A stretch of 39,661 nucleotides of DNA, taken from positions 1-39,661 of the forward strand of contig JAPONU010000285.1 of assembly GCA_026713745.1 (NCBI GenBank). Reading direction: 5' to 3'. The stretch is from a bacterium. GTDB lineage: Bacteria > Actinomycetota > Acidimicrobiia > Acidimicrobiales > CATQHL01. The notes beneath the pieces are model-generated. The model saw only the letters and a program-made list of their open reading frames with translations. It was not told the DNA's origin and made no database searches. Made by a program: the position numbers and the translations under genes. This document shows positions 1 through 39,661 of the stretch, one piece after another (within the stretch, counting starts at the first letter, position 1; each line of letters begins with the position of its first letter).

Positions 1-6
1 CCGCGC

Positions 7-2031
7 TCACAGTTTGCGCGCCTGGCGGTGCCCCTCGAAGACGGCTTCGTACGTGGTGCGCGGGGCGATGGCGTCGCCGATCATCTCGGTGCTGACCCCG
101 CGGCGCCGCAGCGCGTGGTAGAGGTCGTTGTCGGACTGCCGGCCCGTGGCCATCACGACCCAGTCGGCGGGCAGCGTCGAGGTGATGTCGTTCACGTAGA
201 CGTTCAGGAAGTCCACGGCATCGCCCCGGATCTCCTTCACGAAGAGATCGGGCAGCACCTCGACTCCTGCCTCGTAGAGGTGCTGGCGGACCCAGAGGTA
301 ATACACCTCGGGGATCGTCTCCATGCCGATCATCGGCCATCGTGTCACGAGTTTCGTGTCACAGCCGGCGTTGGCCAGCTTGACGGCGGTGAGCGGCGCC
401 ATGGCGTCCTGGAGGTCGTCGATGACGATCACCGAACCCGACGGCTCGACGGCGCCTGTCGCCACGTCCACCCAGCTCACGCAGTTCCCGGTCTCCCAGC
501 CCGGCAGCGGCTGCGCCGTCTGACCCTGCCAGCCGTCGCGCCGGTAGTGCGAGCCGGTGGCCACGACCACGTGATCCGGCTGCTCCGCCGCCAACAGCGC
601 GTCGAGGTTGTCCTCGTCCACGTTCTCGCCGGTGCGGATGACGGCGCCGTTGCCGGCGGCCTGCGCCGCCAGCCACACCGCAATCTGGCCGTACTCGGAG
701 CGTTTGGGCAGCTGGGCGTGCCAGCGCACGTGCCCGCCGGTCTCGGCCTCCCGCTCGACCACCACCACCTCGTGTCCCCGCGCGGCAGCGATCCGGGCGT
801 ACTCCAGGCCGGCGGGGCCCCCGCCGATGACGAGCGCCTTGCGACCCGCGGCGACCGCGCTGAGGCTGCCTTCGCCCCACTGGCGCTCCCGGCCCACGAC
901 GGGGTTGTAGACGCACTGCACGCGCCCGCCGCTGATGACGCTGCGCCAGCAGTAGTTGGCGGCGACGCAACGGCGGATGTCGTCCTCGCGGCCCTCCCGG
1001 ACCTTCTGCACCCAGTGCTCGTCGGCGAAGAGCTGGCGGGCCAGCAGGATGGCGTCGGCCTCGTCGGCCTGCAGGATGTCCTCGGCGACACCGGGGTGGG
1101 TGATCCGCCCCACGAGCAGGACCGGCGTTTTCGTGACCTCCTTGACGGCCTTGGTGTAGCCGCGCTCCCAGCCGGGCTCGTAGGTCATCGGGGTGTGAAT
1201 GAACGAGTGGTGGACACCCGCGGAGATGTTCACATAGTCGATGTCGGAACGCTCGTCGAGGTCGGTCACGATCTGCTTGACGTCGTCCATCTCCAAGTCG
1301 CCGGGCCAGAACGAGGCGGAGTTGATGCGGTAGCCCACGAACTTGTCGTCACCGGCCGCGGCGCGGATGCTGGCCAGGGCCTCCAGCGAGAAGCGCAGGC
1401 GGTTCTCGTACGAGCCACCCCAGTCGTCGGTGCGGTGGTTGTAGAGCGGCGAGAGGAACTGCCACGGCAGGTAGCCGTGCGCCATGTGGAACTCCACGCC
1501 GTCCAGCCCGGCCTCGAAGGCCCGTCGGGCGGCGCTGCCGTAGGCCTCGATCATCTCGGCGATCTCGTGGTGCTCGATCTCCTTGGGCATGGGGGCGTTG
1601 GGATACTCCCCCGGTGGCACCTGGCTGGGCGCCACGTGCCACCACTCGGCGTCGTGGTCGTAGGCGGGGTCCTTGTTGACGACGTTCATGGCCCGCAGGC
1701 CGGGGTGCAGCAACTGGGTGACCAGGCGGGTGCCGTGGCGCTGGACGGCCTCGGCCACCCGGGCGAGTCCCTCGACCTGGGCGTCGTCCCAGAGGCCCGG
1801 GAAGTTCAGCTCCGAGTACAGCGCCTCCTTATGGATGATCGTCCCGCCGATGATGATCATGCCGAGCCCCGAGCGGGCGCGCTCCTCGTAGTAGGCCACC
1901 GCCTGGTCGGTGAAGATGCCCTCGGTGGGGTCGGCGACCCAGGTGGGGCAGGTGGGCGCGAAAACGACGCGATTGGGGACGGTCGTGTGGCGGATGCGCC
2001 ATTCGCTGAAGAGCTTGGGGTACGCGGTCAT
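7..2031 (-). CDS. Old yellow enzyme / trimethylamine-dehydrogenase-like NADH:flavin oxidoreductase (FadH family)
   Basis: The 674-residue product has the two-part layout of 2,4-dienoyl-CoA reductase and trimethylamine dehydrogenase: an N-terminal FMN-binding TIM barrel (starting near PKLFSEWRIRHTTVPNRVV, with HMAHGYLPWQFLSPLYN in the barrel) and a C-terminal FAD/NAD(P) domain with the dinucleotide motif VIGGGPAGLEYARIAAARG near residue 400. Between them lies the iron-sulphur segment RRCVAANYCWRS...VQC. Cys355, Cys361 and Cys373 are present, but the position of the second ligand (358) is alanine. I chose the ATG at 2031 over the longer track start because GGAGG lies 7 nt upstream and the barrel begins right after it. 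The family reduces enoyl or enone substrates, or demethylates amines; the substrate here cannot be told. It stands alone, and nothing nearby suggests a pathway. Confidence 0.88.
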   Translation of the reverse strand: MTAYPKLFSEWRIRHTTVPNRVVFAPTCPTWVADPTEGIFTDQAVAYYEERARSGLGMIIIGGTIIHKEALYSELNFPGLWDDAQVEGLARVAEAVQRHGTRLVTQLLHPGLRAMNVVNKDPAYDHDAEWWHVAPSQVPPGEYPNAPMPKEIEHHEIAEMIEAYGSAARRAFEAGLDGVEFHMAHGYLPWQFLSPLYNHRTDDWGGSYENRLRFSLEALASIRAAAGDDKFVGYRINSASFWPGDLEMDDVKQIVTDLDERSDIDYVNISAGVHHSFIHTPMTYEPGWERGYTKAVKEVTKTPVLLVGRITHPGVAEDILQADEADAILLARQLFADEHWVQKVREGREDDIRRCVAANYCWRSVISGGRVQCVYNPVVGRERQWGEGSLSAVAAGRKALVIGGGPAGLEYARIAAARGHEVVVVEREAETGGHVRWHAQLPKRSEYGQIAVWLAAQAAGNGAVIRTGENVDEDNLDALLAAEQPDHVVVATGSHYRRDGWQGQTAQPLPGWETGNCVSWVDVATGAVEPSGSVIVIDDLQDAMAPLTAVKLANAGCDTKLVTRWPMIGMETIPEVYYLWVRQHLYEAGVEVLPDLFVKEIRGDAVDFLNVYVNDITSTLPADWVVMATGRQSDNDLYHALRRRGVSTEMIGDAIAPRTTYEAVFEGHRQARKL

Positions 2032-2157
2032 TGGCCTGCCTCCGGTCCACTGGGACTCGTCGGGACGGCCCACCGCCGTGGCGCGAGGGGCCACCCACGC
2101 AGGAAAACTAGTCACATTGATCGCTCCCGGCGAACCGAGCCCGCCGGAACGAGCAGA

Positions 2158-3708
2158 TCAGAAGAGCAGTTGCTCGAATTCGGAAATGGACTCCAACTCG
2201 GGGACCACTCCGAGTGCTCCACCCCCACCGGGGAGGGCATGGGAAGCCACGAGCGGCTCGCTGGCGCTGAAACGCAGCGCGGACGCGCCCTCGGGCAGGC
2301 GATTGGCGAAATCCAGCAGCAGCCTCTGGCGAGGGCGGATCTCAACGTCGCTGAATTCGCCCAGCCGCACCCAGCCGGTGCCGGTGAGCGCCTCCAGGGA
2401 CAGGCGGCTGATCGTTTCCAGAGAGGGGTTCACCAGCGACACCAGGTGCCGGTCGCTGCCGTCGCGCCCCAGCAGGAACACGCCTCGCCGGGTGCCGGCG
2501 GCGCGTCCGGCGAGTATCGAGACCTCGCCCTGCGCACCTGCCTCGACGGTGCGCAACCGCTCTGCGACGACAGCCACGCCGTTGAAGGAACGCACGCTCA
2601 CCCAGTACTTCTCGCTGGGCGGGACGCGACTCGTGGCCGCCACGACGTCGACGCCGGAGACCGGGTGTGCTTTACCGGCCCCCGGCGGGAGGAACGTGAC
2701 TTCGACGCGCTGGCCCGGCGGGACCGTGAGTTCGAACGGCGGCACCCCCCGCGCCTGCAGCGACGCGTCGACCTCGACAGCCAGGTCGACCCTCGCTTCG
2801 AGAGCACTGGGGTTGTAGACGACGAACGAGTTGGCGCCCCCTGCCGAGGCGCCCGCCACTCCCAGCGGGAACAGCCACTGCTCCTCCGGGCGCGGGGACC
2901 CGGCGCGCACCGAGACGCCGGCGAGACCGAGGTCACCGTTGAAGGTCTGCAGCGCAGACGCCAGCAGGCTGCCGCTACGAGCGACCACCGAGAACGAGAC
3001 CTGCTGCCGCCGGGTCACCTCAGTGCCGAGGTCCAGGACCACCAGTGAGCCGGCGGGCACCACCACGCCCTGGTAGGCCACCGGCTCGCGGCGCCCGTCG
3101 TCGGCGGCGAAGGTGAGATCGGCGACCGCGTCATCGGAGAAGGGATTCAGCAAGGACAGCCGCACCCGCGCATCGCGCCGCGTACTGGCCACGGCGAAGT
3201 GCCAATCCGGAGATGTGGCGGTCGGACAGGCTCCGCCATTGCTGGTACCGGCATCGATGACGTCCTGCATCACCACGCCACCGGCGCCGTCGAGACGCAC
3301 CTCGGCGGCAACGAACACCTCAGCGAAACTCGACAGTTCCGGCGCCACCTGCATGACCGTCGCCGCAGGGTCGAAGTCGACACGCGAGTAGGGCGCCACG
3401 ACGAGGTCGACCTGCGCCGCGGGCCACTGCTGGGACTGCCCGCCCAGTGGGATGGCCGCGAATAGGCGCGCGGCGCCGTGGAGTTCGCTCCCCGAGGTGT
3501 TCACGATGCTGACCTGCTGGTTGGATCGGTCGACACCGCTCACGCCACCGACACAGAACCAGCTGTCACCACCGGCAGAGGAGTAGCCCCCGTGGGCGCC
3601 CCCGGCCACGATCTCCGGCGGCTCGGTGGCAACGCTCCGTGCCGCCCAGTCGGTGACCGCAAGCGCCACCACAGCAGCCATCAGAGCCAGGATCGCCGGC
3701 CAACGCAC
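2158..3708 (-). CDS. DUF5719 family membrane-anchored extracytoplasmic protein
   Basis: The 516-residue product has one N-terminal hydrophobic segment (WPAILALMAAVVALAVTDW) followed by a long, cysteine-poor, Ser/Gly/Val-rich region with repeated beta-sandwich-like stretches (for example VSIVNTSGSELHGAARLF and HLVSLVNPSLETISRLSL). This matches the actinobacterial DUF5719 family, which is usually encoded just downstream of a large membrane glycosyltransferase, as here. I chose the GTG at 3708 because GGGAG lies about 7 nt upstream and it gives a clean signal anchor. The track start at 3756 would overlap the glycosyltransferase by 47 bp. The stop of the upstream gene (3710-3712) almost touches this start, so the two are probably translationally coupled. 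A role in cell-envelope glycan assembly is inferred from the neighbourhood only; the biochemical function is unknown. Confidence 0.78.
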   Translation of the reverse strand: MRWPAILALMAAVVALAVTDWAARSVATEPPEIVAGGAHGGYSSAGGDSWFCVGGVSGVDRSNQQVSIVNTSGSELHGAARLFAAIPLGGQSQQWPAAQVDLVVAPYSRVDFDPAATVMQVAPELSSFAEVFVAAEVRLDGAGGVVMQDVIDAGTSNGGACPTATSPDWHFAVASTRRDARVRLSLLNPFSDDAVADLTFAADDGRREPVAYQGVVVPAGSLVVLDLGTEVTRRQQVSFSVVARSGSLLASALQTFNGDLGLAGVSVRAGSPRPEEQWLFPLGVAGASAGGANSFVVYNPSALEARVDLAVEVDASLQARGVPPFELTVPPGQRVEVTFLPPGAGKAHPVSGVDVVAATSRVPPSEKYWVSVRSFNGVAVVAERLRTVEAGAQGEVSILAGRAAGTRRGVFLLGRDGSDRHLVSLVNPSLETISRLSLEALTGTGWVRLGEFSDVEIRPRQRLLLDFANRLPEGASALRFSASEPLVASHALPGGGGALGVVPELESISEFEQLLF

Positions 3709-3709
3709 G

Positions 3710-6700
3710 TCAGGACTCCCGGCGTGCCCGGGCCAGCAGCGCCGAGACCACCTCATCGGACGCTCGGTGTTCCTCGACCGGTTCGGGCGCAGCGCCGCCC
3801 CCGAACCGCGAGGACCGGCGACGCAGCAGCGCCAGCGGCACCAGGACGACCACGAGGGCCCACAGGACGATGCGCGTCACGTTCGCGGCGGCCGTCTCGT
3901 GACGGAGTGTCGCTTCACCACCGCCGGCGGTCGGGAAGCTCTGCGCCCATCCCAGCGCCCGTTCAGGCTCGATTCTGGACCCGCCCACGCGGAGCACCCA
4001 ACCATCGGCGGCGTCGGCTAGATAGAGCGTGCCGCCCGGCGGCAGAACTCCGCGCGCGGTCGCCGGAGAGTCGAAGTCGGGCAGGGCCAGGTTCGGCGGG
4101 GAGGCGAACGCCCCCGGAGTCACCTCACCTGCGCCCGCAAGGAGCGTGCGAGACGGGCGCCAGGCGGTGTTCCGATACACCCCCAGACCCGCGCGGGACT
4201 CCTGCCTCTCGAGGTCGAATTGCGCACCCAAACGGGCTCCCACCAGGGGCTGCACCGGTTCGACGAGGTCTCCGAACGGTTCCGGGGCAATCCGTTCCAT
4301 GACGACCACGTAACGCACCCCGAGCGGGGCCAACCGCTCCCCCACCCGGTCGGTTCCCCCCGACATCATCTCCCGCCAGACATCTCTCAGCCGTTCAGCC
4401 TCCGGCGGCCGCGGCCCGGGCCACTGCAGGCCCAGGTCGGGCGGCGCGGAGGTGGAGGTGGCGAACACCAGGCGATCGTCGAGTTCCCAGCCACCCAGGG
4501 GCAGAACGTCGGGGTGGCCGACCCAGAGGATCCGGAAGGCACCCAACCGGGACTCCTCTTCGACCGCGGCCAGCGGTGTTGTGAAATCCCCCCGGGGCAT
4601 GCCCCAGCGTCCATCGAGGGTCAAGGCCAGCGCGGGGACGCCGCCGACCACCAGGGCCGCCAACCCGACCCCGACCGGAAGCCACCGCAGCGGGCGCCTC
4701 TTGGCCGCACCGCGGGAGGTGCCCGCCGCACCGACGCCGACGGCGAGTGCCAGCCCGAACGCCGCCGGTGCAAGCAGAACCTCCGGGCGCGGGAGACCCC
4801 AGGGGCTCCAGCCGTGCTCGGCCACCAGCGTCACCAGAACTGACACAACCACCAGACACCACGCCCGCACGACCCACGCGAAGCCGCTCTCCCGGGCCAA
4901 GCACAGCGCCAGCAACGCCGCGACCAGCAACCCCCACACCAGCGTGCTCTCAACAGCTGAGCCGGTGGCGAAGCGCAGCATCTCCGCGACGGTCAGATCG
5001 ACGGAGGGATCGGGGCGCGCCCCGCCGGCCTCGAAGACTTCTCGGAGCGAGGTGGGTGACGCCGGCCAATTCAGCAGCCAGCCCGCCACGAGCCCACCGG
5101 CAGCGGCGGCGAGCAAGTGACCCAACCGGCGGGTCGACCCGGAGAGCAGGCCCCCTAATGCCAGTGCCGCGACCAGCATCACCAGCATCACAGGCGTCAC
5201 GGGTACAAAAGCCCACACCAGAGCCAAGAGCGCCCCAACGAGCACCGTCGGAAGCCAGAAGCTCGTCGCCGGCGGCGCCTCCTCAGCGCGCAGAACCCTT
5301 GCCAGCCAAAGGCAGATCCACGGCAGGGTTCCGTAGACCGCCAGCGCGCTCCAGACCCCGTTGGCCAGGGAGTTGTAGGGCAATGGCATGGCAAAGAAGG
5401 CCACCAGGCCCACGATCTGCGCCCGACGACTGCCCGTCGTCGCCAGCAGGCGCCAGAGCCCTACGGCGCCGAACGGAACGAGCCCCAGCACGAGCACGGT
5501 GCGCGTCATGCCCATCGCGCCCAGCAGCACCGAACCGGCCACACCAACGATGCCGTAGGCGGTCGGGGCGGGTCCGTCGGCTCCCAGCCCCGCCTCCCGC
5601 CAGTTGCTGAAGAACGACCTGAAGAGGTCGCCGGACGAGTCTCCGAGCAGCGCTATCTCGCCGAACACCGGGATCCCCCGTGTCAGGAGGTGCCGGCTCC
5701 CGAAAATGAAGAGCACCAGGACGACAGTCCAGCCCGCGGCCGCCGTCTGGACCGATAAATCGCGCACGGCGTCCCCGAAGCGACGCCGCCGACCCCAGAG
5801 CACCCCGGCGCCCTCGACGGTTGACTCGCCCCTCGCCAAGCTGCCGGCAAAACGCGCCAGCGAGACGTACCCGCTGTGCGTGAGGCGCCCGACGCGGTCA
5901 CCGCCGGCCGTGGGGGCCACACGACGTCGCCTGCTGACGATCTCCGCCAGACCGAGCAGGTTCCACAACCAGGCCCCGACCAACGCCGCGGCGCGCCGCA
6001 GGTGCCCGGTCAGCACCGCGAGGGTCGCCTCGAGAACCGTCAGCGCCAGCATCAGCGCCACTTCGCCGGCGAGGTGGGAAGCCTTGGCGCACACGAGCAC
6101 CGACCGGAGTTGGTGCCGGAGGGCGAGCCACTCGTGATCGCGGCGCCCCCGCCGCTCCGCCAGACGCCCCCGGTGACGGACGCTCGCCTCGGGCACCACC
6201 AGCACGGTCTCGCCGTCCTGCCCCGCCCGGCGGCACAGGTCCAGATCCTCGCCGTGGAATGTCATCGCGCCGTCGAACCCGTCGAGCCGATCGAACACCT
6301 CGGCCCGGATAAGCAGGCAAGCGCTGGGAACGGCGAGCACCTCGGCGACCTCGTCGTGTTGTCCCTGGTCGTACTCGCCCGCGGTGACCAGCGGCACCGG
6401 GACCCCCATCCGGTCCGCCGAGAGCCCCACGCATTGCAGGAATCTGGAATTGTCCCAGTCCACGAGCTTCGGGCCTGCCACGCCGGCACCGCGCCGCACC
6501 GCCTCGTCCACAAGACGCGCGACCGCATCGGGACTCAGCGCCACGTCGTCGTGGCAGATCAGCAGGAACGCGGTGCCGGCCACTGCGGCCGCTGCGGCGG
6601 GGACGCGCTGCACGGGACCCGTCGCCGAGCCCGGGTCGCCGAGGCGGTCCTTCCCGATGAGCATGCGAGCGGCCGCGTTGACCGCTGGGCCGAACCCGGG

Positions 6701-6994
6701 GTTGCCCGGCACGACCATGACGGTGGCGTCGGGCATCACCTCCGCCACCCTGGCGGCCACCTCCGTGGGAGCGCCGCCGGCCGCCTCGCCATCCCCCGAG
6801 ACATCCACCACCGTGACCGACAGCGCGGCGTAGTCCTGGTCCCGCAGAGACTGCAGGGTCTCGTCGAACCAGTCCCCGGGATCGTGGGCAACCACGATGG
6901 CGCGAACCGGTGGCCCGATCCTGCCGAGGCGGTCGGTTGGCACAGCGGTGGCGTCCGACGATTCCACTAGGGTGCGAGGGTATCTCCGGCGCAT
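3710..6994 (-). CDS. Large multi-pass membrane glycosyltransferase, family 2 domain at N-terminus
   Basis: The product is about 1094 residues. An N-terminal GT2 (GT-A fold) domain of roughly 290 residues opens with RAIVVAHDPGDWFDETLQSL, has an acidic metal/sugar-nucleotide motif (CHDDVALSPDAVARLV) and a catalytic-region motif (FHGEDLDLCRRAGQDG). It is followed by many hydrophobic helices, a large extracytoplasmic region and a last C-terminal helix (IVLWALVVVLVPLALL). The GT2-plus-polytopic layout next to a DUF5719 gene and cofD is typical of Actinobacteria, where it is presumed to build envelope polysaccharide. The start is uncertain. The ATG at 6994 is used here; a GTG at 6967 leaves a fuller divergent promoter gap before cofD and has a weak TACCCT box 9 nt upstream; the track ATG at 7021 would overlap cofD. 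The sugar donor and acceptor are unknown. Confidence 0.82.
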   Translation of the reverse strand: MRRRYPRTLVESSDATAVPTDRLGRIGPPVRAIVVAHDPGDWFDETLQSLRDQDYAALSVTVVDVSGDGEAAGGAPTEVAARVAEVMPDATVMVVPGNPGFGPAVNAAARMLIGKDRLGDPGSATGPVQRVPAAAAAVAGTAFLLICHDDVALSPDAVARLVDEAVRRGAGVAGPKLVDWDNSRFLQCVGLSADRMGVPVPLVTAGEYDQGQHDEVAEVLAVPSACLLIRAEVFDRLDGFDGAMTFHGEDLDLCRRAGQDGETVLVVPEASVRHRGRLAERRGRRDHEWLALRHQLRSVLVCAKASHLAGEVALMLALTVLEATLAVLTGHLRRAAALVGAWLWNLLGLAEIVSRRRRVAPTAGGDRVGRLTHSGYVSLARFAGSLARGESTVEGAGVLWGRRRRFGDAVRDLSVQTAAAGWTVVLVLFIFGSRHLLTRGIPVFGEIALLGDSSGDLFRSFFSNWREAGLGADGPAPTAYGIVGVAGSVLLGAMGMTRTVLVLGLVPFGAVGLWRLLATTGSRRAQIVGLVAFFAMPLPYNSLANGVWSALAVYGTLPWICLWLARVLRAEEAPPATSFWLPTVLVGALLALVWAFVPVTPVMLVMLVAALALGGLLSGSTRRLGHLLAAAAGGLVAGWLLNWPASPTSLREVFEAGGARPDPSVDLTVAEMLRFATGSAVESTLVWGLLVAALLALCLARESGFAWVVRAWCLVVVSVLVTLVAEHGWSPWGLPRPEVLLAPAAFGLALAVGVGAAGTSRGAAKRRPLRWLPVGVGLAALVVGGVPALALTLDGRWGMPRGDFTTPLAAVEEESRLGAFRILWVGHPDVLPLGGWELDDRLVFATSTSAPPDLGLQWPGPRPPEAERLRDVWREMMSGGTDRVGERLAPLGVRYVVVMERIAPEPFGDLVEPVQPLVGARLGAQFDLERQESRAGLGVYRNTAWRPSRTLLAGAGEVTPGAFASPPNLALPDFDSPATARGVLPPGGTLYLADAADGWVLRVGGSRIEPERALGWAQSFPTAGGGEATLRHETAAANVTRIVLWALVVVLVPLALLRRRSSRFGGGAAPEPVEEHRASDEVVSALLARARRES

Positions 6995-7008
6995 CGGACA
7001 GGAGGGCC

Positions 7009-8010
7009 ATGCCGCCACCAACCAGGCCGGGCCCCCACGTCACGGTCCTGGCCGGCGGATTCGGTGCGGCCCGACTTCTGGACGGTCTGGTCCGCCTATT
7101 TGAACCGCGCACGGTGACCGCGGTCGTGAACTGCGGCGACGACATCGTGCTGGGTGGCCTGCACATCAGCCCCGACCTGGACACCATCACGTACTGCCTT
7201 GCCGGCGAGTTGAACCCCGAAACCGGTTGGGGACTGCGGGACGAGTCGTGGCATGCACTGGAGACGCTGCGCCGCCTCGGCGGCCCGAGTTGGTTCGGGC
7301 TGGGCGACCGCGACCTGGGAACCCACCTGTACCGGACGCAGCGGCTTGCCGAGGGCACCCCCCTGTCGGTCGTGACCGCCGAATTGACCGCCCGCTGGGG
7401 AGTCGAGGTGCGGCTCCTGCCGGTGACCGACGACCGCCTGCGGACGCGCGTCACCATCGACGACGACACCGCCGCGCGCCCCGGTGACGCGACCACCGAA
7501 ATCGGCTTCCAGGAGTACTTCGTGCGCCTGCGTCACGAGGTCGCGGTCCGCTCCGTGCGGTTCGCCGGTGCCGACCATGCCCGGCCGGCACCGGGCGTCC
7601 TCGATGCCATCGCCGGTGCGGCCGCCGTGATCATCGCCCCGTCCAACCCGATCGTCTCCATCGGGCCGCTGCTGGCGCTGCGCGACGTGCGCCATGCGGT
7701 GATGCGGCGCCGGGAACAGACGGTGGCGATCTCGCCAATCGTGGCGGGCGCCGCGCTGCGGGGACCCGCCGGGCGGCTCATGTCCGAATTGGGCCACGAG
7801 TCGTCGGTCGCCGGCGTGGCCCGGATGTACACCCCGCTTGCAGGGACGCTGGTGATCGACGAGGCGGACGCCTCGCGCGCCACGGCGGTGGAAGCCGAAG
7901 GGATGCGCTGCATCGTGACGCCGTCGATCATGCACACGCCTGCTGACGCCGCGGCGCTGGCCCGGACGGCACTGGCGGGAATCGGCGACGCTGCGCCGGC
8001 GCTCCGCTGA
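7009..8010 (+). CDS. cofD: 2-phospho-L-lactate / phosphoenolpyruvate transferase (coenzyme F420 biosynthesis, CofD/FbiA)
   Basis: This cytoplasmic enzyme joins the 2-phospholactate or, in actinobacteria, the PEP moiety from the activated guanosine diphosphate intermediate to the deazaflavin FO, giving F420-0 or dehydro-F420-0. The 333-residue product carries the family landmarks in order: LAGGFGAARLLDGL at the N-terminus (usual GGTGGAKL), NCGDDIVLGGLHISPDLDT, WFGLGDRDLGTHL, a FQEYFVRLRH segment and APSNPIVSIGPLLAL. The start ATG at 7009 is fixed by AGGAGGG 3 nt before the ATG and by the family N-terminus; the track start at 6910 adds 33 unsupported residues. It is divergent from the glycosyltransferase, and a TAGGGT -10-like box lies at 6968. 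The next gene, cofE, starts 8 nt after its stop. Confidence 0.95.
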   Translation: MPPPTRPGPHVTVLAGGFGAARLLDGLVRLFEPRTVTAVVNCGDDIVLGGLHISPDLDTITYCLAGELNPETGWGLRDESWHALETLRRLGGPSWFGLGDRDLGTHLYRTQRLAEGTPLSVVTAELTARWGVEVRLLPVTDDRLRTRVTIDDDTAARPGDATTEIGFQEYFVRLRHEVAVRSVRFAGADHARPAPGVLDAIAGAAAVIIAPSNPIVSIGPLLALRDVRHAVMRRREQTVAISPIVAGAALRGPAGRLMSELGHESSVAGVARMYTPLAGTLVIDEADASRATAVEAEGMRCIVTPSIMHTPADAAALARTALAGIGDAAPALR

Positions 8011-8018
8011 CCGCGACC

Positions 8019-8729
8019 ATGCACACCGGCGACAACTCTCTCATGATCTCGGGAATCAGCGGGATCGGGGAGGTACGACCCGGCGACGACCTCGGCGCCA
8101 TCATCTCCGCCGCCGCCGACCTCGGTGAGCGCGACATCGTGGTGGTGACCCAGAAGATCGTCTCGAAGGCCGAGGGGCGCCTGGTGGAGGTGGATCACGG
8201 CGACACCGCGGCGCGCCGGCGGGTCGTGGAGAATGAATCGGTCCGCGTGCTGCGCCGTCGCGGTGAACTCATCATCGCCGAGACGACTCACGGATTCGTG
8301 TGTGCCAACGCCGGCGTTGATTTCTCCAATGTTCCCGACGGGCAGGCAGCCCTGCTGCCTCGCGACCCCGACCGGTCCGCGCTGCGGATCCGCGACGGGA
8401 TCAGGGCGGCCGGCGGGCCCGCCACCGGCGTCGTCGTATCCGACACGTTCGGGCGACCGTGGCGGCGCGGCCTGACCGATGTCGCGATCGGCTGCGCCGG
8501 CGTGCTGGCCGTGCTCGACCTCCGCGGCACCGAAGACGCCGGCGGCCGCGAGTTGCAGGTCACCGAGGTGGCCATAGCCGACGAGCTCGCCGCCGCGGCC
8601 GAACTGGTGATGGGCAAGAACCGCGGCATTCCCGCCGCGGTCGTCCGCGGCGCTCCGGACGCCTGGTTCGGTGACGGCAGGGTGGTACGGGATCTCTCCC
8701 GTCCGGCTGCCGACGATCTCTTCCGCTGA
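8019..8729 (+). CDS. cofE: Coenzyme F420-0:L-glutamate ligase (CofE), stand-alone form
   Basis: This GTP-dependent ligase adds gamma-linked glutamates to F420-0. The 236-residue product has ISGIGEVRPGDDL near the start, VTQKIVSKAEGRLV, CANAGVDFSNVP, VVSDTFGRPWRRGLTDVAIG and a GRELQVTEVAIADELA segment, all typical of CofE. It stops after about 236 residues, so it lacks the C-terminal nitroreductase-like FMN domain of mycobacterial FbiB, which reduces dehydro-F420. That step must be done by another gene, or by none if 2-phospholactate is the precursor. Neither the ATG at 8019 nor the ATG at 8043 has a clear ribosome-binding site; 8019 is kept because it follows cofD by 8 nt. It is converging with the nucleotidyltransferase gene, with only 12 bp between stops. 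Confidence 0.93.
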   Translation: MHTGDNSLMISGISGIGEVRPGDDLGAIISAAADLGERDIVVVTQKIVSKAEGRLVEVDHGDTAARRRVVENESVRVLRRRGELIIAETTHGFVCANAGVDFSNVPDGQAALLPRDPDRSALRIRDGIRAAGGPATGVVVSDTFGRPWRRGLTDVAIGCAGVLAVLDLRGTEDAGGRELQVTEVAIADELAAAAELVMGKNRGIPAAVVRGAPDAWFGDGRVVRDLSRPAADDLFR

Positions 8730-8741
8730 GCCCGCAGCGCC

Positions 8742-9806
8742 TCAGCGGGCCGGGTCGCCCTGGTGGCGACCGCCGTGCAGCGACTCGCCGGCCGCCACAG
8801 CAGCGCCGTCACCGAGCAGCGTGAAACCGGCCACCCGCGCCCCCGGGCCCACGACCGCGTCGTAGCCGACCACGGAGTCGGCGACGACAGCGCCGGCGCC
8901 GATCCTTCCCCCCGGCAGGACGACCGAACTGTCGAGGCGTGCGCCAGCCTCGACGGTGGCCCGTTCCATGACGACGCTCCCGGCGACCTCGGCCCCCGGC
9001 GATACCTCCGCCCGGGGGCTCACCGCTCCCAGGGTGACAGCGCGGCGTCCCGAGGTGAGGTCGATGTTGGCCTGCAAGTACGAAGCGGGCGTGCCCGCGT
9101 CGATCCAGTAGGCGTCGGAATTGAGCGCGTACAGCGCGCCGTCGGCAGCCACAGCCGCAAAGGTCTCACGCTCCATGGAGACCGGCCGACCCGGCCGGAT
9201 CCTCGCCAGTACCGACGGTTCGAGAACGTAGACGCCGGCGTTGATCCAGCCGCTCGTCACCCTTCCGCTCGCCGGCTTCTCCACGAACCGCGAGACGCGC
9301 CCCGTGTCGTCGGACTCCACCAGCCCGTAGCGCGAGGCGTCGGCCATCGGGATCGTCAGGATGGTCGCCTCGGCGCCCCGTGCCCGGTGCAGGGCCAGCA
9401 ACTCGCTGAACGGAGCATCGGTCAGCACATCGCCGTTGAGCGCCCAGAACGTCTCCGAGAACGGGTCGCCGCCACCTGCTCGGCCATTCCCGCCGGCCGC
9501 CCGGTGGGCCGCAAACAGGATCGCCCCGGCCGTGCCCAGCGGATCGGGTTCGGTGGCGTAGCGGAGCCCGGCACCCCCGCAGCGTCCCGAGGGATACGCC
9601 ACCCCGAAGGCATCGGGCCGGTAGCCGAGTGACAGCACGACGTCGTCCACGCCCTCGCGGGCCAGCTTCGCCACCACGTGCTCGATCATCGGCCGGTCCA
9701 CGATCGGCAGCATCTGCTTGGGTCGCATGTCGGTGAGCGGCCGCAGCCGCGTCCCCAACCCACCGGCGAGCACGATGGCGGACCGGGGACTCATCGGGAC
9801 TGACAC
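8742..9806 (-). CDS. NDP-sugar pyrophosphorylase, mannose-1-phosphate guanylyltransferase-like
   Basis: The 354-residue product has an N-terminal nucleotidyltransferase domain with the signature AGGLGTRLRPLTDMRPKQM, then MLPIVDRPMIEHVVAKL, a DPLGTAGAILFA segment, LNGDVLTDAPFSEL, a VEKPASG segment and SDAYWIDAGTPASYLQANID. From about residue 260 it has left-handed beta-helix hexapeptide repeats (AEVSPGAEVAGSVVMERATV and similar). These enzymes make GDP-mannose, dTDP-glucose or related donors from a sugar-1-phosphate and NTP. The position beside cofD/cofE matches mycobacterial manB (GDP-mannose pyrophosphorylase), but the sequence alone does not fix the nucleotide or sugar. The start is a GTG at 9806 with GGAG 6 nt upstream; an in-frame ATG at 9794 is the alternative. 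Its product may feed the nearby glycosyltransferase. Confidence 0.9.
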   Translation of the reverse strand: MSVPMSPRSAIVLAGGLGTRLRPLTDMRPKQMLPIVDRPMIEHVVAKLAREGVDDVVLSLGYRPDAFGVAYPSGRCGGAGLRYATEPDPLGTAGAILFAAHRAAGGNGRAGGGDPFSETFWALNGDVLTDAPFSELLALHRARGAEATILTIPMADASRYGLVESDDTGRVSRFVEKPASGRVTSGWINAGVYVLEPSVLARIRPGRPVSMERETFAAVAADGALYALNSDAYWIDAGTPASYLQANIDLTSGRRAVTLGAVSPRAEVSPGAEVAGSVVMERATVEAGARLDSSVVLPGGRIGAGAVVADSVVGYDAVVGPGARVAGFTLLGDGAAVAAGESLHGGRHQGDPAR

Positions 9807-9872
9807 GGGCCGCTCCGGCGTGCGGTCAGCGCTGCGCCGGCATGGTCCGAAGAGGTCTCCGGCGCCCGCCGC

Positions 9873-10616
9873 TCACTCGTCCGCCGGCTCGGTGACCAGA
9901 GGGGTCGACTCCTCGCCGGCGCTCAGCGCGAACGGATCGATCTGCCCCAGCCAGGCGATGCTCGGCGGCGGCGGCAATTCGGCGCCCTCCGGGGCCCGTG
10001 CGATGATCCAGGCCTCACCGTTGTTCAAGAAGCGGATGTCGGCGAGGTTCTCGGTGAAGACGTCCGGCGCCTCGTCCACGGAACTGGCGAACTCCCAGCG
10101 GTGCACCTGGATGATCGCCGGCTCTCCGTCGCAGGTGACGTCCTCGGCGAGCACACGGCCGTCGTCGAGGGTGATGGCGTCATCGGTGATCTCCGCCCGC
10201 ATGGCGACGATGAAGTCCTCCAGCGTGGCGTTCTCACCCGAGGCGGCCTCGTAGTAGGGGTGGACATGGATGATGGCGTCGTCGTGGGAGTGGATGCCCT
10301 GCGCGTCGTCGGTGCTGGTGAAGTGCGGCAGGAAGTTGCCTTCGTCGCCCTCGGCGCAGTCCCACACCGCATACGGCGAATGCCAGTGGTCCTCGTTCTG
10401 CACGGGCCGCGCCTGCACGTCGCGGGTGGTGTAGGCGAACGCCACGAGCGCGGTGCCCGCCGCGATGATGAGCACCACCAGAGCGCCAAAACTCGGTCGA
10501 AGAATGCGGCTCAGCCTGCTTCCATCGCCCCCGATGCGCGCCGCCCGTTCAATGTTGCGGACAGCGTCGGCGAGGGAGGAGCGGCTCCGGGAGTCTCGCG
10601 CCATAGCGAGAGGCAC
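9873..10616 (-). CDS. Single-pass membrane protein with His-rich extracytoplasmic domain, function unknown
   Basis: The 247-residue product has a basic N-terminus, one membrane segment near residues 44-63 (FGALVVLIIAAGTALVAFAY) and an outside domain of about 180 residues. That domain starts with a dense histidine stretch (DHWHSPYAVWDC, FLPHFTS, IHSHDDAIIHVHPYYEA) and ends in an acidic Pro/Glu tail. Two cysteines (in WDCAEG and VTCDG) could pair. The alternating HxH pattern suggests metal binding, but no catalytic motif is recognised, and I do not know the family well enough to name it. The start is a GTG at 10616 or the ATG at 10604; neither has a convincing ribosome-binding site. It is divergent from the PabC-like aminotransferase. 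Base composition matches its neighbours, so it is probably a lineage gene and not a recent import. Confidence 0.72.
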   Translation of the reverse strand: MPLAMARDSRSRSSLADAVRNIERAARIGGDGSRLSRILRPSFGALVVLIIAAGTALVAFAYTTRDVQARPVQNEDHWHSPYAVWDCAEGDEGNFLPHFTSTDDAQGIHSHDDAIIHVHPYYEAASGENATLEDFIVAMRAEITDDAITLDDGRVLAEDVTCDGEPAIIQVHRWEFASSVDEAPDVFTENLADIRFLNNGEAWIIARAPEGAELPPPPSIAWLGQIDPFALSAGEESTPLVTEPADE

Positions 10617-10702
10617 ACTACCGCCGTATCCCGGCGATACCGCCCGTCGCCCATCGCTGCTGCGGCTCCGCGAACCCGTTCCCCCGATACCGGCGCCACG
10701 GC

Positions 10703-10715
10703 TAGCCTGCGGCGC
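10703..10715 (+). promoter_or_regulatory. Leaderless -10 element for the aminotransferase gene
   Basis: TAGCCT at 10703-10708 fits the TANNNT -10 consensus and ends 7 nt before the GTG start at 10716, the spacing expected when transcription begins on the start codon. There is no ribosome-binding site, and no good -35 box is visible. Confidence 0.5.
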
Positions 10716-11546
10716 GTGGACGAGCCGGTCGTCTGGCTGAACGGTGAGATCGTCCCGGAGTCGGCGGCCTGCGTCTCAGTGCGGGATCACGGTCTGCTGG
10801 TTGGCGACGGGGTCTTCGAGAGCGTCCGGATCACCGCCGGGCAGGCGTTCGCCGTCGGGCGGCATCTGGCGCGCCTGGCGCGCTCGGCGGGTGCGCTGGG
10901 CTTGGAGTTGCCGCCGGCCGGCGATTTGCGCGAGGCGGTCGGCGCCGTGCTGGCCGCCACGGGGGTGGTCGAGGGTCGGCTGCGGATCACGGCCACCAGC
11001 GGTCCCGGGGGGTTCTCCTCGGCTCGACCACCCGCAGGGGCGACCGTGGTCGTGGCCGCCGAGGAAGCACCTCCGTGGTCGCCGCACGTGGCGGTCATCA
11101 CCGTGCCGTGGCCCCGCAATGAGCGGGGTGCCACCGCCGGCATCAAGACCATCTCCTACGCCGAGAACGTCCTGGCCCTGCAGCGGGCGCACGCCGCGGG
11201 CGCCGGCGAGGCGATCTTCGCCAATACCCGCGGGGAACTGTGCGAGGGCACCGGCACCAACGTGTTCCTCGTGCTGGACGACCAGTTGCTGACGCCCCCG
11301 CTGTCGGTGGGTTGCCTGGCCGGGGTGACCCGCGACCTGGCACTGGAGATCACCGAGGCCACCACCGAGACCGTGCCGCTGGGGGCCCTTGCCGAGGCGT
11401 CGGAGGCTTTCCTGACCTCCACGACACGCAACGTGCACCCCATCTCGACGGTGGACGGTGTGCCGCTCCCCTCCTGCCCCGGACCCGCCACCGCCGGCGC
11501 CCAGCGGGCCTTCGCTGCGCTGATGGACGAGACGCTGGACCCCTAG
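10716..11546 (+). CDS. Class IV aminotransferase, PabC-like (4-amino-4-deoxychorismate lyase family)
   Basis: The 276-residue product is a fold-type IV PLP enzyme. It opens with VVWLNGEIVPESAACVSVRD, HGLLVGDGVFESVRI follows, the PLP-lysine region is AGIKTISYAENVLALQRA, and the phosphate-binding end is GELCEGTGTNVFLVLDDQLL with PPLSVGCLAGVTRDL. Length and motifs suit PabC (folate branch), D-amino-acid aminotransferase or a short branched-chain aminotransferase; PabC-like is favoured by length only. The track ORF runs from 10101, but everything before the GTG at 10716 is antisense to the preceding gene. The GTG has a leaderless -10 box 7 nt upstream. The gene ends with TAG, showing that UAG is a normal stop in this genome. 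It converges on the M23 peptidase gene. Confidence 0.85.
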   Translation: MDEPVVWLNGEIVPESAACVSVRDHGLLVGDGVFESVRITAGQAFAVGRHLARLARSAGALGLELPPAGDLREAVGAVLAATGVVEGRLRITATSGPGGFSSARPPAGATVVVAAEEAPPWSPHVAVITVPWPRNERGATAGIKTISYAENVLALQRAHAAGAGEAIFANTRGELCEGTGTNVFLVLDDQLLTPPLSVGCLAGVTRDLALEITEATTETVPLGALAEASEAFLTSTTRNVHPISTVDGVPLPSCPGPATAGAQRAFAALMDETLDP

Positions 11547-11588
11547 CCGCCGGGGGTGTCCCGCCGCGCCAGAGCAGGCCGGGATCAG

Positions 11589-12977
11589 CTAGAAGCAGGC
11601 CTCGCGCACGATCGGATACGGGTTGATGTGGTTGCCGCGACCACCTAGGTGATACTCGAAGTGCAGATGAGGCAGCCCCGCGGCGTTGCCCGAGTCGCCC
11701 ACGTAACCGATCACAGTGCCCGCCGGCACCCAGCCGGCCCCGACGTTCTCGTACGCCGACAGGTGCGTGTTGTAGAAGTAGTTCCCGGAGTCGGCGAAGA
11801 TGTACGCCGAGTTGCCCCCGATGCGGTTGGCCCGATGCTCCACGCGCCCGCTCTCGGTGGCCAGGACCGGGGTCCCGGCGGGAGCGATGAGATCGTTGCC
11901 CTTGTGCCAACCGCCGTAGTGGCGGGGATCGCCGAAGTCGTCGAAGTGGCTGAACGGGCCGGCCAGCGGGCACACCCAGCCGTCGGCCGCCTGCAGTACG
12001 GCGAGGCCGCCGGAGTCCCCTGCCGCCGATTCGGCACCCGGGTTGCCCGGCCTGACGGGTGGTAGTGCACCGTCGCCCTCCGTCGGCGCGCCCTGCGGGT
12101 TCTCGGCACCCCCCGATGCAGCAGCCTGGGCGACCTGCTCCCCAGCGACGCGGGCGGCCTCCTGAGCGGCGCGGGCAGCTTCGTCGGCCGCCACCGCAGC
12201 GGCGCGCGCGGCCTCCAGGCGGCGCGCCTCCTCGGCCTGCCGGCGACGCAACTCCTCCTCGACCCGCCTCCGCTCCTCCTCCTCGAGTGCGTCCAGCAGC
12301 CTGTCCTGCTCGTACAGGCGCGGCGCAATCTCCAGGTACACGTCGCCGATGACGCTCAGCTCCGCCTGCACCTCCGCTGCTGCCGCAGCGGCCTGGGAAA
12401 TCAACTCCTGCTGATGCCGGGCTCGCTCGGCGAGCAGCGCCTGCGCCTGATCCAGGTCGTCGCGGGCCCTGCGGTAATCGTCGATGATGTCGAGCGAACC
12501 CTCGCTCACGAACCGGGCCAGGGCATCCAGCGCGGCTTGGCGATTGATGTCGTCGCCGGCCAGGATCGACGGCGGTGTCGTCGAATCGATGTAGCGCTGC
12601 ACGGCGATTTCGATCATCTGCCGGCGCAATGCAACCACGTCGGCATCGATCCCGGCGATGCGCTCGGACAACTCGACGATCTCGACGTTCAATTCGTACA
12701 GGGCCAGATCGGCCTCCCAGTAGCGGGCGGCAGCGGCGTCGGCGCGCTCCTGGGTGGCGATCAGCTCATCCAGGTAGCCGTCGATCTCGTCCTGCAGCGC
12801 CGACACGGTGTCGCGGACTCGATCAAGCTCGTTCTGCGCGACCGAGACCGAACTCATCGCAAGCAGGAGAACGATCGGTAGTGCCCAGAGCACTTTCCGG
12901 CGCACAGCACTCGACCGAGCGACGTTCAACCGAGCGACATTCAATCTAGAGAACGTCACTCTCATCCCTGATGTCAC
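11589..12977 (-). CDS. M23-family peptidoglycan DD-metalloendopeptidase with N-terminal coiled coil
   Basis: The 462-residue product has a signal or anchor segment (VLWALPIVLLLAMSS), a long alpha-helical coiled coil (about residues 50-280, rich in Glu, Arg, Ala and Gln, e.g. LEEEERRRVEEELRRRQAEE), a Gly/Pro-rich linker and a C-terminal LytM/M23 domain. Zinc ligands are intact: HKGND (HxxxD) and LPHLHFEYH (HxH). It probably cleaves cross-linking peptides in the wall, or regulates an amidase in the EnvC/RipA-like manner during division. The GTG at 12977 and the ATG at 12965 are both possible starts; either overlaps the end of the upstream CNNM gene (stop at 12946), so the genes are probably co-transcribed. 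The first residues include a duplicated RLNVA from a 15-bp tandem repeat. Confidence 0.87.
   Translation of the reverse strand: MTSGMRVTFSRLNVARLNVARSSAVRRKVLWALPIVLLLAMSSVSVAQNELDRVRDTVSALQDEIDGYLDELIATQERADAAAARYWEADLALYELNVEIVELSERIAGIDADVVALRRQMIEIAVQRYIDSTTPPSILAGDDINRQAALDALARFVSEGSLDIIDDYRRARDDLDQAQALLAERARHQQELISQAAAAAAEVQAELSVIGDVYLEIAPRLYEQDRLLDALEEEERRRVEEELRRRQAEEARRLEAARAAAVAADEAARAAQEAARVAGEQVAQAAASGGAENPQGAPTEGDGALPPVRPGNPGAESAAGDSGGLAVLQAADGWVCPLAGPFSHFDDFGDPRHYGGWHKGNDLIAPAGTPVLATESGRVEHRANRIGGNSAYIFADSGNYFYNTHLSAYENVGAGWVPAGTVIGYVGDSGNAAGLPHLHFEYHLGGRGNHINPYPIVREACF
12914..12943. repeat. 15-bp tandem duplication at the 5' end of the M23 gene
   Basis: ACCGAGCGACGTTCA (12914-12928) is followed directly by ACCGAGCGACATTCA (12929-12943), differing by one base. 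On the coding strand this gives a repeated five-residue RLNVA-type unit just before the signal segment. It keeps the reading frame. Confidence 0.7.
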
Positions 12978-13959
12978 CCACGAGCGACTCCAGCACGTCC
13001 TCCAGGGTCACGAGACCCACCGTAACGGTCCCCTCGCGGACCAGGGCGACGTGCACCCGGTGCCGGCGCATCAACCGCAGGAGATCCTCCAGCGTCAGGT
13101 CATGGCGCACCATGAGCGCCCGCCGGACGCAGCCGGCCGGGAGCACCTGGTCCCAACGCTCGGGAGGCACCGTAAGTAGATCCTTGGCGTGCACGAATCC
13201 TGCGGGGCGGTCGGGATCGCCGAGCAGCAGCCGGGAATGCCCGCTGGCCACGACCGTCGCCTCCGCCTCGGCCACGCTGGCACCCCGCGGGATGGCGCAG
13301 ATCCGCTCCCGTGGCACCATGATCGACGCCACTGGGCGCTCGCCCAGTTCCAGCGCGGAGGCCAGCAGCGTGTGCTCGAACTCGCTCAGCAGGCCGCCGG
13401 TGCGCGATTCGGCCAGCAACTCCGACAGCTCGGCGGGGGTCCGTGCACTCGACGTCTGATCCACCGGGGCCACCCCGAACAGGCGCGCCAGCACCGCCAC
13501 AAGCCACTCGAGCGTCCGGATCACCGGCCGGAACGCCCCGACGAAGAGCCGGTGTACCGGCGCCAGCCACATCGCGAGGGCATCGGGATTGCACAGAGCG
13601 GCATTCTTCGGGACCATCTCGCCGATCAGGACGTGGGCGAACACCACGATGGCGATCGCCACGGCCACGCTGACACCATGGCCGAAACCGCCGAGGACAC
13701 CGTCGAGCAGGCGCGCCACGGCAGGTTCGACGACATAGCCGAGACCCAGGGCGGTCATCGTCAACCCGAGTTGCGCACCCGCCAGCTGCATGCCCAGATC
13801 CCCCATCGCCCGCACCGCCACCCTGGCGCGCCGGTTGCCGGACTCGGCCAGCACCTCCAGGCGGCTGCGCGACGCAGCCACGATTGCGAACTCGACGGCG
13901 GTGAAGAAGGCGTTGCCGGCCAGCAGCACGACCGCAATCAGCAGCGCCAGGGTGGTCAC
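12946..13959 (-). CDS. CNNM/DUF21 and CBS-domain membrane protein (HlyC/CorC family), short paralogue
   Basis: The 337-residue product starts directly in the first membrane helix of the CNNM (DUF21) domain (MTTLALLIAVVLLAGNAFF), with VEFAIVAASRSRLEVL and AQLGLTMTALGLGYVVEP following. Further helices run to about residue 150, then come tandem CBS repeats (ILGDP-like RLLLGDPDRPAGFVHAKDLL and VALVREGTVTVGLVTLEDVL). It lacks the C-terminal CorC_HlyC domain of its upstream paralogue and ends soon after the second CBS repeat. The family is implicated in Mg2+/Co2+ efflux or regulation of divalent-cation transport in the cytoplasmic membrane; 'hemolysin' is a legacy name. Its GTG start overlaps the upstream TGA (GTGA), so it is translationally coupled and may form a heteromer with the longer protein. 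Confidence 0.88.
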   Translation of the reverse strand: MTTLALLIAVVLLAGNAFFTAVEFAIVAASRSRLEVLAESGNRRARVAVRAMGDLGMQLAGAQLGLTMTALGLGYVVEPAVARLLDGVLGGFGHGVSVAVAIAIVVFAHVLIGEMVPKNAALCNPDALAMWLAPVHRLFVGAFRPVIRTLEWLVAVLARLFGVAPVDQTSSARTPAELSELLAESRTGGLLSEFEHTLLASALELGERPVASIMVPRERICAIPRGASVAEAEATVVASGHSRLLLGDPDRPAGFVHAKDLLTVPPERWDQVLPAGCVRRALMVRHDLTLEDLLRLMRRHRVHVALVREGTVTVGLVTLEDVLESLVGDIRDESDVL

Positions 13960-15269
13960 GGCCGCCGCTCCCCGCGCCCGGCGACCCGGACCATCACGAT
14001 CCGCCGCCGCACCATCTCAGCAACTTCGAAGCTCCAACCATCCCACGTGAACGAGTCGCCCACCACCGGGATACGGCCCAGGTGGTAGAGGGCGAATCCG
14101 GCCAGGGTCTCATACGGGCCGCCAGCCAGGCGCAACCCACAGGCTTCTTCGACGCCGTCGGCACGCAGGTCGCCCCCCAGGAGCCAAACCCCCGGAGGGG
14201 CCGGAGGAGTGAGCTCGGCCACCGGGTCGTGCTCGTCGTCGATCTCCCCGACGATCTCCTCGGTGATGTCCTCGGCGGTGATGATCCCGGTGGCACCGCC
14301 GTGTTCGTCCACGACGACCGCCAGTGACTGGCGCCGGCGGCTCATCTCGCTCAGCAGGCTCCGCAGGTCGGCGCTCTCGGGGACCGCCCAGACGTCGACC
14401 ATCATCTCCCCCACGGTGACCCGGTGGCGATCCGCGGGCGGGACGCGGTGGACCGTCTTGACGTGGACCACACCCCGGACGTCGTCCAGATCGGCCTCCA
14501 CGACGGGGAAGCGCGAGTGGCCGCTCCTCGCCGTCGCATCCACCAGGTCGGCCATCGTGTCGTCGGCACCGACGGTGATCACCTCCACGCGCGGCACCAG
14601 GGCGTCGGCTGCGGTCTTGGCCCCGAAGCGGATCGAGCGCGTCAGCAGGGTCACGTCCTCCGGATCGAGTTCGCCGCTGGTACCCGACGAGCGGATGATG
14701 TGTTCGAGCTCCCGCAGGGTCCGCACCGAACGGAGTTCGTCGGTGGGTTCGAGCCCGGCGAGGCGCACGATCCGATCGGCGGTGCCGTTGAACAGCGTCA
14801 CGAACGGCCACATGAGGTAGCCGTACAGGCGCAACGGCCTGGCACACCGCAGCCCCGTTGCCAGAGGCCGGGAGATCGCCAACATCTTCGGCAGTTGCTC
14901 CCCCGCCACGAGGTGCACGACGGTGGCCAGCGCCAGGGCCACCGCAATGGCTGCCGCGTGAGCCGAGGACTCGCTGAGCACCGAGCCGAACGCACCCAGC
15001 AACAACTCGGCGATCAGCGGCTCGGCAACCCAGCCCAGCAGCAGGGACATCACCGTGATGCCCAGCTGTGCAGCCGAGAGGTGGAACGTGAGCCGTTCGG
15101 TGACCTTCAGCAGGCTCCGGGCGGACCGGCGCCGGGCGCGCCGGTCCGAAGTTGCAGCCTCCTTGAGCGGGCCGCGCTGCACGGACACGGCAGAGAACTC
15201 GGCGGCGACGAAGAAGGCGTTGGCGCCGATCAGCGCGACGACCGCAAGAAGTCCGAGTGCGACTCTGAT
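13956..15269 (-). CDS. CNNM/DUF21, CBS and CorC_HlyC-domain membrane protein, long paralogue; likely ATC start
   Basis: With the start proposed here the product has 437 residues: CNNM domain (VALGLLAVVALIGANAFFVA, AEFSAVSVQRGPLKEA, AQLGITVMSLLLGWVAEP), a CBS pair (AADALVPRVEVITVGADDTM; SLAVVVDEHGGATGIITAED) and a CorC_HlyC domain (WLLGGDLRADGVEEACGL to the end). No ATG, GTG or TTG exists between the ATG at 15341 and the first helix. The ATC at 15269 lies 8 nt after a TAAACT -10 box and aligns within one residue with the start of the short paralogue. The ATG at 15341 would add a 24-residue Ala/Pro tail and lie beyond that promoter. The track start at 15587 is antisense to the ABC gene. Probable role: divalent-cation (Mg/Co) homeostasis. 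Confidence 0.82.
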   Translation of the reverse strand: MRVALGLLAVVALIGANAFFVAAEFSAVSVQRGPLKEAATSDRRARRRSARSLLKVTERLTFHLSAAQLGITVMSLLLGWVAEPLIAELLLGAFGSVLSESSAHAAAIAVALALATVVHLVAGEQLPKMLAISRPLATGLRCARPLRLYGYLMWPFVTLFNGTADRIVRLAGLEPTDELRSVRTLRELEHIIRSSGTSGELDPEDVTLLTRSIRFGAKTAADALVPRVEVITVGADDTMADLVDATARSGHSRFPVVEADLDDVRGVVHVKTVHRVPPADRHRVTVGEMMVDVWAVPESADLRSLLSEMSRRRQSLAVVVDEHGGATGIITAEDITEEIVGEIDDEHDPVAELTPPAPPGVWLLGGDLRADGVEEACGLRLAGGPYETLAGFALYHLGRIPVVGDSFTWDGWSFEVAEMVRRRIVMVRVAGRGERRP

Positions 15270-15283
15270 CGCCGCGAAGTTTA
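15270..15283 (-). promoter_or_regulatory. Leaderless -10 element for the long CNNM gene
   Basis: On the minus strand TAAACT (15283-15278) is followed by 8 nt and then the in-frame ATC at 15269. It matches TANNNT. No -35 consensus is visible at 17-18 nt upstream. Confidence 0.45.
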
Positions 15284-15325
15284 TCGCCGGGGTGCCATGA
15301 GCCCGGGGAGCGGGAGGGCCGGCGG

Positions 15326-15339
15326 TAGCATCCGGTGCC
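15326..15339 (+). promoter_or_regulatory. Leaderless -10 element for the first ABC exporter gene
   Basis: TAGCAT at 15326-15331 is followed by 8 nt (CCGGTGCC) and the in-frame ATC at 15340. It matches TANNNT, has the same spacing as the divergent CNNM promoter 57 bp away, and has no visible -35 box. Confidence 0.45.
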
Positions 15340-17166
15340 ATCGTCGCCGCCGCCAACATCGACCCCGACACGACGAAGGGCTGGCTGCGGCGCCTGTGGC
15401 CGATCATCACCGCGCACCGTTCGCTGCTGGCGTTCGGTACCGCCGCCGGGATCATCGCCCTCGCCTCCCAGGTCGCCGTCCCGGCTGTGGCCCGCGAGGC
15501 CATCGACGCCGCGGGCGACGGCTTCGGGGACCGGCTGCGGCTCCTCTGCATCCTGCTTGGGGTGCTGGCGGTCGTCCGCGGCCTCACCGGCGGGGCCTAC
15601 CGCTACCTGCTCTTCAGGCTGTCGCTGCGGATCGACACCGAGTTGCGGATGATCACCTACCGCCACCTCAGCCGGCTCTCGTTCTCGTTCTATGACCGCA
15701 GCGGCTCGGGCGACATCATCTCCCGCGCCAACACCGACATCCGCTCCATCCAGATCCTGTTCGCCTTCGCCCCCATGATGGGCATGGCGGTGCTGACGTT
15801 CTTCCTGGCCTTCGGCCTCATGCTCTGGATCCACGTGCCGCTCACGTTCGTGGCCCTGGCCACGCTGCCGGTCGGCACGCTGGTCGGGAACCGCTTCCGG
15901 AACAGGTTCCTGCCGCTGTCGTGGATCATCCAGGGGCGCAGCGCCGAGGTGGCGGGCGTGGTGGACGAGAACGTCAACGGCACGCGGGTCGTGAAGTCCT
16001 TCGCCGCCGAGCGGGCCGAGATCGCCAAACTCTCCCGGGCCGCCCGGCGGCTGCAATGGGCGTCGGCGACCAGCGTGGACGTGCGAGCCCGCTACAACCC
16101 CGTGCTGGAAGCACTGCCGCGGGTCGCCATGGGGCTGGTGCTGCTCTACGGCGGCTGGCTGGCGATCGACGGCCAGGTGACGATCGGCACGCTGTTCGCC
16201 TTCGGCGCCTACATCATCATGCTGCAGTTGCCGTTCAGGATGTTCGGCTTCATCGTGATGCAGAGTCAGCGGGCGGCGGCCTCCGCGGAGCGGATCTTCC
16301 AGATACTGGACACACCGCCGGAGATCAACTCACCGGTGGGCGCGCGGGTCCTCGATCGCGCCGAGGGTCGCCTGACCTTCGACGACGTGACTTTCGGCTA
16401 CGGCCGGGGGACGGCCAGGTCGGCCCGGCCGATCCTGGACGGGTTCAGCATGCAGATCCTCCCGGGGGAGACGGTGGCGCTGGTCGGCCCCACCGGCTGC
16501 GGCAAGTCGACGGTGGCGCGCCTCGCCGCCCGCTTCTACGACGCCGGCGGCGGCGCAGTGCGCCTCGCCGGCGGTGACGTGCGCGACCTCGACGTGGAGT
16601 CACTGCGGCGCAACGTGGTGGTGGTCTTCGACGAACCCTTCCTGTTCTCGACGAGCCTGCGGGACAACATCGCGTTCGGCCGGCCCGACGCCCCGCTCGC
16701 CGAGGTGATCGAGGCGGCGAGGATCGCACAGATCCACGAAACCGTGGCGAGCCTGCCGGCGGGCTACAACTCAGTCGTCGGTGAGCGCGGCTACACCCTC
16801 TCCGGCGGCCAGCGCCAGCGGATCGCCCTCGCCCGGGCCCTGCTGATGGACCCCGGCGTGCTGATCCTCGACGACGCCCTGAGCGCCATCGACATGGGCG
16901 TCGAGGAGGCCATCGCCGCGGCGTTGCGGCGCCGGCGGGCCGGGCGGACCACGCTGCTGATCGCCCACCGCCTCTCGACGATCGCCCTGGCGGACCGGGT
17001 GGTGTTCACCGAGGACGGCCGGGTCACCGCCACCGGCACCCACGCCGAACTGATGGCCACACAGGCGCGCTACGTCCAGGTGCTGGCCGACGCCGAGGCC
17101 CGGGAGGCCGAGACCCCGCGCCTCGCGGGCGCCGAGGTGACCGCCCCGGAGGGGTCGGCGCCGTGA
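15340..17166 (+). CDS. ABC exporter half-transporter with degenerate ATP site (subunit A of a heterodimer); likely ATC start
   Basis: The 608-residue product (from ATC at 15340) is a type IV ABC exporter: six-helix membrane domain, then an ATPase domain with Walker A GPTGCGKST (from residue 383), signature LSGGQ (487-491), Walker B ILDDALSAID and an H-loop in LIAHRLSTI. The catalytic Glu after Walker B is Asp512, and the Q-loop glutamine is Asp (VVFDEPFLFS), so its own ATP site is degenerate while its signature is canonical. The track start (GTG 15487) would delete the first membrane helix (RLWPIITAHRSLLAFGTAAG), and no ATG, GTG or TTG lies between 15301 and 15487 in frame. Hence the ATC after TAGCAT is proposed. 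Its TGA overlaps the next gene's GTG. Substrate (lipid, peptide or drug) unknown. Confidence 0.88.
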   Translation: MVAAANIDPDTTKGWLRRLWPIITAHRSLLAFGTAAGIIALASQVAVPAVAREAIDAAGDGFGDRLRLLCILLGVLAVVRGLTGGAYRYLLFRLSLRIDTELRMITYRHLSRLSFSFYDRSGSGDIISRANTDIRSIQILFAFAPMMGMAVLTFFLAFGLMLWIHVPLTFVALATLPVGTLVGNRFRNRFLPLSWIIQGRSAEVAGVVDENVNGTRVVKSFAAERAEIAKLSRAARRLQWASATSVDVRARYNPVLEALPRVAMGLVLLYGGWLAIDGQVTIGTLFAFGAYIIMLQLPFRMFGFIVMQSQRAAASAERIFQILDTPPEINSPVGARVLDRAEGRLTFDDVTFGYGRGTARSARPILDGFSMQILPGETVALVGPTGCGKSTVARLAARFYDAGGGAVRLAGGDVRDLDVESLRRNVVVVFDEPFLFSTSLRDNIAFGRPDAPLAEVIEAARIAQIHETVASLPAGYNSVVGERGYTLSGGQRQRIALARALLMDPGVLILDDALSAIDMGVEEAIAAALRRRRAGRTTLLIAHRLSTIALADRVVFTEDGRVTATGTHAELMATQARYVQVLADAEAREAETPRLAGAEVTAPEGSAP

Positions 17167-19169
17167 GCTTCATGGGCGGCTCGTATGTGGCCGGCCCGCA
17201 GGGCCCGTCCTCGTCGCAGGCCAACGCCGCTGCCGGGCTGCCGTTCGCCGGCATCCCCGACGAGATGATCGACCGGGCGGCGGACATCCTGGACGCCGAA
17301 CCCACCCACCCCGAGCCCGACGTGGACTTCGCCCACCGGGCCCCCGATGCGCCGCCGCTGTCGCTGCGGACAATGCTCGGCCCCCATTGGCGGCGCGTAC
17401 TGCTGGTGGTGGTTCTCGTGATCGTCGAGGCCGCCGCCACCCAGGCGGGACCCCTGCTGACCCAGATCGGCATCGACGACGGGGTGGCGGCGCGCCGCTT
17501 CGGCGTGCTCGGCATCGTGGTGGCCGTCTACTTCGCCACCGTGGTGGTACACGTGGTGGCCGGCCGCGCCCGCACCGCCCTCGGGGGGCGCCTCGGCGAG
17601 CGTCTCATGTACGTCCTGCGGGTGCGGGTGTTCACCCACTTCCAGCGGATGTCGCTGAACTTCTACACCTCCGAGAAGGCGGGGGTGCTGATGTCCCGCA
17701 TGACCAGCGACGTCGAGGCCCTCACGATGTTGCTGCAGGAAGGGCTCGTGATGATGGTCGTGCAGGGGTTGACCCTGGCGGTCATCACCGGCGTGCTGTT
17801 CTACCTGCACGTTCCGCTGGCGGCTCTCACCGTGGGCGTCGTGGTGCCGGTCACCTTGCTGCTTTCGCTGTGGTTCCGCCGCTCCTCGGAGCGGGGCTAC
17901 AACCGGGTCCGCGACCGCATCGCCGCCGTGCTGGCCGACCTGGCGGAGAGCCTCGCCGGTATCCGGACCATCACCGCCTACAACCGCCGGCACCGCAACA
18001 TCGCCCAGCACCAGGGCGTCGTGAGCGACCACGAGGAGGCCAACGTCTACACCACGCGGGTCTCCTCGCTGTACGCCGCGGCCGCCGAGGGTGTCGGCAT
18101 CGTCGGTCAGGCGGTTGTTCTGGGGGTGGGCGGCTGGCTGGTGATCGACGGCCGCCTCACCCTCGGCGTCCTCACCGCATTCGCCCTCTACCTGACGGCG
18201 TTCTTCGCCCCCATCGGCCAGCTCGTCATGCTCTACAACGCCTACCAGCAAGGGCAGTCCGCCACCGCCAAGCTCCGGGAGCTGCTCGAGCGGCAACCCG
18301 ACGTGGCCGAGGCGCCCGACGCCGTGCCGCTGGGCCCCATCGAGGGCCGGATCACCTTCGAGGCCGTGTCGTTCTCCTATGACGCCGGCGAGCCGGTGCT
18401 GCGGGACGTGAACCTCGACGTCCCCGCGGGCGGCAGCCTCTCGGTCGTCGGCGCAACCGGCGCAGGCAAGTCCACGATCGCCAAGCTGGCGGTGCGCTTC
18501 TACGACCCCGACGAGGGCACGGTGCGGATCGACGGTACCGACCTGCGCAGCGTGCAGCTGGACTCGCTGCGCCGCCAGTTCGGCGTCGTGCCCCAGGAGC
18601 CGTTCCTGTTCAACGGCACCATCGGGGACAACATCCGATTCGCCCGCCCCGACGCCGGTGACGACGAGGTGGCCGAGGCCTGCCGGGTCGTGGGCCTCGG
18701 GGACTTCGTGGCGTCGCTCCCCGACGGCCTGGACACGCCCTGCCACGAGCGCGGCGCCTCGCTCTCGGCCGGGGAGCGCCAACTGCTGGCCCTCGCCCGG
18801 GCCTTCCTGGCCCGACCGCGCGTGCTGATCCTGGACGAGGCCACTTCCAACCTGGATCTGCGCTCGGAGGCTCAGGTGGAGCGGGCGCTGGACGCCGTGC
18901 TGGAGGGGCGGACCGCCGTGATCGTGGCACACCGTCTGGCCACCGCAATGCGCGCCGACCGGATCGCCGTGGTGGACAATGGACGGATCGCAGAGATCGG
19001 CAGTCACGACGAACTGGTGGCCGCCGGCGGTCTGTACGCCGGCATGTACGCCGCCTGGGAGGCCCACGCCGCAGGCAACGGCGCGCCACCGGCACCTGTC
19101 CCCGTAGGCGACGGCGCGGCCCCGGCAACTTCTCCCGCAGGCGTCGACCCTCAGGGTGTGGACCGATGA
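17163..19169 (+). CDS. ABC exporter half-transporter with catalytic ATP site (subunit B of the heterodimer)
   Basis: The 668-residue product has a roughly 70-residue soluble N-terminal extension, a six-helix exporter domain (from about LGPHWRRVLLVVVLVIV) and an ATPase domain with Walker A GATGAGKST (from residue 430), Q-loop VVPQEPFLF, signature LSAGE (534-538), Walker B LILDEATSNLD with catalytic Glu559, and an H-loop in IVAHRLATAM. The Walker motifs are intact but the signature is altered, exactly complementary to subunit A. The pair therefore forms one consensus and one degenerate site, as in known heterodimeric exporters of the TM287/288 and TmrAB type. The GTG start overlaps the previous stop (GTGA), and the stop overlaps the next ATG (ATGA). 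A Pro/Ala-rich C-terminal tail follows the ATPase domain. Confidence 0.92.
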   Translation: MSFMGGSYVAGPQGPSSSQANAAAGLPFAGIPDEMIDRAADILDAEPTHPEPDVDFAHRAPDAPPLSLRTMLGPHWRRVLLVVVLVIVEAAATQAGPLLTQIGIDDGVAARRFGVLGIVVAVYFATVVVHVVAGRARTALGGRLGERLMYVLRVRVFTHFQRMSLNFYTSEKAGVLMSRMTSDVEALTMLLQEGLVMMVVQGLTLAVITGVLFYLHVPLAALTVGVVVPVTLLLSLWFRRSSERGYNRVRDRIAAVLADLAESLAGIRTITAYNRRHRNIAQHQGVVSDHEEANVYTTRVSSLYAAAAEGVGIVGQAVVLGVGGWLVIDGRLTLGVLTAFALYLTAFFAPIGQLVMLYNAYQQGQSATAKLRELLERQPDVAEAPDAVPLGPIEGRITFEAVSFSYDAGEPVLRDVNLDVPAGGSLSVVGATGAGKSTIAKLAVRFYDPDEGTVRIDGTDLRSVQLDSLRRQFGVVPQEPFLFNGTIGDNIRFARPDAGDDEVAEACRVVGLGDFVASLPDGLDTPCHERGASLSAGERQLLALARAFLARPRVLILDEATSNLDLRSEAQVERALDAVLEGRTAVIVAHRLATAMRADRIAVVDNGRIAEIGSHDELVAAGGLYAGMYAAWEAHAAGNGAPPAPVPVGDGAAPATSPAGVDPQGVDR

Positions 19170-19963
19170 GCCCAGGGCCTTCCCCGGCGCTGCGACTCAG
19201 CGATGTCGGGGTTGTTCGCGACCGGCGGCCGTTGCTCGTCGGCGTGGACTGGACGGTGGAGCAGGGCGAGCGCTGGGTGGTCCTCGGCCCGAACGGGGCC
19301 GGCAAGTCCACGTTGCTGCGAGTGGCGGCCCTCTACCTGCATCCCACGCTGGGAACCGTGGAGGTCCTGGGACGGCGCCTGGGCCGTGTCGACGTGCGCC
19401 GCATGCGTCATCGCGTGGGCTACGCCTCGGCCATGCTCTCCGACCGCATCCGCCCGACGATCAGCGCCCTGGACGCGGTCATGACCGCCCGCCACGGCGC
19501 CCTGGAGCCGTGGTGGCACAGCTACGACGATGCCGACCGGCAGCGTGCCGCCGACCTGCTGGAACGGATGGGCTGCAGCCACCTCGCCGGCCAGCAGTTC
19601 GGCCTGCTCTCCTCGGGTGAGCGGCAGCGGGTGCAGATCGCCCGCACCCTCATGACCCAGCCCGGCTTGGTGCTGCTGGACGAGCCCACCGCCGCCCTGG
19701 ACCTGGCCGGGCGGGAGGAATTGGTGCGTACGCTGGACGCCCTCAGCGCCGACCCCGCCACGCCACCCACTGTGCTCGTGACCCACCACGTCGAGGAGAT
19801 CCCGGCGGGCTTCGACCATGCGCTGCTGCTCCGCGAGGGCCAAGTGGTCGGAGCAGGCCCCATCGGCGAGGTGCTAACGGCTGAGCGCCTCAGCCACTGC
19901 TTCGGCATCGAGCTGGAACTCGAGCACAACCGGGGCCGCTGGTGGGCCCACGCCGCCGACTAA
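19166..19963 (+). CDS. Stand-alone ABC ATP-binding protein coupled to the exporter pair
   Basis: The 265-residue product is a single ATPase domain: Walker A GPNGAGKST, Q-loop region VGYASAMLSDRI, signature LSSGERQRVQIARTLM, Walker B LVLLDEPTAALDLAG, and an H-loop in VTHHVEEIP. The layout resembles YlmA/ModF-like single-domain ATPases and not exporter ATPases. It has no membrane domain, and no separate permease gene is near. Its ATG overlaps the TGA of the exporter subunit (ATGA), so its dosage is tied to that operon. Whether it works with an unlinked permease, with the exporter, or as a soluble ATPase cannot be decided. The gene ends convergent to kynA, leaving 61 bp between the stops, in which no clear terminator hairpin is seen. 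Confidence 0.88.
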   Translation: MSPGPSPALRLSDVGVVRDRRPLLVGVDWTVEQGERWVVLGPNGAGKSTLLRVAALYLHPTLGTVEVLGRRLGRVDVRRMRHRVGYASAMLSDRIRPTISALDAVMTARHGALEPWWHSYDDADRQRAADLLERMGCSHLAGQQFGLLSSGERQRVQIARTLMTQPGLVLLDEPTAALDLAGREELVRTLDALSADPATPPTVLVTHHVEEIPAGFDHALLLREGQVVGAGPIGEVLTAERLSHCFGIELELEHNRGRWWAHAAD

Positions 19964-20024
19964 CCCCAGGCGATGAGGCACGTGGGGATCGCATGTTCGT
20001 GGAGCCCCCGTCCACTTTGGACGC

Positions 20025-20828
20025 CTAGAAGGAGGCGCGGATGGCCCAGAGATCGGGGAAGGCGGGGCGCATGATCGTGGTGCGGAGGTAGGCGGCCCCG
20101 TCGGAGTCGCCCGTGCCTCGTTTGGTACCGATCGTGCGTTGCACCATCATCACGTGCCGGTACCGCCACTCCATGAATCCCTCGTCGAAGTCGGTCAGGA
20201 GTTCGCAGATCTCCAGCAGCGCCGGGTGGGACCGGTAGATCCCGAGGAGGGTGGCCTGCACTTCCGGCGAAGGCTGGTGCGAGAGCTTGACGTCGCGGTT
20301 GAGCACCGAGGCCGGGATGGCGAACCCCTTCCTGGCGAGGAACCGGACGAAGGCGTCCCAGACGGTCCGCTCCCGCAACCTGCGCTCGAGCCGGTCGCGA
20401 GCGTCCGCGTCGGTGTCGAGGAGGTCGAGATGGGACACGTCGAACTGGCCGAGCAGGATCTCGAGTTCGCGGAACTGGACGGACTGGAACCCGCTGGCGT
20501 TCTCCAGGAACGGGCGGAACGAGGCGAACTCCAGCGGGGTCATGGTCTCGAGCACGTCGAGCTGGGCGACGAGGGTCTTGAGGATCTTGAGCACGCGTTT
20601 CAGTTGGTGGGCGCCCCTGGACGGCGCGTCGCCGTCGAGGTGGCCGCACAGGGCGTCGAGTTCGTGCAGGACCTGCTTGAACCAGAGTTCGTACACCTGG
20701 TGGACGACGATGAACAGCGTCTCGTCGTGTTCGGGCTCGCCGCTGTCCGGATCAACGGAGCGGCACTGCTGCAACGACAGCAACTCGGGAATCCGCAGGT
20801 ACGACCCGTAGGTGAGATCGTCGCTCAT
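20025..20828 (-). CDS. kynA: Tryptophan 2,3-dioxygenase
   Basis: This haem enzyme opens the indole ring of L-tryptophan to N-formylkynurenine, the first step of the kynurenine pathway. The 267-residue product begins LTYGSYLRIPELLSLQ and carries the active-site segment FIVVHQVYELWFKQVLHELD, the FASFRPFLENASGFQSVQFR segment, the proximal haem histidine in WRYRHVMMVQRTIG and the substrate loop GTGDSDGAAYL; all are hallmark motifs. The start is the ATG at 20828, 13 nt after the kmo stop; the track start (20897) adds a Pro/Cys tail that overlaps kmo and is unlike the family. It is the last gene of the minus-strand kynurenine cluster. A kynurenine formamidase gene is not in the window. The gene ends with TAG. 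Confidence 0.95.
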   Translation of the reverse strand: MSDDLTYGSYLRIPELLSLQQCRSVDPDSGEPEHDETLFIVVHQVYELWFKQVLHELDALCGHLDGDAPSRGAHQLKRVLKILKTLVAQLDVLETMTPLEFASFRPFLENASGFQSVQFRELEILLGQFDVSHLDLLDTDADARDRLERRLRERTVWDAFVRFLARKGFAIPASVLNRDVKLSHQPSPEVQATLLGIYRSHPALLEICELLTDFDEGFMEWRYRHVMMVQRTIGTKRGTGDSDGAAYLRTTIMRPAFPDLWAIRASF

Positions 20829-20841
20829 CGGGGCCGTCGAA

Positions 20842-22239
20842 TCACACCGACAGGGCGTCGGACCGAGCCAGCGGGTCGGGTTGGGGCAGGGGCGCAAGCT
20901 CGGCGACGAGTTCGGCCGCCCGACCCAAGTCGATATCGGCGAGCGATGCCCGGCCCGCCGTGAGTTCGTCGAGGATCTCAGCCTGGCGGGCGGCGCGCGC
21001 CGCGGCCTCGGCGTAAGGCATCGTCGAGAACATCACCATGTTGTAGCGCGGGCTGAGACGGTCGGGATACCGGCGCTGGAGTTCCAGCGCCAACTCACGG
21101 CGGATCACGTAGCGGGGGTCCATCACGCCCGCTCGCATCTCCAGATAGTTGTCGAGCGCCATGTCGGCGATGGCGTCGGCGTTGGGTTTCCGCTCCGCCT
21201 CGAACGCGGCGAAAGCCTCGGCGGTGTCGTCGGGCCGATCGCGGAGATGGCGGTCGAGGGCGCGCGCCGACTCCATGGCCAGGTTCATCCCTTGCCCATG
21301 GAAGGGAACGATGGCGTGCGCCGCATCGCCGACGAGCACGGCCCTGTCGCCCAGCGACCAGCCAGTGCAGCGCATCGTGGCGAGCCGGCCAGCGGGGTTC
21401 GCGAAGAACTGCTCGACGAGGTCGGGGACCATGGCCACGAGGTCGGGAAACTCCCGCTTGAAGAACTCCGACACCGCTTCGGGGTCCGCCGACGAAGCGA
21501 AGCCTCCGTCTCCGGTGTTGGGCGCGAACAGGGTGGCGGTGAAGTCGCCTTCGGGGTTGGGCAGCGCGATCAGCATGAACTCCCCGCGCGGCCAGATGTG
21601 CAGCGCATGCGGATCGAGGCGGAACCCGTCGCCGCGGGCCGGTGGAATCTGCAACTCCTTGTACCCGTGGTCGAGCCAGTCGACCTCCGCCCTGCCCCCG
21701 TTGGCGGCCACGATCGCTCGGCGGAGGTCCGAGCCGGCCCCGTCGGCCCCGAAGACGGTGCCGAACCGCACGGTGCGCGCCTCGCCGTTCGGGCCGGCGA
21801 CGGTGATCGTGCCCGCCGCGAGATCGACCCCCCGGACGGGGCTCTCGAAGGAGATCTCAACCCGGCCGGTGGCTTCGGCGGCGTCGAGCAGGACGGCATT
21901 GAGACCGCGCCGGGACACCGAGTGGATGACCTCACCGGCGCGTGTGCCGTAGGGCTGCAGCACCGGCTCATCGCCGGCGTGGATCATCCGGCCCCGCATG
22001 GGAATCGTGATGGCGTCGACCCGCTCGATCACGCCGACGTCGACGAGTGGGACGATCCCGCGGGTGGCGAGGGCCAGGTTGATGGATCGGCCCGCGGGGA
22101 TCTCCGCCCGGCGGATGTCGGGTCGAGCCTCGTAGACGGTCACACGGTGTCGGCGCCGGGCTAGATAGATGGCCATCAGGGCCCCGGCCGGCCCGGCGCC
22201 GACCACGACGACCGGGCCGCGCTCGCCGAACGAGCTCAT
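20842..22239 (-). CDS. kmo: Kynurenine 3-monooxygenase
   Basis: This FAD/NADPH hydroxylase converts kynurenine to 3-hydroxykynurenine. The 465-residue product has the N-terminal Rossmann motif VVVVGAGPAGALMAIYLARR, the kynurenine-monooxygenase signature IPAGRSINLALATRG, a FGADGAGSDLRRA segment (DG motif) and GDAAHAIVPFHGQGMNLAMES (GD motif). Length is normal for bacterial enzymes. The ATG overlaps the last bases of kynU (ATGA), so translation is coupled to that gene, and tryptophan dioxygenase follows 13 nt after its stop. The order kynU-kmo-kynA on one transcript means the three core enzymes are made together. Most bacterial anthranilate-type kynurenine pathways lack kmo, so its presence marks the 3-hydroxy branch. 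Confidence 0.95.
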   Translation of the reverse strand: MSSFGERGPVVVVGAGPAGALMAIYLARRRHRVTVYEARPDIRRAEIPAGRSINLALATRGIVPLVDVGVIERVDAITIPMRGRMIHAGDEPVLQPYGTRAGEVIHSVSRRGLNAVLLDAAEATGRVEISFESPVRGVDLAAGTITVAGPNGEARTVRFGTVFGADGAGSDLRRAIVAANGGRAEVDWLDHGYKELQIPPARGDGFRLDPHALHIWPRGEFMLIALPNPEGDFTATLFAPNTGDGGFASSADPEAVSEFFKREFPDLVAMVPDLVEQFFANPAGRLATMRCTGWSLGDRAVLVGDAAHAIVPFHGQGMNLAMESARALDRHLRDRPDDTAEAFAAFEAERKPNADAIADMALDNYLEMRAGVMDPRYVIRRELALELQRRYPDRLSPRYNMVMFSTMPYAEAAARAARQAEILDELTAGRASLADIDLGRAAELVAELAPLPQPDPLARSDALSV

Positions 22240-23540
22240 CGGGCCGCGTCGTGGAGGGCGCTGTCCAGGATGTCGACGAAGCGACGGATGTCAGCGAAGG
22301 TGTTGTAGAGCGGCACCGGCGCCACGCGGATCACGTCGGGTGAGCGCCAGTCACAGGCCACACCGGCCTGCTGCAGTGCCTGATGAACGGCACGGCCGTC
22401 GAGGCCGGGTTCCCGGACCCGCAGCGAGTGCTGACAGCCGCGCTCGGCCGGCATGGTCGGGGTGATCGTTTCGATGCGGTCACCGATCACCTCGGCAAGT
22501 AGAAAGTCGAGGTACTGGATCTGCTGTTCCGACTTCGCCCGCAGCGGCACCATTCCCCCCGCCCGATCGAAGACGTCCAGCGACGCCCGCAGGGGCGCCA
22601 TGGCGAGGATGGGCGGGTTCGAGAGCTGCCAGGACTCGACGGTGGGAGCCGGATCGAAGACTGTGCCCATCTCGAAGCGGGTCTCGGCGCGGTGCCCCCA
22701 CCAGCCCAGGAGTTTGGGGAGTGAGCGATCGCCCGCGTAACGCTCGTGCACGAAGGCACCCCCGACACCACCGGGACCGCCATTGAGGTACTTGTAGCTG
22801 CACCAGATGGCGAAGTCCACGTCCCAGTCGTGCAACGCCAGCGGCACGTTTCCCACGGCGTGCGCCAGGTCGAAGCCGACCCGGGCTCCGACGCCGTGGG
22901 CCGCCGCGGTGATCTCGGTCATCGGCAGGACCTGGCCGGTGTAGTACTGCACGCCGGGCAGCAGCACGAGCGCCAGCTCGGCGCCGTGGGTGGCGATCAG
23001 GGCCAGGAGGTCGTCACGCCGCAGCGCCTCCTCGCCCGCCCTCGGCCGGGCGAGGACCAGCGACCCCGCGGGTTCGTGTCCCCGCTGGCGGATCTGGCTC
23101 TCGACGGCGAAATGGTCGCTGGGGAAGGCGCCGGCCTCGATGAGGACCTTGTGCCGGGCGGGGGTGGGATCGTAGAAGCTCACCATCAGCAGGTGCAGGT
23201 TGACGGTGAGGGAGTTCATGGCCACGACCTCGCTGGGGCGGCCGCCGACCAGTCGCCCCAGCGAACCGGTCAACAACTCGTGATACGGCACCCACGCCTC
23301 CTCGCCGGCGAAGTGCCCGGCCGCGCCCAGGCGAGCCCACCGTTCCAACTCGGCGTTCACGTAGCCGGCAGCCGCCCGGGGCACCGCTCCCAGCGAGTTG
23401 CCGGCCAGATAGATCTGCGGCGACCCGTCGGGGCCCTCCGGAAGGTGAAACTCGTGACGGAATGTCGCCAACGGATCAGCGGCGTCAAGGGCCGTCGCCG
23501 CCTCGGCGCCGACGCTGAAGGAGAGGTCCGTCCCGGTCAT
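22236..23540 (-). CDS. kynU: Kynureninase
   Basis: This PLP enzyme cleaves (3-hydroxy)kynurenine to (3-hydroxy)anthranilate and alanine. The 434-residue product has YLAGNSLGAVPRAA near the N-terminus, EVVAMNSLTVNLHLLMVSFY, FPSDHFAVESQIRQRG, a DLAHAVGNVPLALHDWDVDF segment and the PLP-lysine motif IWCSYKYLNGGPGGVGGAF, all characteristic of kynureninase. The start is ATG 23540 with no strong ribosome-binding site. The stop overlaps the kmo start. It follows the 3-hydroxyanthranilate dioxygenase gene after 91 bp that hold a 7-bp GC hairpin. Together with kmo and the dioxygenase it completes the route from tryptophan to the quinolinate precursor. Confidence 0.95.
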   Translation of the reverse strand: MTGTDLSFSVGAEAATALDAADPLATFRHEFHLPEGPDGSPQIYLAGNSLGAVPRAAAGYVNAELERWARLGAAGHFAGEEAWVPYHELLTGSLGRLVGGRPSEVVAMNSLTVNLHLLMVSFYDPTPARHKVLIEAGAFPSDHFAVESQIRQRGHEPAGSLVLARPRAGEEALRRDDLLALIATHGAELALVLLPGVQYYTGQVLPMTEITAAAHGVGARVGFDLAHAVGNVPLALHDWDVDFAIWCSYKYLNGGPGGVGGAFVHERYAGDRSLPKLLGWWGHRAETRFEMGTVFDPAPTVESWQLSNPPILAMAPLRASLDVFDRAGGMVPLRAKSEQQIQYLDFLLAEVIGDRIETITPTMPAERGCQHSLRVREPGLDGRAVHQALQQAGVACDWRSPDVIRVAPVPLYNTFADIRRFVDILDSALHDAAR

Positions 23541-23563
23541 GGCCCCGGGAGCCGGGGATCGCA

Positions 23564-23588
23564 GGCCCCCGGTTGGCCGCAGGGGGCC
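23564..23588. other. GC-rich hairpin between the hydroxyanthranilate dioxygenase and kynureninase genes
   Basis: GGCCCCC (23564-23570) and GGGGGCC (23582-23588) form a perfect 7-bp stem with an 11-nt loop. No T-tract follows on either strand, so it is not a typical terminator. It may stabilise or process the polycistronic mRNA, or may be chance in GC-rich DNA. Confidence 0.3.
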
Positions 23589-23631
23589 CGTCGCCGGCGG
23601 GACATCACAGGTTTCCCGGCCGTCCCGGGCC

Positions 23632-24192
<561 letters not shown>

Positions 24193-24220
24193 CTATTGGT
24201 CTCGGGCTGGGTTCGAGCGC

Positions 24221-24898
24221 TCACAGCCGCAGTCCGCACTGTTCGAAGGCCTCCCGCGTGGCGGCTTTCTCCCCCTCGGTCAACTCCAGCAGCGGCGGGC
24301 GGACCCGGCCTCCCACCTGGCCAACCAACTCCTGCCAGTACTTCTGGTGGGCATGGGGTTTCTCCGGGGGTCTGGTGTCGCGCAGCGCTCGGCGCACCGG
24401 GTCCAGGCTCTCGCTGATGCGGCGCGCCCCGGCGGCGTCGCCGGCCAGCGCCGCCTGCGTGTAGTCGTGCATGCGCCGGTCGGTGGCAGTCTGCAACAGG
24501 AAGGGCGGCGACGAGCACAGGTACAGCTTCCATCCCAATTCGAGGATGTTGTCGAGCCACTCGCCCTCCGAGGCGGTGCTCACCGCGATGCGATCGGAGG
24601 CCAACCCGGTGAGTTCGGCATACATCGGGCGGGGCACGCTGTACTTGATGGCCACCACGTTGTCCAGGTCGGCCAGCCGGTCACAGAGCCCCGGCGACAT
24701 GAGGTACCCGCTGTCGGGGTGGCTCCACAGCGCAATCGCGATGTCGACAGTCTCCGAGATCGTCTTGTAGTACCGAAAGACGGTCTCATCCACCTCCGAG
24801 ACGAAGTGCAACCTCGGGGCGTGCACGACGATGTAGTCCGCCCCGACTTCCTGAGCGTGCCGGGCGTAGGCCTTGGCGTCACCTCTGGCGTATTCCAT
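24221..24898 (-). pseudogene. 5'-truncated dihydrodipicolinate synthase/N-acetylneuraminate lyase family gene
   Basis: The 225-residue frame matches the middle and C-terminal part of DapA-family aldolases. It begins at the helix before strand 4 (YARHAQEVGADYIVVHAPRL), keeps the Schiff-base lysine in DNVVAIKYSVPRP, and ends with the usual helical tail. Family members are about 290-310 residues; roughly 75 N-terminal residues, including the GTTGE-type phosphate/pyruvate motif, are absent. Upstream in frame (to 24945) there is no start codon and no DapA-like sequence, because the aldehyde dehydrogenase gene ends there. The ATG has no ribosome-binding site. The usual YNxP tyrosine segment is LWSHPDSG. 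The barrel cannot be complete, so this is probably a relic of a pyruvate-dependent lyase, though a divergent short protein is possible. Confidence 0.68.
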
Positions 24899-24918
24899 GG
24901 CGTGCTGGGGCCCCGCAG

Positions 24919-26355
24919 CTACACGATCGAGATGCTGTGGGAGACATTCTTGACGACCATGTAGTTGTGCAGGCCCTCCAGCCCGCCCTCCCGGCCGTAG
25001 CCGCTGGACTTCACGCCGCCGAACGGCGTCTCGGGAACCGAGGCCTCGAGCGTGTTGATCGACAGGTTCCCGGCCTCAACCCGTTCGACCATCTGCTCCA
25101 CATAGTCCGCACGGTTGGTGAACCCGTAGGCCGCCAGCCCGTAGGGCACCGAGTTGGCGCACTCGATGGCCTCATCCAGCGAACCCACCCTGTTGACGGC
25201 GGCGAGGGGCCCGAACGGTTCCTCCTGCATCACCCGGGCGTCGCCGGGCACCTCCGCCAGCACCGTCGGCTGGAAGAAGTAGCCGGAGGTTCCGACCCTG
25301 TCCCCGCCTGTGGTGACGGTCGCCCCCTTGGCGCGCGCGTCGGCCACGAAGCCGGCCAGCGCCGCCAGACGGCGGTCGTTGGCCAGCGGACCCATCTCGG
25401 TGCCGGGCTCCATGCCGTCGCCGACCACCACCGCGGCGGCGCGCTCGGTGAAGACGTCCAGGAATTCGTCGAAGATGCTGTCGTGGACGAAGAACCGCGT
25501 CGGCGACGTGCAGACCTGCCCGGCATTGCGCATCTTGCGCACCGCTGAACTGGCCGCGGCGGCGCGCACGTCGGTGTCCTCGCAGACGATCACCGGTGCG
25601 TGACCTCCGAGTTCCATCAGCACCGGGGTCATGTTGTCGGCGGCCAGCCCCGTGAGCCGCCGGCCCACCGCCGTGGATCCGGTGAAGGCAACCAGCCGGA
25701 TCGCCTCGTGGGGGATCAGGTACTCGGAGATCTCCGACGGTACGCCGAAGACCGCGTTCAGCACACCCGGCGGCAGGCCCGCATCTGCGAAGGCCCGGGC
25801 GATGTGCATGGCGCCCGCCGGCGTCTCCTCCGATGGCTTGAGAATGATGGAGCAGCCCGCCGCCAGGGCACCCGCCACCTTGCGGGCCGGCTGGCTCATC
25901 GGGAAGTTCCAGGGCGAGAAGGCGGCCACTGGCCCGATGGGCTGCTGGTGGACCACATAGTTGATGCCCGGCCCGCTCGGGATCACGCGGCCGTAGGCAC
26001 GGACCACCTCACCGGCGTCCCACTCGAGGAACTCGCAGCCCCGGATGACCTCCATGCGGGCCTGCCGGTAGGGCTTGCCGTGCTCGAGGGTGATGTCGCG
26101 GGCGATCTCGTCTTGGCGCTCGCGCATCAGGGCCGCCGCTTTGCGCAGGACGTCGGCCCGGTCCCTGGGGGCGGTCCGGCTCCAGACACCGAACCCCTTC
26201 GAGGCCGCCTCCAGGGCATCGTCAAGGTCCTGCGGGGCGGCGCAGGCAACCCTGCCGATGACCTGCTCGTTCGCCGGGTTGACCACCGGCAGGTCATCCG
26301 CCGTCGTACGCCACGAACCGCCGATGAAGAGCCCGGTATCGGGATAGTTGGTCAT
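24919..26355 (-). CDS. NAD(P)-dependent aldehyde dehydrogenase (succinate-/ketoglutarate-semialdehyde dehydrogenase-like)
   Basis: The 478-residue product has a full ALDH layout: oxyanion Asn in AAFSPWNFPMSQPARKVAGA, NAD-binding lysine in ILKPSEETPAGA, AFTGSTAVGRRLTGLAADN, catalytic Glu in LMELGGHAPVIV, catalytic Cys in NAGQVCTSPTRFFVHDSIF, and EEPFGPLAAVNRV. The start ATG 26355 has GAGG 8 nt upstream; the track start at 26484 runs through the MarR remnant. Position at the head of the kynurenine cluster allows a role on 2-aminomuconate semialdehyde, whereas a DapA-like partner would suit a ketoglutarate semialdehyde; the sequence alone resembles the latter group. The ALDH identity is certain, the substrate is not. 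It ends with TAG 20 bp before the DapA-like fragment. Confidence 0.92.
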   Translation of the reverse strand: MTNYPDTGLFIGGSWRTTADDLPVVNPANEQVIGRVACAAPQDLDDALEAASKGFGVWSRTAPRDRADVLRKAAALMRERQDEIARDITLEHGKPYRQARMEVIRGCEFLEWDAGEVVRAYGRVIPSGPGINYVVHQQPIGPVAAFSPWNFPMSQPARKVAGALAAGCSIILKPSEETPAGAMHIARAFADAGLPPGVLNAVFGVPSEISEYLIPHEAIRLVAFTGSTAVGRRLTGLAADNMTPVLMELGGHAPVIVCEDTDVRAAAASSAVRKMRNAGQVCTSPTRFFVHDSIFDEFLDVFTERAAAVVVGDGMEPGTEMGPLANDRRLAALAGFVADARAKGATVTTGGDRVGTSGYFFQPTVLAEVPGDARVMQEEPFGPLAAVNRVGSLDEAIECANSVPYGLAAYGFTNRADYVEQMVERVEAGNLSINTLEASVPETPFGGVKSSGYGREGGLEGLHNYMVVKNVSHSISIV

Positions 26356-26365
26356 CGCGCAATCC

Positions 26366-26512
26366 TCAATTCCGTACCGTAATGGTCGCCAGTTCAATGC
26401 TGCAGGACAGCAACTGGTACGAGCGGTGCAGCAGGAACGGCAGGTAGCTCCGGAGGAACCCGTCATCGGTCTCCCGCCCGTCAACGCCGAGGCCTGTGTT
26501 CTCTTCGCTCAT
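26366..26512 (-). pseudogene. N-terminal remnant of a MarR-family transcriptional regulator
   Basis: The 48-residue frame starts MSEENTGLGVDG and contains LRSYLPFLLHRSYQLLS, which looks like helix 1 of MarR regulators (typically F-L-x-x-Y-L-P-Y-L-L-x-R-A). The likeness stops after about residue 37, and the frame ends within 11 residues (ATITVRN). The winged-helix DNA-binding part is missing, and the ALDH ribosome-binding site begins at once. It therefore looks like a 5' gene fragment left by a deletion fused to the ALDH leader. A genuine small protein is the alternative. It may still be transcribed as the leader of the kynurenine operon. Confidence 0.5.
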
Positions 26513-26542
26513 ACCAGTCTGAGTACCACAGATCGGCGGGCA

Positions 26543-26563
26543 ATAGATCGACCGGCGATCTAT
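26543..26563. promoter_or_regulatory. Perfect 8+8 palindrome, candidate operator upstream of the MarR remnant
   Basis: ATAGATCG (26543-26550) and CGATCTAT (26556-26563) are perfect inverted repeats separated by 5 nt. The site lies 31 bp upstream of the MarR-remnant ATG, where an autoregulatory MarR operator would be expected. It is AT-richer than its surroundings and has no T-tract. Confidence 0.5.
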
Positions 26564-26573
26564 CGACCGATGA

Positions 26574-26714
26574 TCAACCGCCGTAGGCGGAGAACACCCG
26601 CTCGAACCACGACTGCGCCTGCTCGACGTGGTCGATGGAGATCGGCACGTGGCGCGTCTGGAAGATGGAGTTCGCCTCGTCGCCCGTGATGGCGGCCTGG
26701 CTGACACGGACCAC
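26574..26714 (-). pseudogene. C-terminal coding remnant of an unrecognised protein
   Basis: A frame absent from the ORF track reads VVRVSQAAITGDEANSIFQT then RHVPISIDHVEQAQSWFERV and ends FSAYGG. It has G or C in nearly every third position, so it looks truly coding. In frame upstream, similarity to coding sequence fades around 26740 and a TGA closes the frame near 26817. There is no start with a ribosome-binding site. I do not recognise the family. It ends beside the palindrome, so a gene once lay upstream of the MarR gene and lost its 5' part. Confidence 0.45.
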
Positions 26715-26949
26715 GGCGAAAGGCGAGTTGGGCCGCGATCGGCCGTCGGGTGGGTCGGCACCCGACGACGGTGGCCCGGGAGGTGCGAAGCGGAGGCGAC
26801 CGGTGCGTGAGCGGCGTCATCGATCCCGTCGTCGGCGTCTTCGCACAGGCTCGGCGGGCCGCCGTGGCGCCGGCCCAGGCACCCATGCCGTCGCCGCCGG
26901 GGGCCGCCGAGTCCCCCGAAGGCGCCCGCCGCCGCGTCGAGCGCCCTGG
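26715..26949. other. Intergenic scar without a recognisable gene
   Basis: About 235 bp between the coding remnant and the LivM-LivG stop. The frames called by the track here are Arg/Pro/Ala-rich shadows. I see no gene, hairpin with T-tract, or terminal repeat of a mobile element. Confidence 0.5.
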
Positions 26950-28827
26950 TCAGCCTCCCAGGTAGGCGGCATGGACCGCCGGGTGGGTGCGGATCTCCGC
27001 CGGTGACCCCACCGCGATCACCGAGCCCTGATCGAGGCAGTAGACCTGATCGCAGAGGTTGGTGATGAACGCCAGATCGTGGTCGATCACCACTATCCCG
27101 CACCCCAGTACGTCAGCGATGCGGCGGATCTGATCCACGATGATGACCGACTCCATCTCGGAGAATCCGGAGGTCGGCTCGTCGAGGAGCAGGAAGCGAG
27201 GCGCTTGCGCCGCGGCCCGGGCCAGTTCGAGACGCTTGGCGGCGCCGTAGTCGAGGGCGCGCGCCCGTACGTCGGCGATGTCGGCGAGGCCGCACAACCG
27301 CAGCAGACCGGTTGCCCTCGCTTCGGCTCGCCGAGCCGAGCGGGCGCCGGCGAGTGCGGCCACTTCGACGTTCTCCCGCACGCTCAGCGCTGCGAAGAGC
27401 CGCAGATTCTGGAACGTCCGGGCAAGGCCGAGCCTGGCCAGCCGGTGGGGCGCCAAGCCGGCGATGTCCTCACCGTCGAGACTGAACCGACCCCCGGCTG
27501 CGGTGACGACGCCGGTCACGGTGTTGAGCATCGTCGTCTTGCCGGCGCCATTCGGTCCGATGACCCCTACCACTCGTCCGCTCTCCGCCAGGAGATGCGC
27601 GACCTCGAGGACACGCAGGCCGCCGAAGTCCACCGTGACGCCCGCCGCGGCCAGGCGGACCGGAGCCGTGGTCGCCTGCGGACGTTCTGGGAATTCAAGT
27701 CGCTGAGCTGCTTCCCCCGGTATCGCGCCGCGCGCGCCGCGACGCCGCCGAACGAGCCGGCGGCCGAGCCAGTCGGCGAGTTCCCAGTCGTCCAGCAGAC
27801 CCCGCGGGCGCAGGATCATGAAGCCGAGCATCGACGCGCCGAGCACCAGGTCCACCAGGCCCGGACGCAGGATCAAGTCGAATGGACCGGGATCAACGTT
27901 CGGACCCGACAACACCCGGGCCACCTCGGTCAGCACGGTGATCAGCACTGTGCCGAGGATGGCTCCGGTGATGCTGCCGCGGCCGCCGACGACCAGCATC
28001 GTGATGGTCAACAGGGTGTAGTCGATGAAGAACCGCTCGGGCGAGATCGTGCCGGTGAGCCAGACCCGCAGCGACGACCCGACGGCGACCACGGCGACCG
28101 ACAGCAGCAGGGCGACCATCTGGTGCGGGGCCGGGTGGATACCCAGGGAGCGTGCCGCCACATCGTCCTCCCGGGCTGCTCTGGCCAGACGCGCCGTCCG
28201 CGAACGGCGGTAGAGGCCAGCCACGGCGAGCGCCAGGGCGAACGCTCCGTAGGCGTAGCCCCGTCCCGTCATGGCTGTGCCAGGTTGGAAGCTCAGACCC
28301 GCCCTGTTGCCACCGGTGAGGTCGGTCCAGTTGATGGCGATCTCGAAGGTGGCGAACAGTAGCGACAGCGTGATGACGGTGGGGGCGATCGCTCCCGAGG
28401 CTGCGCCCGCCCGTACCAGGCCGAGCCCGACGACGGTGGCCACGACGCCACTCACCGCCACGGCCACCCCGATCGCCACGGCCGGATGCACGGTCACGTC
28501 GACGAGTCCGAACGGTGCGTCGGGCACCAGGAGGGACTTGCGCCCGCCGTCGATGGCGAACAGCACGAAGGCGTACCCGGCGACCGCGCCGAAGCCGACG
28601 TGGCCGAACGACAGGATCCCGGTATTGCCAATGAAGATCTGCATCCCGACGACGACGGTGGCGTTGATGAGCAGCGCCGTGAACAGCCGCTCCCCGGCCG
28701 CGTCGCCCCCCGAGACATACGCCAGCCCCAGCCCGGTGACCGCGGCGAACAGTAGGCCGGCAGCGCCGATCTCGGGAACGAACCGGCCGATCAGCCGGTC
28801 CGAGTCCCTGCGGCCCGTGTCCCTCAC
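26950..28827 (-). CDS. Fused LivM permease - LivG ATPase of a branched-chain-amino-acid-type (HAAT) ABC importer
   Basis: The 625-residue product joins two subunits normally encoded apart. Residues about 1-345 form a LivM-type permease (GMQIFIGNTGILSFGHVGFG near the start of the family core; LLTITMLVVGGRGSITGAIL near its end). After a linker rich in Arg/Ala, residues about 385-625 form a LivG-type ATPase: FGGLRVLE, Walker A GPNGAGKTT, GLARTFQNLRLF (Q-loop), signature LDYGAAKRLELARA, Walker B FLLLDEPTSGFS, and an H-loop in VVIDHDLAFI. The signature departs from LSYGQQR but is within the usual LivG variation. The start overlaps the LivH stop by 4 bp. It is the last gene of the hydrolase-SBP-LivF-LivH-LivMG operon. 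Substrate unknown; this family also takes up amides, urea and aromatic acids. Confidence 0.9.
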   Translation of the reverse strand: MRDTGRRDSDRLIGRFVPEIGAAGLLFAAVTGLGLAYVSGGDAAGERLFTALLINATVVVGMQIFIGNTGILSFGHVGFGAVAGYAFVLFAIDGGRKSLLVPDAPFGLVDVTVHPAVAIGVAVAVSGVVATVVGLGLVRAGAASGAIAPTVITLSLLFATFEIAINWTDLTGGNRAGLSFQPGTAMTGRGYAYGAFALALAVAGLYRRSRTARLARAAREDDVAARSLGIHPAPHQMVALLLSVAVVAVGSSLRVWLTGTISPERFFIDYTLLTITMLVVGGRGSITGAILGTVLITVLTEVARVLSGPNVDPGPFDLILRPGLVDLVLGASMLGFMILRPRGLLDDWELADWLGRRLVRRRRGARGAIPGEAAQRLEFPERPQATTAPVRLAAAGVTVDFGGLRVLEVAHLLAESGRVVGVIGPNGAGKTTMLNTVTGVVTAAGGRFSLDGEDIAGLAPHRLARLGLARTFQNLRLFAALSVRENVEVAALAGARSARRAEARATGLLRLCGLADIADVRARALDYGAAKRLELARAAAQAPRFLLLDEPTSGFSEMESVIIVDQIRRIADVLGCGIVVIDHDLAFITNLCDQVYCLDQGSVIAVGSPAEIRTHPAVHAAYLGG

Positions 28828-29711
28828 ACCCGCTCCCTGGCGCGGGTGCGCAGGATCCCCGCAGGCCGGAAGACGAACAGCAACGCGATCAGGACGAAGG
28901 TGATCCCGTTGACCATCCCGTCGAGTTCGTCGGGAAGCCGCGAGACGAGTTGTACCTCCACGATCCCAAGCAGGATGCCGCCCAGCACGGCGCCCTGGAG
29001 CCGCCCGAGGCCCCCGATCAGGGCCGCCAGGACACCCTTCAGCATCGGGAGGAGGCCCGCGTCCGGCGCCGCCCTCCCGGTCCTCATCAGGAACAGAACC
29101 GCCGCCACCCCGGCGAGCAGTCCGGCCAGGGCGAACGCCGACCGGATCACGAGGTTGCTTCGAACGCCGAGCAGTCGGGCCGTGTCGAAGTTCTCCGCGG
29201 CGGCCCGGATCGCCAGCCCGTAGATCGTCTTGCGCAGGATCGCCAGCGTGACCAGCAGCGTCACCACCGCTACCACGATCACGGCGATGTCGACCACCTC
29301 CACGCGCACACCGCCCACTGAGGTGGTCCTGTTGATCCAGTCCGGTCTCTCGAATCCCCGCGAGCTGGCCGACACGTACATGACGAAGCCTGCCTGCACC
29401 ACGAAGTGCACACCGAAGGACATGAGCAGCATGGCGAAGTCACTGGCGCCGCGGACCCAGCGGAATGCAACCATCTCGAGCGCCACCGACGTGGCGATCG
29501 AGGTCGCCATGATGACCGGGACGAGAACCCACCAGTCCATGCCGACGAGCGTCAGCCCGTACGCCACGTAGGCGCTGACGGTGATGAGCTCGCCGTGGGC
29601 GAAATTGACCATTCGCATGACCCCGAAGGTCAGGCCGATCCCCAGCGCCAGCAGCGCGTACTCGCTGCCGAGACCGAAACCGTCGATCAGCTGCTGGGCG
29701 AACTCGACCAT
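28824..29711 (-). CDS. LivH-type permease of HAAT ABC importer
   Basis: The 295-residue polytopic membrane protein starts with LIDGFGLGSEYALLALGIGL, and the family signature TFGVMRMVNFAHGELITVSA follows; near the C-terminus are LLPMLKGVLAALIGGLGRLQ and GAVLGGILLGIVE. Eight or so hydrophobic segments are visible, as usual for LivH. The ATG at 29711 overlaps the 3' end of livF by 25 bp, and its stop overlaps the fused LivM-LivG gene by 4 bp, so the permease subunits are translationally linked. There is no ribosome-binding site, in keeping with coupling. It forms the membrane channel with the LivM half of the fusion protein. Confidence 0.92.
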   Translation of the reverse strand: MVEFAQQLIDGFGLGSEYALLALGIGLTFGVMRMVNFAHGELITVSAYVAYGLTLVGMDWWVLVPVIMATSIATSVALEMVAFRWVRGASDFAMLLMSFGVHFVVQAGFVMYVSASSRGFERPDWINRTTSVGGVRVEVVDIAVIVVAVVTLLVTLAILRKTIYGLAIRAAAENFDTARLLGVRSNLVIRSAFALAGLLAGVAAVLFLMRTGRAAPDAGLLPMLKGVLAALIGGLGRLQGAVLGGILLGIVEVQLVSRLPDELDGMVNGITFVLIALLFVFRPAGILRTRARERV

Positions 29712-30451
29712 GACGTGCCGTTGCCCAGGAACGCCTCGAACAGGTCCTGGCGTGCCGCCAGGGACGCGGCCGGGCCGCTGGCGACGATGTCGCCGCTGCG
29801 GATGATGTAGGCGGTGTCCGCCATCTCCAGGAGGCGACGCGCATCCTGCTCGACGACGAACAGGGTGGTGCCCGCCCCGGCGAGCTCGCCGAGCAGGTCG
29901 AACACGTGGCTACGCAGGCTCGGCGCCAGACCGAGGGCCGGCTCGTCCATCAGCAGCAACGCCGGGCGGCTCATGAGCGCACGGGCGATGGCGAGCTGCT
30001 GCGCCTCACCGCCCGAGAGCAGGCCGGCGGGGGCCGACCGCCGGCGCCCGAGCGCCTCGAAGCGCTCCATCAACTCTGCCGCCAGCCGGCGGCGGCTTCG
30101 CGCACCGGTGGTGATGCCGGCGACGAGGAGGTTCTCCTCGGTCGTCAGCGAAGTCAGGATCCGGCGGTGCTCGGGGACCAGGGCGATGCCCGCACGCAGC
30201 AGCCGCTGCGGCGACCAGCCGGTGACGTCGCTGCCGCGCCAGCGGATCGTGCCGCCACCGGGCGGGTGCAGCCCGACGATGGCGTTGAGCAGGCTGCTCT
30301 TGCCGGCGCCGTTGGGCCCGATGAGAGCGACGAATTCACCGGCGCCGACGGTGATCGAGGCCCCGTGGACCGCCCGGACACCTCCGTAGGCGACCTCGAC
30401 CTGCTCGAGGGTCAGCAAGGTGTCCGGGCGGCCCGGGGTTTGTCGGTGCAC
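29687..30451 (-). CDS. LivF-type ATPase of HAAT ABC importer
   Basis: The 254-residue ATP-binding subunit has VEVAYGGVRAVHGASI, Walker A GPNGAGKSS, the LivF-typical Q-loop region LVPEHRRILTSLTTEENL, signature LSGGEAQQLAIARAL, Walker B LLLMDEPALGLAPSL and an H-loop replaced by Gln in VVEQDARRLLEMAD, as is usual in LivF. It would pair with the LivG half of the fusion protein on the cytoplasmic face of the importer. The GTG start follows directly on the TGA of the binding-protein gene, and its end overlaps livH. The four genes therefore form one tightly packed minus-strand unit. Confidence 0.92.
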   Translation of the reverse strand: MHRQTPGRPDTLLTLEQVEVAYGGVRAVHGASITVGAGEFVALIGPNGAGKSSLLNAIVGLHPPGGGTIRWRGSDVTGWSPQRLLRAGIALVPEHRRILTSLTTEENLLVAGITTGARSRRRLAAELMERFEALGRRRSAPAGLLSGGEAQQLAIARALMSRPALLLMDEPALGLAPSLRSHVFDLLGELAGAGTTLFVVEQDARRLLEMADTAYIIRSGDIVASGPAASLAARQDLFEAFLGNGTSWSSSPSS

Positions 30452-31810
30452 TCAGCCGTACACGGCGGCGAGGGTCGCCTCGCCGTTCACGACCTCGTGC
30501 ACGTAGACGGGCGTGTTCGGCGTCGCTCCCCCGTCGTAGATCAGCGTGCCGGTCAGGCCTTCGACCCCCGTCCCGGCGATGATGGCCTCACCGACGGTGA
30601 CCGGGTCGAGCGAACCGGTGCGGATTACGGCGTCGGCGATGACCAGGATGGCGTCGGCGGCGAGTGCCGAGTACGACTCGCTCTCGGGGGCGACGCCCTT
30701 GACGGCCTGATAGCCGGCGAGGAAGCGGAGCATCCGGCCGTCGGGCTCAGGGAAGGTGTGCGACGTGTGGAAGAACCCCTCGACGCCGTCGACGAAATAG
30801 CCGCCGGTCGCGGTGAAGGCGTCCGCGATGAGCATCTCGGCGTCTACGCCGGCCTCGCCGAGTTGCGCTCCCAGGATCGCCGCCTGGAAGGCGAGCAGCG
30901 CCGAGTAGACGACATCGGGCTGCGGGTCGAGCGCGGCGATCTCATTGACCTGCGCCGAGAAGTCGGTGGTCTGCACAGGCACGAACGGGTAGTCACCCAG
31001 GACGTCGCCGCCGAGTTCTTCGAACTTCTCGGTGAAGACCTCGACGACGTAACCGAAGTACGGCCCCGGAACGCTGAACGTGGCGGCCGTGGTCCAGCCC
31101 CGGCTGATCGCGAACTCGGCTGCCGCCTCCGCCTGCGCGGTGTCGGTGAACGAAGCCAGCAGTGACAGGATCGACGGGTCCGCCAGCAGCGGCTCGGTGG
31201 ACGAGACCGAAATCGTCGGGACCACTCCAGCGGTGATCTGCAGGATCGCCTGGTTGACGTCGAAGAAGGCCGGGCCCAGGATTGCCGTGACGTCCTCGTC
31301 AAGCAGTTCCTGTGCCACACGGCCAGCCGTCTCGGGGTCGCCCTCGATATCGCGGATCACCATCTCGACCGGATGGCCGTCCACGCCGCCCCAGCAGTTG
31401 ACGAGCTCGACGAAGTACTCCGCCGCCGCCGCCGCCGGGATGTCCACGAATCCACCGAGTTCGGAGAAGTCGGCGGCGTAGCCGATCCGCAGGGGTTCGC
31501 CCTGCGGTGCCGCGGCGCAGTCCGCCAGGTCGGCGGCGAGGATCGCGTCGACATCCAGATCCATCGACGCCGCCGGGGCCTCGGACGGCTCCTCGGGCGG
31601 AGCCGGCGCGGGTTCAGGAGGCGGGGCCGGGGCCGGTTCGGCCGGGGGCGGCGCGGGTTCAGGAGGCGGGGCCGGGGCCGGTTCGGCCGGGGGCGGGGGC
31701 GCCGCGGGGGTGCCGGTCGTCTCGCCGTCGTCGCCTGCGCACGCCGCGGCCAGCAGCGCCACCGTCAGCACGACGACGAGCGCCTGGATGATGGTCTTCG
31801 GTGTTCTCAT
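30452..31810 (-). CDS. Substrate-binding lipoprotein of HAAT (LivJ/K-type) ABC importer
   Basis: The 452-residue product has a lipoprotein signal peptide (ALLAAACAGDD, lipobox Cys24), a linker of about 55 residues made of Pro, Ala and Glu, and a type I periplasmic-binding fold (LRIGYAADFSELGGFVDIPA at its start; AILGPAFFDVNQAILQI; TISVSSTEPLLADPS). The lipid anchor holds it outside the cell, and it delivers ligand to LivH/LivM. The start ATG 31810 is supported by AGGGGGA 5 nt upstream. It is encoded 29 bp after an alpha/beta-hydrolase gene and directly before livF. The linker contains a perfect 45-bp tandem repeat. The ligand cannot be read from the sequence; the group includes receptors for amides, amino acids and aromatic acids. 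Confidence 0.9.
   Translation of the reverse strand: MRTPKTIIQALVVVLTVALLAAACAGDDGETTGTPAAPPPPAEPAPAPPPEPAPPPAEPAPAPPPEPAPAPPEEPSEAPAASMDLDVDAILAADLADCAAAPQGEPLRIGYAADFSELGGFVDIPAAAAAEYFVELVNCWGGVDGHPVEMVIRDIEGDPETAGRVAQELLDEDVTAILGPAFFDVNQAILQITAGVVPTISVSSTEPLLADPSILSLLASFTDTAQAEAAAEFAISRGWTTAATFSVPGPYFGYVVEVFTEKFEELGGDVLGDYPFVPVQTTDFSAQVNEIAALDPQPDVVYSALLAFQAAILGAQLGEAGVDAEMLIADAFTATGGYFVDGVEGFFHTSHTFPEPDGRMLRFLAGYQAVKGVAPESESYSALAADAILVIADAVIRTGSLDPVTVGEAIIAGTGVEGLTGTLIYDGGATPNTPVYVHEVVNGEATLAAVYG
31606..31695. repeat. Two copies of a 45-bp tandem repeat in the lipoprotein linker
   Basis: Units 31606-31650 and 31651-31695 are identical and encode a 15-residue Pro/Ala/Glu unit (AEPAPAPPPEPAPPP). 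Unit length is a multiple of three, so copy changes only alter spacer length. A distinct but similar Pro/Ala/Glu linker occurs in the second binding protein. Confidence 0.75.
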
Positions 31811-31839
31811 GTCTTCCCCCTTGTGGGTGTCATGGGTAG

Positions 31840-32670
31840 TCAGGCGGAGAGAAAGTCGGCGACGAGCCGGTTGAACCGATCCGGGTTCTCGATGAACATG
31901 AAGTGGTTGCCCCCCTCGTCGGCCGCGATGGACTCAAAGGTGGCGCCGGGGGTCTGCTCGGCGGCCCAGCGCGTCGCCGAGTCCGGGACGAACGAGCCCT
32001 CGCCGGCGATGTAGAGAGCGGGCCGGTTGATGCGCGGCGGCACGTCGCGCCAGTCCGCCAGGATGTCCGAGAAGAACTCGCGGGCCGAGAGCGGCCCCGG
32101 CATGCGGGCATTCTCGGCCAGCAGCCAGGCCATGTCCTCGGTGGAGATGTTCGGCGTGACCATCCCCTCGAGCAGCCCCGGGACCACCTGGCCCGCGGCG
32201 CCACCGGTCAGGCCGTTGTAGATCCCGAAGAATGCCTCGGCGCTGAGGATCGACCCGTAGTCGGTGATGTCCTGCTCGCTGAAGGCAGGGTTGGCGATGG
32301 GATGGGTCATCATGTCCACGAACACGACCCTGTCCAGCCCGTCGCCCGCGAACAGGTCGAAGTACGACCACAGCACGCAGCACCCCATCGAATGGCCGAG
32401 CACGTGCGCGCGCGGCCCGGCCACCTCGCTGATCACCGTCCGGAGATCCATGGCGTAGCGGGAGACGCGGTAGCCGTGATCGGGTCGCTGCGACTCTCCG
32501 TGGCCACGCAGGTCGAAGGTGATGACCCGGAAGCGGTCGCTGAGGCCTTCGACCTGCCGCTCGAACAGCGCCGCCGTCTGGTTCCAGCCGTGCACCAGGA
32601 TGAGCGGCGCCCCGGTCCCCGCCACGTCGTAATGCAACGCCACGCCGTCGTTGGTGGTCACCGTCGCCAT
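31840..32670 (-). CDS. Alpha/beta-hydrolase fold esterase/amidase-like enzyme
   Basis: The 276-residue soluble product has the oxyanion-hole motif LILVHGWNQ, the strand FDLRGHGESQRPDHGYRVSR, nucleophile elbow GHSMGC with Ser94, an acid candidate in LYIAGEGSFVPDS and catalytic His256 in EGGNHFMFIENPDRFN. This is the haloperoxidase/lactonase-like branch of the superfamily; the substrate is unknown. The ATG at 32670 has GAGGAG 7 nt upstream; the track start at 32715 lacks one. It heads the Liv-type transporter operon (29 bp before the binding-protein gene), suggesting that it acts on the imported compound. The AraC-type gene lies divergently 217 bp away, and that gap holds its promoter. Confidence 0.88.
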   Translation of the reverse strand: MATVTTNDGVALHYDVAGTGAPLILVHGWNQTAALFERQVEGLSDRFRVITFDLRGHGESQRPDHGYRVSRYAMDLRTVISEVAGPRAHVLGHSMGCCVLWSYFDLFAGDGLDRVVFVDMMTHPIANPAFSEQDITDYGSILSAEAFFGIYNGLTGGAAGQVVPGLLEGMVTPNISTEDMAWLLAENARMPGPLSAREFFSDILADWRDVPPRINRPALYIAGEGSFVPDSATRWAAEQTPGATFESIAADEGGNHFMFIENPDRFNRLVADFLSA

Positions 32671-32851
32671 CGATCGTCTCCTCGTCTTCGCCGGACGTTC
32701 CGGAACCGACGGCACGCGCTACGAGTCGAACCCGCAGGACGCGCCGCGGCTCAAACGAGATCAGAACCCTCGGGACCCGGCAGGGCTATCCGCCCAGCGC
32801 CGGGGATTGTCCGGAAACGGAGGTTTCTTGTCCGTTTTGCGCAGCGGAGCC

Positions 32852-32881
32852 TGGACAAGGCCGCGGCGCGGGTCGTAGCGT
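32852..32881 (+). promoter_or_regulatory. Promoter of the AraC-type regulator, leaderless
   Basis: TGGACA (32852-32857), an 18-nt spacer, TAGCGT (32876-32881), then 6 nt to the ATG at 32888. The -35 box matches TTGACA at five of six positions. The ATG has no ribosome-binding site, fitting leaderless initiation. Confidence 0.6.
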
Positions 32882-32887
32882 CCGGGT

Positions 32888-33826
32888 ATGCGGGCCGCCG
32901 CGGTCTTTCAGCGGTACAGGAGCATCGACGACCAGGCAGAGCAACTGACCGGCTTCGATCAGTCCTACCAACAGCTGGATCGCGGCTCGTACCGCGGCGC
33001 GTTCCTGGCGTGCGACGACGAGGAGGTCGGCTTCTTCGTCGAACACACCAACCGGCGACTCGGCCAGCAGGGCGCAGGCCCGGACGGCATGATCAGCGCG
33101 GTCGTCCTGCTCAGCGCCCCGGGTCACTCACTGAACAACGGGTCCACGTTCAGCATGGACGACATCGTGCTGGTGGGATCCGGTGGTGCCTACGAGGCCG
33201 TTATCGACGCGGGGGTCGAGCCGGCGGTCTTCAGCGTCCCCCTGGGGGCGACGACCGCCCTACCACTGCGCCGCCTCTCCGACCAGCAGGCGGGCCGGGT
33301 GCGCCGCATCGCCGATCCAGAACTCAGCAGGAAGTTCCGAGCCGTGGCAGCCAACGCACTGCGATCCTGGGATGCGGCCTCCCAGAGCGTCTCGGTGCCG
33401 CGCTCGGTCGTGCACGCGCTGATGCTCGAGGTGCTCACGGCGCCAAGCGCGGCTGACGGGTCGTCACACGGCTCGATCCAGCTCTACCGGGCAGCACGCG
33501 ACGTCATGGTCGATGCTCTGACGGTGTCGCTGCCGGTTCCCGAGGTCGCCTCGCGGGTGGGGTCGTCCCGCCGTACCCTTGAGCAGGCCTTCGACACCTG
33601 CGTCTCGGTGAGCCCTGCCCGCTTCCACAAGCTGCTGAGGCTCAACAACGCCCGCCGGCTGCTCGAGAGCGGGCGACATTCCGTGAGCCGGAGCGCCACC
33701 AGCAGCGGCCTGCACCACCTCGGTCGGTTCTCGAGCGACTACCACGAGTTGTTCGGCGAGTTGCCCTCGGAGACCGCGCTACGCGCCAAGGTGCTCATCG
33801 CAGACCCGGCGCCGGCCGGCGTCTGA
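32888..33826 (+). CDS. AraC-family transcriptional regulator
   Basis: The 312-residue product has an N-terminal ligand/sensing part (DQSYQQLDRGSYRGAFLACD, resembling the AraC-binding-like cupin domain; FSVPLGATTALPL) and a C-terminal double helix-turn-helix. Its first recognition part is LPVPEVASRVGSSRRTLEQA, followed by FDTCVSVSPARFHKLLRLNN and ARRLL, with a second helix pair around GLHHLGRFSSDYHELFGELP. This matches the AraC/XylS C-terminal domain. It is divergent from the hydrolase/Liv importer operon and probably controls it. Its own promoter is a near-consensus leaderless element. It ends 54 bp before a patch of gene remnants. Confidence 0.88.
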   Translation: MRAAAVFQRYRSIDDQAEQLTGFDQSYQQLDRGSYRGAFLACDDEEVGFFVEHTNRRLGQQGAGPDGMISAVVLLSAPGHSLNNGSTFSMDDIVLVGSGGAYEAVIDAGVEPAVFSVPLGATTALPLRRLSDQQAGRVRRIADPELSRKFRAVAANALRSWDAASQSVSVPRSVVHALMLEVLTAPSAADGSSHGSIQLYRAARDVMVDALTVSLPVPEVASRVGSSRRTLEQAFDTCVSVSPARFHKLLRLNNARRLLESGRHSVSRSATSSGLHHLGRFSSDYHELFGELPSETALRAKVLIADPAPAGV

Positions 33827-33880
33827 GCAGCCGATTCCGATCCGGCGCCGCTCGGGCGCGTTCCGGGCCGCGCCTGCGTC

Positions 33881-34058
33881 TCAGGTTGCCGCGGCCCGGG
33901 GTGCGGGCTCGGGCGCGCTCCAGTCCTGCGGGATCGAGGAGAAATCGAAGAACGGCTCGACGTCACCGCCGGTCACCGCCTCGGCGATCTGCGCATAGAA
34001 CCCTTGCCCGGTCACCGCCTCGGCGATCTGCGCATAGAACCCTTGCCCGGTCTCGAAG
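33881..34058 (-). pseudogene. C-terminal remnant of an unrecognised protein with duplicated 13-residue unit
   Basis: The minus-strand frame reads TGQGFYAQIAEAV twice and then TGGDVEPFFDFSSIPQDWSA, ending PEPAPRAAAT. The last part has coding-like composition and looks like a natural protein end, but beyond about 34058 the frame is antisense to an Lrp-like fragment. It is the 3' end of a lost gene. The family is not recognised. The 127-residue track ORF is not taken as a gene. Confidence 0.45.
33971..34048. repeat. Perfect 39-bp tandem duplication
   Basis: Units 33971-34009 and 34010-34048 are identical, with a partial third copy (GGTC) after them. Thirty-nine bp keeps the minus-strand frame (13 residues). 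Its perfection suggests a recent slippage or repair event at the junction of two gene remnants. Confidence 0.85.
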
Positions 34059-34084
34059 GCGACGTGTTGGCAGGAGTGATCGCC

Positions 34085-34270
34085 ATGTCGCTCACCGGGC
34101 GCGGCGACCTTCTCGTGCGGGTCGTGGCACCGACCAACGACGACCTCCACGAGATCCTGCAGCAGATCGCCGCCATCGACGAAGTGCGCCGCACCGAGAC
34201 GCTGCTCGCCCTGCACACCTCCCTGACACGCAGCAGCGCCGACCTCGTCGCCGCGGGCACCCACCCCTGA
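34085..34270 (+). pseudogene. Lrp/AsnC ligand-binding (RAM) domain fragment
   Basis: From ATG 34085 the 61-residue frame reads MSLTGRGDLLVRVVAPTNDD, LHEILQQIAAIDEVRRTETL and LALHTSL. It matches the second half of the RAM/AsnC effector domain (G-x-Y-D-L-L-V-R-V ... V-R-R-T-E-T). AGGAG lies 8 nt upstream, so it could be translated. The helix-turn-helix and the first strand-helix of the RAM domain are missing, and sequence upstream of about 34045 belongs to another gene remnant. The simplest reading is a 3' relic of an Lrp-type regulator; a stand-alone RAM-like mini-protein is the alternative. Confidence 0.6.
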
Positions 34271-34290
34271 CCGGCCGGCGCGCCAGGCCG

Positions 34291-35253
34291 CTACGGGGAA
34301 GCCGAGAACGCCGTCCGGCGGGCGTCGCTGGGGGTGGTGCCGTAGGCCTCGGCGAAGCAGCGCGAGAAGTGTGCCGGGGACTTGAAGCCGTGGCTGAAGG
34401 CGATGTCGGTGATGGTCTTGGCGCGGTGCTGGCCCGAGACGAGGTCGTCGCGGCAGCGGGCCAGGCGGCGGCGCATGAGGTAGGTGGTGACCGTCGTGTT
34501 GTGGTCCCGGAATAGTTGGTGGAGGTAGCGCAGCGAGACGCCGATGGAGGAGGCGATGCGGGCCGGATCCAGGTCGGGGTCGTCGGCATAGGCGTTGATG
34601 TAGGTGCAGGCCCGCAGGAAATGCTTGGTGCCGCTGGACCCCGGCGCCATCGCATCGCCGAAATGGTCCGCCAGCGCCACGCCGAGTAGATCGAGGGCGC
34701 TCGTGGCGAGTTGGCGCGACACGGCGTTCTCCTCACCGGAGGCGAAGGGCTCCAGCGAGCGCAGGAACGACGAGACCGGGGCGGTCACGTTGCCGTCGCT
34801 GCGCATGCGCACCGCGGTCAGCGGTTCGGGAAACGGGCAGCGTTCCAGCAGGAACTGCCGGTCGAACTGCAGCACGAGCATGTCGAACTCTTCGGGCATG
34901 ACGAGGTTGTACGGCCGGGTGGTGTCATAGAGCGCGAAGTCGCCCGCCTCCAGGACAGCCTGACGGTCATCCTGGATCACGACCCCGACACCGCTGAGTT
35001 GCAGCGAGACGAGCACCTCATCGCGGGGTTCGGTGCTGATCAGCGACGGGGAGCGGTGGACCGTGTGAGGCTGCGCGTGCACCCGGCTGAGCGCCAGCAC
35101 GCCCAGATCGCTGCTGGAGATCTGGGCCTGGAAGGGTTGCTCGGAAGGCAGCGCCTCGGCCTCGAGCCGCACGAACGCCGAGCAGATGACCTCGTGCCAG
35201 AAATCGAAGCGATCCCGGCCGGCGACCGTCTCGGTGTTCGCTGTTGTGACCAC
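34291..35253 (-). CDS. AraC-family transcriptional regulator, NitR-like, divergent from the nitrilase
   Basis: The 320-residue product has an N-terminal AraC-binding-like domain (RDRFDFWHEVICSAFVRLEA; DDRQAVLEAGDFALYDTTRP with YNLVMPEEFDMLVLQFDRQF) and a C-terminal AraC helix-turn-helix pair (IASSIGVSLRYLHQLFRDHN; ITDIAFSHGFKSPAHFSRCF then AEAYGTTPSDARR). The layout equals that of NitR-type activators of nitrilase genes. The GTG start at 35253 is supported by GGGAGG 5 nt upstream; the track start at 35661 runs over the nitrilase promoter. A tandem 27-bp repeat holding the palindrome CGCTGCAGCG lies between this gene and the nitrilase and is a candidate binding site. It probably activates nitrilase and transporter expression in response to a nitrile or amide. 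Confidence 0.88.
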   Translation of the reverse strand: MVTTANTETVAGRDRFDFWHEVICSAFVRLEAEALPSEQPFQAQISSSDLGVLALSRVHAQPHTVHRSPSLISTEPRDEVLVSLQLSGVGVVIQDDRQAVLEAGDFALYDTTRPYNLVMPEEFDMLVLQFDRQFLLERCPFPEPLTAVRMRSDGNVTAPVSSFLRSLEPFASGEENAVSRQLATSALDLLGVALADHFGDAMAPGSSGTKHFLRACTYINAYADDPDLDPARIASSIGVSLRYLHQLFRDHNTTVTTYLMRRRLARCRDDLVSGQHRAKTITDIAFSHGFKSPAHFSRCFAEAYGTTPSDARRTAFSASP

Positions 35254-35340
35254 CTGGGCCTCCCGACCTGTGCCGGGAGGAACGTTCTCCCAGCGCAGAA
35301 GAGAGTGCACTCTGAGACAAGAGATTAGACGCTGTAAGGA

Positions 35341-35370
35341 TTGAAGCCCTCGCGGGCCCCTTCGTAGCGT
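35341..35370 (+). promoter_or_regulatory. Promoter of the leader ORF / nitrilase operon
   Basis: TTGAAG (35341-35346), an 18-nt spacer, TAGCGT (35365-35370), then 7 nt to an ATG at 35378. It has the same -10 box and spacer length as the promoter at 32852. Transcription would start on or beside that ATG. Confidence 0.6.
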
Positions 35371-35377
35371 GCTGAAC

Positions 35378-35518
35378 ATGGTGGAGAGAACCGCCACGCT
35401 TCGCTGCAGCGCACCGCCCGCCACGCTTCGCTGCAGCGCACCGCCCGCCACGCGCCGCATGCGACCCGGGGAAACCTCGCCGGGTGGCCCTCCTCGGTCG
35501 GTCAACCCGCATCGGTGA
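35378..35518 (+). CDS. Candidate 46-residue leader peptide upstream of the nitrilase
   Basis: This frame is too short for the ORF track. It starts at an ATG 7 nt after a TAGCGT -10 box (leaderless position), reads MVERTATLRCSAPPATLRCS and continues with a second ATLRCSAPP copy, then a Pro/Arg/Gly tail ending VNPHR and a TGA at 35516-35518. The TGA abuts the nitrilase ribosome-binding site (TGAAGGAG), 10 nt before the nitrilase ATG, so its translation would end exactly where nitrilase translation begins. It could couple or attenuate expression. No homologue is known to me, and it may equally be a chance frame through an operator repeat. Confidence 0.4.
   Translation: MVERTATLRCSAPPATLRCSAPPATRRMRPGETSPGGPPRSVNPHR
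35393..35453. repeat. 27-bp tandem repeat (2.3 copies) in the nitrilase upstream region
   Basis: Units 35393-35419 and 35420-35446 are identical, followed by 7 nt of a third. Each holds the perfect palindrome CGCTGCAGCG. It lies downstream of the predicted promoter, between the AraC-type gene and the nitrilase. AraC regulators often bind direct repeats, but the position inside the transcript and the frame-keeping unit also fit a coding repeat. Confidence 0.8.
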
Positions 35519-35528
35519 AGGAGTCGCC

Positions 35529-36560
35529 ATGACTGCAGCCGCCCCGTTCGTCGCCGCCGCAGTGCAGGCGGAGCCGTGCTGGCTCGAAGTGGACGCCGGA
35601 GTCGAGAAGGCTGCCGGTCTGATCGCCGAGGCGGCGGCCAACGATGCCCGGCTCGTGGCATTCCCCGAGACGTGGATTCCCGGTTACCCGCACTTCCTGT
35701 GGCTGGGGTCGCAGGCCTGGGGCATGCAGTTCGTTCAGCGCTTCCACGAGAACTCCGTCACCGTCGGTGACGAGGCGTTCCAGCGGCTCGCCCGGGCGGC
35801 CGCCGACAACGACATCGCTGTGGTGTTCGGCGCCAGCGAGAGGGACCGGGGGTCGCTGTACATGGCGTAGTTCGCCTTCGGCGCCGACGGCGAGGTGCTG
35901 TTCGCGCGCCGCAAGCTGAAGCCCACCCACGTGGAGCGCGCCCTGTTCGGCCAGGGCGACGGCAGCCACCTGCACGTGCAGGACGTGGACGGCATCGGCC
36001 GGCTCGGGGCGTTGAACTGCTGGGAGCACCTGCAGCCGCTCACCAAGTTCGCGATGTACAGCCAGGGCGAGCAGGTGCACGTGGCGAGCTGGCCCTCGTT
36101 CTGCCTCTACCGCGGGCTGGCCAATGCCCTCGACATCGACGTGAACATGAACGCCACGCAGGTGTACGCGGTGGAGGGCTCGTGCTTCACGATCGCCGCG
36201 ACCACCGTGACCGGCGAGGCCGGGCTGGACCTGTTCTGCCAGGATGACGAGCAGCGTGCCCTGCTGGGCGGGGCCGGTGGCGGCGGCAGCAGCCGCATCT
36301 ACGCCCCCGACGGGCGGATCGTCTCGAACCTCCTGGACGAGCACAGCGAGGGAATCGTCTACGCCGAGATCGACCTGTCGCTGATCCCCCTGTCGAAGGT
36401 CGCCCAGGACCCAAGCGGCCACTACTCGCGCCCCGACGTGACCCGGTTGGTCTTCGATCCCCGACCGCAGCCGACCGTGGAGATCGTCGGCGCCGAGTTC
36501 GCCGCGCCGCGTGACGACGACGAGGCACTCGAGGAACTTCCACAGCCCGCAACGGCCTGA
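35529..36560 (+). pseudogene. Nitrilase interrupted by a single in-frame TAG (codon 114)
   Basis: Nitrilases hydrolyse nitriles to carboxylates and ammonia. The full frame (343 positions) starts at ATG 35529 with GAAGGAG 5 nt upstream. It has the catalytic triad Glu47 (FPETWIPGYPHF), Lys129 (ARRKLKPTHVE) and Cys164 (LGALNCWEHLQPL), and normal family length. TAG at 35868-35870 interrupts it in RGSLYMA*FAFGADGEVLF, where relatives usually have Gln, so one C-to-T change from CAG explains it. Both track ORFs (35484-35870 and 35895-36560) lie in the same frame and nothing else is damaged. UAG ends several other genes here, so recoding is unlikely. It is either a fresh nonsense mutation, a sequencing error, or weak readthrough. 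The binding-protein gene follows 34 bp later. Confidence 0.85.
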
Positions 36561-36594
36561 GATGCCGTCACGCATACCCGAAAGCGAGGACACC

Positions 36595-37974
36595 ATGAGG
36601 CAACACACACGCAGGCGCCGCCTGCTCTTCCCGACGGTACTCGCCGCCATCGTTCTGCTGGTGGCCGCCTGCGCCTCGGACGACGAGGGGGCCGCCGAGC
36701 CGCCGGCCCCGGCTCCCGTCCCGACGCCCGCCACCGAGGCCGAGGCGGCACCGGAGCCCGCGCCGCCCCCTGCGGGGGCCGAGCCCGCCGCCGAGCCCGA
36801 AGCTGCTCCACCGCCGCCGACCGAACCGGGGGCCGCGCCCGAACCTCCACCCCCACCTCCGGCCGAACCGGCGGCACCCGCCGAGGCGACCGGCGAGCCG
36901 ATCCGGGTCGGAAACATCAGCTCCCTGACCGGCGGCGCGCTGTTCCCTGAGGCCTCTGAGGCGGCCAAGGCTGTCTTCGACCGCGTCAACGCCGCAGGCG
37001 GTATCGGCGGGCGCCCGATCGAACTGATCATCGAGGATGACGGCGGGACGCCCGAGGGCGCCGCCACCGCAGCCCGCAAGCTCGTGGAGCAGGATGACGT
37101 GGTGGCCATGGTGGGCTCGGCCAGCACGCTGGAGTGCGTGGTCAATACCGGTCTCTACGCCGAGGCCGGTGTCTATTCGATTCAGGGCACCGGCGTGGAC
37201 CCGCTGTGCTTCCTGTCGCCGAACATCTCGCCGGTCAACACCGGCCCCTACGCCGGCATCACGGTGTCGCTGTTCTACGCCTCCGAGACCCTCGGCTTCG
37301 AGAATGTCTGCAACGTGAACCTGTTCGTGGTGCCCGACCTGGCCCCGGCCTTCGACGCCGCCGTGGCCCGCTGGGAGGAATTGACCGGCAAGTCGCTGGC
37401 CTTCCGGATTGCCGCCGCCACCCTGCAGGACGACCCGACGCCGCTGATGCTGCAGGCCCGGGACGCCGGCTGCCAGGCGGTCGTCATCGACGGTGTGGAG
37501 CCGCACGCTCTGGCCGTGGGGCGGGCCATCGAGGCGCAGGGGCTGGGCGACATCACCTGGATCGGCCTCACCTCGTATTACACGGACGCCATCGCCGGCC
37601 AGCTCGGCAGCGCCGGCAACGGCCTCCAGGCCAACTCCGAGTTCGAGCCGTACGGCTCCACGTCGCCCGTGCTGGACGACTGGCGCCAGCTCATGATCGA
37701 CAGCGACGTGGCGCTCACATCCTTCGCCCAGGGCGGCTACCTGGCGGCCACGATCTTCGCTGAAGTGCTTCAGGGCATCGACGGCGAGATCAGCCGTGAG
37801 TCGGTGGGCGCGGCGCTGCTCGCCCTGGACCGCTACGACACGCCGCTGCTCGGAACCCCCTACTCGTTCGGTGATGCGCCGATTCACGCACCGAACCAGG
37901 CCAGCAAGTTCGTGGTGCTCCAGGACGGCGCCTGGGTGACCGCTCTCGACGAATGGGTCGTACTGCCGAACTGA
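36595..37974 (+). CDS. Substrate-binding lipoprotein of a second HAAT (LivJ/K-type) ABC importer
   Basis: The 459-residue product has a lipoprotein signal (RRRRLLFPTVLAAIVLLVAA then CAS; lipobox Cys26), a linker of about 70 residues of Pro/Ala/Glu, and a type I periplasmic-binding fold starting IRVGNISSLTGGALFPEASE, with FDRVNAAGGIGGRPIELIIE and VAMVGSASTLECV. The ATG 36595 has GAGGA 4 nt upstream; the track start at 36511 overlaps the nitrilase end. Gene order nitrilase-SBP-LivH-LivM suggests that the ligand is a nitrile, amide or the acid product. It resembles the first binding protein (30452-31810) in layout but is clearly a different sequence. Confidence 0.9.
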   Translation: MRQHTRRRRLLFPTVLAAIVLLVAACASDDEGAAEPPAPAPVPTPATEAEAAPEPAPPPAGAEPAAEPEAAPPPPTEPGAAPEPPPPPPAEPAAPAEATGEPIRVGNISSLTGGALFPEASEAAKAVFDRVNAAGGIGGRPIELIIEDDGGTPEGAATAARKLVEQDDVVAMVGSASTLECVVNTGLYAEAGVYSIQGTGVDPLCFLSPNISPVNTGPYAGITVSLFYASETLGFENVCNVNLFVVPDLAPAFDAAVARWEELTGKSLAFRIAAATLQDDPTPLMLQARDAGCQAVVIDGVEPHALAVGRAIEAQGLGDITWIGLTSYYTDAIAGQLGSAGNGLQANSEFEPYGSTSPVLDDWRQLMIDSDVALTSFAQGGYLAATIFAEVLQGIDGEISRESVGAALLALDRYDTPLLGTPYSFGDAPIHAPNQASKFVVLQDGAWVTALDEWVVLPN

Positions 37975-38017
37975 CCGCCCCCGGCGGCGACGCAATGGCG
38001 GGTAGGACCGCCAGGGC

Positions 38018-38875
38018 TTGCTCACCCTGACCGTCGCCGCCACCGCAGCCGCCGGTGCGTACGCCATGCTGGGCGTCAGCATCGTGGTGCTGCACCGGAT
38101 GGCGGGGGTCGTCAACTTCAGTTGTGCGGTGGTCGGGGCGTTCGGCGCCTACACGACCGCGGTCGCCTTCGATCACGGCTGGCCCATCGGGGCGGCCATG
38201 GGGGCGGGCATCGCCCTGGCCGGCACCCTGGCGACGCTCACCGGCCTGATCTTCGCCCGGTTCTTCGCCACCGCCGACGGCGCGGCCCGTACCGCGGCGA
38301 TGATCGCCGCCACCGTCGGCTTCTTCGCCGTGGGGTTCCGCATCTTCGGCGACGCCCCGCGGAGCGTGCCGGTCCTGTTCCCGGGCGTGTCCTGGTCGGC
38401 GGGCAACGTGGTCGTCACCCTCAGCAGCCTGATCGTGGTCGGCGCGGCGATCCTCACCGTGATCGGTATGACCTGGGTCCTGCGAGGCACGCGCCTGGGT
38501 TCGCAGGTGCGGGCCATGTCCGAGCGGCCGGTCACCGCCGAGTTGCTGGGCGTGCCGATCTACGCCCGCACGGCCCTGGTGTGGGGCTTCACCGGCGTCG
38601 TCTCCGCCTTCGGGATGATCGTGGTGGCGTCGAACCTGCCGGGTGGCTTCTCGAGCCTGGGTTTCCTCATCTTCCCGGCCATGGCAGCGGCGCTGATCGG
38701 CGCTTTCCGCAGCCTTCCCCTGGCGTTCGCCGGCGGCATCGTGGTGGCCGTCATCGAGTCGCTGTCCTCTTACCGCACGTCCTGGGCGGAGTACCGGGGC
38801 GCCGTGCCGTTCCTCATCGCCCTGGTGGTCCTGCTGTGGACCCAGCGCAAGCAGGTCTGGGATGCGGCGCGCTGA
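38018..38875 (+). CDS. LivH-type permease of the second HAAT importer
   Basis: The 285-residue polytopic membrane protein has AGAYAMLGVSIVVLHRMAGV, then VNFSCAVVGAFGAYTTAVAF, the position where LivH usually reads G-x-x-N-F-A-H-G, and later GTRLGSQVRAMSERPVTAEL (cytoplasmic EAA-like loop), ending with FLIALVVLLWTQRKQVWDAA. The start is a TTG at 38018, 43 bp after the binding-protein stop, since no ATG or GTG lies upstream in frame after the previous stop; a weak AGG-rich stretch precedes it. Its end overlaps the LivM gene by 14 bp. It belongs to the nitrilase-linked importer. Confidence 0.85.
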   Translation: MLTLTVAATAAAGAYAMLGVSIVVLHRMAGVVNFSCAVVGAFGAYTTAVAFDHGWPIGAAMGAGIALAGTLATLTGLIFARFFATADGAARTAAMIAATVGFFAVGFRIFGDAPRSVPVLFPGVSWSAGNVVVTLSSLIVVGAAILTVIGMTWVLRGTRLGSQVRAMSERPVTAELLGVPIYARTALVWGFTGVVSAFGMIVVASNLPGGFSSLGFLIFPAMAAALIGAFRSLPLAFAGGIVVAVIESLSSYRTSWAEYRGAVPFLIALVVLLWTQRKQVWDAAR

Positions 38876-39661
38876 GATCATTGGCACCGGGGCCTACGTC
38901 GCCGGTGTGCTGCTGATCGCCCGCTTCGCCGATGAGTTCTGGCTGTTCCTGCTGACGAGCGCGCTGATCACCGCTCTTGTGGCGGTCAGCGTGGGCGTCA
39001 TCTACGACAGCGCCGGTCTGCTGTCGCTGTGCCAGATGAGCTTCGCCGGCATCGGCGCCTGGACCGTGGGTTGGGTCAGCCACCGATCCGACCTGCCGTT
39101 CCTGGCGCAGTTGCCGCTCGCCGCGCTGGTGGCCCTGGCCGCCGGCATCCTGGTGGGCATTCCGGCCCTGCGCCTGCGGGGCCTGAACCTGGCGGTGTTC
39201 ACGCTGGTGTTCAGCGCCGCGGTGTCGCGGGTGATCTTCGCCGACGGCTTCCCCGGCCTGCTGGAGGGCAACCGCGTGCATCCTCCGGGTTTCGCGGACA
39301 GCGACGCCGGCTTCTTCGGTCTGGTCGCCGTCGCGCTGGGGTTCGTGGCGGTCGTCGTGGTGGCGCTGCGCCGGGCACGCCTGGGCCGCTGGTGGTTCTC
39401 GGTGCGGCGCAGCGAGCGGGCCGTGGCCGCGCTGGGCCGCAGCGTGGTCCGGACCAAGCTCTCGGCCTTCGCCGCCAGCGCCGCCATCGCCGGGCTGGCC
39501 GGCGGCCTGCTGGTCGCCCTCAACGGCGTCGTCAGCGGGGCCAGCTTCGAGCCTCTCGAATCCATGACGATCCTGACCGCGGCGCTGATGTTCGGCGCCG
39601 GGCACTTCGAGGGCGCCCTCCTGGCGGGGCTGTTCGGGCGGCTGATCCCCAACTTCCTGAG
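38862..39661 (+). CDS. LivM-type permease of the second HAAT importer (runs off the window)
   Basis: This open frame is absent from the ORF track because its stop lies beyond base 39661. The 266 visible residues start RRAEIIGTGAYVAGVLLIAR and contain the LivM core DSAGLLSLCQMSFAGIGAWT, PALRLRGLNLAVFTLVFSAA, RRSERAVAALGRSVVRTKLS and FAASAAIAGLAGGLLVALNG, with GAGHFEGALLAGLFGRLIPN at the edge. These are the hallmark segments of branched-chain-type LivM permeases. The ATG at 38862 overlaps the livH-like stop by 14 bp, so translation is coupled. ATPase subunits (LivG/LivF) for this system are expected just downstream, either separate or fused. Confidence 0.88.
   Translation, partial: MRRAEIIGTGAYVAGVLLIARFADEFWLFLLTSALITALVAVSVGVIYDSAGLLSLCQMSFAGIGAWTVGWVSHRSDLPFLAQLPLAALVALAAGILVGIPALRLRGLNLAVFTLVFSAAVSRVIFADGFPGLLEGNRVHPPGFADSDAGFFGLVAVALGFVAVVVVALRRARLGRWWFSVRRSERAVAALGRSVVRTKLSAFAASAAIAGLAGGLLVALNGVVSGASFEPLESMTILTAALMFGAGHFEGALLAGLFGRLIPNFL

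Follow-up and report, generated by a model that had tools for sequence, protein, structure and literature searches.

The question raised by this locus concerns a 600-nucleotide stretch between a LIV-type transporter cluster and an aldehyde dehydrogenase (ALDH) gene, which holds a 48-residue open reading frame (ORF) and a palindrome: are these the leftovers of a MarR regulator and its operator, still at work ahead of a kynurenine operon, or the trace of another event? In the window, meaning the whole analysed stretch of 39,661 nucleotides, this part reads as follows:

26366 to 26512, minus strand: chimeric ORF of 48 aa, MarR residues 1-35 (MSEENTGLGVDGRETDDGFLRSYLPFLLHRSYQLL) followed by a lipoprotein tail (SCSIELATITVRN)
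26366 to 26412, minus strand: last codons of a lipoprotein gene, whose stop codon overlaps a GAGG ribosome-binding-site-like sequence of ALDH
26406 to 26412, minus strand: probable deletion junction, at a 7-bp repeat TGCTGTC common to marR and the lipoprotein gene in relative L070 (8 bp, TGCTGTCC, in L076)
26406 to 26538, minus strand: homology to marR of relatives L070, L073, and L076 (5' end of the gene, with its leader)
26543 to 26563: perfect 8+8 palindrome ATAGATCG-ACCGG-CGATCTAT, with a 5-nt spacer, hairpin-forming, absent from three relatives with an intact marR

The ORF runs from an ATG at 26512 to a stop at 26366-26368 on the minus strand, and its likeness to MarR is confined to the first 35 residues or so, the last 13 being unrelated to MarR. 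A Pfam search with the 48-aa peptide gave no match, MarR and MarR_2 included, although intact MarR genes from same-genus genomes, when compared directly with it, showed 64-72% identity over 31-36 residues (E about 1e-7); the MarR_2 profile matches the MarR of an intact relative with 41.8 bits. In the family alignment the ORF keeps the N-terminus and helix 1, and the helix-turn-helix is gone. The first-pass annotation, which had seen a MarR remnant reduced to helix 1, was thus right about this part but incomplete, as the ORF also carries the C-terminus of the lipoprotein gene next to ALDH. When used as a query in the related genomes G002 and G006, the ORF matched two places in each, a MarR gene about 3.9 kb upstream (residues 4-39 in G002, 9-39 in G006) and the lipoprotein (residues 34-48). 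This lipoprotein-like ORF upstream of ALDH has 131 aa in both genomes and ends in SCSIELATIQIRN, where the window ORF ends in SCSIELATITVRN. Among 60 genomes searched, the 48-aa form was found in its own genome only. A full MarR gene does exist in relatives, as the first-pass annotation had considered, but the short form is not kept there, which speaks against a conserved distinct small protein.

Intact syntenic loci occur in three relatives (G002/L070, G006/L076, and L073), in the order SBP, MarR, M20 peptidase, RbsC-like permease, ATPase, lipoprotein, and ALDH; L073 shares this order, with a further hydrolase gene behind MarR and an insertion of about 2 kb ahead of ALDH. The intact MarR has about 175 aa, and ALDH orthologues in same-genus genomes are 87-91% identical. 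About 3.8 kb separate MarR helix 1 from the last lipoprotein codons in these relatives; this DNA is missing from the window, where MarR residues 1-35 and the lipoprotein tail are joined in frame. As expected of a chimeric pseudogene, an intact parent gene for each half is present in relatives, in the same order, and a short direct repeat lies at the junction (L070, L076). The ORF is therefore, very probably, a deletion scar and not a small regulator. Comparison shows a deletion of about 3.8 kb that joined the MarR and lipoprotein frames. In the ancestor, SBP, MarR, M20 peptidase, permease, ATPase, lipoprotein, ALDH, DapA, and the kynurenine genes would have followed each other in one direction, and the deletion, between two copies of TGCTGTC, would have taken out all that lay between helix 1 of MarR and the final lipoprotein codons. 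The search for an intact MarR elsewhere, proposed at first pass, found no orthologue of MarR or of the permease in the own assembly (best 36% for each), and a relocated copy of the lost genes was rejected on this ground, with the reservation that the assembly has 635 contigs and is 88.7% complete, so that a gap might hide the missing genes. A LysR-like gene, recognized by eye, was noted between lipoprotein and ALDH in L073:8000-10000. A literature search for similar scars returned nothing directly relevant.

Around the scar lie further relics as well as intact genes:

20842 to 24183, minus strand: 3-hydroxyanthranilate dioxygenase, kynureninase, and flavin monooxygenase, full length
24221 to 24898, minus strand: DapA-family gene, with about 92 codons near the start missing (in-frame deletion of about 276 bp)
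24919 to 26352, minus strand: ALDH, intact, the first gene after the scar
26574 to 26720, minus strand: 3' tail (48 codons) of a lost sugar-type SBP gene, 83% aa identity to relatives
26750 to 26965, plus strand: 71-aa ORF, relics of a 4Fe-4S ferredoxin-domain gene, the N-terminal part joined in frame to the C-terminal tail

By context, the flavin monooxygenase would be a kynurenine 3-monooxygenase. Against the relatives compared, the DapA-family junction lies at about 24861-24866, at a GCCCG repeat, and no full copy of this gene was found elsewhere in the own assembly. The ferredoxin-domain relic lacks 1794 bp, a multiple of three, and its parent gene lies upstream of SBP in G002. Gene-order comparison shows that additional losses took away most of the SBP and ferredoxin-domain genes, and that the LIV cassette now abuts the scar. 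Positions 1-20000 of the window align with G007, G004, and G002 in the same order and show no large deletions; the losses are therefore local, and genome-wide erosion, of which none was seen in these 20 kb, was rejected. In L073, a tryptophan 2,3-dioxygenase-like gene (recognized by eye; L073:105-901) lies upstream of the SBP-MarR operon and ties the block to tryptophan breakdown.

It is conceivable, though doubtful, that the 48-aa ORF does more than record the deletion: it may be a translated leader, its stop codon coupled to the start of ALDH, and retention of the frame and the ribosome-binding site would then be why the deletion persisted. Such a role is compatible with a deletion scar and would be an addition to it. 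The in-frame fusion speaks for it, as does the lipoprotein stop that overlaps GAGG ahead of ALDH in relatives as well. The other two local deletions, in the DapA-family and ferredoxin-domain genes, are likewise in frame; three of three internal joins would be so by chance about 1 time in 27, a figure noted here without leaning on it, and retention of the ribosome-binding site alone would explain the deletion endpoint. The ribosome-binding sequence of ALDH, AATTGAGG, survives in the lipoprotein tail, and likewise beside the different upstream neighbour found in G007:C46, which also keeps CCGGAATTGAGG. In that contig, upstream of 57969, another junction precedes ALDH, with a LysR-like gene (by eye) and a lipoprotein tail seemingly kept only as CCGGAATTGAGG.

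On its other side, the deletion scar is bordered by a transporter cassette:

26950 to 34022: LivMG, LivH, LivF, LIV-type SBP, and alpha/beta hydrolase, all on the minus strand, with a divergent AraC gene on the plus strand; the LIV-type ABC cluster occupies 31810-26950, minus strand

The cassette is 80% identical in nucleotides over 7.25 kb to locus L188 of G414, a genome of another family; this homology breaks off precisely at the stop codon of LivMG. Few genomes of the class have the AraC (at 1e-20, 5 of 395, counting the own one), which has its best relative, at 82% aa identity, in the same G414; the module of AraC, sometimes a decarboxylase, hydrolase, and LIV genes also occurs in three further genomes of the order. 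Rarity and the pattern of nucleotide identity suggest that the cassette was probably acquired horizontally. Beyond it, positions 34308-39661 are collinear with G002:C97:42263-47598, and 34089-34253 correspond to the Lrp gene of G002; this is therefore the same genomic site as in G002. The order of the losses and of the arrival of the cassette is likewise inferred. At 33881-34264 (minus strand), an ORF with a tandem repeat (GQGFYAQIAEAVT twice) runs antisense to the Lrp-like fragment and looks like a decayed boundary. The AraC, hydrolase, and LIV module, sometimes with an aromatic amino-acid decarboxylase, was observed across families (L188-L191).

On this history the kynurenine operon is now without its MarR and its old transporter, which raises the matter of its transcription. 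MarR comes second in the relatives, 30-45 nt behind SBP. Ahead of SBP, L070, L073, and L076 share a conserved promoter-like element, ATAATATATGCAC(A/G)GTAAT, which in two of the three is preceded by TTGAC at a distance of about 17 nt; the window lacks this element. These findings speak against the first-pass proposal that the remnant brought its own promoter. A scan of 26340-27000, which GC-rich actinobacterial signals can escape, found no sigma-70-like promoter and no T-tailed terminator. Given this negative result, the kynurenine operon is most likely transcribed by polymerase reading on from the LIV operon, perhaps controlled by AraC; even so, the chances for and against such read-through appear about evenly balanced. 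The kynurenine genes are probably read either from the adjoining LIV operon or from a weak local start, and translation of ALDH would rely on the ribosome-binding site that the lipoprotein tail preserves. A weak leaderless-type start may lie in front of MarR: a conserved TAC-containing block stands 7 nt before the start codon of the 48-aa ORF and could represent a leaderless start; of what is left, this block speaks most for a local promoter. The 16 nt before this start codon, GTGGTACTCAGACTGG, are identical in L073 and the window, and could be a conserved start signal that still works.

The palindrome has to be judged separately. The first-pass annotation took it for the old MarR operator, retained after loss of the repressor, so that the promoter of the remnant would drive the ALDH and kynurenine genes constitutively. 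The 8+8 palindrome is indeed perfect, at 30 bp from the start codon. A search for its pattern, as had been suggested, gave a single site in the window with up to 3 mismatches, where 0.04 would be expected, and a single site in the own genome with up to 2. As a class, such repeats are not rare: the window has 34 perfect ones with arms of at least 8 and a spacer of up to 12, and ten Markov shuffles have 18-34, some sites being counted more than once in both. At about the same place L073 has a weaker 5+5 dyad, TGATC-GCC-GATCA, and this dyad, together with the perfect symmetry, the spacing, and the identity of GTGGTACTCAGACTGG with L073, is what favors an operator. Against it, the palindrome is missing from the 30-45 nt gap between SBP and MarR in L070, L073, and L076, which all have an intact MarR; MarR there follows SBP, with the promoter-like element ahead of the latter; no promoter-like site was found in 26340-27000; and related MarR genes are preceded by another site, described below. 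A retained operator with constitutive expression is thus highly improbable. With a z of -2.1, the palindrome can fold into a hairpin. It was rejected as an intrinsic terminator, since it has no T tract; as a repeat element, since it has no second copy in the own genome; and as an RNA family, the only match being a chance one to a miRNA far below cut-off. On comparative grounds the palindrome arose in this lineage, in what used to be the gap between SBP and MarR, and any role for it would be hypothetical.

MarR homologues of 36-45% identity head kynurenine operons in more distant Acidimicrobiales, and ATTCA-NN-TGAAT, with at most 1 mismatch, is found a few tens of bases ahead of MarR in 16 of 16 such loci (L082-L124), with no other copy within them. 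The scan covered the gene strand only, the site being self-reverse-complementary except for the two free bases. A shuffle of the 16 loci gave 4 sites, and none turned up in 252 kb of control DNA (13 sequences, the window among them); the window has no site even with up to 2 mismatches. The motif is strongly conserved ahead of the distant MarR genes and is often seen there as two copies 21-24 bp apart. It is a candidate operator of the distant kynurenine MarR family. The recognition helix reads TASRAC in the near-clade MarR and TVTHAV in the distant ones, and the near-clade site may therefore differ again. A limited literature search found no description of ATTCA-NN-TGAAT ahead of kynurenine MarR genes, and nothing directly relevant on MarR control of kynurenine operons.

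Least probable of all is a chimera of assembly or amplification in which the reads joined come from separate places in the cell's DNA. The assembly is indeed fragmented, and the junction lies at a short repeat of the kind (5-8 bp) that is also typical of amplification chimeras, but an assembler working with k-mers would not make a join on an overlap of only 7 bp, the own genome does not have the missing genes elsewhere, and 20 kb of the same contig are collinear with relatives, the changes clustering in one block.

The locus thus appears to be mostly a case of ordinary gene loss, erosion, and rewiring. A bolder reading, in which a recently acquired AraC-controlled LIV cassette took over the kynurenine operon, the native MarR and transporter being deleted and the in-frame joins letting translation run on into ALDH, with the chimeric micro-ORF serving as a coupling leader, is unlikely, somewhat more so than the leader role by itself. 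What had been a suggestive regulatory reading becomes a traceable deletion history, an example of how a catabolic operon can be stripped of its repressor and transporter and gain, as a neighbour, a different cassette of transporter and regulator. The motif ATTCA-NN-TGAAT ahead of MarR genes of Acidimicrobiales kynurenine operons is a by-product of the analysis that is directly testable.

Three comparisons with known systems place these findings. A regulator dedicated to kynurenine genes is known from 2011 work, in the passage of PMC4938989 that cites it; the Acidimicrobiales regulator shares this dedication but is of the MarR type, whereas the other belongs to a different protein family. Compared with the MarR regulators of Acidimicrobiales kynurenine loci (L070, L073, and L076 near; L082-L124 distant), the window ORF has the same N-terminus and helix 1 (FLxSYLPFLLHRSYQLLS) and likewise lies in a kynurenine locus, but it lacks the winged helix-turn-helix and the C-terminal helices, and its tail comes from the lipoprotein gene. 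Chimeric pseudogenes derived from deletions between short direct repeats show the same fusion of a head with a downstream tail, here at a 7-bp repeat with the genes between lost; the fusion in the window differs in that it keeps the frame and has a tail that includes the ribosome-binding site of the next gene.

Follow-up and report, generated by a model that had tools for sequence, protein, structure and literature searches.

The nitrilase locus

The window, by which we mean the whole 39.7-kb stretch of DNA analysed here, belongs to a draft genome of 3.79 Mb that is divided among 635 contigs, of which it forms one. Metagenome-assembled genomes make up its nearest relatives within the collection; several carry the label Acidimicrobiia or Acidimicrobiales, and one is Candidatus Poriferisocius. 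To judge from such names the source, an uncultured actinobacterium, is probably sponge-associated. A nitrilase frame of the CN_hydrolase type (35529-36560, plus strand) is followed by genes for a branched-chain amino-acid type ABC transporter, comprising a substrate-binding protein (36595-37974, plus strand) and permeases, and this downstream operon is syntenic with the nitrilase in relatives. Upstream, on the minus strand, lies an intact gene (34291-35253) encoding an AraC/FeaR-like regulator with AraC_binding_2 and HTH_18 domains, whose GTG start is preceded by GGGAGG. The two divergent genes are separated by 275 bp, and the stretch under study is the control region of the nitrilase gene. 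Among NCBIfam models the regulator is closest to FeaR, below the cut-off. An AraC-family gene adjoins many nitrilases, and orthologues of this particular regulator in genus relatives are 91% identical and also divergent to the nitrilase.

The comparisons that follow draw on ten orthologous loci, namely the window, L005, L012 to L018, and L019. L005 and L013 are nearly identical, so that the number of independent lineages is small, and a search of 395 genomes across the class found no further close orthologue beyond those already known.

A conserved operator-like box and promoter

The comparison brings out a conserved operator-like box at 35306-35343 on the plus strand, composed of the half-sites TGCACTCTGAGACAAG (35306-35321) and GACGCTGTAAGGATTG (35328-35343), which are 22 bp apart, with the second located at the -35 region. 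In the leader alignment the box follows a TGCRCTnnnAGACAARAnAYTACACGCTnnCAGGGAA-like pattern. When the box is matched to itself at shifts of 10 to 33, the best shift is 22 (82 summed matches) and the next is 20 (74), and the resemblance between half-sites is modest, at 7-11 of 16 positions. It occurs once in its own genome, and is present in the nine loci with an orthologous divergent AraC gene (the window, L005 and L012-L018), with a weaker version in L019. Across the compared nitrilase loci, box scores are 57-69 for orthologues, about 20 for L019 and below -14 for the others, the high scores of the orthologues being a product of construction because the scoring matrix was built from them. 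At L019 the box is retained upstream of position 3001, yet no AraC/FeaR relative was found in that locus. L017 carries a second, weaker copy (TGCGCTTACAGACAAGAGACTAAGCGT, at 2810-2850) upstream of the main one.

Downstream of the box, the hexamer TAGCGT (35365-35370, plus strand) is the putative -10 element, an assignment that follows from its fixed position: a -10 lies 58-59 nt from the start of the box in all ten loci, and conforms to TAnnnT in nine. The sequence-only reading had a promoter place the transcription start on the ATG at 35378, and the fixed -10 lends weight to that placement, whereas a scan of the stretch with the sigma-70 consensus returned no promoter. The second half-site extends to where a -35, here a poor one, would stand, an arrangement usual for AraC-family activators, and the box and -10 at fixed spacing are as expected for a divergent AraC/FeaR-like activator. 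The comparison makes the operator and promoter assignments highly probable, and defines closely a candidate operator, open to experiment, for the FeaR-like regulator of a nitrilase. A literature search for FeaR sites yielded nothing useful.

An ATG at the predicted transcription start

From the spacing, and from statistics on genus DNA, transcription is predicted to start on the plus strand at the A of the ATG at 35378, 7 nt after the -10. An ATG stands exactly 72 nt from the start of the box in seven of the ten loci (the window, L005, L012, L013, L014, L015 and L016); it falls one codon later in L017 and is absent from L018 and L019. The seven represent only two lineages, and the leaders behind the ATG cannot be aligned between the two clades, but common descent could explain part of the conservation. 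The block around the start (35377-35401) is identical to that of L012 at 22 of 25 positions, as against 40 of 83 in the remaining leader.

The spacing itself is a common one in the genus. In 340 kb, made up of 300 kb of the relative G002 and the window, TAnnnT ends 6-8 nt before an in-frame ATG or GTG in 24 cases (8 per spacing), roughly a tenfold enrichment over the background of about 0.8 per spacing at 2-5 and 11-19 nt, with 2 and 7 cases at 6-8 nt for the control codons CTG and ATC. This enrichment argues that genes of the genus often have leaderless-type starts, and because the distance between the -10 and the ATG is typical of such starts, a leaderless small ORF at 35378 becomes plausible; on these comparisons we consider leaderless use of this ATG somewhat more probable than its disuse. 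The ATG is not a requirement of the regulated promoter, since L017, L018 and L019 keep the promoter without an ATG at +1. Elsewhere in the window, at 32888, the ATG of another AraC-family gene lies 6 nt after a TAGCGT, a leaderless-type start.

A short upstream frame and the start of the nitrilase

The ATG at 35378 opens a leaderless-type small ORF of 46 codons, MVERTATLRCSAPPATLRCSAPPATRRMRPGETSPGGPPRSVNPHR (35378-35518, plus strand), and the existence of this frame, its possible leaderless nature, and the overlap of its stop with the ribosome-binding site of the nitrilase were all correctly recognised from the sequence alone. The overlap consists of one base shared by the TGA (35516-35518) and the Shine-Dalgarno sequence AAGGAG (35518-35523, plus strand), the latter kept in genus relatives and followed by the nitrilase start at 35529. 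The length of the frame was rejected as evidence: the stretch has a GC content of 73%, only one of its six frames is closed, and chance suffices for 45 further open codons, with a probability of 0.40-0.73. Conservation within the genus covers roughly the first 8 codons, and past these opening codons a comparison of peptides across the leaders found no common run. Leader peptides vary from 46 codons in the window to 40 in L005, L012 and L013, 21 in L014, 16 in L017, and 14 in L015 and L016, and substitutions in the leader among relatives (4-5 nonsynonymous and 4 synonymous) give no clear sign of coding constraint.

What is kept in some relatives is the junction with the nitrilase. In L005, L012, L013 and L014 the stop of the frame is the TGA of an ATGA at the nitrilase start, the "coupled" arrangement known from leaderless small ORFs of mycobacteria. 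The leader tail of the window is shifted in frame, and its stop lies 10 nt before the nitrilase ATG without ATGA coupling; in L015 and L016 the stop lies 17 nt before the start. The window therefore lacks the RTGA stop/start overlap of the "coupled" subclass of leaderless ORFs and fits the uORF subclass only. The translation-coupling layout proposed for this leader is thus found in four relatives and weakened in the genome in which it was proposed, and the junctions make translation coupling in the relatives suggestive, if a little short of an even prospect.

These observations bear on a rival account, in which the same AraC-activated promoter produces a plain 5' leader and the ATG at +1, inherited or coincidental, is never translated. 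Such a leader would accommodate the divergence of the peptide, the open frame that is trivial at this GC content, and the three loci that retain box and -10 with no ATG at +1. It accounts poorly for an ATG that falls precisely on +1 in both lineages, given that their leaders are otherwise unalignable, for the conserved start block, and for the frequency of leaderless-type starts in the genus. We regard the untranslated leader as a serious contender of lesser probability, somewhere around one third.

The 27-bp repeat

Within the small ORF lies a 27-bp tandem duplication of 2.3 copies (35391-35453), bounded by CCGCCACGC microhomology at 35391, 35418 and 35445. The copies at 35391-35417 and 35418-35444 are 100% identical and the third is partial; the repeat keeps the reading frame, 27 bp being nine codons, and, as the sequence-only reading had noted, it encodes ATLRCSAPP twice and contains palindromes, CGCTGCAGCG, which stand one in each copy and at no other position of the window. 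That the repeat might be an element dispersed through the genome was rejected, as a scan of its own genome with a pattern of 21 bases and a tolerance of 3 mismatches found these two copies only, in a single place. Nor was the repeat found in any of the orthologous leaders, and the leader minus one copy has about the length of its relatives there, with one extra codon. Microhomology of the CCGCCACGC kind is used by slippage, and perfect tandem duplications are not confined to this site, there being two others in the window and several in the 300 kb of G002. Restriction to this genome, microhomology at the borders, and similar duplications in the window and G002 together indicate an ordinary, recent local duplication. 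The repeat shows no sign of function, and its palindromes arose along with the duplication.

Other repeats in the window include a perfect 39-bp tandem duplication of 2.2 copies (33969-34052) where a partial Lrp/AsnC-type frame (34004-34270) begins, and repeats of period 45 (31593-31696) and period 42 (36779-36875). The latter two fall in the Pro/Ala-rich linker behind the lipoprotein signal in two binding-protein genes (30452-31810, minus strand, and 36595-37974, plus strand).

Two functional roles had been proposed for the repeat, and neither is supported by the comparison. One holds that the palindromes are binding sites for the neighbouring AraC-type regulator, an idea encouraged by the adjacent and divergent position of that gene and by the putative NitR site of PnitA, reported to span, as a palindrome, both the -35 and untranslated sequence (PMC6265244). 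Genus relatives with a 91% identical AraC protein lack palindromes and repeat, yet all of them keep the different box at 35306-35343, upstream of the -10, and the palindromes would fall downstream of the transcription start; a role as operator is very improbable. The suggestion that nitrilase loci be compared for palindrome spacing as against frame found no palindromes in relatives to compare, and for the frame it found a start position kept in seven of ten loci with a peptide that is not conserved.

The other role is that of an attenuation or stalling peptide, whose ATLRCSAPP repeats, as they are translated, would sense a metabolite or amino acid and set the expression of the nitrilase. In its favour are a small ORF that precedes a catabolic gene and a repeat that preserves the frame. 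The repeat is, however, missing from every relative, the peptide is not conserved and has no run of regulatory codons, a search of the leader found no terminator, and the folds of the leader are no better than those of shuffled sequences (z of +0.4, +1.0 and +2.1). Rfam holds no family that matches the leader, and on this ground, together with the ordinary folds, a structured RNA or riboswitch was rejected. With no terminator, no unusual fold and no Rfam family, attenuation is unsupported, and we consider it extremely improbable.

An in-frame stop in the nitrilase

The nitrilase had been called from the sequence alone, and the CN_hydrolase frame bears out that call, but an in-frame TAG at codon 114 (35868-35870) had been overlooked. 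This codon is CAG in L012 and L013, and Gln in all seven aligned orthologues. As assembled, the sequence would encode a truncated enzyme, by mutation or assembly error, and the product would end before the conserved Lys129 and Cys164, both downstream of the TAG, which in alignment match the Lys and Cys that serve catalysis in this family. As one isolated stop within a frame of ordinary character, the TAG gives little reason to suspect a recoded codon. A TAG inside the match in L007 is merely the end of that gene.

The stop raises the possibility that the locus is decaying or mis-assembled, with both the TAG and the duplication of 27 bp being either mistakes of assembly or early steps towards loss of this nitrilase. 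The fragmented draft, the absence of ATGA coupling from the window, and a stop where all seven aligned orthologues have Gln would be in keeping with this. Changes on the window branch 3' of the TAG are nonetheless mostly synonymous (13 nonsynonymous and 29 synonymous), which indicates that the stop is very recent or an assembly error, and, with the AraC gene intact, any loss must be very recent; the existence of similar perfect tandem duplications in the related G002 also speaks against this reading. We consider decay or mis-assembly rather unlikely, and it is in any case compatible with the reading of the promoter and small ORF given below.

A model for expression of the nitrilase

The explanation that we favour, by a modest measure and from comparison of sequences, is an AraC-family-activated nitrilase promoter followed by a small upstream ORF of the leaderless type. 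Presumably in response to an inducer related to nitriles, the divergent AraC/FeaR-like protein would bind the two direct half-sites at 35306-35343 near the -35 and recruit RNA polymerase to the -10 at 35365-35370. The RNA would begin at or beside the ATG at 35378, so that ribosomes could load on the bare 5' end and translate the short frame, the sequence of the peptide being immaterial. Ribosomes that stop in the region of the nitrilase start would then add to Shine-Dalgarno initiation there. In the genome of the window, a slippage-type duplication of 27 bp and other indels would have made the leader longer, so that the stop now falls 10 nt short of the nitrilase ATG. A broader proposal, that in this group of Acidimicrobiia selection has kept an AUG at an AraC-controlled start site, independently of the peptide, because it loads ribosomes and so couples translation to that of the induced nitrilase gene, is speculative and, at present, doubtful.

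Comparison with known systems

Amino-acid attenuation leaders resemble this locus in that a metabolic operon opens, at its 5' end, with a small frame, but differ in the run of regulatory codons, terminator, alternative fold and conserved peptide that are lacking here. A closer parallel for the promoter is NitR, an AraC/XylS-family protein of Alcaligenes faecalis that activates nitA from a start site 74 bp upstream (PMC6265244). In both systems an AraC-family gene stands beside a nitrilase gene, a site, a candidate one here, lies over the -35, and transcription starts tens of bases before the start codon, at 74 bp for nitA and, by prediction, at 151 here. Unlike NitR, the present regulator is closest to FeaR (below the NCBIfam cut-off), and its predicted site consists of direct half-sites upstream of the -10 rather than a palindrome.

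For the small ORF, the precedent is in mycobacteria, where an RTGA overlap couples leaderless small ORFs to the gene that follows (Shell et al. 2015, PMC4633059), conservation is stronger for this linkage than for the peptide, and cysteine-rich leaderless uORFs have been suggested as attenuation leader peptides (PMC4633059). The locus resembles these ORFs in the ATG at the predicted 5' end of the RNA after a TAnnnT -10, in its short, unannotated frame, in an architecture kept while the peptide diverges, and, in L005, L012, L013 and L014, in the ATGA overlap with the next start. It differs in that the stop in the window lies ahead of the next start, as in a uORF and not a "coupled" ORF, that the host class is Acidimicrobiia, and that the 5' end is a prediction from sequence. 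The 27-bp repeat that drew attention to the region is itself unremarkable; if the leaderless frame is used, peptide-independent leaderless coupling of the mycobacterial kind would reach into an actinobacterial class that is uncultured, and would take in a catabolic gene under inducible control.
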